A DNA stretch of 64,000 nucleotides from the NCBI RefSeq assembly GCF_001625215.2, contig NC_030389.2, positions 32,601,454 to 32,665,453 on the forward strand, written 5' to 3'. A program made the translations under genes and the position numbers. This document shows, one piece after another, positions 1 through 64,000 of this stretch. The notes under the pieces are model-generated. The model was not told where the DNA came from. It saw only the letters and a list, made by a program, of their open reading frames with translations, and ran no database searches. How positions within the stretch are numbered: position 1 is the first letter of the stretch; each line of letters begins with the position of its first letter. The stretch is from Daucus carota subsp. sativus. Taxonomy: Eukaryota; Streptophyta; Magnoliopsida; Apiales; Apiaceae.

Positions 1-355
1 AAGGGAAATACGATGGAATTGATAACAGTCTCAATATATATATTTTTAATATTGTTAAAACGTTTAGGAGCTAAGACCATTCCAATGCCCCTTTTCGTCA
101 TGCATAAACTACATCTAAGAACGAAAATTAAATCTTCTACAAATGTAGATACATCTAATAGAAAAAATTAAATTTTTTATTAGGCAATGTTGTTTTAAAG
201 GGTTTTTAATTCAACCCTCGAACAGAAAAGTTCCGTTTTATTTGAAGATACTCCCGGGAACTACATAGGAAAGAAAATCACTGAAAATATTACTTACTCC
301 CACACAACAAGTAATGATCAAGTTACAAAAAGAACCCAAAATCAATCCTGCACAA

Positions 356-640
356 CTACGCAGCTTCATCATCTGGTTCAACATTAAGATCAAACTCCAT
401 TCTCTTTTCACCACCTCTCAGTTCTTCAATGCCACGAACTCTCTCAAAATCTTCCAGCTCAAATGCATTATTCAACACCCCTTTGCTGTCATCTTTCTTC
501 AAATACGTGACTGCAACTTTCATTCTCCGTAATATTGCGTAGAACTCCTCAACCTCACCATCAGTCACCGTAGTTTCTCCGGTCGTTTCCTTAGTTTCCT
601 TGCTGCTACTTTCTCCTTGCTTTCTCTTCTCCGCTTCCAT
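356..640 (-). CDS. NIMIN: NIM1/NPR1-interacting (NIMIN-type) protein, 94 aa
   Basis: A single-exon ORF encodes a small, charged, Glu/Lys-rich protein. Residues 29-42 (DGEVEEFYAILRRMK) resemble the conserved NIMIN segment that contacts NPR1, and residues 62-69 (LEDFERVR) form a second short acidic-aromatic motif. The C-terminus carries an EAR-type repression motif, DLNV, at residues 84-87. Length and the order interaction motif then C-terminal EAR fit the NIMIN1/NIMIN2 group, nuclear proteins that bind NPR1 and damp salicylic-acid responses. The function is inferred from the family. The ATG at 640 is the first in frame and lies about 50 nt below a TATA box. Confidence is high for the family, lower for the exact NIMIN subtype. 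Confidence 0.85.
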   Translation of the reverse strand: MEAEKRKQGESSSKETKETTGETTVTDGEVEEFYAILRRMKVAVTYLKKDDSKGVLNNAFELEDFERVRGIEELRGGEKRMEFDLNVEPDDEAA

Positions 641-686
641 AGTAAATTTATTTATTTTATGAGGCTGAAGACATAAAAATAGGTTC

Positions 687-798
687 TTTATATATATTTT
701 TATAAATTACGTAGATAAAGAGAAAACAGCCGAAAGAGAGATTACACACGTTGAGGTCAAAGAGTGATGCTTTATTGACTTTTTTTTATTGAGTGACG
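687..798 (-). promoter_or_regulatory. Proximal promoter of the NIMIN-type gene
   Basis: Read on the minus strand, TATATAAAG (687-695) is a good TATA box. Further upstream are a W-box core TTGACC (complement of 755-760), a TTGAC on the plus strand (775-779) and a TGACG as-1 half-site (794-798). TGA-factor and WRKY sites are what is expected of an SA-induced NIMIN gene; regulation itself is inferred. Confidence 0.55.
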
Positions 799-1129
799 CG
801 CGTGCGAGCGGTGTGTGTATAAAAAATATTTTGATGTCGGAGGAAATTAACAAAACGTGATGTATGAATCTGATGCATTAGTGTTTGACTTGCTATTTAT
901 TTTTCGAGAAGGAAATTCTTATTCCAGCAAATAATTAAATAAATTCTATTTTCTTCAGAAAAAATTATTTTTATTAAATAATAAATATAAACTACTTCAT
1001 TTTTATTTATTTTGAAAGAAATTATGTGAATACGAAATTTATAATAAGAAACAAGTCCTTATTTTGATAATGATTTAGTAATATTATGATCCAAATAAGT
1101 TGAAAAACGAATACAAACTACTTCGTTAA
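799..1129. other. Gene-free AT-rich spacer
   Basis: This is distal upstream sequence of the NIMIN gene. It has homopolymer-rich AT sequence and no supportable ORF. Confidence 0.6.
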
Positions 1130-1491
1130 GAGCATCTCCAATGCGCTCTTGAACCACTCTTTAATATATAATATTATATGTGACTCATACTGAGTTAAGA
1201 TATTAAAAAGATAACAACTCCAATACCACTCTTTATACTTACTCCTAATTCATATTTTATTCATATAAATGAGAGGAAAATTAAAAAGAGAGAAATTTTG
1301 AAGTTAACATTAAAGGGAAACTAATATTTATATTCATAAATAAAAGTTAAGAGCTACGGTAAAGAGTAGGAGAGATGATGAGCTCTTAATTTTTTAAAGA
1401 GTTTCCAGGAGCCCATCAGAGCTCTCATTTTTGTCTTGACTCTTTAAATTTGAAATTAAAAACTTGTTTAGAGAGCTCATTGGAGATGCTC
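1130..1491. mobile_element. Tourist-like (PIF/Harbinger) MITE, 362 bp
   Basis: Terminal inverted repeats GAGCATCTCCAATG at 1130 and CATTGGAGATGCTC ending at 1491 are perfect over 14 bp. They are flanked by a 3-bp TAA target duplication (1127-1129 and 1492-1494). There is no coding capacity. The same family occurs at 61619-62014. Confidence 0.85.
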
Positions 1492-1706
1492 TAATAATAC
1501 TTTTTAATAATACTTTAGGTTGACTATAAATTTAGTTCATGAATTTCGGATAGTTGGAGCACCCTAACTTATACTCCCTCCGTCCCGCCAGAAAATTTAC
1601 GTGCACTGTCTGCACGCATTTTGAGATTCTCGTAAAGTATAGTTCTATAATGTATTTTTAATTTTTTAATAAAAGTTTAAACTTCAAACGTTTTTTCAGG
1701 ATTTTT

Positions 1707-1710
<4 letters not shown>

Positions 1711-1750
<40 letters not shown>
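1711..1750. repeat. (TA)20 microsatellite
   Basis: This is an uninterrupted TA tract belonging to the split MITE. It forms the left border of the 1.6 kb TIR element. Confidence 0.95.
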
Positions 1751-1753
<3 letters not shown>

Positions 1754-3360
1754 GTTGTTTGAATGAGGAACTAATTTACGTGAGTAACTGAGTAACTCCG
1801 TGTGGGGCGTTGGATTTCCGAAGGTGCGGGTTACTTTTTGTATGTGTAGACATAGGAAAACAAAACACATGCACGCGTGAAAGAAGGAATGTAGAATGCA
1901 ACTGCCAACTGCCACTCAGATTCTTAAACATAACATCTTAATATCTACATTTAATTATTATAATAGTCACGTTCTTTTTTGTTTCCTCCTCTAAATCAAT
2001 TTTTTTTATTATCATTAGGTTAGACAGATGTAAAAACAGAAAATTTAATTATGTATCGACTTTTTAAAATCCTTACCTATTTATTTTTGTTTTTATAATT
2101 ACTAGATTATAAAGAATTTTAATTATGTTTTTGTTTGAAATATTAAATCATAAAACTAACATCATTTTTTTGTTTGTAAAAAGAATGCAACGATAAATTT
2201 TATATCTGAATAAAATACCTAATAAATAATGTTTAAAATTTTATATCTGAATATTAAATTTTGATACATACTTAGTTCTGTGATTTATTTTACCTACTAC
2301 GTAAATTATTTGTGTATATGTTTTGTAAATTTTCTTCTCATGTTTTGTAATTTTATTTATATGTAGTTTTTTGTTATATTATATTATTTATTTTAATATT
2401 TAAAAAGTTTCATGTGTTCTGTATTTATCAATATACTTGTTCTATAATTTGTTTCATGTGTTCTGTATTTTATATATTTATACATGTTCTGTAATTTGTC
2501 TCACATGTTCTGTATTTTATTTATATACCTGTTCTGTAATTTGTTTCATGTGTTCTGTATTTTCTCTATATAATTGTTCTGTAACTTACTTATATTATTT
2601 GGATTCTGTATTTTCTATACTTCTGTTATGTATTTATTGTTAATATCATTAGAATATAATATAAAAAAAATACAGAACATAGAAATATTTAGAAAAGAAT
2701 ATATAGCATGACCAAAATAATATAATATAATTTAAAGAAGAAGATTATAAATAATATGAAATAAAGAACAATAAAAATAGAACACAAAAAAGATATTTTC
2801 ATAATATACTAAGCAATAAATATATTAAAAACAAATTATTTTTAAAAATGTAAAAATAAGAGATATCCAAATATTATAGCGAAATAATTATTATATATAC
2901 AAATATAAACAAGTCAAAGGAAAAAAATGAAAATGCAAAGTTACAAAATAGAAAACATATGTACAGTTTTTTCAAATTAAAATATATATGATTAACAAAA
3001 AAGGTTGTGTTAAAAAGAAATTATATATAACTTAATTTTTATGTTTTGTATTATTGATGTATCGATTTTGTGTTTTTTAATGTTGATTTTTATATTTTCC
3101 CACAAGTTCTGTAATTTATTTATTATGTAATTTAGGTTTTTTATTGTATTCTTTTTTAGCATATTATTATATTTTTTTATAACACTTTTTGCAGTTATGA
3201 GACACAGGAGTAATTAGGTTAGACGTGGGTAACAAGTAACTGTCGCACAGAACAGATCCTCTGCTTTGGGTACCAACATAACTCATCTGCATCTAATATC
3301 TAATGGTTAAGATGAGAAGTTACTTAGTTACTAGTTACACTGGTTACTCACTGAGAAGCC

Positions 3361-3362
<2 letters not shown>
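1751..3362. mobile_element. 1.6 kb non-autonomous TIR element inserted in (TA)n
   Basis: The ends are imperfect inverted repeats. Left reads GGGGTTGTTTGAATGAGGAAC..., right (complement) reads GGGGCTTCTCAGTGAGTAACC..., and both continue into repeated GTAACT(A/G)AGTAACT motifs within the first 50 bp. It is bordered on both sides directly by TA microsatellite. The interior is very AT-rich and has no plausible gene. The class is uncertain; it resembles microsatellite-targeting MITEs such as rice Micron. Confidence 0.7.
2410..2605 (+). repeat. Minisatellite of about 45-47 bp units
   Basis: The word GTTCTGTATTT recurs at about 2416, 2460, 2507 and 2552, alternating with GTTCTGTAATTTGT. Units are 44-47 bp. 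A reverse-oriented relic (TACAGAACAT) lies near 2670. Confidence 0.7.

Positions 3363-3419
<57 letters not shown>
3363..3419. repeat. (TA)n between two nested elements
   Basis: About 28 TA units separate the 1.6 kb element from the giant MULE. It is part of the same host microsatellite. Confidence 0.95.
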
Positions 3420-3422
<3 letters not shown>

Positions 3423-3525
3423 CCACTCTATGGAGAATCAGTTTATGTGGAGAACCATGGAGACCCCTTATCCAGCCCTTAAAATTTTAATATTAATCCA
3501 ACGGCTGATATTAATTTTGATATAA
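3420..3525. repeat. Left terminal inverted repeat of the giant element
   Basis: It contains CTATGGAGAATCA, TTATGTGGAGAACC and CCAACGGCTG, which pair with the right end. Similarity is imperfect with short indels. Confidence 0.7.
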
Positions 3526-3732
3526 CATATAAAAACAGAAATCAACTAGTCAAAAACAAACACGGCGTGACCGTTATACACACACCTATACACACGACTG
3601 AAGAGAGAGAGAGAGAGAGAGAGAGAGAGCAAGAGAAAGAGAACAAAGGAAATTCGACCGAGCGCGTGATTTCTGGCGAGCAAGAGAAGGCGGATTTCAA
3701 TCAGAGATTACGAATCACAAACACGATACAGA

Positions 3733-6700
3733 ATGCTGGGAAAAGGTAACCGAAATTGACGATTTCAGCTTGTTTTTACACTCGATTGTATTGTTTTTAC
3801 TGATTCTGTAATAGAACCTCAGTATAATAATTTTGCGAATGTTTTGTTATAATTTGAGCTTGATTTGACTTTGATTTGATGTGGCATGTGTGTTTATGCT
3901 TCTAAAATCGAGTCGATTAAGGAATTTATAAGTTTAGGTTTAAGAAGCTATGATTCTATTATAGAAACACAGATATATTAAGTGTTTAATCATTAATACC
4001 TAATTAACATAATGATTCTATTAATTTTTTTAAGCTATAGAGTCAATTTGAATATGCTTCACTTTTGTCAAAAGCATCAGGAATGTAGAACTGGTTCTAC
4101 AGTAGAGTCATTAGATTAGAAATTCTCAGAGCTAGGTATTATGTGAAAAACAAATGATTCTGTGATAGAGTCAATGTAATATGTTGTAATTTGTTTTTGT
4201 GAAAACATCAGGACTTTAGATCTGGTTCTACAGTGGAGTCATTTCATCAGTAATCCTGACAGCTATGTGTTATGTGTAAAACAATGTTTCTGTGATAGAG
4301 TCAATTTGATTTGTTGTAATTTGGTTATTTGAAAGAATCAGGAATGTAGAACTGGTTCTACAGTAGAGTCATTAGATTAGAAATCCACAGAGCTAGGTAT
4401 TATGTGAAAAACAAATGATTCTGTGATAGAGTCAATGTAATATGTTGTAATTTGTTTTTGTGAAAACATCAGGACTTTAGATCTGGTTCTACAGTGGAGT
4501 CATTTCATCAGTAATCCTGACAGCTATGTGTTATGTGTAAAACAATGTTTCTGTGATAGAGTCAATTTGATTTGTTGTAATTTGGTTATTTGAAAGCATC
4601 AGGAATGTAGAACTGGTTCTAAAGTAGAGTCATTAGATTAGAAATCCTCAGAGCTAGGTATTATGTGAAAAACAAATAATTCTGTGATAGAGTCTATGTA
4701 ATATGTTGTAATTTGTTTTTTTGAAAGCATCAGGACTTTAGATCTGGTTCTACACTGGAGTCATTTCATCAGTAATCCTGATAGCTATGTATAGTGTGAA
4801 AAAAAAGGATTCTGTGGTAGAGTCAATTTGATTTGTTGTTTTTTTGTTTTGTAAGATTATCAGAAATGTTTAACTGGTTCTACAATAGAGTAATTGTATT
4901 AGTAATCCTCAGAGCTATGTTTTTTGTGAAAGACAATGATTCAGTAACAGAGTCAATTAGAATTGCTGTAATTTGCTTTTATAATGAAACAGAATTGTAG
5001 ATATGGTTCTACAGTGGAGTCATTATATTAGTAATGATTATAGATATGTTTTATATGGAAAACAATGATTTTGTGATAGTGTAAATTGCATATCACTGTA
5101 ATTTATCAGGATTGTAATGCATCAGGATTATAATGTATCTGTAGTTGTTTCTATTAAATATTTTCAACACACTGACTGTATAATACATCGCAGGACTTAA
5201 AATAAAATCCGGAAAGAAGAGTGGAAGCAAAGCATCAGGACAGAATAAAAATAAAGGAAAACGACTACGAATCATCTGTAGAACACGTCATGAAGGACAA
5301 CTGGACACAAAAAATTTTGATGAGTATATGAGGTAAATTATTTGGCACATTATAACTATTAGGCAGTTTGGTAATTTTGGTAACCTATAACATGTTTGTT
5401 ATAGGTTGATTTTGAAGATTATACCAGAAGAAAGGAAGACAGGATGTTCATTTTTCGACCCTATGTTCTTCATATCATATATGGATGCAGTTAAAAAGGC
5501 AAAGAAAAAAGATTCTACAGCAATTGAGAAAAGCAATGTGTGGAAGTGGATAAAGAAGCAAAAGATATTTGCTTGCAGATATGTTTTTGTTCCCATCTGC
5601 CAAAGGTATATAACAAAAACGTAAGACCTATAAATTATTTTACTGCTCCTAATGCACTAACTATAAGAATGTGGGTTTAATCATTTGACAGTAATCATTG
5701 GAATCTTCTCATACTCTGTAACTTGGGAGAAGATTTGGAGATGAATGAAAAAAGTCCATGTATGCTGTTATTGGACTCACTTCAAGAAGCAGAACCAAAT
5801 AAACTAGAACCGTGCATCAAACAGTACATTCTCTATTTGATTAGTATTTTAGATTTTAATGATTTATTTATGATGACTGTGTTGTTTTAATAGGAAATTT
5901 TTTATGCAGATTTGTGTACCAAATGTATAAGAATGAGTCAGTACAAGGAACTGATGATGTTTTCCAGTTCAATTTGAGTATTCCAATGGTTCCTCAACAG
6001 GATGACGGTGAAAAATGTGGATACTATGTTCTTTACTATATGTTCAAGTTTTTGATGTCTTGTCCAGAAAACTTCAACATTAATGAGCATGGTGGCTTTG
6101 TAAGTATATATTATTATTTAATTCTACTATTTATAATATATTTTTGTTAACAAATAACAACCAAATTAAAATGTTTAACAGATGAATAGCAGTTGGTTCA
6201 CGGAGGAAGAGATGAACAACTTTTTCAACAATCTATCATCAGAGAAATTGCATACTGACCAAATGCAAGCTTCAGAAGACATTATTGTGGTCAAGGAAAA
6301 GAGTATGCAAAATTCAATCTCATTAATTTAGAATAATATAATCACTTTGTAGTTTGTGTTGTATTACAATTGTGGTCTTTGTTGATGCATAGATCTTTCA
6401 AGTAATATGGAAGACGATGGCCAAAATGTCGATAATGAAATTGCTGCTGAAGAAATTGAAAAACTTTCTAAAGATGAAGAAGAGGCTGAGATGGTGGTAC
6501 AATGTGAACCTATTCGTTCACTAGTTGTGTACACTCCAGAGAGCTCACAGGAGCAGCAAGAACCCAACCAACCAACACCACCTGCATGTAAACTTCAATT
6601 AGAATAATATTTTTTATATTGTATAATAAATAGTGCTATCCAGATTTCTTATGTCTAACACTGTTTGTTTTTGTAAACAGCTGAAACAATTGCCACTCAT

Positions 6701-9529
6701 GAAAAAGATGGCAAGGAAAAGCTGGCTGCTGCTGCACCTTCTGTGAGAAAATCTCCAAGGCTACAACCTATAAAAGAAGATGAAGAAGATTTCTCTATTC
6801 ATATTGTCGACCCTGAGGGAGGAGCAAATGCAGAGAAGGGACCAGCAGAAAAAGCACAAAGAAAAGTAAGGGCGACAAAGAATGAAGGTGTCAATAAAAG
6901 GAAAGCCGTAGAAGAGGTACATAGTTACACTATAACAGTACTTGTTCATTGTTCATCCCATTTTACAACAGTAGACATAAAAAATATACATGGTTTCTAT
7001 TGTATAGTACAGTTACACATTTGTAAAAACATTTAAATGTCTAATTCTGTAACATAAGTAAAATAGTGCCAATTTTTTAATAATTATAGTTGGTTCCACT
7101 TTAGAAGCAAAATTAATGATTACTGATGAATACATCAGGATTACTGATGAGCGCATCGGGATTACTGATGACTGCATCAGGATTACTGATAGTCATCATC
7201 TCAGGTTTACATTCAACAGTAGCACTGTTGAGCTATTATTCTAACATGAACTTTAAAAATATTTGATTCATACGGATCATAATGATTACTAATGAGTACA
7301 TCAGTATTGCTGATGAGTTCATCAGGATTACTGATGAGTGCATCAGGATTACTGATAGTAATCATCTCAGGTTTACATTCCACAGTAGAACTGTTGAGCT
7401 ATGTTCTAACATGAACTTTAAAAATATTTGATACAGGTACAACATAATAAGGAAAAGAAATTGAAGAAAAAGGTGGAAGCAGAGAATGAAGATGAAGAAG
7501 TGGAAGAAGAAGAAGAAAAAGATGATGATGAGAAACCAAAAAAGATTTTAATCCGTGCTTATCCATCAACATTTTCAAAAACAATCTCAAGGTTGTCTGA
7601 AGCTCAAAGGCAGTGGGTCAAATCTGCTGGGTTTGGTGCACTCCTTCATTTTACTCTTGGTGAGGAACTGCCACACAAGACAATAGTTAATTGCTTATGG
7701 TGGTTCGAGCACAATAAATGTGAGTTTGGTCTATTCCCAAATCGGAATCTTAAAATAACAGAGGATGATGTTTTTGACATAATTGGTCTACCCCAAGGGA
7801 AATTGGATGTTAAACTTGAAGATTCTAAAGATAAAATCCAAAGCTGGGGCAAACAATTTAAAGAAAGGCAGCCAAGCAGGATCACTGAAAAGATGTTGCG
7901 TGAAAAGATTGCAGAGTCTCGTGATGCCGATGAACATTTCAAGCAGAACTTCATGATTCTGATGGCTAACCTTTTCATCAGAACAGATAAAACGTCCTTC
8001 GTTTGCCCCAAAATCCTGAGGTTCAGTGGTAATTTTGACAATGCAAGAGACTACAATTGGTGCAAACTTGTGATACAAAATTTGAAAGAGGCTCATGAAC
8101 AATGGTGGAATGATCCAAAAACACAATACTACACTGGTTGTTTTGTTTTTCTTCTTGTAAGACACCTTGAAACATTTGATACTCTTTTTTTACTATATAT
8201 GTATAACTTCTGCCATCGTATCTTATGACTTTCTATTTTGTCTGTAGTACTTTTATCTAGCTAGGACAAGCCATCCTGATGTGAGAGTGAAGAAAACATG
8301 GCCTGCCTTTGTTGGCTGGAAGAATTCATGCATTGATGACAGAGCAAAGAGGGAGGGTCTTGATAATAATTTTGGTCATGGAGATATTGTAAGTAGATAG
8401 TCTATATTCTTTCTACATATAGTCATGAATATAAAAAATGCCAATTATTTATATAATTATGCAGGTTCCAGAATTTGAAACTCCTGATGAAAGCAAACAA
8501 AATGATGTGAACTCTGAACAGTACAAGGTATAAAAATAATAAAAAATGAAGATGATTCTATAGTAGAACCACCATATTATATATAACTGTTTTTGATCAT
8601 GTATCCTTTTTAACTTGAGTTTTTGTTTATTTCCATAAATAAATGAATATAAATGATGTTTTTATTCTATAATACAGGGTGGGAACAGCAACTTCACCAC
8701 ACCTAAAGAAACATTGAAGGGCGTAGGACCCAGTCGGCTGTTTTCTCCACAAGACAATGTTGATGCATCAATATTGTCAATTGAAAGAGATGTTGAACAG
8801 AATCACAATAGCACTGAGGTGCTCACAGAGGATGTAAGAAAATTTATTAGAATCAAGTAATTTACTATAGATTCATAACTATGTGCAAGTACTAACATAC
8901 ATTAATGAAACTAGGAGATATCGTCAAGATTACAGCATCATTTATCACAAATGGAAAAGCTGAAGAAAGAATTTGGTGAAACACTTGACAAGGGGAAACA
9001 GCTGTTCCCAGAAAGTGATAAAATGAAAGAATATGAACAGAGGTTTGAAGAGATGACAACAGGATGGTGAAAGATTTAAATAATACTTTTACTCCATAAC
9101 TTTCTGAACATAACTTGTTTAGATAGATTCTTAGAATTCTTTTTTACTCTTTGGCAAAACAGTATTGATAAAGGCTGGGATTTTTTCACATACAATGACT
9201 GGAAAACATTTGACATTTTAATGCTCCCGGAAAATGAAAGGGCTTTTAATAAGATGCACGATATAGATGACTTTTTAGATGATTTAAAATTAGGGGGTCA
9301 GGTGGTTGATAGTAATATTTACACAAAACATATTACTAGGAATGAGCCAAGCTATGCTGCATATGGACTCAACAATCAGCTGAAAAGGGTACTCAAACCA
9401 ACTGATCATCAGAAATCTCCATTCAAAATCCGAGCGATTGATCTCAACACACAAAGGTTCAGCAAAGATGAAGAAGAAGTATTTCATATCTGTCAGGATT
9501 TTACATATCTGTCAGTATTTCGATCCTGA
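3733..9529 (+). CDS. ULP/SUMO-protease-like (C48) protein fused to a MULE-associated domain, about 941 aa, 14 exons
   Basis: The gene model joins 3733-3745, 5194-5332, 5405-5605, 5692-5823, 5910-6099, 6182-6302, 6393-6587, 6681-6916, 7437-8156, 8248-8388, 8465-8527, 8678-8833, 8915-9066 and 9163-9529. Every junction is GT-AG and in phase with no stop. Residues about 50-240 are a Ulp1-type cysteine protease with its triad visible: His120 (SNHWNLLIL), Asp146 (CMLLLDSL), Gln192 and Cys198 (EKCGYYVLYY). An acidic and basic low-complexity linker follows (about 260-440). Next comes a helical region (SEAQRQWVKSAGFGALL) and a C-terminal SPFKIR...FSKDEEEVF segment. Both resemble parts that precede the protease in ULP-bearing (Kaonashi-type) MULE proteins, so the order is unusual. 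The family cleaves SUMO/ubiquitin-like conjugates; its role in the element is unknown. The 5' UTR starts just inside the TIR and has a (GA)n tract. Confidence 0.75.
3960..5095. repeat. Intronic minisatellite, 130-bp units in 261-bp pairs
   Basis: GGTTCTACAGT-type words recur at 4093, 4224, 4354, 4615 (variant), 4746, 4876 and 5005, spaced 129-131 bp apart. Alternate units are more alike, so 4093, 4354 and 4615 are 261 bp apart, giving a two-unit higher-order repeat. The array fills most of intron 1 of the ULP-like gene. Confidence 0.85.
7085..7436. repeat. Two 176-bp repeats ending at a splice acceptor
   Basis: This lies in intron 8 of the ULP-like gene. TCAGGTTTACATTC recurs at 7201 and 7377, and AACTTTAAAAATATTTGAT recurs before each unit end. 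Only the second copy ends in ACAG and is used as acceptor. Units are rich in ATCAGGATTACTGATGA words. Confidence 0.75.
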
Positions 9530-9975
9530 CAGTATTTCATATCTGTCAGTTTACTCATCAAACATGATTCTCTTATAGAATCAAATTTAACATTATCATT
9601 ATTTTAATAATAAAAGTATTTCACAATAAACAAAAAATTCATGGTCCTACTATTGAATCAAATTAACATCAGTATTTAGTTCTTTAATAGAATCATAATC
9701 AAAAATATCATTATTTCATAACATTTTATTAAAAATGTTAGTTCTCTTGTAAGAGCTATGATTATCATTATTTTATTATTACTTGTTTTATGTTTTATTA
9801 CATCATACAGTATACCATTGGCTTTTATACTTAATCAACAACAATAGATTAAAATAAATTATTCAAAAAGACAACATAACAAAAAAGATTAGATGCAATC
9901 AAACATTCATTTTTCATTAATAATAATATATTTAAAAAAGAAGACAGTACATAAAGGAAGCCCTATCTAGCCCTA
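9530..9975. other. Spacer inside the giant element
   Basis: There is no gene here. It carries repeated CTGTCAGTATTTCG/ATCCTGACAG words (9500-9550) and several copies of the GATTCT..T.TAGAATC motif (about 9565, 9645, 9690). It separates the convergent ends of the ULP-like gene and the 104-aa gene. Confidence 0.6.
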
Positions 9976-10290
9976 TCAACTAGAAGACTCTTCCTCTGCC
10001 TTCTTCTCCTCCTCCTCCTGCTTGTGGAGGATACTGGACATCATCCCCGCGAATCGAATGATCCATTCGCGGCGTCTGATGGCAGCAAGCCTCCTTGCCT
10101 CAGCCTCTTCACGGAGGCGCTCCTCATGCAGGTAACAGTTCATAGTGAGAAACTGGACCTCGAGATGTGTCTCGAAGTCCATTTCTTCAACAACCTCATC
10201 AGGGAGGCTGAGAACATGGTAGCGAACACCCCAAACAGTGACGCTGAAGCAGCGCTGGCAGATGCGAACGGAACCGTCAGAGAGAGACAT
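9976..10290 (-). CDS. Orphan 104-aa protein of the giant element
   Basis: The single-exon ORF starts at the ATG at 10290. The N-terminal part has a short Cys pair (RICQRC) and a compact segment with a V-W-G-V-R-Y core. The middle (DFETHLEVQFLTMNCYLHEE) leads into a charged helix rich in Glu/Arg with coiled-coil character, ending in a poly-Glu/Lys/Ser tail. No family was recognised. It has its own TATA box 90 nt upstream, and its amphipathic, biased composition looks coding rather than random. In position it is internal and antisense to the flanking + genes. It could be an accessory transposition protein, but nothing in the sequence shows that. Confidence 0.55.
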   Translation of the reverse strand: MSLSDGSVRICQRCFSVTVWGVRYHVLSLPDEVVEEMDFETHLEVQFLTMNCYLHEERLREEAEARRLAAIRRREWIIRFAGMMSSILHKQEEEEKKAEEESSS

Positions 10291-10382
10291 TCTCAAAACA
10301 AAAAAGGGTTGGAGAAGAAGATGAAAGGTTTTAGAGAAGAAAGGTTTTCTGATATGAGTGTTACAGTAGTGTTACATGCATG

Positions 10383-10391
10383 CCTTTTATA
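10383..10391 (-). promoter_or_regulatory. TATA box of the 104-aa gene
   Basis: The complement reads TATAAAAGG, followed by GCATGCATG, about 93 nt upstream of the ATG at 10290. Confidence 0.6.
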
Positions 10392-10722
10392 GAATAGTGT
10401 ATTAAAGAACTGAAGAGACATTTATTTAAAAGGAGGCGGAACATTTAATCAATACGTACCTATATTATTGGGAAGTAGCATGAATACTGATGCAAGTAAT
10501 TATGATTCCGTAACAGAAGCAAAATTATGATTTTCATTTTCATCCAACAACCGTTCATATTATCCATGATTTAAATTAGTAATTATAAATAAAACACCTA
10601 ATTTAATAAAAACCATGTATGATTTTATTTAGTTTTAGAAACTTATCTTTCTTAAAACAAAAAAAAACACAAAAAATTATTAACAATTGCAATAATATTT
10701 AAGTTTAAATAATAAAATATAT

Positions 10723-11375
10723 AGTACGAATTAATTATTCTAAAACCCAAACCATAAACCCCAAATGTTAACGATTTTAAATTTATTTATTCCGCCTACG
10801 TCTCGGCTTCAGGGCCTTCGGCCCTTCAGCCTCGTCTTAATTAGGGTTTAGGCTCGAGGGAGTAGGGCCGGTAGGCCCTACACCCTCAATCCTAAACCCT
10901 AACCGTCGGGCAATTTAATATACAGTACGAATTAATTATTCTAAAACCCAAACCATAAACCCCAAATGTTAACGATTTTAAATTTATTTATTCCGCCTAC
11001 GTCTCGGCTTCAGGGCCTTCGGCCCTTCAGCCTCGCCTTAATTAGGGTTTAGGCTCGAGGGAGTAGGGCCTACCGGCCCTACACCCTCAATCCTAAACCC
11101 TAACCGGCGGGCAATTTAATATACAGTACGAATTAATTATTCTAAAACCCAAACCATAAACCCCAAATGTTAACGATTTTAAATTTATTTATTCCGCCTA
11201 CGTCTCGGCTTCAGGGCCTTCGGCCCTTCAGCCTCGCCTTAATTAGGGTTTAGGCTCGAGGGAGTAGGGCCTACCGGCCCTACACCCTCAATCCTAAACC
11301 CTAACCGCCGGGCAATTTAATATACAGTACGAATTAATTATTCTAAAAACCAAACCATCAACACCAAATGTTAAC
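10723..11375. repeat. 201-bp tandem repeat with GC-rich hairpins and telomere-like words
   Basis: AGTACGAATTAATTATTCTAAAA recurs at 10723, 10924, 11125 and 11326, exactly 201 bp apart, giving three full units and a partial fourth. Each unit has AT-rich sequence followed by a GC-rich core containing GGGCCTTCGGCCC and GGGCC(4 nt)GGCCC hairpins, plus AACCCTAA/TTAGGGTTTAGG telomere-like words. The GC-rich core contrasts sharply with the AT-rich surroundings. Confidence 0.9.
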
Positions 11376-11773
11376 GATTGTAAATTAATTTTATTAGACT
11401 GGTTTCTTGCCTGTAAGACTAAACTTATTTACCAAATGCTAAAAATAATTATTACAAAAAATTCATTAAATAATATTTATTTAAAATTTAAATTTAAGTA
11501 ATAAATTAAGAATTTCTTTCCCTTAATCAAATAATTCAAAACAAACAAAATTGCGCTAATTTTAAAAAAAACCAAGAAGCGGGAAAACAAAACAGCATTT
11601 ATCAGAAAGTACAGAACAAACTTAACACACTCTTTCATAACTTCCACTCCACTACACAATCGGCGGTTTTCAAATTCAATTATCCAACTAAGCTTTCTCA
11701 TCTCTTTCAGATTAACATCTTCAATCTTCAAATTCTACAAAAATCTAAATCACATTTCACTAACTTCATCAAA

Positions 11774-14700
11774 ATGCAGACCTCTCCTTTCATGAACACC
11801 AAGTGTTCGATAAAAGGGTACGAGTTTGCCCCAAACAATTTCTGTGCTCCTTTAGAGAAATCTGTGTTTCCTGATGATTTTCATATCATTATAGACTTTT
11901 TGACTTGTAGTCCAATTTATTACGCATTGACTCAACCTACTAAGGTTACTTTCAAAAGTGTAATGCAAATTTGGAGCACTTTAAAGTTTATAAATGGAGG
12001 CCAAGCAGAGAAATCAAAATTGATGTTCAATTACAATGGCAAGGAGTATGTCATCACACCGGAGGTGGTGGAGGAAGCACTGCATCTTCCAAAATTAGAA
12101 GAAAAAACTCCAGAATATATTACAGCTGATGTGCTTATTGCGTTTTTGAAATTACTGGGATATAATGGTGATCCTGACAGGATTGGAGTACTGCAGAGAT
12201 CTCGCCTGAAGAAGCAATGGAACTTGTACTTTGATTGTATCACTAGATGCTTCTTGAACAAGGTTTCAAACTTTGATGCTATTCCATCAGGATCACTTGA
12301 AATTGGGTATTCTCTTATCTACAACACTGTGTTTGATTATGGAAATTTCATCCTTAACTTGATAGGTACTAGAAAAGAGGATAAGCTTAAGTATATCTGT
12401 TATGTTAGGTTTTTACAGTTGATTTTCAATCATATGTGCCCCTCTGCTGATTTTCCTGATGACGAATTAGTACCTATTAGTAAGATTTCAGAAACAGGGA
12501 TTAAAGCCATAATAAATGGTGATAAGAAAAATAATTTAGAAGGTGAATGTTTCATTCCTAAAGAAGTGTGGCAATTTCTTAGCACAAACATGGCAGAAAA
12601 ATATAATTTGGTTACTACTAGTGTTCCATCATCAACTACTGATATGGCACTAGACAGTTCACCCATTCGTCAAAGCCCAAAGAGAAAAATCAAGGACATC
12701 TCCAAACAGAAATCAAAAGTAAAAAAAAAAGAAGGTTGTGGCATCAGGAATGGCATCAGATAATAAAAAAAAAGAGATGGACTCAAGAGATACACAAATG
12801 CAGAAACCTCCTAGAAAAAGGAAGCTTAGAATTCTGGATGTTGATTCAGATCGTGATGAAAGCACACCTCCTTCAGTGAATATCAGCAATACAGAAACGA
12901 TTGATCCTGCAAATTCTGGGAAAAAGGCAGAGACCAATGTGTATAAGAGGAAAAGACTTGTGAAGTGCTCAAACTACGTTCCTACATTACAATTCAATGA
13001 ACTTGTTGAGGAAAAAGTCAATCCCCTTCCTGAACTTGATGAAATGATGATTCAAGACATGAACAAGACAACTGAAATTGCTAACACTGAAGAACGGATT
13101 ATGACGCAAGAGGTTTCAACTCAATTACAGCAAGCAGCTGGAAATTTGGATATGGTCATTTATCAACCTCTAATCAGTGTGAACCCTATTCATGAAGTTC
13201 CTGTAGAGAAAAATCTTCAAAGTAAGAATTTAAATATCAAGCATGATTTTCATTAAATGGTTTATTATATAGAATGGATAATTTTATATGATTCAATGCA
13301 TACTCTTTTTGCCAAACCGTTATTAGTATCAAATTTTATATGTATTTATAGATTTTTTCATATGATTCTATAGTATAATCATCTCATTAAGATAATTTCA
13401 TTCTATGTCAGTTCCTGATGAGAATATTCATCAGGAACTGGTAACAGCTCATCACTTTTGGAGAATAAAAATTTATATACAATTTATAGATTCTGTAATA
13501 GAAGCATTCATATAAAGAATTTTGATTCTATCATATGATCATATAATATAATCACCTAATTAAGATAATTTCATTCTATGTCAGCTCCTGATGAGAATAA
13601 TCATCAGCAACTGTTAACAGCTCATCAGTATTGGAGAATACAAATCTATAAACAAATTATAGATTCTGTAATAGAAGCATTCATATACAGAATTTTATTT
13701 CTATCATATGATTCTATAATATAATCATCTAATTAAGATAATTCCATTTTATGTCAGTTCCTGATGAGATTAATCATCAGGAATTGTTAACATCTCATCA
13801 GTATTGTAGAATACAAATTTAAAAAAAATTTATAGATTCTGTAATAGAAGCATTCATATACAGAATTTTGATTCTATCATATGACTCTATAATATAATCA
13901 TCTAATTAAGATAATTTCACTCTGTCAGTTCCTGATGAGAGTAATCATCAGGAACTGTTAACAGCTCATCAGTATTGGAGAATAAAAATTTAAATACAAT
14001 TTATAGATTCTGTAATAGAAGCATTCATATACAGAATTATGATTGTATTATATGATTCTATAACATAATCATCTCATTAACATAATTTCATTCTATGTCA
14101 GTTCCTGATGAAGCTACAACTACAACAAAAACGGACAAAAATGACAAGGGAAAAAATCCTATTGTCGAAGATGAAGATGTCCATGACAATTCTGATTCCT
14201 CTGAAGATGAGTCTGACCCAGAGTTGGCTGAAGTTCTTAGAATTTCAAGGAAAAGTATTTCTGGAAGCAGCAACAAATTTATGCAAGAGCAAATATCTTT
14301 TGACAGCTCAGACTTAAAGAAAAAAATGGAAGCAACAACAATACTACACCAAGGTCTTAGGTCTGAGCTCAAAGATTTGCATACTGTAACAGATAAGCTT
14401 CAAGAAAATATCAAATCTTCAGAAAACACTTTCGCAACAAAAAGTGAGATGAGCACTTTGTCGATGAGAGTAGATAGTCTTGAATCAAAGTTCACAGATA
14501 TTACAGGGAAACTTGATGAAATTCCTCAATTGCTCAAAGGCAAGAAGGTAGTTACTCCAGAGGGCATTGAAAAGCGTGATTCAGGAGTTCAAACTGAAAA
14601 GGAAATAAACACTGATGCTGCTGAACCAGTTTGTTGGGATTTAATCCCATGGTCTTATCAACATAATGGTGATCAAGCAATTGATAAAGACGAGGGGGAA

Positions 14701-17700
14701 CATGAGAAGCTTATGGAAAATGATGAAAATGTCCAGAAAGGTACTAATCATTCCTTTAATTCTGACTTGTATTTTTGTGATAAGTTGTAGAAGATATATG
14801 CGTGTGTATGTGTTTTATAGGTTTGGTATGATTCTACATGCATATATGTTTTTAAGATTTAATTATTTTCATAATTTAGATTCTATATACAAATTATCTA
14901 ATCAATTTGATTTATGTGTGTTATTTAAAAGTTTAGATTGTGAATCATATATTTTAAAATTATGGTTCCAAGGTAGAGGCATTAATGTTCTTTTGTGAAA
15001 TAATTTATGTATGAAATTAATGTTTTTTTTTGTTTTAAAATTAATGTTCAGTAATGCAATCAAAATTTGTGTAGTTGTGCTTCTACAATAGATGAATATG
15101 TATATCATGCCTTTATTAAAAATTGATATTGAGGTTAACGTAGTTTGTGTATAAATTCAAGGTACTAATGATGATGACAAGATAATTTATAATACTGAAG
15201 AGGCCGCCAATTATTTTCAAAAATTCAAAACCAATGATGGAGAAGAAGTCTTGCTGTATGCAAACAGTGAGAAGGCTCTGAATATAAATGAACAAAGAGC
15301 AACAACTGTTGCTATGGCTGAAGATAATCCAGACATGAGTGAGGAAGAATACAGGATACTTCAACAAGAAAGGTATAATGAATTGCAAGCTGGAGAAGGT
15401 CAGACCGTCAGAAGGATTCAGGAAGAGGGAAAGGGAGAGGGAGAGGAAGAGGAAGAGGTCAGAAACAAATCAAACAAAATGATTCAAATGAGGAACCAGT
15501 TTGTTTGGATTTAATCAGTTATCAAAAAAATGATGATCAAAAAATTGATAAAGACGAGGGGGAAAATGAGAAGGTTCTCCTCAAAGGTACTAATTATTCC
15601 TTGAATTTTGACTTGTATTTTTGTGAAAAGTTGTATAAGATATATGCGTATGTATGTGTTTTATTGGTTTGGTATGATTCTACATGCATATATGTTTTTA
15701 AGACTGAATTTTTTTTCATAATATAGATTCTATATACAAATTATCTAATCAATTTGATTTATGTGTGTTATTTAAAAGTTTAGGGTGTTAATCATATTCT
15801 TTAAAATTATGGTTCCAGGGTAGAAGCATTAATGTTCTTTTGTGATATAATTTTTGTCTGAAATTAATGCTTTTTTTTTTTAAATTAATGTTCTGTAATG
15901 CAATCAAAATTTGTGTAGTTGTGCTTCTACGATAGATGCATATGTATATCATGCCTTTATTAAAAATTGATGTTGAGGTTAACGTAGTTTGTGTATAAAT
16001 TCAAGGTACTAACGATGATTACAAGATAATTGATAATGCTGAAGAGGCCGCCAAGTATTTTCAGAAATTCAAAACTAATGATGGAGAAGAAGTCTTGCTG
16101 TATGCAAACAGTGAGAAGGCTTTAAATATAAATGAACAAAGAGCAACAATTATTGCTATAGCTGAAGATAATGCAGACTTGACTGAGGAAGAATATAGGA
16201 GACTTCAAGAAGAAAGGTATAAAGAATTGAAAGCTGGAGAAGGTCAGGAGGACTCAGGGAGAGGTAAAGGGAGAGGAAGAGGAAGAGGAAGAGGAAGAGG
16301 AAAAGGAAGAGGAAGAGGTCAGAAACAGATCGAAGAAAATGAATCAAATGAGGAAACAAGTACTACAATAAAGATCGCAACTCAAGAAAATCCAATTCCT
16401 TCAACATCAATTCCAATTCCAAAAGTTGTTCAATATAATGATGCCTTAGAAGTTGCAATTGATGAAGAAGAACAGAATAAATTGATTAGAAATAGAAAAT
16501 CAAAAGATTCAAAACAGGTAAACCATAATATTTAAATTCTTGATGAGTTGACAGTTACTAATGGACATATCAATCTAGAATATATTCCTGATGCTAATAA
16601 TATGTTATTCATTGCACTTGGCGTACAGCAAAATGCTTCTCTTCAAAATCCTGATATGAACTCAGATCCTAAGAAGACAATTTCTAAAGATATTTTGAAT
16701 GCTGGTGAAGAAATTGTCCCTGAAATTGTTCCTCATGCTGAAACTGAATTAGGCAATGATCCTAAAATTCAGGTAAATCCAATTATTCATTTTACTTTCA
16801 AATAGCAGATGGTTATTGACTATAATGAATCAATGCTGATTTGTAAAAAATTATGATTCTGTGTTAGAGTCATTTGGAAAACATTCCATTCCTTTAAGTA
16901 ATGATACATGAATATCTTCTAGAATCATATTTAGCATCATCAGTATTTCCTTTCCTGACAGTATTTGGATACTGACTGTGTTTCACAGCTATCAAATTAA
17001 GATCATCAGTATTTTGATCTTGGCAGTATTTTATATATGCATTTAACTCTTAAGACATGATTCTCTTATAGAACTAGATTGAAATCATCAGTATTTAACT
17101 CTTAAGACATAATTCTCTTATTAAATCAAATTGACATCATCAGTATTTTCAGTCCTGACATTATTTCACTCAATCCTGACATTATTTAACTCTTAATACA
17201 TAATTCTCTTATATAATCAAATTGAAATCATCAGTATTTCCAATCCTGACAGTACTTCACTCAATCCTCACAGTATTTCACTCTTAAGACATGATTCTCT
17301 TATAGAATGAAATTGACATCAACAGTATTTCCAATCCTGACAGTATTCCTGATACTAATAATATGTTGTTCATTGCACTTGGCGTACAGCAAAATGCTTC
17401 TCTTCAAAATCCTGAAATAACCTCAGATCCTGAAAAGCCAATTTCTAAAGATATTTTGGATGCTGGTGAAGAAATTGTCCATGAAAATGTTCCTCATGCT
17501 GAAACTGAGTTGGGCAATGATCCTGAAATTCAGGTAAAATACAATTATTAAAACTTGGCACGTTTAATGACAACTTATTTGCTAATGATTTGGTAACTGA
17601 TTTAATTCCCAAAAATATTTCTGATGCTGAAACTGTTTTAGTAATTGGACTTGTCATACAGGCAAAAACTGTCAAAGTAATTGAAGATGTGACTTCAGTT

Positions 17701-18882
17701 GCTCACTACAAAGTTACTGACGCGGTACAACAAAATGTTAAAGATTCTGGGAATATTCATGGTGTTATTAAGGATGCTGACTACATGAAAAGTATTGAGA
17801 CCATAGTGGCTTATGTATATCTAGAAAGCTATTATGAAGACGATGATGTAGAAGTGAAAAAAGTTGACAAACGAGAAAGAGAAATTCAAAGAAAGGTTCG
17901 GGCGAATGAAAATTTTTATCTGCGTAAAGTGTTGAACTCAAATCGCAAGATCTGGGATGATCCTTCTAGGCTGAAATCTGACCTCCCAATGAGTCACTGC
18001 CCCAGAGCAGAAAAGATAATAAAAGATAGAAGGCGTAGAAACAGAGAAATGAATAATGACAGCATGGCTCAGAGAAAAATAAACTTCATCTCTGGAGGAA
18101 TGATGACTGAAATGCCTTCTATTAAAGGAGCAACCTCAAAGATTAGAATTTCTGACTTAAAATTGATTAGTCATTCCACAAAAGCTGGACTTGGTTCTCA
18201 TTTAATTCAATATGAGAATGCAATCTACATTGATCCATGTCCCCTTACAGATAGTCCTGATGAGAAGTTAACTGCAGAACATCTTGAGAAAATTGAAAGT
18301 GTAGCCATTGTTGAGGATCACTGGGATACAAAGGACATAAAGCAGAAAATGATATATTTTCTACATGATAATACAACCAGGGTGCTGCCAATTGAAGATC
18401 TCTTAATCAAGTCCAATAAGGAGCTAAAGTTTGTACAGTATTTACTAAGAGTGACAAATGAAACAACAGCCCTATGGTCTAGGATGATCCTGAATACTAT
18501 AAGAAGAAGAATGGTGGATGGAGATGGATCTTATACTGGTGAATACACTCCAAGTTATACTGATTACTCGCTGAAAGAAGTCCCTATGCAAAAGAAGAGT
18601 GCAAAGGTTTCGGATTCAGAAGGTTCAAAATATATTCATCTTAATCCAAGAGGGACAATGCCTACCTATATCAGTTTTGATGAAAACAAGTTTCAATTCA
18701 GTACAAACACAACCATCAGAGCAGCTCTATTTCAAATAGATGATGATGATGAAGAACAGAAAATCTTGAAAGACAAACTGATCAAATATCTGAAATCAAG
18801 GGAGGATAAACGTCTTGCAAGATTTCTAAGTGAAAGCAATGTTTTTCAAGTTGTAAATGAACAAAGAACAGAAGATCTATAA
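11774..18882 (+). CDS. Large multi-exon gene with plant-transposon/gag-like N-terminal domain
   Basis: The model joins 11774-13221, 14102-14740, 15162-15586, 16006-16517, 16629-16772, 17390-17533 and 17662-18882. Junctions are GT-AG and phase-compatible. Residues about 20-290 (including FHIIIDFLTCSPIYYALTQP and VMQIWSTLKFINGG) match the style of the putative plant transposon/gag-like domain common in asterid retroelements. The middle is acidic with a predicted coiled coil, then Gly-Arg repeats (16255-16320). The last exon encodes about 400 residues, basic then acidic, which I do not recognise. There are two reading-frame breaks: at an A10 run (about 12721-12730) and in the purine tract of exon 3 (15400-15457). 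Exon 3 is a copy of exon 4 and can be skipped in phase. Breaks in homopolymer and hexamer tracts could be assembly errors or decay. Function is unknown. Confidence 0.6.
13360..14101. repeat. 173-bp tandem repeat in intron 1 of the gag-like gene
   Basis: TTCTATGTCAG(T/C)TCCTGATGA recurs with TCCTGATG-phase positions 13411, 13584, 13757, 13928 and 14101, i.e. every 171-173 bp. The last copy supplies the splice acceptor and the first codons of exon 2. Each unit carries a CCTGATGAGA..TCATCAGGA inverted repeat. Confidence 0.9.
14660..16350. repeat. 864-bp tandem exon-intron duplication
   Basis: TTGATAAAGACGAGGGGGAA occurs at 14681 and 15545. The following donor (AAAG/GTACTAAT), about 420-bp intron, acceptor (AATTCAAG/GTACTAA) and downstream exon are all duplicated at high identity. 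The duplication ends near the GA-rich tract. Confidence 0.9.
16530..17535. repeat. Duplicated 144-bp exon with a short-repeat intron between copies
   Basis: The exons at 16629-16772 and 17390-17533 are equal in length and nearly identical; the homology also covers about 65 bp upstream (ATTCCTGATRCTAATAATATG). The 617-bp intron between them is made of ATCATCAGTATTT, TCCTGACAGTATTTCACTC and AAGACATGATTCTCTTATAGAA words in irregular repeats. Confidence 0.85.
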
Positions 18883-19575
18883 ATCATTCTTTGTCTCCAT
18901 CTGTAAGTATTATTTTTCATCATTAATTTTTGCATCAGTAATTATCATTGTTAATTTGTGCATCTTGGTCCCTTGATAGAAGCAATAAAATAAAATCATA
19001 TATTTGTACTTGTTCATACTTAACCATATTCATAATAAAAGATATTTTGAAAAATAAAACATAAAAATAGACATATAAAGTCTGATTCTATAACATAACC
19101 AAATATTGCCAGTTTTTTTTTAATAAATGTAGTTGATTCCACTTTAGAAGCAAAAAAATTAAATAAAATAATATTCTATATTATTCATGTGTTTCATCAG
19201 TATTTGATTACTACATCAGTATTTTATAATTCATATACTATGATGCAACTATAGAGTCAATTGGAAATCACTGTCTCTAGAATAGTTTTTTGTGCATCAG
19301 GAATAGATACATCAGTATTTCTCATCAGTATTTTTCATCAGTATTACAACATGACAAGTCAACTGACTCTACATTAGAATCAAAAAATCAACTCCAACAC
19401 AATGATACTTGAAAAATCAATACACAAAATTAATCTAATAAAAAAAATACTGATTATATCAAAAATATTAAAAATCTTCACATTCTGAATCGCCAAACAA
19501 CAATATTTCTTCATCACAAAATACTAACAACACAAAACATATCTACATTTTGAGAGTAACTACTAACTATACATA
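18883..19575. other. Convergent spacer inside the giant element
   Basis: It lies between the 3' ends of the gag-like gene (+) and the transposase gene (-). There is no ORF of note. It has several ATCAGTATTT words (19195-19345) and copies of the GATTCTATA(A/G)..AGAATC-type motif (about 19083, 19133, 19370). Confidence 0.6.
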
Positions 19576-22500
19576 CTAACTAGTCATATTTTGAGAGTAG
19601 AAGCTAGGACTAAGAGATACTTGTTTATTAGGAATAGTTGGAATCTGCTGATTAACAAGGAGTTTCTTCGGACAGTTGCGTGAATCATGATACCCAAGAG
19701 TATGACAAAATTTACATGTCCTGGTTGGTCTTTTCTTCCCATCACGACTTAACTCTGCACCACCAACAATTCTTTTACGACATCCTTTGTTGTTACTTGG
19801 CAGTGGTGGAAGTACATTACTTGAACCTGAAGGCCTCACACCAAAAATCTCTTCCAGCATATCATCTTTTGTTGCCGGACGTTTATCAAATTTCTCTTCA
19901 ACTCTAATCCTCAAGCACTTCATCTCATCCAACAAATACTCTAAACCTTTCAGGTTATTGCAAACATTATCAACACAAGCTTGATACTCTGTCCATATCC
20001 TCATTGCAATTTCTCTACTGATATGCCCATCAGTAGCACATTCGCTTTCATCAGTAAACTTCAATTTGCAAAATCTCTCTGCATTCCTCATCCAACGCTT
20101 ACATATGAACTGATGTGGGATTTTATTAACACCCCACAAACTCAAACAATAGAAACAATGACGACACAGATAGCCTACTCTGGTAAACAGCTTGCAGGAA
20201 CAGCTAATATCATATGTTGACAAACAAAATTCAACCTCAAACAACTTACCATTCAAGCTCTTATCACAAAGTAAATATTTATTCACGCCATCAGTAACAA
20301 TTGGTTGCCCACCAAGACTGATATGAAAGCAACTGGCTTTTATTTGTTTTTGAACCTTATAAAACATACTTCGAGTATAAAGGCAAGCTGCATGCTTTTC
20401 AATAGCCTTCTCAGTAATAGATTGTGGAATACAATTCTTGTCAGTGGTGTTCAATTTGTTTTGGTCATGAATTTGTTTGTCAATAGCACTCTCATAACAC
20501 AAGTAGAACTCTGAAAGAGTATCCCCTTTTTGGACGAAATGATTAAAGTAGAAATTACTGCTCTCTGACCTTGAGGTTGTTCTCAATAAGGCTCCCATTG
20601 GCTTGTCCGCAAAGAAAGCAGGAATCCATGATTCCCTCATTGCATATATCTCTTTCAACCAGACATGTTCACTTAATCCAAATTCCTTAAGCACATCATC
20701 CCAACCTTTTTCAAACTCAGGAACAGTCAAATGTGAGGACCAAACAAACTTATTGAGTTTTTCCATAAATCCCGTTTCTGCACAGAACACAGGACCAACC
20801 TACATTCACAATATCAAAAACAACTGATAAGGGACCATGCAGAGAATTAATCATAAATAACAAAAAATTAACTTAAAATAATACAATATATGATTCTGAA
20901 GTGGAATTTTTTCCTAAAACATTTTCATACAAATATGTAATAAGAGAAATCAATAAATTCTACAATAGAATCAAGGATGATTATACCTTGGCAGGGAACT
21001 TTTGCATTATATGCCACATACAATAACGATGAATAGAATGTGGGAATGTGTTAGCAATTGCAACTTTCATCCCAAGACACTGATTAGTTATTATACATTT
21101 TGGTGGACGGGCAAATGCTTGAAGAAACATCTCACAAGCCCACGTGAAATTTGTTGCATCCTCATGATTTAGTAATGCAGAAGCAAAAGTAACACTCTTC
21201 CAATGATTATCTACTCCAATAAAAGGCACGAATACCATTCCATACCTTTCACACCAAAAAAATTGTAAAATTAGATAACAATGAAATTATTCAAAAAACT
21301 CATAATTTGCAAAATAAAATTAAACTGCATATCAAACTTACTTATTGGTACGGTATGTTGCATCAAAAGATACAACATCACCAAAAACTTCATAACTCCT
21401 ACGTCCTTGAATATCAGCCCAAAAAAGACGGGTAAGATGACCGTTTGAATCCGTCTGATATTCGAAAAAAAATCCTCCATCTGATACGTCCCTTTTGTTT
21501 TGAAACTTCTGTATCAGCATATCAGAATCATGTTTGCCAATATATAATTTTATATCTCTCATCCAGTTTTGAAAATCAACAGCGGTTGCCCCAACTTCAG
21601 AGTAGGATCCTGATATCGACTTGAACAAATTGTGAGCTCTATACGAGCCTATGTTTGATTTCGCAGCATCTAGAACAAATCGGCGCTGAAATGAAGTCAT
21701 AGATCGATTACAAAGTAGAAATTCTTTTCCTGATGGCGATGCTAGACGATGGTTGTGACCTTCGATAAATGACGAAATAACATACGCATTGAAACCATTG
21801 TACTTGAGAATAATTTTTGCTCGACAGTCACATCTCTTTGTCACCGTCTTCCTCCTCTTGACTTGCAGTTGAACACTATTTGATGCATGAGATGATTCTG
21901 AATTAACATCAACATCCTTTGTCATGGATGTATCGTGATGCCCTCCTTTAGAACAAATTATGTACTTGGTAACTATAATACCATTCCTGACTTTTTGTGT
22001 TGATTTACGAACCTCAAATCCACCATCTCTGCCATAATCAGTATAGAACTTAAAAGCCGACTCAATGTCTTTAAACAGTTGACCAGGATATGGTTTAAGT
22101 TTGTCATCAGAAACTTTAGGATTCCACACTTTAGAGCTTCTACTAATTGACTCATCAAAACCTTCTAAGCAATCCTCAACAAAATCATGAACAGTAGTAT
22201 CACAAACATTATCAACAACATCAATACAAACAGAATTGCCTGCAAAAATAATAAAAAAATATGTCATCATATAACATTCTAACATATACAGAATTTTGAA
22301 TATATCATATGATTCTATAATATAATAATCTCATTAATATAATTTCATTCTATGTCAAATCCTGATGAGAATAATCATCAGGACCTGATAACAACTCATC
22401 AGTATTGAAGAATAAAAATATATATTCAATTTATAGATTCTATAATAGAAGCATTCATATACAAAATTTTGATTGTATTATATGATTCTATAACATAATC

Positions 22501-22975
22501 ATCTCATTAACATAATTTTATTCTATATCATTTCCTGATGAGAATAATCATCAGGAACTGGTAACAACTCATCAGTATCTACAAACAACAACAATATTAA
22601 ACATCAAAAAATGAATACAAAAAGTATAAATTTGAAAGTTCCTAGCTGTTTCTTACAATAATCATCAGTATCTCATATAATCTCATCAACATTATCTATC
22701 AGCAACAACACACACGGATAATTCGGAAAAGCTTATATGATTCTACAGCGGCAACAAAATTTAATAACAAAATCTTATTCGATTCTATAGTAGCACCATA
22801 AAAATCAAATTTTTATCTTCAAAAACTTATTTCAGTATTATTTATGCATAAAGTAGATCTATTGATTCAAACCTGATGATGATTGAATGTCAGCAACTTC
22901 GCGAAAATTAGCTTGATTTGAGGAAAACTGAGCTTGATTCGAGCAAAACACAGTTTGATTTGACGAAATCTCCAT
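19576..22975 (-). CDS. FAR1/FHY3-type MULE transposase, 827 aa, 4 exons
   Basis: Exons on the minus strand are 22975-22873, 22239-21342, 21245-20987 and 20799-19576. All are GT-AG, in phase and without internal stop. A FAR1-type zinc-binding DNA-binding domain spans residues about 95-200 (Cys130, Cys171, Cys173 and GHNH196-198). The MULE transposase core follows with first catalytic Asp327 (SFDATYRTNKYG) and Glu499 (TTSRSESSN). The block usually TDQD reads TNQC, so the second expected Asp is Asn388. A SWIM zinc finger (Cys620-x-Cys622...Cys632-x-His634) and a C-terminal CCHC-like knuckle (CKFCHTLGYHDSRNC) complete the protein. It would bind and cut the TIRs. The 5' UTR with a (GA)n-type tract lies just inside the right TIR. 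Length is typical of FAR1-family proteins. Confidence 0.9.
22290..22610. repeat. Second array of the 173-bp repeat, in transposase intron 1
   Basis: Two units, with TCCTGATGAGAATAATCATCAGG at 22360 and 22533 (173 bp apart), are homologous to the 13360-14101 array and lie in the same plus-strand orientation, hence antisense to the transposase transcript. Confidence 0.85.
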
Positions 22976-23221
22976 ATCCGATAGCTTCAATCCACTGACA
23001 AGGACGAAGTTAGAGAAACAACCGACGATTCAGCGCGAGGATGAAGAGAGATAGTATAAGAGATAGAAAGAAAGCGAGATGGAGAGCAGCGATCGAAATC
23101 GCGCGAGATCAGAAATCGCGCGAGATAGAGAGAGAGAGAGAGAGAGATGAAATAACGGCAAATAACGAAAATAACGGACAGAGCGAGAGAGAGAAAGAGT
23201 CAGTTTCCTAATTGAACATTG

Positions 23222-23323
23222 TTTATGAACAGCCGTTAGATTTGATTTAGATCTAACGGTCCAGATTAATGGAGGGGGTTCTCCACAAGACTCCATATAA
23301 GATGGTTCTCCATAGAACAAAGG

Positions 23324-23325
<2 letters not shown>
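23222..23325. repeat. Right terminal inverted repeat of the giant element
   Basis: The complement reads CTATGGAGAACCATC, TTATATGGAG, TGTGGAGAACCCCC and TAACGGCTG, matching the left end. An extra inverted pair, CCGTTAGATCTAAAT / GATTTAGATCTAACGG, lies inside it. Confidence 0.7.

Positions 23326-23413
<88 letters not shown>
23326..23413. repeat. (TA)44 microsatellite
   Basis: This is the right border of the giant element, continuing into the right arm of the split Stowaway MITE. Confidence 0.95.
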
Positions 23414-23415
<2 letters not shown>

Positions 23416-23490
23416 GTAAGTATACTTTATATGAGTTTTAAAATGCATGTCAAAAAGTAACGTAAAGAATCTGGTGGGACGGAGGGAGTA

Positions 23491-25021
23491 CAAATTATAT
23501 ACAATTTATGTTTTTTTGTGTTTTCTAACTTTTCTTATTAGAGATGTTCGAGATTGATTATATTCAACAATAATATTAGAATATTTGTTTTTATTCGACA
23601 AAATTTGTTTCGTTTTGAATTAAGAAAAATAATCATAAATATGAAAGTAGATTTCAGTTGATTTATAGGATAAGATTATGTTTCTTTGTGATTTAACGAT
23701 ACTTAGTTATCTTGTATATGATTCGACGGATCATAATTATTGATTGTAATGATATCATACACCAAATTATGTTCCTCGCAAGTATATAATTTGGCTAGTT
23801 TGATATTAGTTTGTCTAGAAATGTGAATCAGAGATTCTATAAAATCATTACTTATGGTTCTAGTATTGTTTATACAGTCCACTGTAACAACAACAAATGC
23901 AGGCAAACATTCATACTAATGCAGGCATGCAGCAGGTATCTTTAGTTCTGAGTTATTAGCCAAAACGGATTTCTAATGAGCATCTAAGGAAAACACGTTT
24001 AACTATTTTTTTGAACTATGCTAATTGATCTTCTATACTAGTTGATTTTTAACCAGACCATGCACTGAAATGGCCAGCCAAATTGACAACTGGATCGGAC
24101 CTTGCTACATAATATATCTCGATATCCTGTTATGGCCTTAAAACTATGATTGCGTTCATTTGGATGGAAATGAATAAGGAGAGAATGGTATGAATAATAT
24201 ATCTCGATATCCTGTTATGGCCTTAGTTTGTTATGTTCTATCCAAGCGAACGCAACTTGTACATTCTGATATGGCTACTCTTAGGATTACATTTTAACAT
24301 CAGTACTCTTAAGATTTAACGTGACTACTCTTAAGATTACATCAGTCAGTTATAGCAACCATGTCTCTGTCGATTCTGACCAGTACCCCAGTACAGTGTT
24401 TAAAGCACAGCTTCGGATCAAAATGTGGAGATGTACTCTCTACACTGGACCTCTGGACCAAAAGTAAAGAATAACTCGTACAACGTATTAGCAATCCGCC
24501 GCTTTAGTCCAATCATCAATCATGTACTCTCAACACTGGACCTCTGGACCAAAACTAAAAAGATTGAACTCTGAGACTCAAGAGGCTTTAAGCCAAGGCC
24601 AAAACTGTGGTAGAATGTATTAATAACTTGAAAGGCACAAATCGTCTTGCTAAATGCTACTCTGTTACACATGGTTTCCACATAAAGTTCGGCCTATAGT
24701 TTACAGAAGATGAAATGGCATTTAATCTAATTTCGCTTTTCACCAACTGATATTTGCTATTGAATTCCCTGCCGCTTTTTTTTTTTTTTTTTTTTTTAGG
24801 AACTTATGTTCCAAGGGGTTTGGTCATCATAAAATGTTGTACATCACACATACTTAATCAACAAATCTAGATCCTTATACTGTCCATAACTCGTAATTAC
24901 CTCATGCATGTTTCGGTAGAAATTCTTTATATTATATATATCAGCTTTCTCCTGATCTCTCTGCTTGCACAACTCAATTCTCTTATCCATAGATTTAACA
25001 CCCACGAAAGCATAATCATCG
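23491..25021. other. Spacer upstream of the first KCS gene, with local duplications
   Basis: No gene is supported. There is a 30-bp direct repeat (ATATATCTCGATATCCTGTT core) at 24111-24140 and 24196-24225. A second duplicated segment (ACACTGGACCTCTGGACCAAAA) lies near 24441 and 24541. A T-run of about 22 nt lies at about 24777-24798, perhaps an old poly(A) on the other strand. Confidence 0.6.
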
Positions 25022-26533
25022 ATGATGCCTTCACAGATAATAATAAGTAACATCTCGAGTTCTGCAAGACTGAAGTATGTCAAGCCAGGCTACCAGTTTC
25101 TTGCGAACCACTTTGTTGCCTGGATCTCTGTTCCAATCTTGGTTATTCTATTTATTCAAGTACTTAGCAGGGGTAATCTTGAGATACTGGCCCTTTTGAA
25201 CTCTTCTCACTATGGTCACGTCCAAATATTGTTCTCTTCCTTTCTGGTCATCTCCTTGTCAACCCTATACAATAAGTCCAAGCGGCGAACAATTTACCTA
25301 GTCGATTTTGCATGTTACAAAGCGCCAGCTGAGCTCCGTGTTACGTTTGATGCTTTCATTGAACATTCAAAGATTATATTGAAGTCAGAACCCAAAAGTC
25401 TCGAATTTCAACTGAAAGTTTTAGAGAGGGCAGGCCTCGGTGAAGATACTTGTTTGCCATCTGCATTACATCTACTCCCACCAGATCCCACGCTGGAAGC
25501 TTGCAGGGAAGAAGCTGAGATGGTTATTTTCTCAGCTATGGACTCATTATTCCTGAAGTCTGGACTCAGTCCCAAGGACATAGACATACTTGTCGTAAAC
25601 TGCAGTTTTTGCCTTTCAATTCCATCACTATCGTCCATGGTGATCAATAAGTACCAAATGAAGGACAGTGTAAAGAGCTTCAACATTTTGGGAATGGGCT
25701 GCAGTGCTAGCCTGATATCAGTAAGTTTAGTGCGTGACCTTCTACAAGTTCATCCAAGTTACAATGCTGTTGTGGTGAGTGCAGAACTCATGACGACAAT
25801 TTTTTACCAAGGGAAAGAAAGATCGATGCTTGTTCCAAATTGTTTGTTCCGGATGGGTGGTGCAGCCATTCTTTTATCAACCAGAAGGACTTTTTGCAAT
25901 ATCAGGGCCAAGTACCGTCTTCTCCACCTAGTTCGGACTCACACAGCTGATGATGACACGTCCTATAACTGTGTTCAGTTAAAAGAAGATCTGGAGGGAA
26001 ATTTAGGGGCGTGGCTGTCAAAAGAGCTAATGGCCGTAGCTGGAAAGGGCTTAAAACTGAATTTGACAGCCCTTGGTCCTCTTGTTCTTCCTCCATCCGA
26101 AAAAATACTTTACTTTATGAATTTTATTGCGAGAAAGATATCTAGCAGTAGGTGGAGACCTTATATACCAAAGTTCAAACAAGCATTTGAGCACTTCTGC
26201 ATCCATGCAGGAGGGCGTGCCGTGATTGATGGGGTGCAGGATAGCTTGCAGCTGTCAGTGGAGCAAGTGGAGGCCTCAAGGTCGACACTGCATCGCTTTG
26301 GCAACACGTCGTCATCATCATTATGGTACGAGATGAGCTATATAGAGGCCAAGGGAAGGATGAAGAAAGGTGATAGAATCTTGCAAATATCATTTGGGAG
26401 CGGGTACAAGTGTAACAGCGCTGTGTGGGAATGCGCTGAAACTGTCAAAATCCCAACTGGTGACCCATGGAGGGATTGCATTCATAAGTATCCGGCATGT
26501 GTTCCTCAGCTGATAAAATCTGCAGATCAATAA
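25022..26533 (+). CDS. KCS: 3-ketoacyl-CoA synthase (KCS4/KCS11-like), 503 aa, copy 1
   Basis: This is an intronless ORF. The protein is the condensing enzyme of ER fatty-acid elongase, joining malonyl-CoA to a long-chain acyl-CoA for wax and very-long-chain lipid synthesis. Two hydrophobic N-terminal segments (about 30-48 and 66-84) fit the family's membrane anchor. The FAE1/chalcone-synthase-like body starts at YLVDFACYK (92-100). Catalytic residues are present: Cys227 (GMGCSAS), His395 (FCIHAGGRA) and Asn428 (HRFGNTSS). The C-terminal FGSGYKCNSAVW and DPWRDCIHKYP blocks match the KCS4/KCS11 group. Compared with the downstream paralogue, it differs in the normally conserved block after the active-site strand (MTTIFYQGKERS instead of LTPNYYGGKEKA). 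Two adjacent ATGs (25022, 25025) open the frame. Confidence 0.93.
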   Translation: MMPSQIIISNISSSARLKYVKPGYQFLANHFVAWISVPILVILFIQVLSRGNLEILALLNSSHYGHVQILFSSFLVISLSTLYNKSKRRTIYLVDFACYKAPAELRVTFDAFIEHSKIILKSEPKSLEFQLKVLERAGLGEDTCLPSALHLLPPDPTLEACREEAEMVIFSAMDSLFLKSGLSPKDIDILVVNCSFCLSIPSLSSMVINKYQMKDSVKSFNILGMGCSASLISVSLVRDLLQVHPSYNAVVVSAELMTTIFYQGKERSMLVPNCLFRMGGAAILLSTRRTFCNIRAKYRLLHLVRTHTADDDTSYNCVQLKEDLEGNLGAWLSKELMAVAGKGLKLNLTALGPLVLPPSEKILYFMNFIARKISSSRWRPYIPKFKQAFEHFCIHAGGRAVIDGVQDSLQLSVEQVEASRSTLHRFGNTSSSSLWYEMSYIEAKGRMKKGDRILQISFGSGYKCNSAVWECAETVKIPTGDPWRDCIHKYPACVPQLIKSADQ

Positions 26534-28261
26534 TATGTAGATTTGACAATTAATTAAAGTACAGAAGAACTTGTATGAATATTCGTACATTCTACTCCAG
26601 TACTAAATATATAACCACGGTATTATGTTATTATGAACAATAAATAGAAATAAAACCCCAATAAAGCTAATTAACCAGATATTCAGATTCTGAGCCTCTT
26701 CTTATTACAACTTATGCACAACTTACCAAGTAGCTTAGCTTTACATAAACAACTCGCAACCTAAGTAGCCATGACTTTGCTCACTGCGTCAGTGTGTGTT
26801 GAATCTCTGCGCATTATGTTTAATGCTTCAACATTAATGTTTATTATTCTTATACTTGTTATTTGTCGTCTGCAGCCATATTTAGAAATCCAGAACAGTG
26901 AGGCAAATGTAATATTAGCTTGTATCATTTTGTCGCATAAGTTTATAAATAATACGGTATTGCATAACTGGTATAACAAGGGGTATGACGTAAAAAATAC
27001 TCGATAAATGTACTTAACGGGTACCATATTTGAAAAAGTCCCTAAATATGCCTTACTGATAAGATATTACTACAGAACTCTAAACTAACACCACCTTAAG
27101 CATCAGACTATGATAGATGAACCCCAACAGATGAAAAGGACTCCACAAAGCACTTTTAAAACTTACACGCCTGTTCAGTCTTGGGTATCCAGTCCCCTTT
27201 GAAAAAATTAAGGTCACGAAAGCATAGCTAAGATCAACTCTGTACGTACGTATCAAAAACAGTCCACCAAGTGCCAAATGCGCTGCTGCATATATATTGT
27301 TACAACCATAACTTTTCAATCTCAGTGGCAATCTCTGATATGTGTGATTTCCCTTCAGTGACGTTGTTTGCTGTCTGACAATATAAATCAAAGTGAAACA
27401 AATGCTATATTAGCACTGTTTTTGAACACTGTGGATAGATTGAACACATTCCACGTTCAAATTAAATTAACCTCATGCTCCTCCCGTGAATCTATCCACA
27501 GTGTTCACACACCCTCCATTCTCTCCTTGCAAATCTAAACTAGAAGAGATAAATCCCGGCATCTTACATATATGTTTGTTCCATCCTCCTACTCATGTCA
27601 TGTCCTTCAGAAATGTCCTAGAAAAGTTACCTTTCATATTCTTCGCTCCTCTCTCTTTCATCCTTCTGTATCACCCCTCTAATTTTCCGCACATTTGTCA
27701 TTCTTTCCACCAGATTAGGCAGTTTGAAATGAATAAATGATAATGACTCTTCTATCACATTGAGGGAGTTCGGCAGATCAGTCCCAAAATTCCAGCCAAA
27801 GAAACCAAACTAGTGAAATAGTTAGGTTTTTCAGTAGATAGTATCTTCTTACAGATATAAGGTGCATCTACAGCTATTAATTGCTAGTTCTGCATCAGGA
27901 CCATACAGATAAAGATTAACATTAGATAGTTAGCGCATACGTGTACTGGCTAGATTGAACTATTGACACAAAAATATCAACAGAAAACATTTAGCAGTGA
28001 ACTTTCTAGTTGACTGTCAACAAGACGAAACGAGCTCACAACAATCCTGTATTACTGTCCTTCGCATGTTGAGTTATGAGTGTACTGCACTGGACCGTTA
28101 CAACAGTCCAACCAACAAAGTGTGCATTGAGATATGTATGAGCTTCATTTACTAGACTTATCTACCAACATTAATTACCATGCTCGCAAGCCTTTATAGT
28201 CTGAAAGATCTTGTAGCCACACTGCACTGCTATCAAGTACACGATTCTTCAACTTTACAAA
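26534..28261. other. Spacer between the two KCS genes
   Basis: There is no convincing gene; the short ORFs here lack any recognisable feature. It holds the 3' region of copy 1, the hairpin at 27423-27507 and the promoter of copy 2. An upstream in-frame relic of the start region (CAAGTACACGATTCTTCAACTT, 28234 and again 28268) is a 34-bp direct repeat straddling the second KCS start. Confidence 0.6.
27423..27507. repeat. Perfect 19-bp inverted repeat (hairpin)
   Basis: TGAACACTGTGGATAGATT at 27423-27441 pairs exactly with AATCTATCCACAGTGTTCA at 27489-27507 across a 47-nt loop. It could be a MITE remnant or an RNA hairpin; the sequence does not decide. Confidence 0.7.
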
Positions 28262-29752
28262 ATGTCTCAAGTACACGATTCTTCAACTTCTGTATTGCCA
28301 AAGTACGCGAAATTAGGATTTCAGTATCTTGTGAACCACTTCCTTACCATAATACTCATAACTATTATATCTACTCTATTTATCAAAGTACTTAGATTCG
28401 GCCCCCATGGAATTCTGTCCATATGGAATCCTCTTCAGTTAGATCTGATCAAAGTACAGTGTACCTTCTTTGTTGTCATCTTCGTATTGACACTCTATTT
28501 CATGTCCAAGCCTCGTCCAGTGTACCTCGTTGAATTTGCCTGTTTTAAGCAGCCTCCCCACTGTCGTCTTAGTTCTGCAGCCTTCATTGAACACTCAAAA
28601 ATCAATATGAGCTTAGATCCTAAAGGTGTCCATTTTCTGCGTAGAGTCTTGGAACGGTCCGGCCTAGGTGAAGAGACATATTTGCCAGAATCATTGCATT
28701 ATATCCCACCACAGCTTACATTAACAGCTGCAAGAGAAGAAGCCGAGATGGTTATTTTCTCAGCAATGGATTCATTACTTGAGAAGACTGGGATTAATCC
28801 TGAACACATAGATGTACTAGTCGTAAACTGCAGCGGTTGTGCGCCTACACCAACACTATCAGACATGGTGATCAATAAGTATAAGATGAGACATGATGTT
28901 AAGAGCTTCAATCTATCTGGCATGGGCTGCAGTGCTAGTGTAATAGCCGTTGATTTGGTTCGTCGCCTCTTTCAAGCTCATGCTAATATCAATGCCGTTA
29001 TTGTGAGTGTGGAAATCCTGACTCCAAACTATTATGGAGGGAAAGAAAAAGCTATGCTTGTCCCTTACTGTTTGTTCCGTATGGGAAGTACAGCCATCCT
29101 ACTATCAAACAGAAAATCTTTTCGCCATAGAGCCAAGTACAGTCTCCTCCACACAGTCCGAACCCACAAAGGCGCTGATGATAAGGCTTACGGATGTGCT
29201 GTTCAACAAGAAGATTTGGAGGGGAATTTAGGGGTGCTGCTGTCAAAAGAGCTAATGATGATTGCCGGAGAAGCATTGAAGTTAAATATGACAACCCTTG
29301 CTCGGCTTGTTCTTCCTGCATCTGAACAACTCATCTTTGCTATAAACTTCATTGGTCGGAAAATCTTTAGCCTCAAGTGGAAGCCCTATATTCCAGACTT
29401 CAAACTGGCATTTGAGCACTTCTGTATACATGCTGGAGGACGCGCTGTAATTGACGAGCTGCAGAACAGTCTGCAACTCTCCACAGAGAACGTCGAGGCC
29501 TCGAGGATGACACTACACCGGTTTGGAAACACATCATCAACGTCATTGTGGTACGAGCTTAGCTACATCGAGTCCAAGGGACGGATGAAAAAGGGCGACA
29601 GGGTTTGGCAAATAGCTTTCGGGAGTGGGTTTAAGTGCAACAGTGCTGTGTGGAGATGCAACAAAACTGTCGAAACACCGATAGATGGACCATGGCGTGA
29701 TTGCATCCAGAACTACCCTGTTCATGTTCCTCAGGTGGTAAAACTGGGCTGA
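28262..29752 (+). CDS. KCS: 3-ketoacyl-CoA synthase (KCS4/KCS11-like), 496 aa, copy 2
   Basis: An intronless tandem paralogue, 1.7 kb downstream of copy 1 and in the same orientation. It has two hydrophobic N-terminal spans (about 25-43 and 62-80). Catalytic residues are Cys223 (GMGCSASV), His390 (EHFCIHAGG) and Asn423 (HRFGNTSS), essentially the numbering established for FAE1 (223/391/424). The protein follows the KCS4/KCS11 consensus more closely than copy 1 throughout, including ILTPNYYGGKEKAM, DLEGNLGVLLSKELM and the ending DGPWRDCIQNYPVHVPQVV. Expected to be ER-membrane bound and active in very-long-chain fatty acid elongation with a ketoacyl reductase, dehydratase and enoyl reductase encoded elsewhere. 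A duplicated leader segment places another ATG context just upstream, but this ATG gives the family length. Confidence 0.95.
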   Translation: MSQVHDSSTSVLPKYAKLGFQYLVNHFLTIILITIISTLFIKVLRFGPHGILSIWNPLQLDLIKVQCTFFVVIFVLTLYFMSKPRPVYLVEFACFKQPPHCRLSSAAFIEHSKINMSLDPKGVHFLRRVLERSGLGEETYLPESLHYIPPQLTLTAAREEAEMVIFSAMDSLLEKTGINPEHIDVLVVNCSGCAPTPTLSDMVINKYKMRHDVKSFNLSGMGCSASVIAVDLVRRLFQAHANINAVIVSVEILTPNYYGGKEKAMLVPYCLFRMGSTAILLSNRKSFRHRAKYSLLHTVRTHKGADDKAYGCAVQQEDLEGNLGVLLSKELMMIAGEALKLNMTTLARLVLPASEQLIFAINFIGRKIFSLKWKPYIPDFKLAFEHFCIHAGGRAVIDELQNSLQLSTENVEASRMTLHRFGNTSSTSLWYELSYIESKGRMKKGDRVWQIAFGSGFKCNSAVWRCNKTVETPIDGPWRDCIQNYPVHVPQVVKLG

Positions 29753-30917
29753 TAGTATTTCAACCTCCCTAACTATAAGCTAAATAAAAGCATGTCTTAT
29801 TCTGCAGTGTCCTAGCTCTAAAACTTATGTAGCAAGCTCTTTATGTTTGTATTGATTGTACTGACTTAAGTCATCTCTTGTTAGAGAATAAATAGATGAA
29901 TAACAAAATATCAGGAAATGTGTCAGTGCATAATTTTAAGCAGCAGCACTTAGCTCGGAACATCAAAGATCAAGCTGCACAAGGGTTCCGGGGTACAAGT
30001 GAGAAGAGGGGAGCCGGCATGTTGCAAGGATCAACGAAATTTACTACGCATTTTATATCAAACTGTCCATCATTCTCGCCAAAAAATTTCAAGCAGACTA
30101 TCCGATATCCATGGGAACTTATTTTAGCCACTAGAATCACTAAAATCTTGAAAAATATGTAACAGAAAACTTAATGAAATCCTAATTAGCAGATTGGTGA
30201 GTCACATGGATAATAAGAAAGAACTAGAATTGAAGATTATAAAGAAATATAAAAAAATTGTAGCAAACACATAATCAATTGGTTAATTTTTTCATTACTA
30301 ATTTTCAAAATTTAACGTAATGATATCTAGTAATTATAGCGACTTAAATGAGTTCCGTAAAAATCACATAGTCACTATAGTTTTTATTACAATGATGGGC
30401 ACTTTGATATAATACCCAATTTACTGCTTACTTCTGAATATATTTAAATTAATATATACATTTTTTTGAATGTGTTTTTAGAACAATGTTGCCTGTACCA
30501 ATGTAACGGCTACGACTGGAACAAGTTGAACTTGAGTACACATTAAGCCTGAATAAGGTTTAGATTCTTAAACTGGGCAAAGCTTGATAACATTATAATT
30601 CTGCTTGAAGTTTTGGGAACATGTTCGACTATACAGAACAGACAAGAAGCGATAAGTAGGTTTGTGAGGTTGCTCGACTTGGATTTGATATGAAATGCAA
30701 TTGTACTGCTTAGACAAATACATTGCAATTGCATGACATTCATTCGAAATGTGTCGATTAACACCACAGCTACCATCAACATCACTACAGGATCTAGTTT
30801 TGGACTTCTGGTATAGTACAGGAACGATGTCTAGACTACTTTTTGTGGGTTCTGAAGACACCTAGATAATGCAAAACAAACAGTAGGAAACAGATAGCTA
30901 ATTGCATTATATTAGGA
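29753..30917. other. Spacer between KCS copy 2 and the FLX-like gene
   Basis: It holds the 3' regions of two convergent genes. Only short unsupported ORFs are present. The FLX-like 3' UTR probably covers the right end. Confidence 0.5.
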
Positions 30918-32006
30918 TCAGCGACGGGTAGAGCCTCGGCTGTCATACACTCCCCAAGATCCACCACCATAGACATCACCATATGCACCACTTGCGTACC
31001 TTGTGTCACCACCAGCATACCTTGTGTCAGGGCTTCCATTCAATATTCCATAACCTCCAGCACCTTGCAAGATTTGCCAGAGATTTGAGACAAGGGCAAA
31101 AAAATAGAAAATGACCTTACCCCTAGCAAACAAACAAGAGAGAAAAAGTGTAGGGGCAGGAACTGACCTCTACCTCTCCGATCTAAACTCAGTTGCTCAG
31201 CTCGCAGCTTCTCCACCTCCCGAGCCATAGTAATAAGGTTTTTCTCCATTAACTGCTTTTGTTCCGATTGCTCTTCATTTGCTTTCTTCTCGAATTCAAT
31301 AGCTCTCCTACAAGAGTTGTGGTAATATCAGGGAAGCAGAATAGTAAGATAAAAGCACACTAGTACAGATTTTATTTTGCTATGGTCCTACAACAGGTAG
31401 CAACTCCCTTGCAAAATTAAAGAGCATGACTCATAGAAACTTTTCCAGAGGGCTACAATTTTAAAGTACAACTTCCAACCTGGCCTCGGTTAGTTCTTTA
31501 CGCATTCCATCAATGTCATTCCTCATAGCAGATATCTGTTGATTCTCAGATGTAACTCTAGTAATGTCCTCTGTGAGATGTTGAACTTGTGTAACCATAT
31601 CTCGTCGAACAGAGTTTAATTTCTGAGCTTCAGCTCTCAACTGCACCACCTCTGCCCTCAGTGGCTCGATATCGCGAAGCTCACTTTCTAGCTTTAATCC
31701 TCTTTCAATTAAGTCCTTGGTTTTAGCATCTTTTTCAGCATGTAGTTTATGTATCACCTGACCTAATCTATGCATCTCATCATTGACTGCAGCCAAATCC
31801 CTTTGCAGGATAATGTTTTCATCCATGACATGCCTATTTTCTGAAAGAAGTCTTTGAATATCTCTATGTTGGTATTCGATTTCCTCCTCCAGAGCAGCAG
31901 GGTGAGGTGGTAGGGGTCCTGGTCCCCGATGCATGAGAACTCGTGGATCATCACGAGGACCTCGATAGGGTTCAGGGTGCCGAGGCATTCGGTATCTCCC
32001 TTCCAT
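30918..32006 (-). CDS. FLXL: FLX-like coiled-coil protein (FLOWERING LOCUS C EXPRESSOR-LIKE), about 268 aa, 3 coding exons
   Basis: Exons on the minus strand are 32006-31480, 31307-31174 and 31063-30918; all junctions are GT-AG and in phase. An alternative donor six bases downstream in exon 2 would add two codons. The N-terminus is Pro/Arg-rich ([16 protein letters not shown]). Residues about 38-205 form one long coiled coil with the family blocks [18 protein letters not shown] and [18 protein letters not shown]. The C-terminus is Gly/Tyr/Ser-rich and contains a short repeat ([14 protein letters not shown]). FLX and its relatives act in the FRIGIDA complex or in related developmental roles; which FLX-like member this is cannot be told from the sequence alone. 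A 5' UTR splice acceptor lies 10 nt above the ATG. Confidence 0.9.
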
Positions 32007-32793
32007 ACTTCAAACACTGCAGTGAGGCCAATGAGCAAAAGCGTAATTGGTCTACATCTCAGGATAGGAATGTGGGATATGCCAACATAGACATTATCCT
32101 GTACTTTTAAACATTACTGCATCTATATGTTAACACTACCAACATATTTTAATGTAGTACTAGACACACATATATTCAGGTCACATAAATTCTTCATAGC
32201 CATTAGCCACATCAAATTTAATTCTAGAATGAGACTAATGAACTCTTCATCAAATAAAGTTTGACAGGATGCAGATATTGAAATAGGGGCAGTATTAACT
32301 AGGGGTAGGAAACTGATTAGTCGGGGTTTTAATAATGTCATGCATTACATCAGGAAAAAGATTTACTTGCATAAGCCCATAAGGTAGCAGGTAGTGTTTC
32401 TACAGCCTCGCTGAGACTCATCTTCTTGGTGGCTGGTGCTAGTCACTATATAAGAAGAACCATGCCATGTACATGTTTCTCACAACAGATGCCCTTCAAA
32501 GTAAAAAAGGAAGGGCATCGTTGAAGGCAACGATGCAGGATGAAATGGCCTGCTCTATTAGTGTTTTCTCCCTACTTCTAGGGTGATGCTCATACCTGCA
32601 TGTAGGCATCCAACTCAACCAGGGTGTCGATATTAGATCTCGCCTCTCGCCTTCCGGTCATAAAAACGTTGCAGGTGCACTATTCTTTGGCGAAAATTGT
32701 AACTCGCTATCAGTAGGAAAGCTAATACTGCTGCATGAAGATCCTAAACTGTTTTTCTTACACCTAAAGTTAAATTATGAAATTAATATGTAA

Positions 32794-33185
32794 GGCTTAA
32801 TCATCTTTTGGCCCTTAAAGTTTATGACTGTGTAGTGTGTACCCATCAAGCCCTAAAGTTTAAACCCGTACCTTTTAGCCCCCAAGGTACGGGATATATA
32901 CCTATTGACTCTTATACCAGACCCGTATTATGGTATATATCGGAGGGACAAAAGAGATAATTGATTTTTTCTTTCCAAAACAAAAAAAAATGTGACAACA
33001 AGGAATAAAAAAGACAATAAACTTTGGTTTAGAGGGAAATCATGAAGGCAGTTGTCTTTTTTGTCCCACCGATATATACCGTTATACATCTTTATTGCGG
33101 TATAAGGATCAAAAGGAATATATCTCGTACCTTGAGGGATCAAGACACGGTCATAAACTTTAAGGGCCAAACGATCATTAAGCCC
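32794..33185. mobile_element. hAT-type foldback MITE, 392 bp, in the FLX-like 5' UTR intron
   Basis: Ends GGCTTAATCATCTTTTGGCCC and (complement) GGGCTTAATGATCGTTTGGCCC are followed by long inverted arms sharing CTTAAAGTTTATGAC, AAGGTACG(G/A)GATATAT and GGTATATATCGG. An exact 8-bp target duplication ATATGTAA flanks it (32786-32793 and 33186-33193). Confidence 0.85.
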
Positions 33186-34684
33186 ATATGTAACAAGTAA
33201 AACATATTTGCTAGCAATTCTTTTTACGAGAAAAAGAAAGATCAAAGGGCCTTGATATTCCGATTATTTAATTAAATGATTGCAAGAATCTCTACTACAT
33301 GCCTTACATCCGTTGGCTTGAAGTCCTAAGATCCACATTTTAGGAAGATGGCGACATCCTTCGTCACATCCCCGACCTTCAGGTAGAAATTTTACCCAAC
33401 TAATAGCATTTAAATGGACATGTTTGCACTGCACAACTATTGTAGCAAATACAAACAACCAAGTGGAGAAAAACAAGAATGGCAAGAAGGATCCTATGAG
33501 TAGCCTCGTGCTCGAAAAGATCACATCGAATGGCTCAATCATTGATTTCTCCTCCTCCTTGAGATCTTGACTTCTGCTCTTCAATTAATTTTCATGTCAG
33601 AACAACTACAGAGCCACCCCCATTTTTCAGCCAAACCTTAACTAATGAGAGCCGAGGAAATTATAATCAAAAGCCAACTTACACTAGAATACTAATTCAG
33701 CAGCTTCATTGCATTATGCATACAGCAGCTTCATTAAGCAATTCCGATAACATTCCTAATAAACTTTTGAACAAGCAAGGTGCAACAATTAAACACCGAT
33801 GATAAAAATAAATTCTCTAACAAACACCACCACCAAACTACCTAACACTTTCACGTGTGACCCTGTACCACATTGTATATAACGACATACAAATCAAATT
33901 GAGCACACACATAAGCCGCTTTGACATATCTCTAGCTCTAAAGCAGCCATCTTATTTGATCATAGCAGGATCTCAGTCTTTCTTCACAAAACCAAATGTA
34001 CAAACACTGTGTCCATGTGCTTAATTCCTCAAATAAAAATACACTGAACTTCAATCTCATCATCCATACATGAGCTAGTGTTAAAGAAGCCATAATCTAA
34101 AAACACAACACTTGCACTCTTCAAAATACTTTTGTTCTCAATGCTACCCAAAATTCTCGACTAGTCCTAGTGATCCTTAAACAGACATATGTAAGTGTTG
34201 ATACTCATATCCCCTAATCATCTATCCCTATTAGCTACCGATATCCAGGGTTCATCAGTTCGACTCTCGTAAGAAGAATGTGACCATTGATAAAAAAAAA
34301 AAGTCTCGGCAAATATCCCCGGAAGCAAATTTTAACAATTGCCATAAGCACAATAACCAAAAAATACCAACAATCATCACAAGACTCCATTCAATCACAT
34401 CAAGAAAATAAAAATTGCATCTTTCTCTTATCAATCACATAGAATCTGACAATATAAACTAAAGTACCATGCAAAATTAAAAACCCATCAAGAAAAAACC
34501 ACAATGAGATAACCCAAAGACCAATTATACCAAAAAAATAAGAATTTATATTTTGTGGCACTGTCAAAAGTCACTAAATACTCATACACAGCTATATCTA
34601 CATGCATATAAACTTGAGAGAACATAAAAATATATCTTTTGAGCAGGATAATTGAGAAACCTGTAAGAAATTGAAGAGCTTACC

Positions 34685-34755
34685 AGCACAAAGATTAAAT
34701 TCTGGTGAGCTAAAGAACCCTAACTCGCAGAGTAAATAACAGACACTAGAACTGG
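34685..34755 (-). other. Probable 5' UTR exon of the FLX-like gene
   Basis: On the minus strand, AGGGTTCTTTAGCTCACCAG...GTGCTG is followed by a strong donor (GTAAGCTC, from 34684 downward). The matching acceptor (ACTGCAG) ends at 32017, just above the ATG. This predicts a 2.67 kb 5' UTR intron; no promoter element was pinned down. Transcript evidence would be decisive. Confidence 0.5.
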
Positions 34756-34822
34756 GTGTTGTACCCGGGTCGACAACCTAATGGAGCGTGTTTGGGTAAA
34801 TCCGGCAAAACTTTAAATAGTA

Positions 34823-35043
34823 CTCCCTCCGTCCGTACCCGCTCACTGTTTGCACGCATTTTGAGACTACAATAAAGTATAGTTACATAATGTTTTTTTT
34901 AAAAAAAATTTAACAAAAATTTAAACATCAAATTTTTATTCAGAATAAGAAAATTTTAAAAAAATATTGTGGAACTATACTTTATAGAAGGCTTAAAAAA
35001 CGTGACAAAAAGTAACATATACAATCCATTGAGACAGAAGGAG
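34823..35043. mobile_element. Stowaway-like MITE, 221 bp, intact
   Basis: CTCCCTCCGTCC at 34823 and its imperfect inverse GACAGAAGGAG ending 35043 are bounded by TA. Internal GCATTTTGAGACTACAATAAAGTATAG matches the split MITE at 1574. Confidence 0.85.
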
Positions 35044-35045
35044 TA

Positions 35046-38030
35046 GTTGAAAACGAAAATTTTAAAATAATACTATTTATTTGAATAATTCTATGTGTAA
35101 CTAAAAGTTTCATAATAGAATATGTATGATAGTTTAGTACGTTTAGATCATGATATTAATATATAAGAATATTAAGTATGATATCATTATACAATCGAAT
35201 ATAATCAATTCTCATCGATATTATTATCATATATCTTTTACTTTCAAAAATATTATCATTAAATTCTATAGATTTGCCTTCATAGCGACATGATTATTAT
35301 GTGAACTAACATCACTGAAAGGTTAAAAATTACAAATTAAAATATCATCCGCACATGATTACATAAATATTCTGCACAAAAATAACATAATAATTTGCAC
35401 ACAATTAACTATAGAAAATTCTTTTGAAATTCTTTAAAAAAATTGAATAACAATTATGCATAAAAGAAAGACAAAAAATGCCCATAAAATCAGCTAAAAT
35501 TGGAAAAAAGTGCACAAAAATTTTGCAAGAAATTGGACAAATACTGCATAAAAAATCTACTGGATATTAGACAAAAAATGCACAACAAAGCCTGCAAAAA
35601 GCTGAATAAAAATACTGAAAACACTGGACAAAAACTACACAAAAAGTTAGGTAAAACTCTACAGCAAACTAAACAAGAACAACACAAAAAAAATATGGAA
35701 ACAAATGAAAACAAATAGCACGTAAAAGTGCAAAAAAAATAATAATATAGAAAACTAGATAAATACTTACAAATTTACTTACGACCTCGAGCATAATATT
35801 AAATGTATGTGTGTTGCGCAAAATAGTGATCTACAAGTGTATAAAATCGCAAGTAAGTAATATAGTCATAAATATCATCGTTACAGGATTATTATCGTTA
35901 TATATAATCATGCATTATTCAAATTTTATATCAGTTAAATATAACTCTCTCAATATTATAATCAACTCCATCATTCATCGAAATTGGCCAAACAGTAGCA
36001 AATATTGAATATGAAATCCATTTGAATGAATAAATTGTAACTGTAGATAATACTTCTTAACTTAAGACCACAATCGCACGCTATGGTTCATAAAATCTTA
36101 ACTCATAAAAGTGTTCATAATAAAAGTATCAAAATAGTCCCAAAAAACCAACATGGATCATAAGAAAAGATATATATGAGATAAGAGAAAACAAAATCAA
36201 TTAAATGTCTTCAATAACTGAAATCTTTTCCGTTGATGGCTCCTCCTTCTCTCTTGTGTGGCTCCCTGTCTATTGCTTAATATCCTTATATCCTTAATTC
36301 TAATTTTCAATAATAATTCTCAAATATCTCTACTAAGAGTATTTTCAATTAATTATTGCAAATACAAGGAGATTTTCAAATTATAATAAAATTCCAAAAT
36401 AGAAAATTCGTAGCTGAATTTTGGACTCTCATTCTCGGTTGATGCGGTTGTAATATAATTGCAAGACCACTTTTAAATTAAAAGTCTTCTCCTAAGTTTC
36501 GCGTGAACCTTTGAATCATCTAATAGTATATAATGCTCAATTATGAATTTTATTTGAATTAATCTTCAATTCTGCTATTTAAACTCCAATCCATATCTAA
36601 TAAGAAATCCTTACATCCTGTAATAAAGCATTAATATTTATTAAATAAATTCAATTAAATACAAAATAGCTGAAATACATTGACAGTATTAAGATAAAAT
36701 ATACACTTATCAGTGTATAGCACATAAAGTCCATAATATATGGGGTCTTTTATCTCTCAGTCACTTAGCATCAAATCATGTTATTTGCTGCATTATACGT
36801 CACCACTTAAATGACATTGTTCGAGTCCAACTTCTATAATATACTAGTATTTTTGCCCGCTACGCTTGACAATTTTTATTTTTATATAATAAAATGTTTG
36901 AAGACATAACATTATTGTTAAATATTTAATTTATGATGAAGGTGACACAAAATTATTGTTCTTTTCTTTTTCTCCCAAAATATACAAACATGGTATAATA
37001 AAAAAATGCCTTTTTTGAGCCATAAGTTTATTGTTTGTTAAATGTATGTTGTTTCAGCACATATATGAAGGTGACATATATGAATTTATTTCCAGCACAA
37101 AAACTTATGAAAATTGAAGAGGAGACACATGGACTGCAGTACTAAATCCTTACATTTCGATAAATCATAAAACTGTATCAGTATTCTCATCAAACAGATG
37201 GAGTGCAAAAGCCTCACCATTTTAGTAGAAAATCAAGAAATCAAATAATCACTTGACACAAAAAGAGATTAACCTAAAAAAGGGAAGTGATATAGATATT
37301 GGGGAGAAGGAAATACCTCCTCCATCAGTAGATCCGAGCAACGGTAGTAATCGCCTCCAACACAATGCTGAGGAAGTTGTGAGCGCAATTAGAAGCAAGT
37401 CGTGAAGGCTATCCAAGCACAAATTAAGACAGAGCAGTAAAAATATGTTCCTCAAAATATGATTTGCCCAAATACAGGGGAACCATTCCGTGAGACATAC
37501 AGCATAAAACTTACACACATTTGAGAGGATGGACAAAGGATTTAGCAGAAAATAATTGTTCAAGCCGGTAGATGATTCCTATAAAACAACATCCGAGCTC
37601 TACATAAAAAACCCTAAAAAAGTAAGGTGCAAAAAAATGAAGGTGTACCGAGAGTGCGCAGAAGTACCGAGAGCAGCAGCCCAAATCGCCTAGGAAAGAA
37701 CCTCGAGCAAGACGAAGCAATGCCCAGTAGATGAAGATGTTGGTAAAGAAAGAAATTCAAATTTGAGGAAAGAAGAGATTTGTTTGAAAGTTTGAAAAAG
37801 TGAGAATAGAAAGATATGGCTAGGGTCGAGACACGTGGGGTGCAGGAGTTTTGACCGTATAAGAAGCTGTTGACTAATGGCAAAATACAGCAATAACAGT
37901 ATTTGTAGAGGGACAAAGTAGACTTTTCCAGGGTAAATAGGCAACAGGATTTATAGATGTAATAGATTTATACGCATACTCAAATATGAATCTACTTATA
38001 TATATAATAGCCCAACACGTTCGTGTCAAG
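35046..38030. other. Gene-free, AT-rich, repeat-derived stretch
   Basis: It has degenerate CAAAAAATGCACAA-type short repeats at 35470-35720. A segment at 35813-36716 ends in ACACTTATCA and looks like an old dispersed repeat, but its class is unclear. The sequence ACTAGTATTTTTGCCCGC (36843) resembles a transposon terminus. Around 37250-37900 the composition is less AT-biased, as in an old gene or UTR on the minus strand, but no open model was found. Confidence 0.4.
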
Positions 38031-38275
38031 CCTCCCTCCTGAGCAAATAAATTAGCTAGCTCCGAACTCGAGCCTAACTCCGGACCTAACTCCTCCTCGT
38101 ACATATAAAAAAAGCCTCCCTCCTGAGCAAATAAATTAGCTAGCTCCGAACTCGAGCCTAACTCCGAACCTAACTCCTCCTCATACATATAAAAAAAAAT
38201 ATTATTCATGGGACTCGAACATAAGCCACTTCATTACAATTACACCACTCAAACCACTTGAGCTACACAAGCAAT
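37985..38275 (-). mobile_element. tRNA-derived SINE-like sequence
   Basis: On the minus strand a Pol III A-box TAGCTCAAGTGG (complement of 38254-38265) is followed 33 nt later by a B-box-like GTTCGAGTCCC (38210-38220). T-rich sequence and the duplicated body follow. It is not a tRNA gene, since no cloverleaf arms close. The 3' limit and target duplication were not found. Confidence 0.5.
38031..38198. repeat. 84-bp tandem duplication
   Basis: CCTCCCTCCTGAGCAAATAA begins at 38031 and again at 38115. The two copies differ at only a few positions and preserve a minus-strand frame (28 codons), which is probably fortuitous. Confidence 0.9.
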
Positions 38276-39073
38276 TAATCTTTTTATTCAAAAGCATTAA
38301 ACTCATACATTAAAACTGTTGTATTTATATTCTTTTCGATATTTATTTATTTGAGTTAAGTTATTATTTCTGGTAAGTCTCATATGTTTTTTACATGATA
38401 TATTAATATCCATAAATTAATTACTTATGTAATAAATTTAAATTTGAAAAAGAATTTGAACAATTGGGCTCGAGCCATGTTTCAGACTTCAAAAAATGGA
38501 TATAATTCATATTTGAATAAAATTGGACAAATCTAACTTAATACTCTAAACGAGTACCGATACAATATAGAGAAATTTAATTCATGAATGTGAGAAATAA
38601 GCACAAAAACTAAGATTTCGGTGAGCATCTTTGAAAGGAAAAATTGATGGACTTTCAACATGGACTATGTCATATTTTTTTTTAATTATGAAAGGTGACT
38701 TATAAAGAGATTACAATATTTTGAAGAACATGAAATAAGATAACTGAAAGAATATTTTTATTTAGATTACATTTTATTTTAAACTTATGAATTCAGAATT
38801 CGACGTGTAACCAAATCTTTCTGATTTTTTTTTTTATAGATATAAGAATAGTGACAAAGACATCAAATTTGGTGTTAGAAAATATGTCTAAATCATGTGA
38901 TTTTGGTGATATATGAATTTGAAATATTATAACTTGTGATACAAAGGTGAACTTAGGGAAATTCTATGTTGTTAATCAAAAGTCAACCAAATAATAATAA
39001 AACGTGTTCACGAGACCTACTAAAAAGAATTGAGTTATAAATTTTACTTGCTTAAAATAAAATAACACAGAGA

Positions 39074-39115
<42 letters not shown>

Positions 39116-39791
39116 GTCTTAAAACTATAATTTTAATATGCCATTTATCAATGTATAACATACGAGTTAAATAAAATGATTCAAACTATAATTAAATTAA
39201 TTAATCATTTACAAATTAAACTAATAAAATATAATTAATTTTGAAATGGATAATCCGACGCGATAAGGTGAAAACTAATATCTGATTAAACGGGAATAGA
39301 ACAAGAATAGTTTTTCATAATCCAGAATATCGAACACCTGATTTGATCTTTAACAACTGAACATGATATACTACATTACTCACCCCTAAGAAATAAGAGT
39401 ATCAAAATATTTAAAAATGTGAGTTTGCACAAAACTAAAAAAGTAACTATACGACTAATTAAACTAAAAATTTCTTATTTTTATGAACTTCATGGTGCCT
39501 AACTGACATCTACTCTATTTTTGCTATTTGAGATCTGGTTTATAACAATTACATGAAAAATCATTAAAAGTCTTAATCAACAAGCTCAGAAAACTAATGA
39601 TAAAAAATTAATATTTTATAACAAGACAATATTATAACACGCGGTATCAAAGTAATAATCATCTAATATTTTAAATTAATAAAAAAATATATAAGACATT
39701 GAAGTACTATATAATTGATATGAAAATTAAAAGGGTAAGCTACATCAAACATGCCGAAATTTTTCGGGTACAATTATAAGGTTAGTAGTTC
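38276..39791. other. AT-rich spacer without genes
   Basis: Only low-complexity AT sequence and an empty (TA)n tract (about 39079-39110) were seen. Confidence 0.6.
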
Positions 39792-40120
39792 AATTGATGC
39801 TTTTATTTTTATTTTTTTGATAAGCAAAATAGCATTGAAAAAGAGTAGCAGGCTACCAATACACAGATGAGGTGAAAAACCTCCTGCAAACCTAAACTAA
39901 AACAAGAACTGCAGAAACTAAGAAGATACGAAATAAAACTAAACCCCTGCATGTTACTAGCTAGAAACCACTGCACCACTGCATTTAGTCTATCACATCA
40001 CCAAGGCCAAAAGCTTCAAACACTTGGAAGGGAAGACCCACCCCCATGTCTCTATCCAGGAACGATTGCAGGTCGGCAAAAGAGCCCGGGACTTCAGCAA
40101 AAACACTCATGTGTTCCATG

Positions 40121-43011
40121 CACTACAAGAAAAACAGGGATATACAATGGTTTTTCACCGTTGTCTGTCATCTCGGGATCCCGTTGAATATCGAAGCGAT
40201 ATCTGATAATGTATCACACAACGAGAATCTAACTATTGTTGAACGATAACTACAACAACAGTTTTTTAACACTTGTTGAAGAGCTAGTGACACAATAGTT
40301 CTGAGAACTCAACCAAAGTTGTAAAGAATTACAAACAATAGTTTTTCAAAAAAAAACCAATGTAATAAAGCATACCACACAACGGTATTCGCAAATTAGA
40401 ATCATTGTTGAAAATCATATGAAACAACAATTTTAGGATACAAACCTGTTGTGTGAAAGAATACATAACAATAGTTTATGAACATATCAATTTAAGCACC
40501 GTTTTAAGAAATAGTATATACAACAGTTTCTAGTTTTTGAATTGTTATCGTTCTTCATTTAGGACAATGGTTTTTTCATTTAGTTTTTACAAGTCATTGT
40601 CATATTTTCTTACACACAACACATTTAATCTCACATATAAAAACATCTAAAGTAAAAATATGCTCACAATATATTTGAAAAAATTTGGTCCAAAATCTTG
40701 GACAGTAAATGCAAAAAATATATATAAAACTATGACACTAACAAGAGTCACACACCCTCTATAGATTTCTCTCCCTAAACTTAACAGGCATTAAACACCT
40801 GCCTTTTGATCATTCCCCGCAAAAGATCCCTCCTTAAAATCGACACTGATGGCGTCCTTGGGTAAGGGTTGTGAAGAGAAAATTGCACTGCATACAAGAT
40901 GTTGAAAAACTGTCAGGATGCCACCCACGAGGTTCAGCTTCTGGTACCTTTTGGTAAGCAATGTAGTTGATTCCATTAGGCTCTAGGAGTGGCGGTGTGC
41001 TAAGTATGTAAATTGAAGACTGCAAGAAGGTATATCCATTCTTCTCAGACCGAAGAAACTACACATCTGAATTAGGTGATTGCTGATCCCTACAGCTGAT
41101 CATCTGTTGCTTCTTCGTCGTCATTCCTTACTACAAGAAAGATTATATGTTTCTTCTTCGTCGTAATCCCAGAGATTCTGCAAGAAACAATACATGATAG
41201 TTCGGCAAAGATGAAGCACAACTAGCAAACATGAATAAACTAACAATCCTTGGATAAATCAAGTAAAAAAGTTTTATCCAGAACCAATACACTTATAGTT
41301 CACCAAAGGCACATGGAGATGCATTTTCAAAATCAACCTTAATACTGCCAGCATTGAGCATTCATAAACATAATTAGTTTATAAGAGTCTAAATGTAAAA
41401 TTTAAATAGGAACAATGGCAACTCAAGAACCCGACAAATTCCTACTATTGCTACATTGGAGCAGGATAAGAAGACATTCACAAAATAACTAACTTATTAA
41501 AATGCCAAATACATCAGTTAGATACATATACTAGACGGACTGATAATAAGCCATGTATGCACATCTATCAAAAATATTACTAAACTAGCCACCTTTTTAG
41601 ATTACAAACCTAATGTTAATAATCCTGCACTTCATCATCTGAACTGAAATTTTTTTAACAGTGGCATAGCTTATCGGAAACAGCAAAATCCAAGACACTC
41701 ATATGTAAAAAAAGTAGAATAATCCTAAAAAGTAACCCAAACTGCCAGAGTCTCGGTTCTTTATCCAGCTTCTATATCCTCAAAGACTCGCTTTCATTTA
41801 CTAGCTATCTGATAGATAACCACAATGGTCGAAATCTAATAATAATCAAATCTTTAAGGACATGAAGACCAATTTAGCAAAAATAAAATATAATGTGATC
41901 TGCTAAGATTAGTTTTTTTCTGACAAGAACATATCACTTTGTAATGGGATTTTAAGAAGTACCCAGTAAATTCATAGCAGCACAAAGGGTGTCTCCGGTG
42001 GCAATTGGTGAAGAGCAAACCAACATAGAAGCTTCCGAGACAAAGCAAGAGAGTCTTAACTCAGAGTAATAACACTAGTGCTTCTTGAACAACATGTTCT
42101 CTGTATCTCCGAAAGCCTAATGAAAACATTAAGATAGAATTTTTTTAATATATAAAAATTAACATAATAAAAGAAACTAAAGTGTTTGTGTGTTGCTACA
42201 GAGAAGATGAAAAGAGTGTCTGGCCCTAAACACAATCTCTTATCAAGAGTGCATAACCAGCCTTTAAATCAACTTGTGAAAGAGCACAAAACCAGGTACG
42301 CCAACAACTGATGCCGATGCTTTTATAATTGAGGAGGCGAAATAAATCAAAAAATATAAAAATTAGTCACAATAAATCCCAAAAACACAACAATAAAAAG
42401 CCCTTTCAAGAAATCACCATCTGAGCTTCGAATTAATACCACAGTCACAAAATCGAACTATAGTGTGATGAGAATATAAAATCAAAGACAGTGAAACTCA
42501 GCACATTTAGAAAGAAACAAGACAAGTGTATACCTTTAATCGAACAAATCTAGCTATGGTTTGTGTTTGTGAATCGAGCTTTTGAACGAATCGACTTACT
42601 CATAGTGCTTATGACTTGAATTAGGACTTGAATTAGGATTGAGAGAGGGGAGAGGTTAGAGAAATGAACAAGTTTGAGGTGGATAAATTTAGGGTTCATA
42701 GAGAGAGACGGCGGAGGCAATATTGGGAGAGGGGGGAGGATTTTAGAATTTTATTAATGGGGAAGTGTGAGGTTGTGGGGGGAAATAGCAGAGAAAGAAG
42801 GGGGGAAGGAAAATTGGGTGAAGCCCGGGAATGAAAAAAGATGGATTTTAAAGTTTAAAAATGATAAATAATTAATTCTTTTATATATGTGTATCATTAT
42901 ATAATTATTTTACTTTCTACTATATTTTGGTGTAACATAATTAAAATCATTATAACTTATAGTCGGTATTCTTAAATCGTTGAAAGAAATATTATTAGAT
43001 CAATTCATATA

Positions 43012-43053
<42 letters not shown>

Positions 43054-44783
43054 ATTAACTAGTTTTTAACAATTTTACTATTTTATTTAAATAAAAAATT
43101 TTGAAGATCCATCCATACGAATATATGGTAATACCCACTTATTTTAGTCATGTAAAAAAATAACCAAAAAATTATAAATTTATCTTGTATTACTTTTTAA
43201 TATATATCTAGTAAAAAGACTAGTCCCCAAAACAGGATTCGTACCACATTAACTGAAAATATTTTTTAAAATGATTTTTTCAACGATCCTACCGTACGGA
43301 TGTTAATATCTACATATTTTAGTCATGTACAAAAATAATCAAAAAATAATAAATTTATCTTGTATGACTTTTTAATATATATCTAGTAAAATTACTAGTC
43401 CCCCAAAACATGATTCGTACCATTAACTGAAAATATTTTTTCAAATGAATTTTTCAACGACCCTACCGTACGAATGTTAATATCCACTTATTTTAGTCAT
43501 CTACAAAAATAATCAAAAAATAATAAATTTATCTTGTATGACTTTTTAATATATATCTAGTAAAAATACTAGTCCCCAGAATAGGATTCGTACCAGATTA
43601 ACTGGAAAAAAAATTCAAATAATTTTTTCAACGATCCAACCGTACAGATGTTAATATCAACTTATTTTAGTCCTGTACAAAAATAATAAATTTATCTTGT
43701 ATTACTTTTTAATATATATCTAGTAAAAATACTAGTCCCCAAAAAACATGATTAACTGAAATATTGTTTGAAATAAATTTTTCAACAATCCAATCATATC
43801 GATGTTAATATCCACTTATTTTAGTAATATAAAAAAATAATCAAAAAATAATAAATTTAGAAATTTATCTTGTACGAATTTTTAATAAAATGCTGGTAAA
43901 ATTACTAGTCCGTAACATAGGACTCGTGTCGGATTCGTTGAATTATTTTGATAAAAATCCGTTGTTCGATTAATGAACCTTCTAGAATAAGGTCTAAAGA
44001 CAAAAGTTATTTTATTAATGATTGCTGTGTCCTCTTTCCGAAAGTTCTAGAACAAGGCTTTTAGACAACGGTTTTCTATGAGAAAATATTGTCTGAGAAA
44101 ATCTGTGACAACATTTCTTTTGACAAAAACCATTATGTAAGCGTATCAACGTTTTTTAATCTGACGACTGATTTTAAATCTCCTTTCAATCAATGGCTCT
44201 CATTGCGCCATCTCAGCAATCCAAGTGACAATCTTATGACTAATCATATGGTGCCACCTCATCATGTGTGTCCATTGAAATTCTAAAAGAGTTATTTCAG
44301 ACAACGGTTTCATCCCGTTGTGTGATATTGTATAGGACAATACATTCGAAAAACCATTGTACAAACTTTCTAATTTGCACAACACAGTTTCAAAAAGGCT
44401 TGTCTAATTCATTAATTAGACAATTGTTTTGAAACAGTTGTAGTGATGTTTATTAGACAATGTTATTTTTTTAAATGAAATGTAACCGTTGTTTGAATTA
44501 CACAACATTGCGTTAAAAACCATTGTCTTAACCATCTAGATTCACAACATTTACTGGACCATTGTGTCAACAATGTCACACAACACTTTCAAAAATAAAG
44601 CTTGTCTGTCAAGTTTTGAAGATGACCACATAGACAATAGTTTGCATAACCAATGTCTGTTCCGCTCTCAGACAACGGTATGTTAAGGAAAAATATTTCA
44701 CCGTTGTATTTCGGATTGGCACAACGGAATTTTTCCAAACCGCTGTGTAATGTGTGTTGTCTGAGGCTGTTTTTCTTGTAGTG
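40121..44783. mobile_element. Non-autonomous CACTA (En/Spm-type) element, 4663 bp
   Basis: TIRs are CACTACAAGAAAAACAG at 40121 and its exact inverse CTGTTTTTCTTGTAGTG ending at 44783. A 3-bp ATG target duplication (40118-40120, 44784-44786) is present. Both subterminal regions (40140-40620 and 43940-44770) are dense in ACAACGG/CAATGGTTTTT/ACAATAGTTT-type words on both strands, as expected of TNPA-like binding sites. No transposase is present. The interior 40790-42830 has less AT-biased gene- or UTR-like sequence on the minus strand (promoter-like purine-rich start near 42600-42830) with no recognisable product. Confidence 0.92.
43080..43925. repeat. About 174-bp tandem repeats inside the CACTA
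   Basis: ATATATCTAGTAAAA recurs with ATCTAG at 43206, 43381, 43555 and 43718 (spacing 175, 174, 163). Each unit has ACTAGTCCCC, CAACGATCC and TTATTTTAGTCATGTA blocks. About five units are present. Confidence 0.85.
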
Positions 44784-45468
44784 ATGCCATACCTAGCAAG
44801 GTATTCAGCCGTACGGTTCATGACTAGAGGGATGGAAGTAACCTTCCTGTCAGTAACACCACGATTGTAGTGATTAGCATGCAGCGAGTTGAAACGACGG
44901 AAGACTTCATCAAGCTCAGGGGGAAGGACAATGTGTTCTTGATATCGGATATTCTGGAACACATCTTCATGATCCAACTCGATATGAGTATGCTCGAAAC
45001 CCATCTGCAGAGCTTGGATACAGCCTGTTAGGACGCCCCACATGAAGCCTTGGTCTTCATTCAGACCCGAGATAGGCCCTGCAGCACCCCAAATCTTCTG
45101 ACCAGTTGAGTCTCGAATGATAATGCCCACTCCATTGCGATTTCCATTCACAAGAGCCTGCTCCACTGAGATACAATGAACGTTGATTTTGACGTACCCA
45201 ACTACGGGAGTAGTCCAAGCATATTCCATAGATGCAATACCAGACTTACAGGAAATGAAAGAGAGTGAGATAAATAGACCCTTAAGAGTCTGACCAAATC
45301 CTGAAGATTGACATAAAGCAGACCTATAGATCTTCTGGTATAACGAGAAGGTGAAACTGGCACTGAAGGGAGCAATAAAGGCGACAGGATGGAGATACTA
45401 TGAAAGGGAGGACTAGCTTCCAGACTGAGAAACAGAGTTTGCAGCTGTCCTAGAAATTAAAATCCAGA

Positions 45469-47696
45469 TTATCGGGGATTTGGGCTAGAGAAGCCATTAA
45501 TGCCCAGCCACCTAACAGACATATGAGGTCTTGAAAGCCCCTCCTTAGCCAAATTATCAGCTTCCAGGTTTAAGTCTCGATTGACATATTGGAACGAAAT
45601 ATTAGGCACCTTGAGAATATCTGCGGTAACAATCATTCCACTGACCGGATAGTAAGATTTTAGGCCTTGAAAGATATTGGACAACGCATCTTGAGAGTCG
45701 CTGCAAATAACCGTGTTTTTTGAAAGTAGCCTGAAATTTTTAATCAACGAAAGAACCATCAAAATTGCTTCAATCTCTGCTGATAATATGTTATTGACCC
45801 TTAGAGGACCTGAGAAGAGACAGATTGTGGCACCATCCTTATTTTTTATAAAACCTCCAATTCCACCAGACAACAAACCGTGAGCAGAGGCACCCCAAGC
45901 ACCATCAACTCCACATATTAGATCATAATTATGATATTTGTGGCTCCAGAATTTGGAATTCATGGTGTGATGATGGATTGCTATAGCACCGATAGGGTTG
46001 ATAAGCCACAGGGGGGTCATTACCAAAAGGCAATAAGTTTGCAGCCTTGCCCCATTCAAAAATTCTGGATTGAAGGAGAATAGAAATACTCTTCTCATTT
46101 GGATTTGTACCACGAAAAATATGTTCATTGCGAGCAAGCCAAATAGTCCAAAGGGAGGCAGCCGATACTAATACCCAGAATATATGCTCACGTTTGCCCC
46201 TGTAGAGAGAGAGGAGGTGATTCAATGAGAAATTTGAGCGGCGAAAATTATTTTTCAGGGACCACCATTTTTCGACAAAGTTTCACACCCATCTAGCAAA
46301 CAAACAGTCCCAAAAAATGTGAGTGATTGATTCAATATCAGAGAGACAACATTGACAAAGGGGAGAAACATGAGGCATCCGTTTGTGAAGGAATTTTCCA
46401 GTGGGTATAGCATCCCATTGCATTTTTCACAAGAGAATTTTAACTTTTGGAGGGGTAGGAGCTTTCCAAATGAGTTGCCAGATCGAGTGGCGATTACCAC
46501 CATTTATTAAATTAGGAGATAAGAGTTTGTAGCACGATGCGGAGGAAAACTGACCATTGATTGGTGCCCATACCAGAGTATCCTGATAGGTATTTAGACT
46601 GATTTGGGCCACTATGTTACAGATGCTTGAGACCATAGAACTTTCACGTTCCAGAATGCTTCTTGTCCACATAAAGGAGCACCTGTTATCTGGGGACCAT
46701 AAGGAAACAACCGAGGCCACGGAGATGTACTTAACAGACACTAATCCATATAATCTAGGGAATAAGGAAGCTAATGAACGGTCAGACCACCAAATATCCT
46801 CCCAGAAGAAGCATTTGATTCCGTTGCCGAGTCTCCATCGAAAGCATTCATTGTTTAAGAGGGGGACAAGTTCTGGTAGAGATTTAATGTTGACAAAACT
46901 CTCTAAAATAGAAGAAGCACCTCTAGGGATCATAAGATCATATAAATTGTGATTGATCACCCTGCCATAGCGCTCAGTAAATAATTTATTCCAGACTTTG
47001 TCCCTTTCTTCGTAACATCGCCACCACCACTTCGTGAGCATAGAGATATTCCGACGTTGCAGAGAGGCCATACCAAGGCCACCAGAAGCTTTAGGGCTGC
47101 AGATCTTATCCCAATTGATCGAGTGCAGCTTTCTATGGTTGTTAGAATCATGACCCCATAGGAAACCTCTACGCATGCGATCCAGAGTTTGAAGCACCAT
47201 CTTTGGAATACGGAACATGCTAAACCAGTATACTGGAGCAGAGTCAATCACAGATTGCAAGAGAATTAGCCGTCCAGCTAAAGAGATATCAGACGGGTTC
47301 CATTGACTAAGTTTTGATTCCACCTTTGACAATAGAGGTTGCCAGTATTTAGAGGATTTAGGCGAGCTACCAATGACAGAACCAAGATAGGTAAAGCTAT
47401 CAAAACCAACCTGACAACCTAACTGATTTGCCCAGGCATGAAGATTATCGAACGTAGACTTTTCTCCGTAGAGAAAACTCTTTTGAAAATTGATTTTCAA
47501 CCCGGAAAGCAGCTGAAAGCACTGTAAAACTTTCTTGACTCCCGAGATTGATATATTGTCATTTTGGATAAAAAGGATCACGTCATCTGCAAATTGCAGA
47601 TGGGTGACCGGGGTACTGCAGTTTGGGAGGAGTACACTATGAAATAATCCTTTATCAGCAGCTGAGGAGAGCAACATTGATAACGCCTCTCCTATA
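45469..47696 (-). pseudogene. LINE ORF2 remnant: reverse transcriptase, zf-RVT, RNase H
   Basis: The ORF begins inside reverse transcriptase (EALSMLLSS) and keeps the catalytic FADD box (LQFADDVILF) with the LSGLKINFQKS and SWKGR-like (SLAGRLILLQ) blocks. A zf-RVT-type region (LIWKAPTPPKVKI) follows. It is then broken: TGG-to-TGA changes occur shortly after PKVKI and again in a WVW-like motif. A frame change follows between 45929 and 46225. The RNase H domain at 45469-46060 has VDGAWG, the AEIEAILMVL helix, CSDSQDAL and NLEADNLAK. It once copied the element's RNA into DNA; it is not functional now. Confidence 0.85.
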
Positions 47697-47800
47697 AAGG
47701 GTAGGGTCTTTTACATACAATATATGTTTAAACATTGAAAACTTTTGTAATTGATGCTTTTATAATAAAGGGTAGGGTCTTTTACATACAATATATGTTT
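47693..47800. repeat. Direct repeat at the LINE 5' junction
   Basis: ATAAAGGGTAGGGTCTTTTACATACAATATATGTTT (36 bp) occurs at about 47693-47729 inside the junction and again right after the target duplication (47765-47800). Confidence 0.85.
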
Positions 47801-50800
47801 CAATTATTATTTATACAAGGTGTGTGCAACATATGATATAAAAGAATGTGTTGATGGTCTGTCTATCATATATCACTTAACTATTACACAAACGTACGCT
47901 CAAAAAAAGAGAAATATATATAAAACAACGCGGACCACACATCTTCATCTAATCATGATTTAGGATATCGTAATTCACATATCAAGAACAAGTTTTCATA
48001 TTGGATGAAATAATTTAATAATTTTTAACAATAAATTACAAATCTTTTTAATGAGGTATAATATATTTAAATTCTAAAAGTTTCAGGATTAATTTCGAAT
48101 ATAATTTTGAACATGTAGATAATATGGTAGTGGCCTCCATATCCTAACGAATTAGAATATAGAAAAATTAGTTCAAATGTTGTTTTTGATCCATAATTAT
48201 TTTTAAATATAGTACATATTATTACTATATATCAATGCTATTAGATTGCAAATGTTACATTTCATATTTACATATTCTGTTTAAAAAAAAAGACGTAATA
48301 GTTATGCACTTATGCTCGAAATAATATGATGACACACGAATATTATTTAAAACACAATGCTTTTATGCTAGTTTAGTTATATGAGGCAAATTTTAACATT
48401 TAGCAGAAGAAAGGAAACTCCTGACTAGTTTACAATTTATACACAAATTTATAATAATTCTACTTTTTCGATCAGACCAACTGTATATTGGTCATTATCA
48501 AGCATGGTCATTATAGAATATCCGGACAATTTCCATTCATATTTTGTGTTCTTTCAAAGATAGTTTAGTTCTTTATTTTTATTTTTAAGTAGTGGCTCCC
48601 GTAATTGGTTTTGGCTCGATGTAAGTCTTCATTGTTTATTGTATTGAGAGGAATCTGTGCTTGGTACAACACCCGCTAAAGTCCCAAAAATAGGTTTTTT
48701 TATGATAAAAATATTAAAATAGGACAAGCAAATATACTTTATTTACACACGGTTTAGTTATCAAACCACTTGATATGTTAGTCTTCTAAATTAATGGTAT
48801 TACTAGCTTATAACCCGTGCAATGCACGGGTGGTTTTAATATTTATTATTTTATCATATATATTTCAAATTTAATTAATTTTATTATGAAAATAAATTAA
48901 GACACAATAATGTGGTTAAATAATTTTTTATTTAATAACTGAATAATTAGAAAAAGTGAGCCACTGGTTCAGATACAATGATACGTAATAGTTAAGTCCG
49001 TCAAATGGCTAATTATAGGTCGAACATATATATTTTAATATAAATGTTAAAATATTTTTTTTTAAATGTTATAATTAAAAGAGACCTGTAAATCTAGATT
49101 TAAACCAACCAACTTTTTAATATTTTATAATTAATAATGAATAATATAGAATATAACATATATAAGTTAAAAAGATGCGTAAACCCATATACCGACCCAT
49201 CATATTAACCTAATTTTTAATGTTTTGGTTTAGTTGATAATAAAAAATATATTATAATATGTTGTAAATTAAGGGGGTACGTGAGTCGAATATAAACCGG
49301 CTCAGAAAACTCGGCTTATTTACTAAAAATCATATATAATAATATTATATTTTTATATATGTCGCCCGTGTTAATTATAGAACATCGGTTTTTTAGTTAG
49401 AAAATCTAAAATGTGTTTAGTTAAAAAGGTAATTACTATGTTGCTCGATGTTATTCTAAGAGATTGATTTTTTTTAGTTAGAAAATATAAAGAGGATAAT
49501 ATATTTTGGTTACAATGAATACCTGAGTATATAGATTGGCACATATTTAAAATGAATATTTCGTTATATAGATAGGCTCGTATTTTCGGCCCAAGTTCGA
49601 CCGATCAAACTTTTAATGTTTCGGCTTTAATACTATAGTTATATAGATAGGCCCATATTTTCGGCCCAAGTACCGACCGACCAAACTTTTAATATTTCGT
49701 CTTTAATAGTAGTATAGTATATATAGATAGATGCCGACGGTCGTACATGTATTATTTGAAAGCAGAAAATATATGTAATAAGTGATAATTTGTGAAGATT
49801 ATTATCCCAATTAATTAGCCTGAAGTGTATATAAAATCTTACTTTACTATAGACATCATAAAAAAATATTGTTGGCGATAACATTACGTGTGTATGTCCC
49901 AAATCATTATAATTGACTTTTCAATATTATATATAACTAACAACATTTTCGCCGAATTGACTAATATACGGACACCAAAAAAGATGTACAATTCAAAATG
50001 TATTGGCACTTATATATTTGATTACATATATTAGAAATTAACTAGATATAATCATCGGTAAGAACTTATCTCCATTTTTTTGCTAAGAATTCTTTTTTTA
50101 CATATTACGTATTGAAGTGCTTCATTACTGAGAACCGCCACACATAAGATATTATCATTACGGGTTTGCATGTTCGGAAATGCTCTAAATTAGAATACTT
50201 TTGGAGACACTTTAAAAATATGTAATGAAAAGTGTTTGTAAAGAATTTGTAGTTTATCGAAACTATATATTCCTTAAAAGAAATTTGTAAACTTTTTTCC
50301 TACTTCATTGGTGAAAAGGAACTGAACTAAAAAGTGGATAAGCCAGCAGGGTATTAGTCACGGGCACACCCGTAGAAAGTCTTTGAAATTCCCACATATG
50401 CAAGGTAGGATGAGGTTTCCACGTCAAGATTATCCATTAGTACAAAACCTATCTGTTGATATTAAACCTCGGCCAAATGCTTGTATTGTTTTGTAGTAGT
50501 AATCTGTATGACTGTATTTTATTCAAGCATTTGTACTTGACTTCTGACAATAAGTAGGCAGGAAACCATTTCTACCTTTTCGCAGCTTTCACACTCCTGT
50601 TTTGATTCATTCCATTAAACATGCAATAATTTTGCGGTGTAAATTTTATTTAACCCTACAAATATTTAGCTGACTCTAATAGTTGGAGGTAATTTGATTT
50701 AGCGTAGGCTTTATGTTTACATATTTTAACTTTTCAAGTTATAAGCATAATTTTGATGATATTTAATACTGAAATCTGTCACAGTTTTCCGATAATGCTA

Positions 50801-51266
50801 AAAATAGTTTTTTTCAGAAAGATGAGAGTGTTTGTTTTATTAAAAATAATTGTGATTCAAAAGTCAATATTGAGAAAAGTCTCGAAAAATTATCGTTGTC
50901 TGTGCCAACAATACCAAAAGGAAGTAAGTATTTTTCACTAGGATAAGTGTTAATAATTTCGGTGATTAGACTCAGAAATTCCCGCAACAGTATATCTAAT
51001 CACCCTTTTTTATAGAGGTTATTTAAGCCTAAATCCATCATTATTTGCCAAGTTATGACGGAAAATTTCCGTAGTTTTTGCTCGAGTAGCAAATTAAGCG
51101 AAACGCCACAACTTCACAAGTTCAGTAAAAGCGTAGCACGTTCAACATCATGGTAGGCCTCCTCACAGTTGCACTCGGATGATGAGTAAAGTTGCAACGA
51201 ATAGTTCATCCTAAAATACTTATCTTATCTTGCGATGACAAATTATGTAATTTAGATACTTATATG
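47801..51266. other. Gene-free AT-rich region
   Basis: It contains a GC palindrome CCCGTGCAATGCACGGG (48824-48840) of the sort found at plant transposon ends. Two 75-bp units (GATAGGC...TATTTTCGGCCCAAG at 49571 and 49646) are present. Otherwise it is low-complexity AT sequence with no supportable gene. Confidence 0.55.
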
Positions 51267-51451
51267 CAAGGACGGATCTAGTAATAGGCACGTAGGGACA
51301 CGTGTCCTCCCTAAAAAAAATTTAACGTCTTTTCACCTTTATAAATTTTACAAAATTATATAAGTGTCCTCTGAAAATCTGAAAATATATAGATGTTTTT
51401 CGAAAATTTGCTTGATACCCCCCTAGGAAAATATTCCTAGATCCGCCCCTG
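51267..51451. mobile_element. hAT-type MITE, 185 bp
   Basis: TIRs CAAGGACGGATCTAG and (complement) CAGGGGCGGATCTAG are flanked by CTTATATG / CTTACATG (8 bp, one mismatch). A truncated relative with the shared TGTTTTTCGAAAATTTG core is at 60713-60866. Confidence 0.7.
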
Positions 51452-52165
51452 CTTACATGCCTAATCCACCTTTATATTATTTATCGATTATGCCAAAAAC
51501 TGATATCATTTCAATAATTTTTCTGATCAACTTTAATCACTTCCAATATTGACAGATTCCAAGCACAGCCAACCAGCTAGTAAAGCACAGTGTGTTTTGA
51601 GTACGGGGCAACACCTCAATCTGTACCAAACAGAAGAATTATAATTTGTTGACACAAATTACTTAAGAGGTAAATAAAAACAAGGGGACAATCTAACAAA
51701 ATGGGTCACTTTCACATCTAGCAAGCAAGAAATTGACAACAAAAAACTAGATCAGAGACTTATTTCTCATCCACAGCAATGGAAATCCCGTGAATTGACA
51801 TGTCACCAATTAGAAATCAGAAACTAGATAATATTTATATTTTTAACCAATTAGAAAATAGATAAGGCCTTTCGGTGGGTCCTAATAATCCAAATAATGT
51901 GCACTTGTCTCATGAAAAGTGCATCAGATTATCTGCAATTTTAGTAATATATATCCTGGTAATAATCAGAAGTTCCACTAAGGCCCTGAAAAGTGCATGA
52001 AATCAACCTCATTGAGTCATTGCTGACACTTCAGTTCACAATTATTTCGCAAATTCTCTGATTAAAGTGCACACTCGTTTGTCCTAATTTTTCTGCTACA
52101 TTAATTGTTTTCTTTCAAGGTTGTTCGGAAAACTTGAAAAATCGGAGATTTATTGGATTGAATCG
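51452..52165 (+). other. Upstream region of the CONSTANS-like gene
   Basis: AT-rich promoter and leader. No certain TATA box or operator could be assigned, and there are no ORFs of note. Confidence 0.4.
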
Positions 52166-53973
52166 ATGATTTCTAGCAAAAAATTGGCCAGTGCAGTAGG
52201 TGGCAAAACGGCTAGAGCTTGCGATGGTTGCATAAAGAAGCGGGCTCGGTGGTATTGTGCCGCCGATGATGCTTTTTTATGCCAAGCTTGTGATTCGTCT
52301 GTTCACTCGGCGAATCTTTTAGCGGGGAGACACGAAAGAGTACGCCTAAAGACGGCTTCCACGGAACGTGGTTCCGTGGAGCCGTCCTGGCATAATGGAT
52401 TTACAAGAAAACCTCGAACGCCTCGAAAATCAAAATTGCAAGGCGTGCAGAAAAACCCGATACATCTCGTGCCAGAGATGGGTCAGGATGAGAATTCGTT
52501 TGAGGAGAATGATGAGCAGGAACAGCTTCTTTATCAAGTCCCGAATTTGGACCTGTTGTCTGATCAGCTGTGCCTTGCGAAACAAGGCAAAAAAAGTGAT
52601 GGAACGATAAATTATGATAAGTATAGTTTGCGCGGGTTGAGTGAATCGAACAATGATATCGAGGAATTCGCAGCTGATGTTGAAAGCTTACTAGGCAAAG
52701 GTTTAGACGAGGAGTCATTCGATATGGAAAAATTAGGGTTTTTAAATTGCAGAGAGAAGGACTTGGTGGAAAGTTGTGACAGAAGTATCGAAACAGTGAA
52801 GCTCGAAGAAAATAAAGACACGGCAGTGACAATGGGGATAAATATTGGTGAGATTGATATTACGGAAAAATTTGAGCTGAATTTCGATGACTACGAGTCC
52901 ACGGAGAATTGTGCAGAAGATAATGAAGCAGGAGCTAACGGTGGAACATGTGTGGAGAACGAAGAATTTGTCGTCAGAAATGGAGATGAATTGATAGGAA
53001 AGAAGAGGAATCGTTTGTTGGCGCTTGATTACGAAGGGGTCATTTCTGCTTGGGCTGATCAAAAGAGACCGTGGGTGATCGGTGAAGGGCGGCCGGAACT
53101 GGACCTTAATGATTTCTGGCCAGCTGATTTCATGGTAAAATGATTCTTTTCCTTGTCACTCAATTTACTGTACAGTATTAGGCAGCACAGTTAAGCCTCT
53201 TTAAAGTAATAACGTCGAGACCAATGAAAATATTACTACGAGTTTTTTACTTTATTTAAAATAAAAATACACCGCCTACATTAGTTAGGACCATAGAAAT
53301 ATCTTACTTTATTGATTATTACTTAATCGAGATTAAATGTACTTCACTTCATGTAGCTATTTAATTAAAATTTTATAGTAAAATATATAGAAAAGGGTTC
53401 TTATTGTAAATTACATTTTCTGAGATAAATCATATAGACTATGCATGTAATGTCTAGCTTAGTAACTTTCTGTTGTTGGCTAGTCCATATCAGAAGGGTT
53501 AGTTGAACTTAGTACAAGAGCATACACCGATTTTAAGCACAAATCTCGTAAATGATGGGGTACGAGTTTGTTTAATTATCAACAAAAATTAAAAGGGGGA
53601 GAAATACATACGAAACTTATTAGTAAAGGTCAATTTCACAGAAATAAAGGCGGAGAAATACAAATGCAACTTCCTTTTGAAACTTACAAAAACGTAAACA
53701 AACGAAATGGTTTCATGTCATCTGACGAGAATTATTCAAATTTTACAGGAGGTATGTGGAGGAGTTGATAATCAGGCGTACGGAGAGATGGGGGGAAGCA
53801 GTAATTTAATGGCGGACGGAGGGAGAGAAGCAAGAGTATTAAGGTACAGAGAGAAGAGAAGAAGAAGACTGTTTTGCAAGAAAATAAGGTATGAAGTGAG
53901 GAAACTAAATGCAGAGAAGAGGCCTAGAATCAAAGGAAGGTTTGTTAAGAGGCCAATTGATAATGCAGCTTAG
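52166..53973 (+). CDS. COL: CONSTANS-like (COL16-type) B-box/CCT transcriptional regulator, 397 aa, 2 exons
   Basis: Exons are 52166-53134 and 53749-53973, joined in phase 0 (GT-AG). The start is the ATG at 52166. Residues 19-56 form one complete B-box zinc finger (Cys19, Cys22, Cys31, Asp34/35, Cys39, Cys42, His47, His56). A long acidic middle region follows, with a conserved block near the exon end ([21 protein letters not shown]). Exon 2 encodes the CCT domain ([17 protein letters not shown]...[22 protein letters not shown]) and ends shortly after it. One B-box plus a CCT domain and a single intron between them is the group III COL pattern (COL6/7/8/16). Members are nuclear regulators of light, flowering or greening responses; the exact role is not inferable here. 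Confidence 0.93.
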
Positions 53974-54318
53974 TTGCTAGTTAATTTCTCTCATGCTTGC
54001 AGCCAAATTGTAGTGGGGTAAATCTACTCATTTACTGGAAGCTATAGGAAGATATATACCACTTTTTCATATATAATGTACATATCTATATGCATTTCTC
54101 GCTGTAAATTGCTTCAAACTCTTGTCCTACGTATAATTATCTTTTAAAATCAATGCTACTACAAAACATTCAGCTTTTTATGATAGAAATTTAGCACCTT
54201 TTTCATCATAAATAACATTGTTGATGGCAGATTTTATTCGCAACTAAACAATAATAATACTTTAGCAACTTAAAATATATCTTTCGACTAAAAGTATTTC
54301 GGGACTAGAAGTACTTTA
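53974..54318. other. Downstream region of the CONSTANS-like gene
   Basis: This is 3' UTR and flank, ending at the CACTA target duplication TTA (54316-54318). There is no other feature. Confidence 0.5.
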
Positions 54319-54710
54319 CACTAAAAAAAGTGGCTATTTGCGACCAGAACTTTCGATCGGACACTAATTTTCGATAGTTTTTGGTCGAAAATAATCCCAG
54401 TAAAAAATAACTGGTCGAAAATAATGAATTCGACCGTATATAGTCGAAAATAAACTTATTTTGACCGCCTATTTTTGACTCTGTGCCTTAGTTTATCCCG
54501 CCTATGTGTTTGGTCGAAAATAAGCTCCGGTCAAAAATAATTGGTGGCGCGAATTTTACCGCACTTTTACATTTAAAACTTTTTGAGGATGTTTCTGGTC
54601 AAAAATATAAATTCGATCGTATTCGGTCGAAAATATAAATTCGATCAGAAACTGTCAAAAATATAAATTCGACAAGAGTCGGTCAAAAACACAAATTCGA
54701 CCGACTTTGG

Positions 54711-54781
<71 letters not shown>

Positions 54782-55424
54782 GACCGTTTCTGGTCGAATT
54801 TATATTTTCGACCGAATTGCCATGGCAGTGTGTCTTTAAGTCTTACTCTTGTCTGTTGAATTTGGTTTAAAGATATTTGTACGTTGAATTTGGTTTAAGG
54901 ATATTTGGATGTTGGCAATTTGTGTTTGTTCTTTTTTTTCATTTCTTGGGTTTGTACAGGTAGGCAGAGGTCTATATGACCAGATTTTTTTTGATAATTA
55001 CATAATAAATTTGACCGGAATAAATAAATGGTAAAATAATTTCGATCTAATAGCGTAAAAAATTTGACCCAAAAAAAATGAATGGTAAAATATTTTCGAC
55101 CAGTTAATTTTAACAATAAAGATAATTTTGACCGAAAACGGTTGAAATTACATTCGACCAGATATTGGCGGGAGTTTTAAATTGCGGTCGAATTTATATT
55201 TTCGACCAAATTTTCAAATTTTGAGCGGGAAACGAAAAACTTCAAATTTTTTCAAGGCGAAGGATGAAAATTTGGGCGGTCGAAAATGGTTGAAAATAAT
55301 TATTTTCGACCGGAGACGTAATTTCGACCAGCTTATTATCGACTGCGGAAATGCGGTCGAAAATAAGCTTTTTCGACCAGATTTCACCGGTCGAAAATGA
55401 CCGCTTACCGCTTTCCTTGTAGTG
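54319..55424. mobile_element. Small CACTA element, 1.1 kb, built of TTCGACC repeats
   Basis: It starts CACTAAAAAAAGTGGC and ends (complement) CACTACAAGGAAAGCGG. TTA target duplications lie at 54316-54318 and 55425-55427. Nearly the whole interior is made of ATTCGACC/GGTCGAAAATA words on both strands, as subterminal repeats. It holds a (TA)n tract at about 54714-54779 and no transposase. Confidence 0.85.
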
Positions 55425-55590
55425 TTAGAAATGATGTAATTCACTTATAGGATTTCAATTGAATTAACTTGTCTAAGTGGTAGTAGTGATATTACTTAAA
55501 ACATGAATTCTTGCTGTTAAAATTGGTGATTTTCGAGACCAAATATGCTAGGACATTAGTATTTTCACTTAAATTTATGCTCTGGACCTC

Positions 55591-55985
55591 GAGGCTTCTA
55601 TCGCGAAGAGAGGTGGCGCTAATTGTGTAAATGGCACAGGTATGGCCACCAATAAACATGAAGAAGTTTGAGACCCTCTCATACCTTCCTCCTCTAACCG
55701 CAATTGGCCAAGGAAGTCGACTAGCTTCTCCGTAGTGGATGGGTTCCTTGTTTGGAAATGTTCATATAAATTGTCTCATATTGATCAAATGTAGCATGAT
55801 TTCGTCTATCGTGAGTACAACAAGTCCCTCGGATACTATGACAGACGATTCTGGGTCATGTGGAAGCCGCCTATGTTCAGATGCACCGACTCATCGCAGG
55901 TGTTAAAGGAGCTTGATGAGCGCGTCAAGGTGTACCCCCAGGCCTACGTGCGTGTTATCGGATTCGACAACATTCATCATGCATC
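55591..55985 (+). pseudogene. rbcS: Rubisco small subunit (rbcS) pseudogene
   Basis: Three segments in three frames match the mature small subunit: VWPPINMKKFETLSYLPPL (from 55640), LAKEVD-stop-LLRSGWVPCLE (55704-55749, TAG where Tyr is usual) and [20 protein letters not shown] through [14 protein letters not shown] and VRVIGFDN (55801-55973). The C-terminal QVQCISF-type end is lost by a frame change. Short leftovers ending in CAG and GTAG sit where rbcS introns usually lie, suggesting a decayed genomic copy rather than a processed one. Sequence similar to an rbcS 3' UTR may continue to about 56160. No functional Rubisco subunit can be made. Confidence 0.92.
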
Positions 55986-57092
55986 AGTTTCATTACTCAC
56001 CGGCCAGAGTAAATGTGAAGATCAATCTGTTTGTCGATTTATCCTTTATGTTGTTCGGCTGATGTATAAACCTTTGCATTTTCCATTTTATTCCTTTGAA
56101 TTGTATGATTGTAATCTTGTTTTGAATTTCTTACTTGCTTCTCCAACACAAGATAATTGGAATTATAGAGGATTGACATGTAGTGATTGTTGGTGATAAA
56201 ATAATATATCTATTTGTTTGTTTTCTAACTTCATCTATACATTTGATTCGCATTACATACCACGATAGCGAAAAGTTGATTATTAGAAACTCATCTTTGC
56301 AGAAGTATTCAGAAATTATTAAAATCGAAAAGTTGATTGTTAGAAGCTCATTTTTTGTGATCCGAAGATATTCAAAACTTGTTAAGACTCGGATATAATG
56401 GCTTTTCTTTGCGACAAAGAGTATGTTTGTGTGGGTTTTGACCCCGGATTTTAAGTTATTTTTAATTTAAAACTAAAAAATGTTTGTTCGTCTAATAAGC
56501 AGAAGTCGATTTAGAAAAAGGTTAGAAATCGACTTAAAACAATAAGTTAGTTTGAGGTACTCTTTCATTAACTTAATTTTAACGCAAAAGTCACAGGTTA
56601 CTCATATATGATATATCACTCTTTTTATTACATTTCTACTAACTTATAAATTATTAATGAGTCAAATTTATCTAACACGGAGATTTTAAACCCTTAAATT
56701 TATCACATTAAGTCACGTTAAATCATAAGTTTTAAACAGTCTAAACCTCTAACGGGCTCAAAATAGTATTCAGAAATCACCAGGACTCGATACAATGATA
56801 AAATGAAAAGACCCAGGTACATGGAACCTTGGATTACAAAAACACTGGTACATTTTTCTGGATTTCATCCACCGATTCCAAGTCGAATGCAACATCTGCT
56901 ACTGCAAATGCAAAAAAATCGAATCGAGTTGATAGATTCCATATCAGATATGTATCTCACTATACTAAACCATACTCTGAAACTCTGGTACGTCCGGCGA
57001 AAGAGAGATATACTTCAAACCGAAATCCGGGGAGAGTAAGATGTACACACGAAAAAAACAGAGAGGTTGCAACTCTGGTATGTCTGAATATA
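55986..57092. other. Spacer without supportable genes
   Basis: It has a short near-duplicate (AAAAGTTGATT(A/G)TTAGAA(A/G)CTCAT) at 56270 and 56330. Short ORFs here lack any recognisable feature. Confidence 0.5.
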
Positions 57093-57368
57093 TTAGTTTG
57101 GAACCTCCTTAATGCCCTTCAAATCCCAAATATCATCATCCCAAACAACATCACTATACAAATCATCATAAGCTTCCCCCATGAACTCAATATCCCAACA
57201 AGGCCACCAACTTGTACCCCATGACATTTGCTCATCCCCCACCATCCACACATTGCTGCTACTGCACCACTCCTCCCACTCCATCAACTCCACCTCCCCC
57301 GCCTCCACCGCCACAAAATCCGCCCTTTCTCCTCCCACCACCTCCTCTTCCTTAATCCATTCCCCCAT
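57093..57368 (-). CDS. Possible small acidic, Trp-rich protein, 91 aa
   Basis: The ORF starts at the ATG at 57368. It is strongly acidic with eleven Trp, ending WDDDIWDLKGIKEV, and has motifs MEWEEWCSSS and MSWGTSWWPCWD. Composition bias (GGAG-rich sense strand in AT-rich DNA) supports coding. A TATA-like ATTTATAG lies about 110 nt upstream on the minus strand. I do not recognise the family with confidence; acidic Trp-rich small plant proteins of this style exist, but no function is claimed. Confidence 0.5.
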   Translation of the reverse strand: MGEWIKEEEVVGGERADFVAVEAGEVELMEWEEWCSSSNVWMVGDEQMSWGTSWWPCWDIEFMGEAYDDLYSDVVWDDDIWDLKGIKEVPN

Positions 57369-57958
57369 TTCCGTCACCACAAATTTAAAACAAGACAACT
57401 AATTTGAGACGGAAGAAATATGAGTTTATCTGTGCATGTAGTATGGTTGTGACAAAAATCATAGGGGAACACGTAGCTATAAATAAAGGAAGGGGTGAAG
57501 TTAATTTGGACCGAAAATAAAATTTGGGGACTTGGTTATGCATGGTGAATGGTGATGTGTGAAGATTAGAAAAATCAATGACCACGTCTTCACGTGACAG
57601 AGATTTGTCTTCTAGTCAAGGTTGGGTTTTCCAAACATTAATAAAAATCTTATCGTATGAAACTCTTCTAGTAGTATTTTAAAATCCCTATACAAAAAAG
57701 GATTAGTCACTCTGTACATACACAGGTTTACACCTCCAAGCGCCGGGTAGCACTGTTGGTGTGTTGCACGTTGCTAGAAACACACCAAGAAACAAATGAA
57801 TCCACAGGGAAAATAATGATTCGGATCGTTTGAATTCTAATTTCGTCGCTTGTATAAATTTTCCCTTATTGATAAACGTTTTTAACACACGCAATTGCAT
57901 AGGGTGAACAAAAAATCGATTAACGCAATTGTGAGAGAAGATTTGCAATCTTCCGATA
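57369..57958. other. Upstream region of the 91-aa ORF and spacer
   Basis: ACGTG-core motifs are present (57468, and TTCACGTGACAG at 57589). There is no gene. Confidence 0.4.
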
Positions 57959-57974
57959 ACATATGTTGTAACGG

Positions 57975-58605
57975 GATTATTTACAAAACCCTAATTTTCT
58001 TTTTCTCTCTTCTCTCTAGCCGCCTCCTCTTTTCATCTCCGACGGGGCTTCCATCGGTTTCCGGTGGAAAGCCCCAAATCTTTTCGTTTGATTGCTAGTT
58101 TTTGATTGTTCTTGCTTTTTCATTGAGTTTCTTAATAAATCTCCATATTCGGAGAAAGTTTTCTTAGATCTATATCACCGAAACTTTCGATTTTCGTTCT
58201 ATTCGCTTCCAGAAGCCTTTTTGGATTTGTGAGTGGATCGATTATCTCCTGAGCGTCGTGGTGCAGATCTAATTGTTTTAGTTTGTTTTGATTATAGTTT
58301 GATTTCTCTCCCCGGTGAGAGTGTGTGATTTTTCTCTCCTTTTGTGAGAGTGGTTTGGATTCATCGATAAAGTCTTTCGGGAATTGCATTTGTGGTCGAT
58401 AGCTCAAACGGAGTTTTTGGAAAAGATGGTGAACACAGAGAAAGGATTTATACATGTACCATCGTCAATTTCAACATCGCTTATTTGTCTCATCTTAGGT
58501 ATGAAGACAGGCATGTTAATTTTTTCTATGTTTGTTCAACTCGATCATTCTTGTAGATGCCGTATGGCTATTATTTATTGAATTATCTCCTTTTCTTCAA
58601 AAAAA
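57975..58605 (+). mobile_element. Retroposon with 16-bp target duplications, 631 bp
   Basis: ACATATGTTGTAACGG flanks it exactly (57959-57974 and 58606-58621), and the right end is a short A-run (TTCTTCAAAAAAAA). The left part (AACCCTAATTTTC, pyrimidine-rich, AGCCGCCTCC) resembles a plant LINE 5' UTR. No reverse transcriptase is present, so it may be an internally deleted LINE or another non-autonomous retroposon. Confidence 0.75.
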
Positions 58606-58654
58606 ACATATGTTGTAACGGTATAATCTCTATATAATTATATATATATATATA

Positions 58655-59225
58655 GGCTCATGATCAAATAGAAACCACTCTTAAAATAAAAACTAAAAAC
58701 CAGTTTCCCCACCACTATTTATAACTACGGGTATCACTAATTTATACTGCACTAATCACTGTTTTTATACAGTATGTAAACAGCGATTTTTATTATCAAA
58801 ATTGAGAAAATCTACTTATCTAAACTATTGATAATCGATTATAGATGATCAATTTCATCCGTAGGAAGGTTCTTGGCGGTAGGAAGCCGCAAGAGAAGTT
58901 GTATGATGACGGTAAGTAGTCGTTAGTTTTGTAAGTAATGATGGAAAGTGTATGTGATTATTAGTGATGATAAACAATGGTGGCAAGTCATTGAAACGTC
59001 TGGTAATGGTGGTAAGAGGTCCATTATTACGATTTAGGTGAAGATGATGGTCATATACGTTGCATATACGTGTGTGTATATATTTATATTCGCGAGATAT
59101 GCTATATATAAATTAGTGATATGTTATGTACAAATTAGTGATTTCTGTAGTTAAAAATAGTGATAAAAAATGTCCAGAAACTGGTTTTTAGTTTTTAGGC
59201 TAATTTAGTTTCTATTGGAGTAGGA

Positions 59226-59228
<3 letters not shown>
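58655..59228. mobile_element. 574-bp TIR element inserted in (TA)n
   Basis: Left GGCTCATGATCAAATAGAAAC...AAAAACTAAAAACCAGTTTC and right complement GAGTCCTACTCCAATAGAAAC...AAAAACTAAAAACCAGTTTC are inverted repeats over about 50 bp. TA microsatellite abuts both ends (58637-58654 and 59229-59306). There is no coding capacity. It is the third TIR element of this window bordered by TA tracts. Confidence 0.8.

Positions 59229-59306
<78 letters not shown>
59229..59306. repeat. (TA)39 microsatellite
   Basis: An uninterrupted TA tract at the right border of the 574-bp TIR element. Confidence 0.95.
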
Positions 59307-59309
<3 letters not shown>

Positions 59310-60012
59310 GTTGTGATAAATTTATAATATATATCACATTAAGAAATGTTAAATATTTCAAAAAAAATCAAATATTTCTCAAGTCTCACTAATAATAATA
59401 AATTTTGTGTGTACACAAATTAATTAATTAAAATTAGTTATGTGTCTGTCATAATATTTAGAGCGAATATCTAACCCTACTCTTACTTAAAATAATGATA
59501 TTTTTTTGTTTAAGAGGTTAAAATAATTATATTTCGACAGGCACGAAAAATGCTTATAACCTTTATTTATGCGGGGGCCAAGGGAGGGGGTCGTTTTCTA
59601 AAACGGAAACCTTGACCAAGTTCATGTAAAGAAAAGAGTTTAATTATTGTTGATATTAAATAATGCAAAATGGTGGGCACATGTTTTTTGCTTCTTTTTA
59701 TTGTCTACCATAACTTATGCTTGCTGCTTTATTCTACTAATATTGTTCCGTTTTATGCTACTTTATTCTTCTAAATATTAATTTTCCGTCCAAAAATTGT
59801 GAACACGTGTAATAAACTTTTTGATATGCAGGGTATGTCGCTTTCCAGCAATAAAATTAAGAAAATTAGTCTAAATATCTAATTATATGTTAATTTTTGC
59901 AGGTTTCGCACGTTTATTACCCCTCATATATTTTATGATATTTGTAATATTTTCCGTTTTAATTTGTTTGCATTCAAATTTCTAACTTTGCCATCGTTAG
60001 GTGTAAATATTA
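59307..60012. other. AT-rich spacer
   Basis: No gene or repeat of note was seen. Confidence 0.5.
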
Positions 60013-60205
60013 CTCGCTGTCCTAACAGATTCTTTACCTTACCTTTTGACATGTATTTTTAAACTTCTATAAAATATAGTTTCATAATATTTTTTAAAAA
60101 AAACTTTCTGATAAAGGTTTGACATTTAAATTTTTATTAAAAAAATATTACAAAAGTATAATTTATAATAAAGTTAAAATACGTGCAAACTTTTAACTGA
60201 GGGAG
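60013..60205. mobile_element. Degenerate Stowaway-like MITE, 193 bp
   Basis: Ends CTCGCTGTCC and ...ACTGAGGGAG are bounded by TA. Internal AAAATATAGTTTCATAATATTTTTT is shared with the other Stowaway copies. Confidence 0.65.
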
Positions 60206-61618
60206 TAAGGTTCATATGTGTTTTGTTGAAAGGCGGAAAAGCTTGTGAAATACTACTGATTTTATGGATCCTGCTTGCACAAAATTAAGTTAATAAATGT
60301 TGTCGTTTTATATGGACAGTTGCTTGATGACTGTGGTCTGTATGTATTGGCCTTTGAGATATTCGCAAGGTTAAGTAGGTACGGGTTTGTTACTTTGTTT
60401 GGCCTCTTGAGGTCACCTTACCATCTTTATTTAAGTATCTATCTCATCTCCTACTTGAGATAGTTAGAAGTTTTGAAAAAATTTGAAAGAGTACAAAATT
60501 GCTACGATAAGATTTGAGAAAAAATTGAGGATGTGAGAGAATGGAGCATTCCATCTCAAATGGAATGGGTGATATTTAGCATATGATGTAGGGAATGGAA
60601 TGGAGAAAAAAATGAAATTTCTTCAAAATCATCTATAAGATAGTTCATTTTTCATTCCATTCCTTCCAGAATCATTCACCCCAACCAAACACAACATAAG
60701 AGAACGGGAAGACACGTGCCCCTAATTTTTTTTCTACATTTTCCCATCATTCTAAAATTTATGAAATTACAGAAGTACCTCCTGAATATTAAAAAATATA
60801 TAAATGTTTTTCGAAAATTTGTTTCGTGCCCTCCTAAGAAAATATTTATAAATTCGCCCCTGACGTCCCCGGGTATAGTTTGCACTTGGACTGAGGCTTG
60901 ATACGTGCGGTAAAATTGCAGGAGACCGGTAAGAACAAAGGGTCTTGCCATGTTTTTTTTGGTTACGACCAGTGGTCCAGTCGTTGTATACTTTGGAGGG
61001 TGTGCGAATTTCTATTCTAGATGCATGGTGTACTAAAAAAATTAAAGAAAAGGATACCAGGATTATGGGTTGTTTAAATGTGGACTGTTGTATATTTCGG
61101 GCACAAGTAACATGTTCTAAATGGGGTTGGTATGCTAATTCTAAGGCTTTTTTCTGAATTATAATAATCTTCATTTCAAGTTTGCTGCTACAAAAGTAGG
61201 AATGCATATGAATTAACTAATTAAGTAGATGCTGATTTTTGTTTCGTTAAACGATAAGCAAATAGAGTAGTACTTGCTAAGGTAGTACATTGCTTAGCAA
61301 GGCAATCCTATTATTTCTCTGATTGTAGTTTTATCGAGGCTACTGCCCCATCTGAGGTGGTCTCTCTTTGTATGAGGGATTTAAATGAATGAAAGTAATC
61401 TTTTTTCTTGTCAAAAAAAAAGAGTACGTAGGTTGCTTGTTTGATTACGTATACTTGCATATTTGGATAAAAATCGCACGCAATCGTAATTTTCTATATT
61501 CATGTACTCGAACAATTTCTGTCCACGTATAAAATCGGGTCATGTTTCTAAAGCTAAGTTAAATTAAATTCCGTATTTAATCATTTTTGAACTTTTGAGT
61601 CAGATATTGAGTATATTA
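60206..61618. other. Spacer with repeat relics
   Basis: 60713-60866 is a truncated copy of the hAT-type MITE at 51267. A segment ending TTTTTTCTTGTCAAAAAAAAA (about 61230-61421) looks like a LINE 3' tail on the plus strand. The short ORFs are not convincing genes. Confidence 0.45.
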
Positions 61619-62014
61619 GAGCATCTCCAGCAGAGTCCTACAATGTGACTTAAATATATAATAAAATATGCATTTTTTAAGGGATTACTACATTATTTTT
61701 TAAGGGATTACTACATTTTATTGGACGGGAACTCCAACAGCATTCTATTTGTATTCCCTATTATTATTATAACATTATATTCAACTTGTAAGTAGGAGAG
61801 AGAAATAAGGGGAAAAGGGGGGAAAGGAGAGAAATGGATATTTTATTGTTCAAAATAGTATGAGGAATGGTTCCACAATCCTTAAAAATGAGGAATGAAG
61901 TGGGCATCCTAACTTTTTAAGGAACCGCTAGGATTCTGCTGGAGTTGTGTTTTATGTCATATTTCTTATTATAATAGCTTAAGACACCATATAGCTAAGC
62001 TGCTGGAAATGCTC
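61619..62014. mobile_element. Tourist-like MITE, 396 bp
   Basis: GAGCATCTCCAGCAG and CTGCTGGAAATGCTC form the TIRs, with TTA target duplications (61616-61618, 62015-62017). It is the same family as 1130-1491. Confidence 0.85.
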
Positions 62015-62127
62015 TTAAGGAGTTTTTAAATGAGTATCTTATGGCTAGTCGGGATTTTATTTAAGATTTTTGATTGCACTTGGAAAAGATAATTACATAA
62101 AGCGGAAAAATTATTTATTTATTTTTT

Positions 62128-62212
62128 AACGTAGGAACCCGCAGTCATTACCTTTCGGGTGCGCACTGGGTAAACCCACGAGCTCACGCAATAGCCTGCA
62201 AACTGCGTGAAC
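62128..62212 (-). repeat. Fragment of a widespread plant repeat
   Basis: The segment GGAACCCGCAG...TTTCGGGTGCGCACTGGGTAAACCC is GC-rich against its surroundings and resembles a dispersed plant repeat often seen near SINE or LTR material. The class is uncertain. Confidence 0.4.
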
Positions 62213-62913
62213 AAAAAGAGGAAAAATTATTAGGCATATCTGGGATGACTTTTTTATGAAAATGATGAATTATTTCGAGAAAAAATAATTATATTTATAT
62301 AATATATTCAGAATTAATTATTTAATATATATTTATCATTCCAATTTACATATCAATGTTGATTTAGAATAATTGATTATTAATAATATGTCCATCTTAA
62401 AAGATGATGGACAATAAAAATCATAAAATGAGTCATATTTGCCAGATAACACAATAATGTTCCTGTGCGCCAAAATTTTAAAAATAAGCTAGAAAAATGA
62501 GGGTGTTGCTCTTCACTATCATAATTTTCAAGAAAAATGATCCCAAATAGTGGAGAAGATGGTCGTGACGTGTCATTTTGCAATATACTAGATTGTCTGA
62601 CGTATATCTTCTTTTTCTTCTTAACGCTATATGATCTAGCGTTTTGAAATTCTGAACACCAGATCGTGTTGTGTTTTGTTTCTAAAATGTTAGATCGTGT
62701 TGCGTTTTGTACATTTTTTTACACATAAACATAACACAATCTAGTGGTTTTGTCTAAAAAGTAGAATATTGGATTATCTGACGTTAATTATATTTGACGT
62801 CATTTATTTCAATACAACTATTTTGAGCATTATTTGTGGATTTTGTGTCACCCGGAGCCTTTTCTCGAAACTGATGGACAACCAAATCTTAAAGAGTCTT
62901 TCTAGTGTATGAC

Positions 62914-63302
62914 TAGAGCTGTAATTCGAGTCGAGCGGCTCGCGAACTCACCTGGCTCAAACTCGTTTAACTAGGCTCAAATAAGCTGAGCTCAGGCAAA
63001 GGTTCCGACTCGTTTAATTAAACGAGCCGGCTCGACTCGACTCGTGAAATTAAACGAGCCGAGTTCGGGGAGAGGTTTAGATCGATTAAGTGTAAAATTA
63101 AACGAACCGGCTCGCCCGACTCGCTAAAACCGGCTCGTTTAGCTAAATGAGACGGCTCGACTCGACTCGTGCAATTAAACGAGTCGAGTTCGGGCAGGGA
63201 TTTAGGCTCGATTAGTTAAACGAGCTGGCTCGGCGCGATTAACTTCGGCTCGGATTACGTCCGGCTTGAAACTCGGCTCGCTCGGCCCGAATTACACCCC
63301 TA
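62914..63302. mobile_element. hAT-type MITE, 389 bp, rich in CGAGC words
   Basis: TIRs TAGAGCTGTAATTCG and (complement) TAGGGGTGTAATTCGGG carry an exact 8-bp target duplication TGTATGAC (62906-62913 and 63303-63310). The interior consists of GGCTCG/AAACGAGCC/TCGACTCG repeats on both strands. Confidence 0.9.
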
Positions 63303-63310
63303 TGTATGAC

Positions 63311-64000
63311 CATAGGCACACATTATACACTAAATTTGATGAGTTTGGTGGATTTTCTTTGGTAGACTTGGTGTAAATGCAGGGGTCATCCTTATTTATG
63401 ATTAGATGACTACTAAAAATGCATCAAACTCGTAGGAGGTTTTTTTTTTTTTTGACGTAAACTAATGGGAGTTAGTGCTTATTGTGTGTCCATAGACACA
63501 CCGAATCTTAAAACACCAAAATCTTAATATAAAGCAATTTCATGATAACGTTCATGTATATGCATAAATACTTAAAAATAAGCAGACCAACAAAAATTTA
63601 TTTTTCCATTTCTAGTATTTTTATTTTTCCATTTTTAGTATGCCACCGGTCATTTACATAATTATTTCAGAAATAAGTTAAGACCGACAACATTGTGACA
63701 ACTCAATAAGTCGGTCAGAATAATATAGTCCGTTCCCGTGTTTCACCTTGGTATGAGATCGGAGTTAGATCCCTGTAAATTCAAATCCCCCACACTTGGT
63801 CAATACGAAACAATGACTTTCAACTCTCCACTTTCGTGATTCGACGTACAACATAGAGACAGGTGCTGCTCTGTTTGTAATTGATGAACACAAGCAAAAT
63901 TCAAAGACATTTTTCGAAGATATAGCAGAATAAATGATGCTCTTGGTTCTTAGCTGTGCAGGTCACCAATTTGTGATTCAGAGCAAGCCCCTCAAGATGT
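63311..64000. other. Right end of the window, no firm gene
   Basis: A splice-acceptor-like GCTGTGCAG at about 63954-63962 followed by less AT-rich sequence could begin an exon that leaves the window. Nothing is firm. Confidence 0.3.

Follow-up and report, generated by a model that had tools for sequence, protein, structure and literature searches.

The carrot genome (Daucus carota subsp. sativus) harbors a Mutator-like element (MULE) with terminal inverted repeats (TIRs); its anatomy shows that TA microsatellites are its targets and that a FAR1-type MULE transposase moves it. The region described here is one internally damaged copy of this 20-25 kb element, located in the window, a stretch of 64,000 nucleotides at C9:32601454-32665453 (Table 1). 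The element rather probably carries its own anti-silencing module of the VANC type, for which we infer the anti-silencing activity, the DNA binding and the assignment of proteins to motifs. A mechanism is proposed in which the product of gene C, and perhaps that of gene A with its KIU/VANC-like build, would bind short motifs scattered in the introns and spacers of the element, and the motif-bound protein would remove host silencing marks from its own family; the ULP2-type N-terminus of gene A probably supplies a deSUMOylating activity lost by the gene's own C-terminal ULP-like domain.

Table 1. Features of the element copy and its flanks, in positions of the window
Feature	Position	Strand	Details and basis
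(TA)28 target microsatellite, left flank	3364..3419	.	repeat and flank comparison
MULE copy, whole element	3420..23325	.	19.9 kb; genome-wide pairing of 12/12 strong left ends with right ends
Left TIR, imperfect, ~88 bp	3420..3507	+	TIR alignment
Gene A	3733..9529	+	14 exons modelled in window copy, 941 codons; 3' part lost
Gene A layout		+	ULP2-type SUMO protease domain, then DUF1985/KIU-like region; exon model, Pfam, protein matches
Gene A intron 1, densest palindrome array	3746..5193	.	17 palindrome, 9 CATCAGKA; 130/261-bp tandem repeat
Gene A exons 3-6, N-terminal ULP catalytic residues	5405..6302	+	SNHW, LLLDS, PQQ, EKCG
Gene A intron array	6917..7436	.	9 CATCAGKA, 0 palindrome, 21-bp periodic
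Deletion junction	9481..9482	.	2,433 bp (measured against C2), private to window copy among 7 examined
104-aa frame	9979..10296	-	no indels in 5/6 other copies, many in C8
201-bp tandem repeat upstream of gene C	10716..11391	.	repeat scan
Gene C	11774..18882	+	7 exons modelled; frameshifted in window copy; 1,509 codons open in C8
Gene C layout		+	VANC21-like N-domain, coiled coil, duplicated middle exons, conserved C-domain; model
Gene C intron 1 array	13222..14101	.	10 CATCAGKA, 4 palindrome, in 173-bp repeat
Gene C intron array	16773..17389	.	5 CATCAGKA, 3 palindrome
C-T gene spacer array	18883..19575	.	7 CATCAGKA, 2 palindrome
FAR1/MULE transposase (gene T)	19576..22975	-	4 exons, 827 codons, open; ITNQ for ITDQ
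Transposase intron 1 array	22240..22872	.	7 CATCAGKA, 1 palindrome
Right TIR	23230..23325	-	TIR alignment and family-wide right end
(TA)44 target microsatellite, right flank	23326..23413	.	repeat and flank comparison

In a search of 441,086,747 bases of the genome, the left end (3420-3640) matched at 30 places, 12 of them nearly full-length at 90-100%, and the right end at 43, of which 13 are long matches at 81-100%. All 12 strong left ends (>=90%) are accompanied by a right end in the same orientation, yielding 12 units of 19.9-49.1 kb (19.9 for the window copy, then 22.8, 24.7, 21.8, 37.3, 28.8, 49.1, 22.4, 23.4, 22.8, 24.4 and 22.3 kb); one right end, at C4:22465632, stands without a left partner. 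The imperfect TIRs reach a local alignment score of 33, versus a mean of 15 and a maximum of 25 in 500 shuffles. Directly adjoining (TA)n was seen at 12 of 12 right ends fetched, and 8 of 8 left ends fetched adjoin (TA)n, in some cases separated from it by GA or a short (GA)n; because (TA)n flanks both sides, the target-site duplication, 8-11 bp for MULEs, is unreadable here. For comparison of copies, 30 kb was taken from each of 6 of the 11 other units and 20 kb from a seventh. The C3, C8, C2 and C4 copies, which are the four fetched copies reaching their right end, are collinear with the window copy end to end, with additional insertions, and hold the genes together in identical order; the C5a and C9b units are longer than the fetched stretch, and the C6 copy is interrupted by a 14.5-kb insertion. 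The first-pass annotation had proposed a single unit with ends at 3420 and 23325, which is confirmed by the same ends in other copies and their left-right pairing, and a MULE far larger than MuDR, which is likewise supported. The further copies that it proposed to look for, alike in ends and genes, exist genome-wide as regards the ends and, as regards gene order, among the four copies that reach the right end. Not noticed in that annotation were the targeting of TA microsatellites, a trait known from MuTAnT, the two motif arrays, the VANC-like fold of gene C, the ULP2-type protease at the front of gene A and the related domain of copia elements. It is very improbable that the region is a composite of independently inserted elements between two similar ends, as could be read from its mixed gene content and from the copia elements among the genomic relatives of gene C; several independent insertions are refuted by the shared ends and gene order of the copies, and two motifs, CATCAGKA and a palindrome, are common to the introns or spacers of genes A, C and T.

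The FAR1-type transposase suspected at the right end is corroborated by PF10551 (2.2e-25) and PF03101 (2.3e-12). Its frame is open over 827 codons in the window copy, C8 and C4 and over 833 in C3; C2 has a single internal stop. The open frame reported earlier was found again, but Asn replaces a conserved acidic residue in the window copy, which alone among five copies reads ITNQ; C3, C8, C2 and C4 read ITDQ, with an Asp that we take to be the second catalytic Asp of MULE transposases. The ULP protease assigned to the left end is upheld by PF02902 (1.5e-18, C8 copy of gene A). The exons reproduce its 941-codon reading exactly, but this frame is truncated by a private deletion, whose junction it crosses before stopping at 9529 in sequence from beyond. 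The missing stretch is present in C2, the reference, five other copies hold 1.7 to 2.4 kb of it, and the deletion occurs in 0 of 6 other copies examined. In other copies, gene A continues via five further exons: C8 and C4 keep an open frame of 1,193 codons, C9b has a single internal stop, and in C2 and C3 the frame is broken. Gene C is open in C8 and frameshifted in C2, C4 and the window copy, where the frameshift sits in a run of A; it could not be joined whole in C3, C5a and C9b. Two fully open genes had been read as a sign of intactness, a view that falls with the truncated ULP gene, the lost acidic residue of the transposase and the frameshifted gene C. In C8, open frames of 1,193 (A), 1,509 (C) and 827 (T) codons coexist. 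The 104-aa frame is present as first described. C3, C4, C5a and C9b also have a coiled-coil frame of 90 aa, which was looked for and not found in the window copy or C2 and which C8 did not yield. Neither Rfam at gathering cut-offs nor tRNA scans returned a hit.

Gene A is modelled as one gene, and both its halves are spanned by the annotated carrot protein P0025; other Daucus proteins cover 48-65% of its length at 88-94%. Pfam finds Peptidase_C48 in two stretches (1.5e-18). Residues 1-252 are 35-50% identical to ULP2-type proteases of many plants among 49 proteins, one of them from carrot at 98%, in a search that admitted proteins of ~139-441 aa and is biased toward stand-alone proteases. In sequence searches the N-terminus also matches yeast Ulp2 (2.3e-10) and SENP7, and the catalytic His, Asp, Gln and Cys, as assigned by eye, are present in this C48/ULP2-type domain. 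In each of the 5 copies with a readable exon, the ULP-like part at the C-terminus has VDSG; C3 has an indel there. An Orobanche relative, P0027, has QYDCG where gene A has VDSG and lacks the N-terminal protease; therefore, a fusion is suggested, in which a host-type protease would have been joined ahead of the element's own, altered ULP-like domain. The compact exon layout of the protease recurs in 11 of 12 family copies and in at least nine diverged loci at 40-54%, of which eight match in three exons and one in two; a related short protein also occurs in Heracleum, and the fusion partner is therefore probably not recent. Candidate host ULP genes on C1 and C3 have long introns. In a ULP-domain tree of gene A and 24 of the 49 proteins, the element stands beside Heracleum P0071, both on long branches, so that the tree does not single out a donor gene. 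DUF1985 on a single gene A exon scores E 0.035, below cut-off; it was not listed for the whole of gene A or for 6 relatives scanned, and a PDB sequence search with this exon returned 4 chance rows at E 1 or more.

The N-domain of gene C may have a VANC-like fold; the resemblance of its predicted fold to VANC21 emerged from a search of the whole PDB. A PDB sequence search with a gene C profile gave nothing at E<=10, the profile being one of whole proteins with 1,212 positions, which weakens the search. The predicted structure of the C-domain was set aside at a pLDDT of 42.

The two motif classes were found through 9-mers such as TCATCAGTA, with 22 occurrences inside the element and 0 outside. 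The palindrome TGRTTCT-N5-AGARYCA (<=1 mismatch) gives 50 strand-matches versus 0.23 expected, at 30 sites that are all noncoding, with 0 in 10,114 bp of exons and 0 in 44,094 bp outside the element. CATCAGKA has 50 noncoding, 13 coding and 4 outside sites, and its successive sites are spaced by 21 bp 7 times and by 16 bp 5 times. Both motifs are numerous in the C3, C8, C2 and C4 copies and almost lacking in their flanks (0 and 1), so that the element carries family-specific short motifs in noncoding DNA, a specificity measured on 63 kb of flanks (CATCAGKA 4, palindrome 1). Of the CATCAGKA sites counted in the C6 copy, 9 lie in the element's own parts and 2 in the 14.5-kb insertion. The exact VANC21 motif YAGTATTAY was ruled out, with 3 occurrences inside the element and 1 outside. 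Among smaller relatives, the palindrome and CATCAGKA number 11 and 1 in L043, 5 and 0 in L030, and 2 and 1 in L029; the relatives keep the palindrome but hardly CATCAGKA, and thus the two classes seem to have separate histories.

It is also conceivable, though rather unlikely, that the same TA-targeting MULE has arrays that are transposase-binding or replication-slippage repeats, and that gene C, a passenger also present in copia elements, binds nucleic acid without anti-silencing function. Ordinary tandem repeats do occur in the arrays, the palindrome persists in those smaller relatives, in which none of the genes was found, and a copia element belonging to an abundant type has the gene C domain behind pol. 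Transposase sites, however, are usually near element ends, and the first 313 and last 350 bp of the element are free of both motifs; palindromes are absent from exons, and the VANC21 match came out of all PDB structures.

A VANC-type module in a TA-targeting MULE would combine traits of several systems. The nearest targeting relative is MuTAnT/AutoMuTAnT of Medicago, a MULE in (TA)n with a Jittery-like transposase of 833 aa, versus 827 here, and small non-autonomous relatives, as in carrot (PMC4486113). AutoMuTAnT, however, has 4,873 bp and a single ORF (PMC4486113), whereas the carrot element spans 20-25 kb and has motif arrays besides its ULP, VANC-like and small genes. Arabidopsis VANDAL/VANC systems resemble it as MULEs with extra genes, noncoding motif arrays, the VANC21 fold predicted here and repeated peptide blocks (PMC5735166, PMC10398659). 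In contrast to VANDALs, the carrot element has a FAR1-type transposase, TA targeting, two motif classes, other motifs and a host-type ULP2 domain. It has TIRs; VANDAL ends are described either way, as non-TIR in PMC13317346 and with TIRs among the noncoding parts of VANDAL21 in PMC10398659. The element is not classed as a VANDAL. Kaonashi/KIU-type VANC genes of MULEs carry a ULP1 domain (PMC13317346), and gene A likewise has a ULP1-type C-terminal domain behind a DUF1985-like region, but it reads VDSG in place of the Cys and has a ULP2-type protease with catalytic residues in front. Carrot MiMs (MITEs in microsatellites) are TA-flanked and Mutator-related, and three families are tied to putative autonomous elements (PMC8227079); that survey took 4-kb flanks around transposases (PMC8227079), and 20-kb units would probably have been missed by it. 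That the lineage is little described, as first supposed, is supported within the literature searched: at title level, no report was found of a VANC-like protein in copia or of such a carrot MULE. A 2022 study of anti-silencing in eudicots reportedly may already describe VANC-like systems in other eudicots.

The gene C N-domain extends beyond the MULE. A genome search listed 143 matches (3,474 candidates, 141 scored); among those listed, 15 are at 98-100%, one is a 95% fragment and the rest are at 38-56%, many of the latter within frames of ~1,200 codons. At a C7 locus, frame reading places the domain directly behind the end of a Ty1/copia pol, so it is a post-pol ORF there. The 2.2-kb stretch before this domain has 11 ACTCTGA versus 0.67 expected, two of them within pol, and a further 8 lie in the 3 kb that follow the domain; 44 kb of the window outside the element has 3. 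The C6 14.5-kb insertion is, by its frames, a second copia, with 21 GTCATACC versus 0.25 expected and 0 in four long coding stretches; seven lie in each LTR-like end (partly duplicates) and seven between pol and the post-pol ORF. Against the gene C N-domain profile, this ORF gives a weak match of 16 bits (E 1.6e-6 in a set of only 6 sequences). Based on these two copia examples, each copia motif count resting on one element, it is tentatively proposed that VANC-like motif-reading anti-silencing proteins could be shared across transposon classes, MULE and Ty1/copia, each family tagging its own noncoding DNA by CATCAGKA and the palindrome, by ACTCTGA or by GTCATACC. Within this proposal, the MULE may employ two such proteins, those of genes A and C, for its two classes of motif, and the SUMO protease captured from the host would be the effector. 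The second copia is also rich in ACTCTGA (11 versus 3.3 expected, maximum 9 in 100 simulations), which weakens clean family specificity and lowers the odds of a shared module. If the VANC-type reading is right, sequence-specific anti-silencing would be a wider transposon strategy, not peculiar to Arabidopsis VANDALs, and a single crop genome would offer both the proteins and the DNA tags, perhaps for the two transposon classes alike; carrot methylomes could then be used to test whether reader proteins and motifs co-evolve. Two protein families of unknown role would gain candidate functions, namely the ULP-like MULE genes and the 'putative plant transposon' domain that follows copia pol.

None of the element's genes was found in the smaller relatives L043, L030 and L029. 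L043 (8.8 kb) has family ends (left 80%, right 93%), a GH1 fragment (6.4e-6) and a MutY-like fragment named partly by eye (EndIII_4Fe-2S 0.036, below cut-off); it is a diverged relative, with no TA flank in the ~35 bases seen at its left end. Since L043 holds host fragments, relatives of the element can take up host DNA, and the family appears to make Pack-MULEs. Such capture, the damage to the window copy and a gene C broken in 3 of 4 copies joined would also fit a MULE whose extra genes are decaying captured fragments of the Pack-MULE type with no role. This is improbable: pooled pN/pS is 0.27 for gene A (first 13 exons, 5 copies) and 0.35 for the transposase (5 copies), values that point to evolution of both genes under constraint, and all three long frames are open in C8. 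Synonymous differences among transposase copies are 0.8-2.4%, a low divergence that suggests recent spread. CpG depletion and CpG transitions in the copies point to past methylation, and this mutation footprint speaks against a permanently unmethylated history of the copies.

The 14.5-kb insertion that splits the MULE copy on contig C6 (L028/L027) is a copia retrotransposon with an open frame after pol. Its GTCATACC sites number 21, none of them within its long coding stretches, and frequently form inverted pairs at a spacing of 21 bp. A copia of an abundant type on contig C7 (L044/L045) carries as its post-pol frame a relative of gene C, the element gene with a predicted VANC21-like N-domain, and ACTCTGA repeats flank this frame both before and after.

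Inside the element, the 201-bp tandem repeat comprises inverted GC-rich parts and a AAACCCTAA-like core, and neither CATCAGKA nor the palindrome TGRTTCT-N5-AGARYCA is present in it. The 104-aa frame has no clear Pfam match, with DUF5466 at 0.013, below the cut-off. Six loci on contigs C2 and C5 bearing the gene C N-domain perhaps represent sister families, and would be suitable for examining motif turnover.

Coordinates of features in the window and at related loci
Feature	Position	Strand	Remark
104-aa frame	window 9979-10296	minus	
201-bp tandem repeat	window 10716-11391		between 104-aa gene and gene C
Two adjacent open frames	window 25016-29752		right of insertion
LINE-type remnants	window 44609-47710		
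Gene C N-domain	C2:10303076		51-55%
Gene C N-domain	C2:10381419		51-55%
Gene C N-domain	C2:25337313		51-55%
Gene C N-domain	C2:25397328		51-55%
Gene C N-domain	C5:4959701		51-55%
Gene C N-domain	C5:4981863		51-55%
L044/L045 copia	G000:C7:41670201-41679000		two stretches
L043	G000:C9:28080351-28089350		Pack-MULE, 8.8 kb
Second unit, same span as L043	C9:28096602-28105434		starts 16 kb further along

The MULE at 3420..23325 adjoins genes, two open frames resembling 3-ketoacyl-CoA synthases by eye. Remnant reverse transcriptase and RNase H sequences of LINE type were likewise recognized by eye in the window. The Pack-MULE L043, whose ends belong to the 20-25 kb carrot MULE family, contains a GH1 fragment and a MutY-like fragment, and a second unit of the same span lies beyond it.
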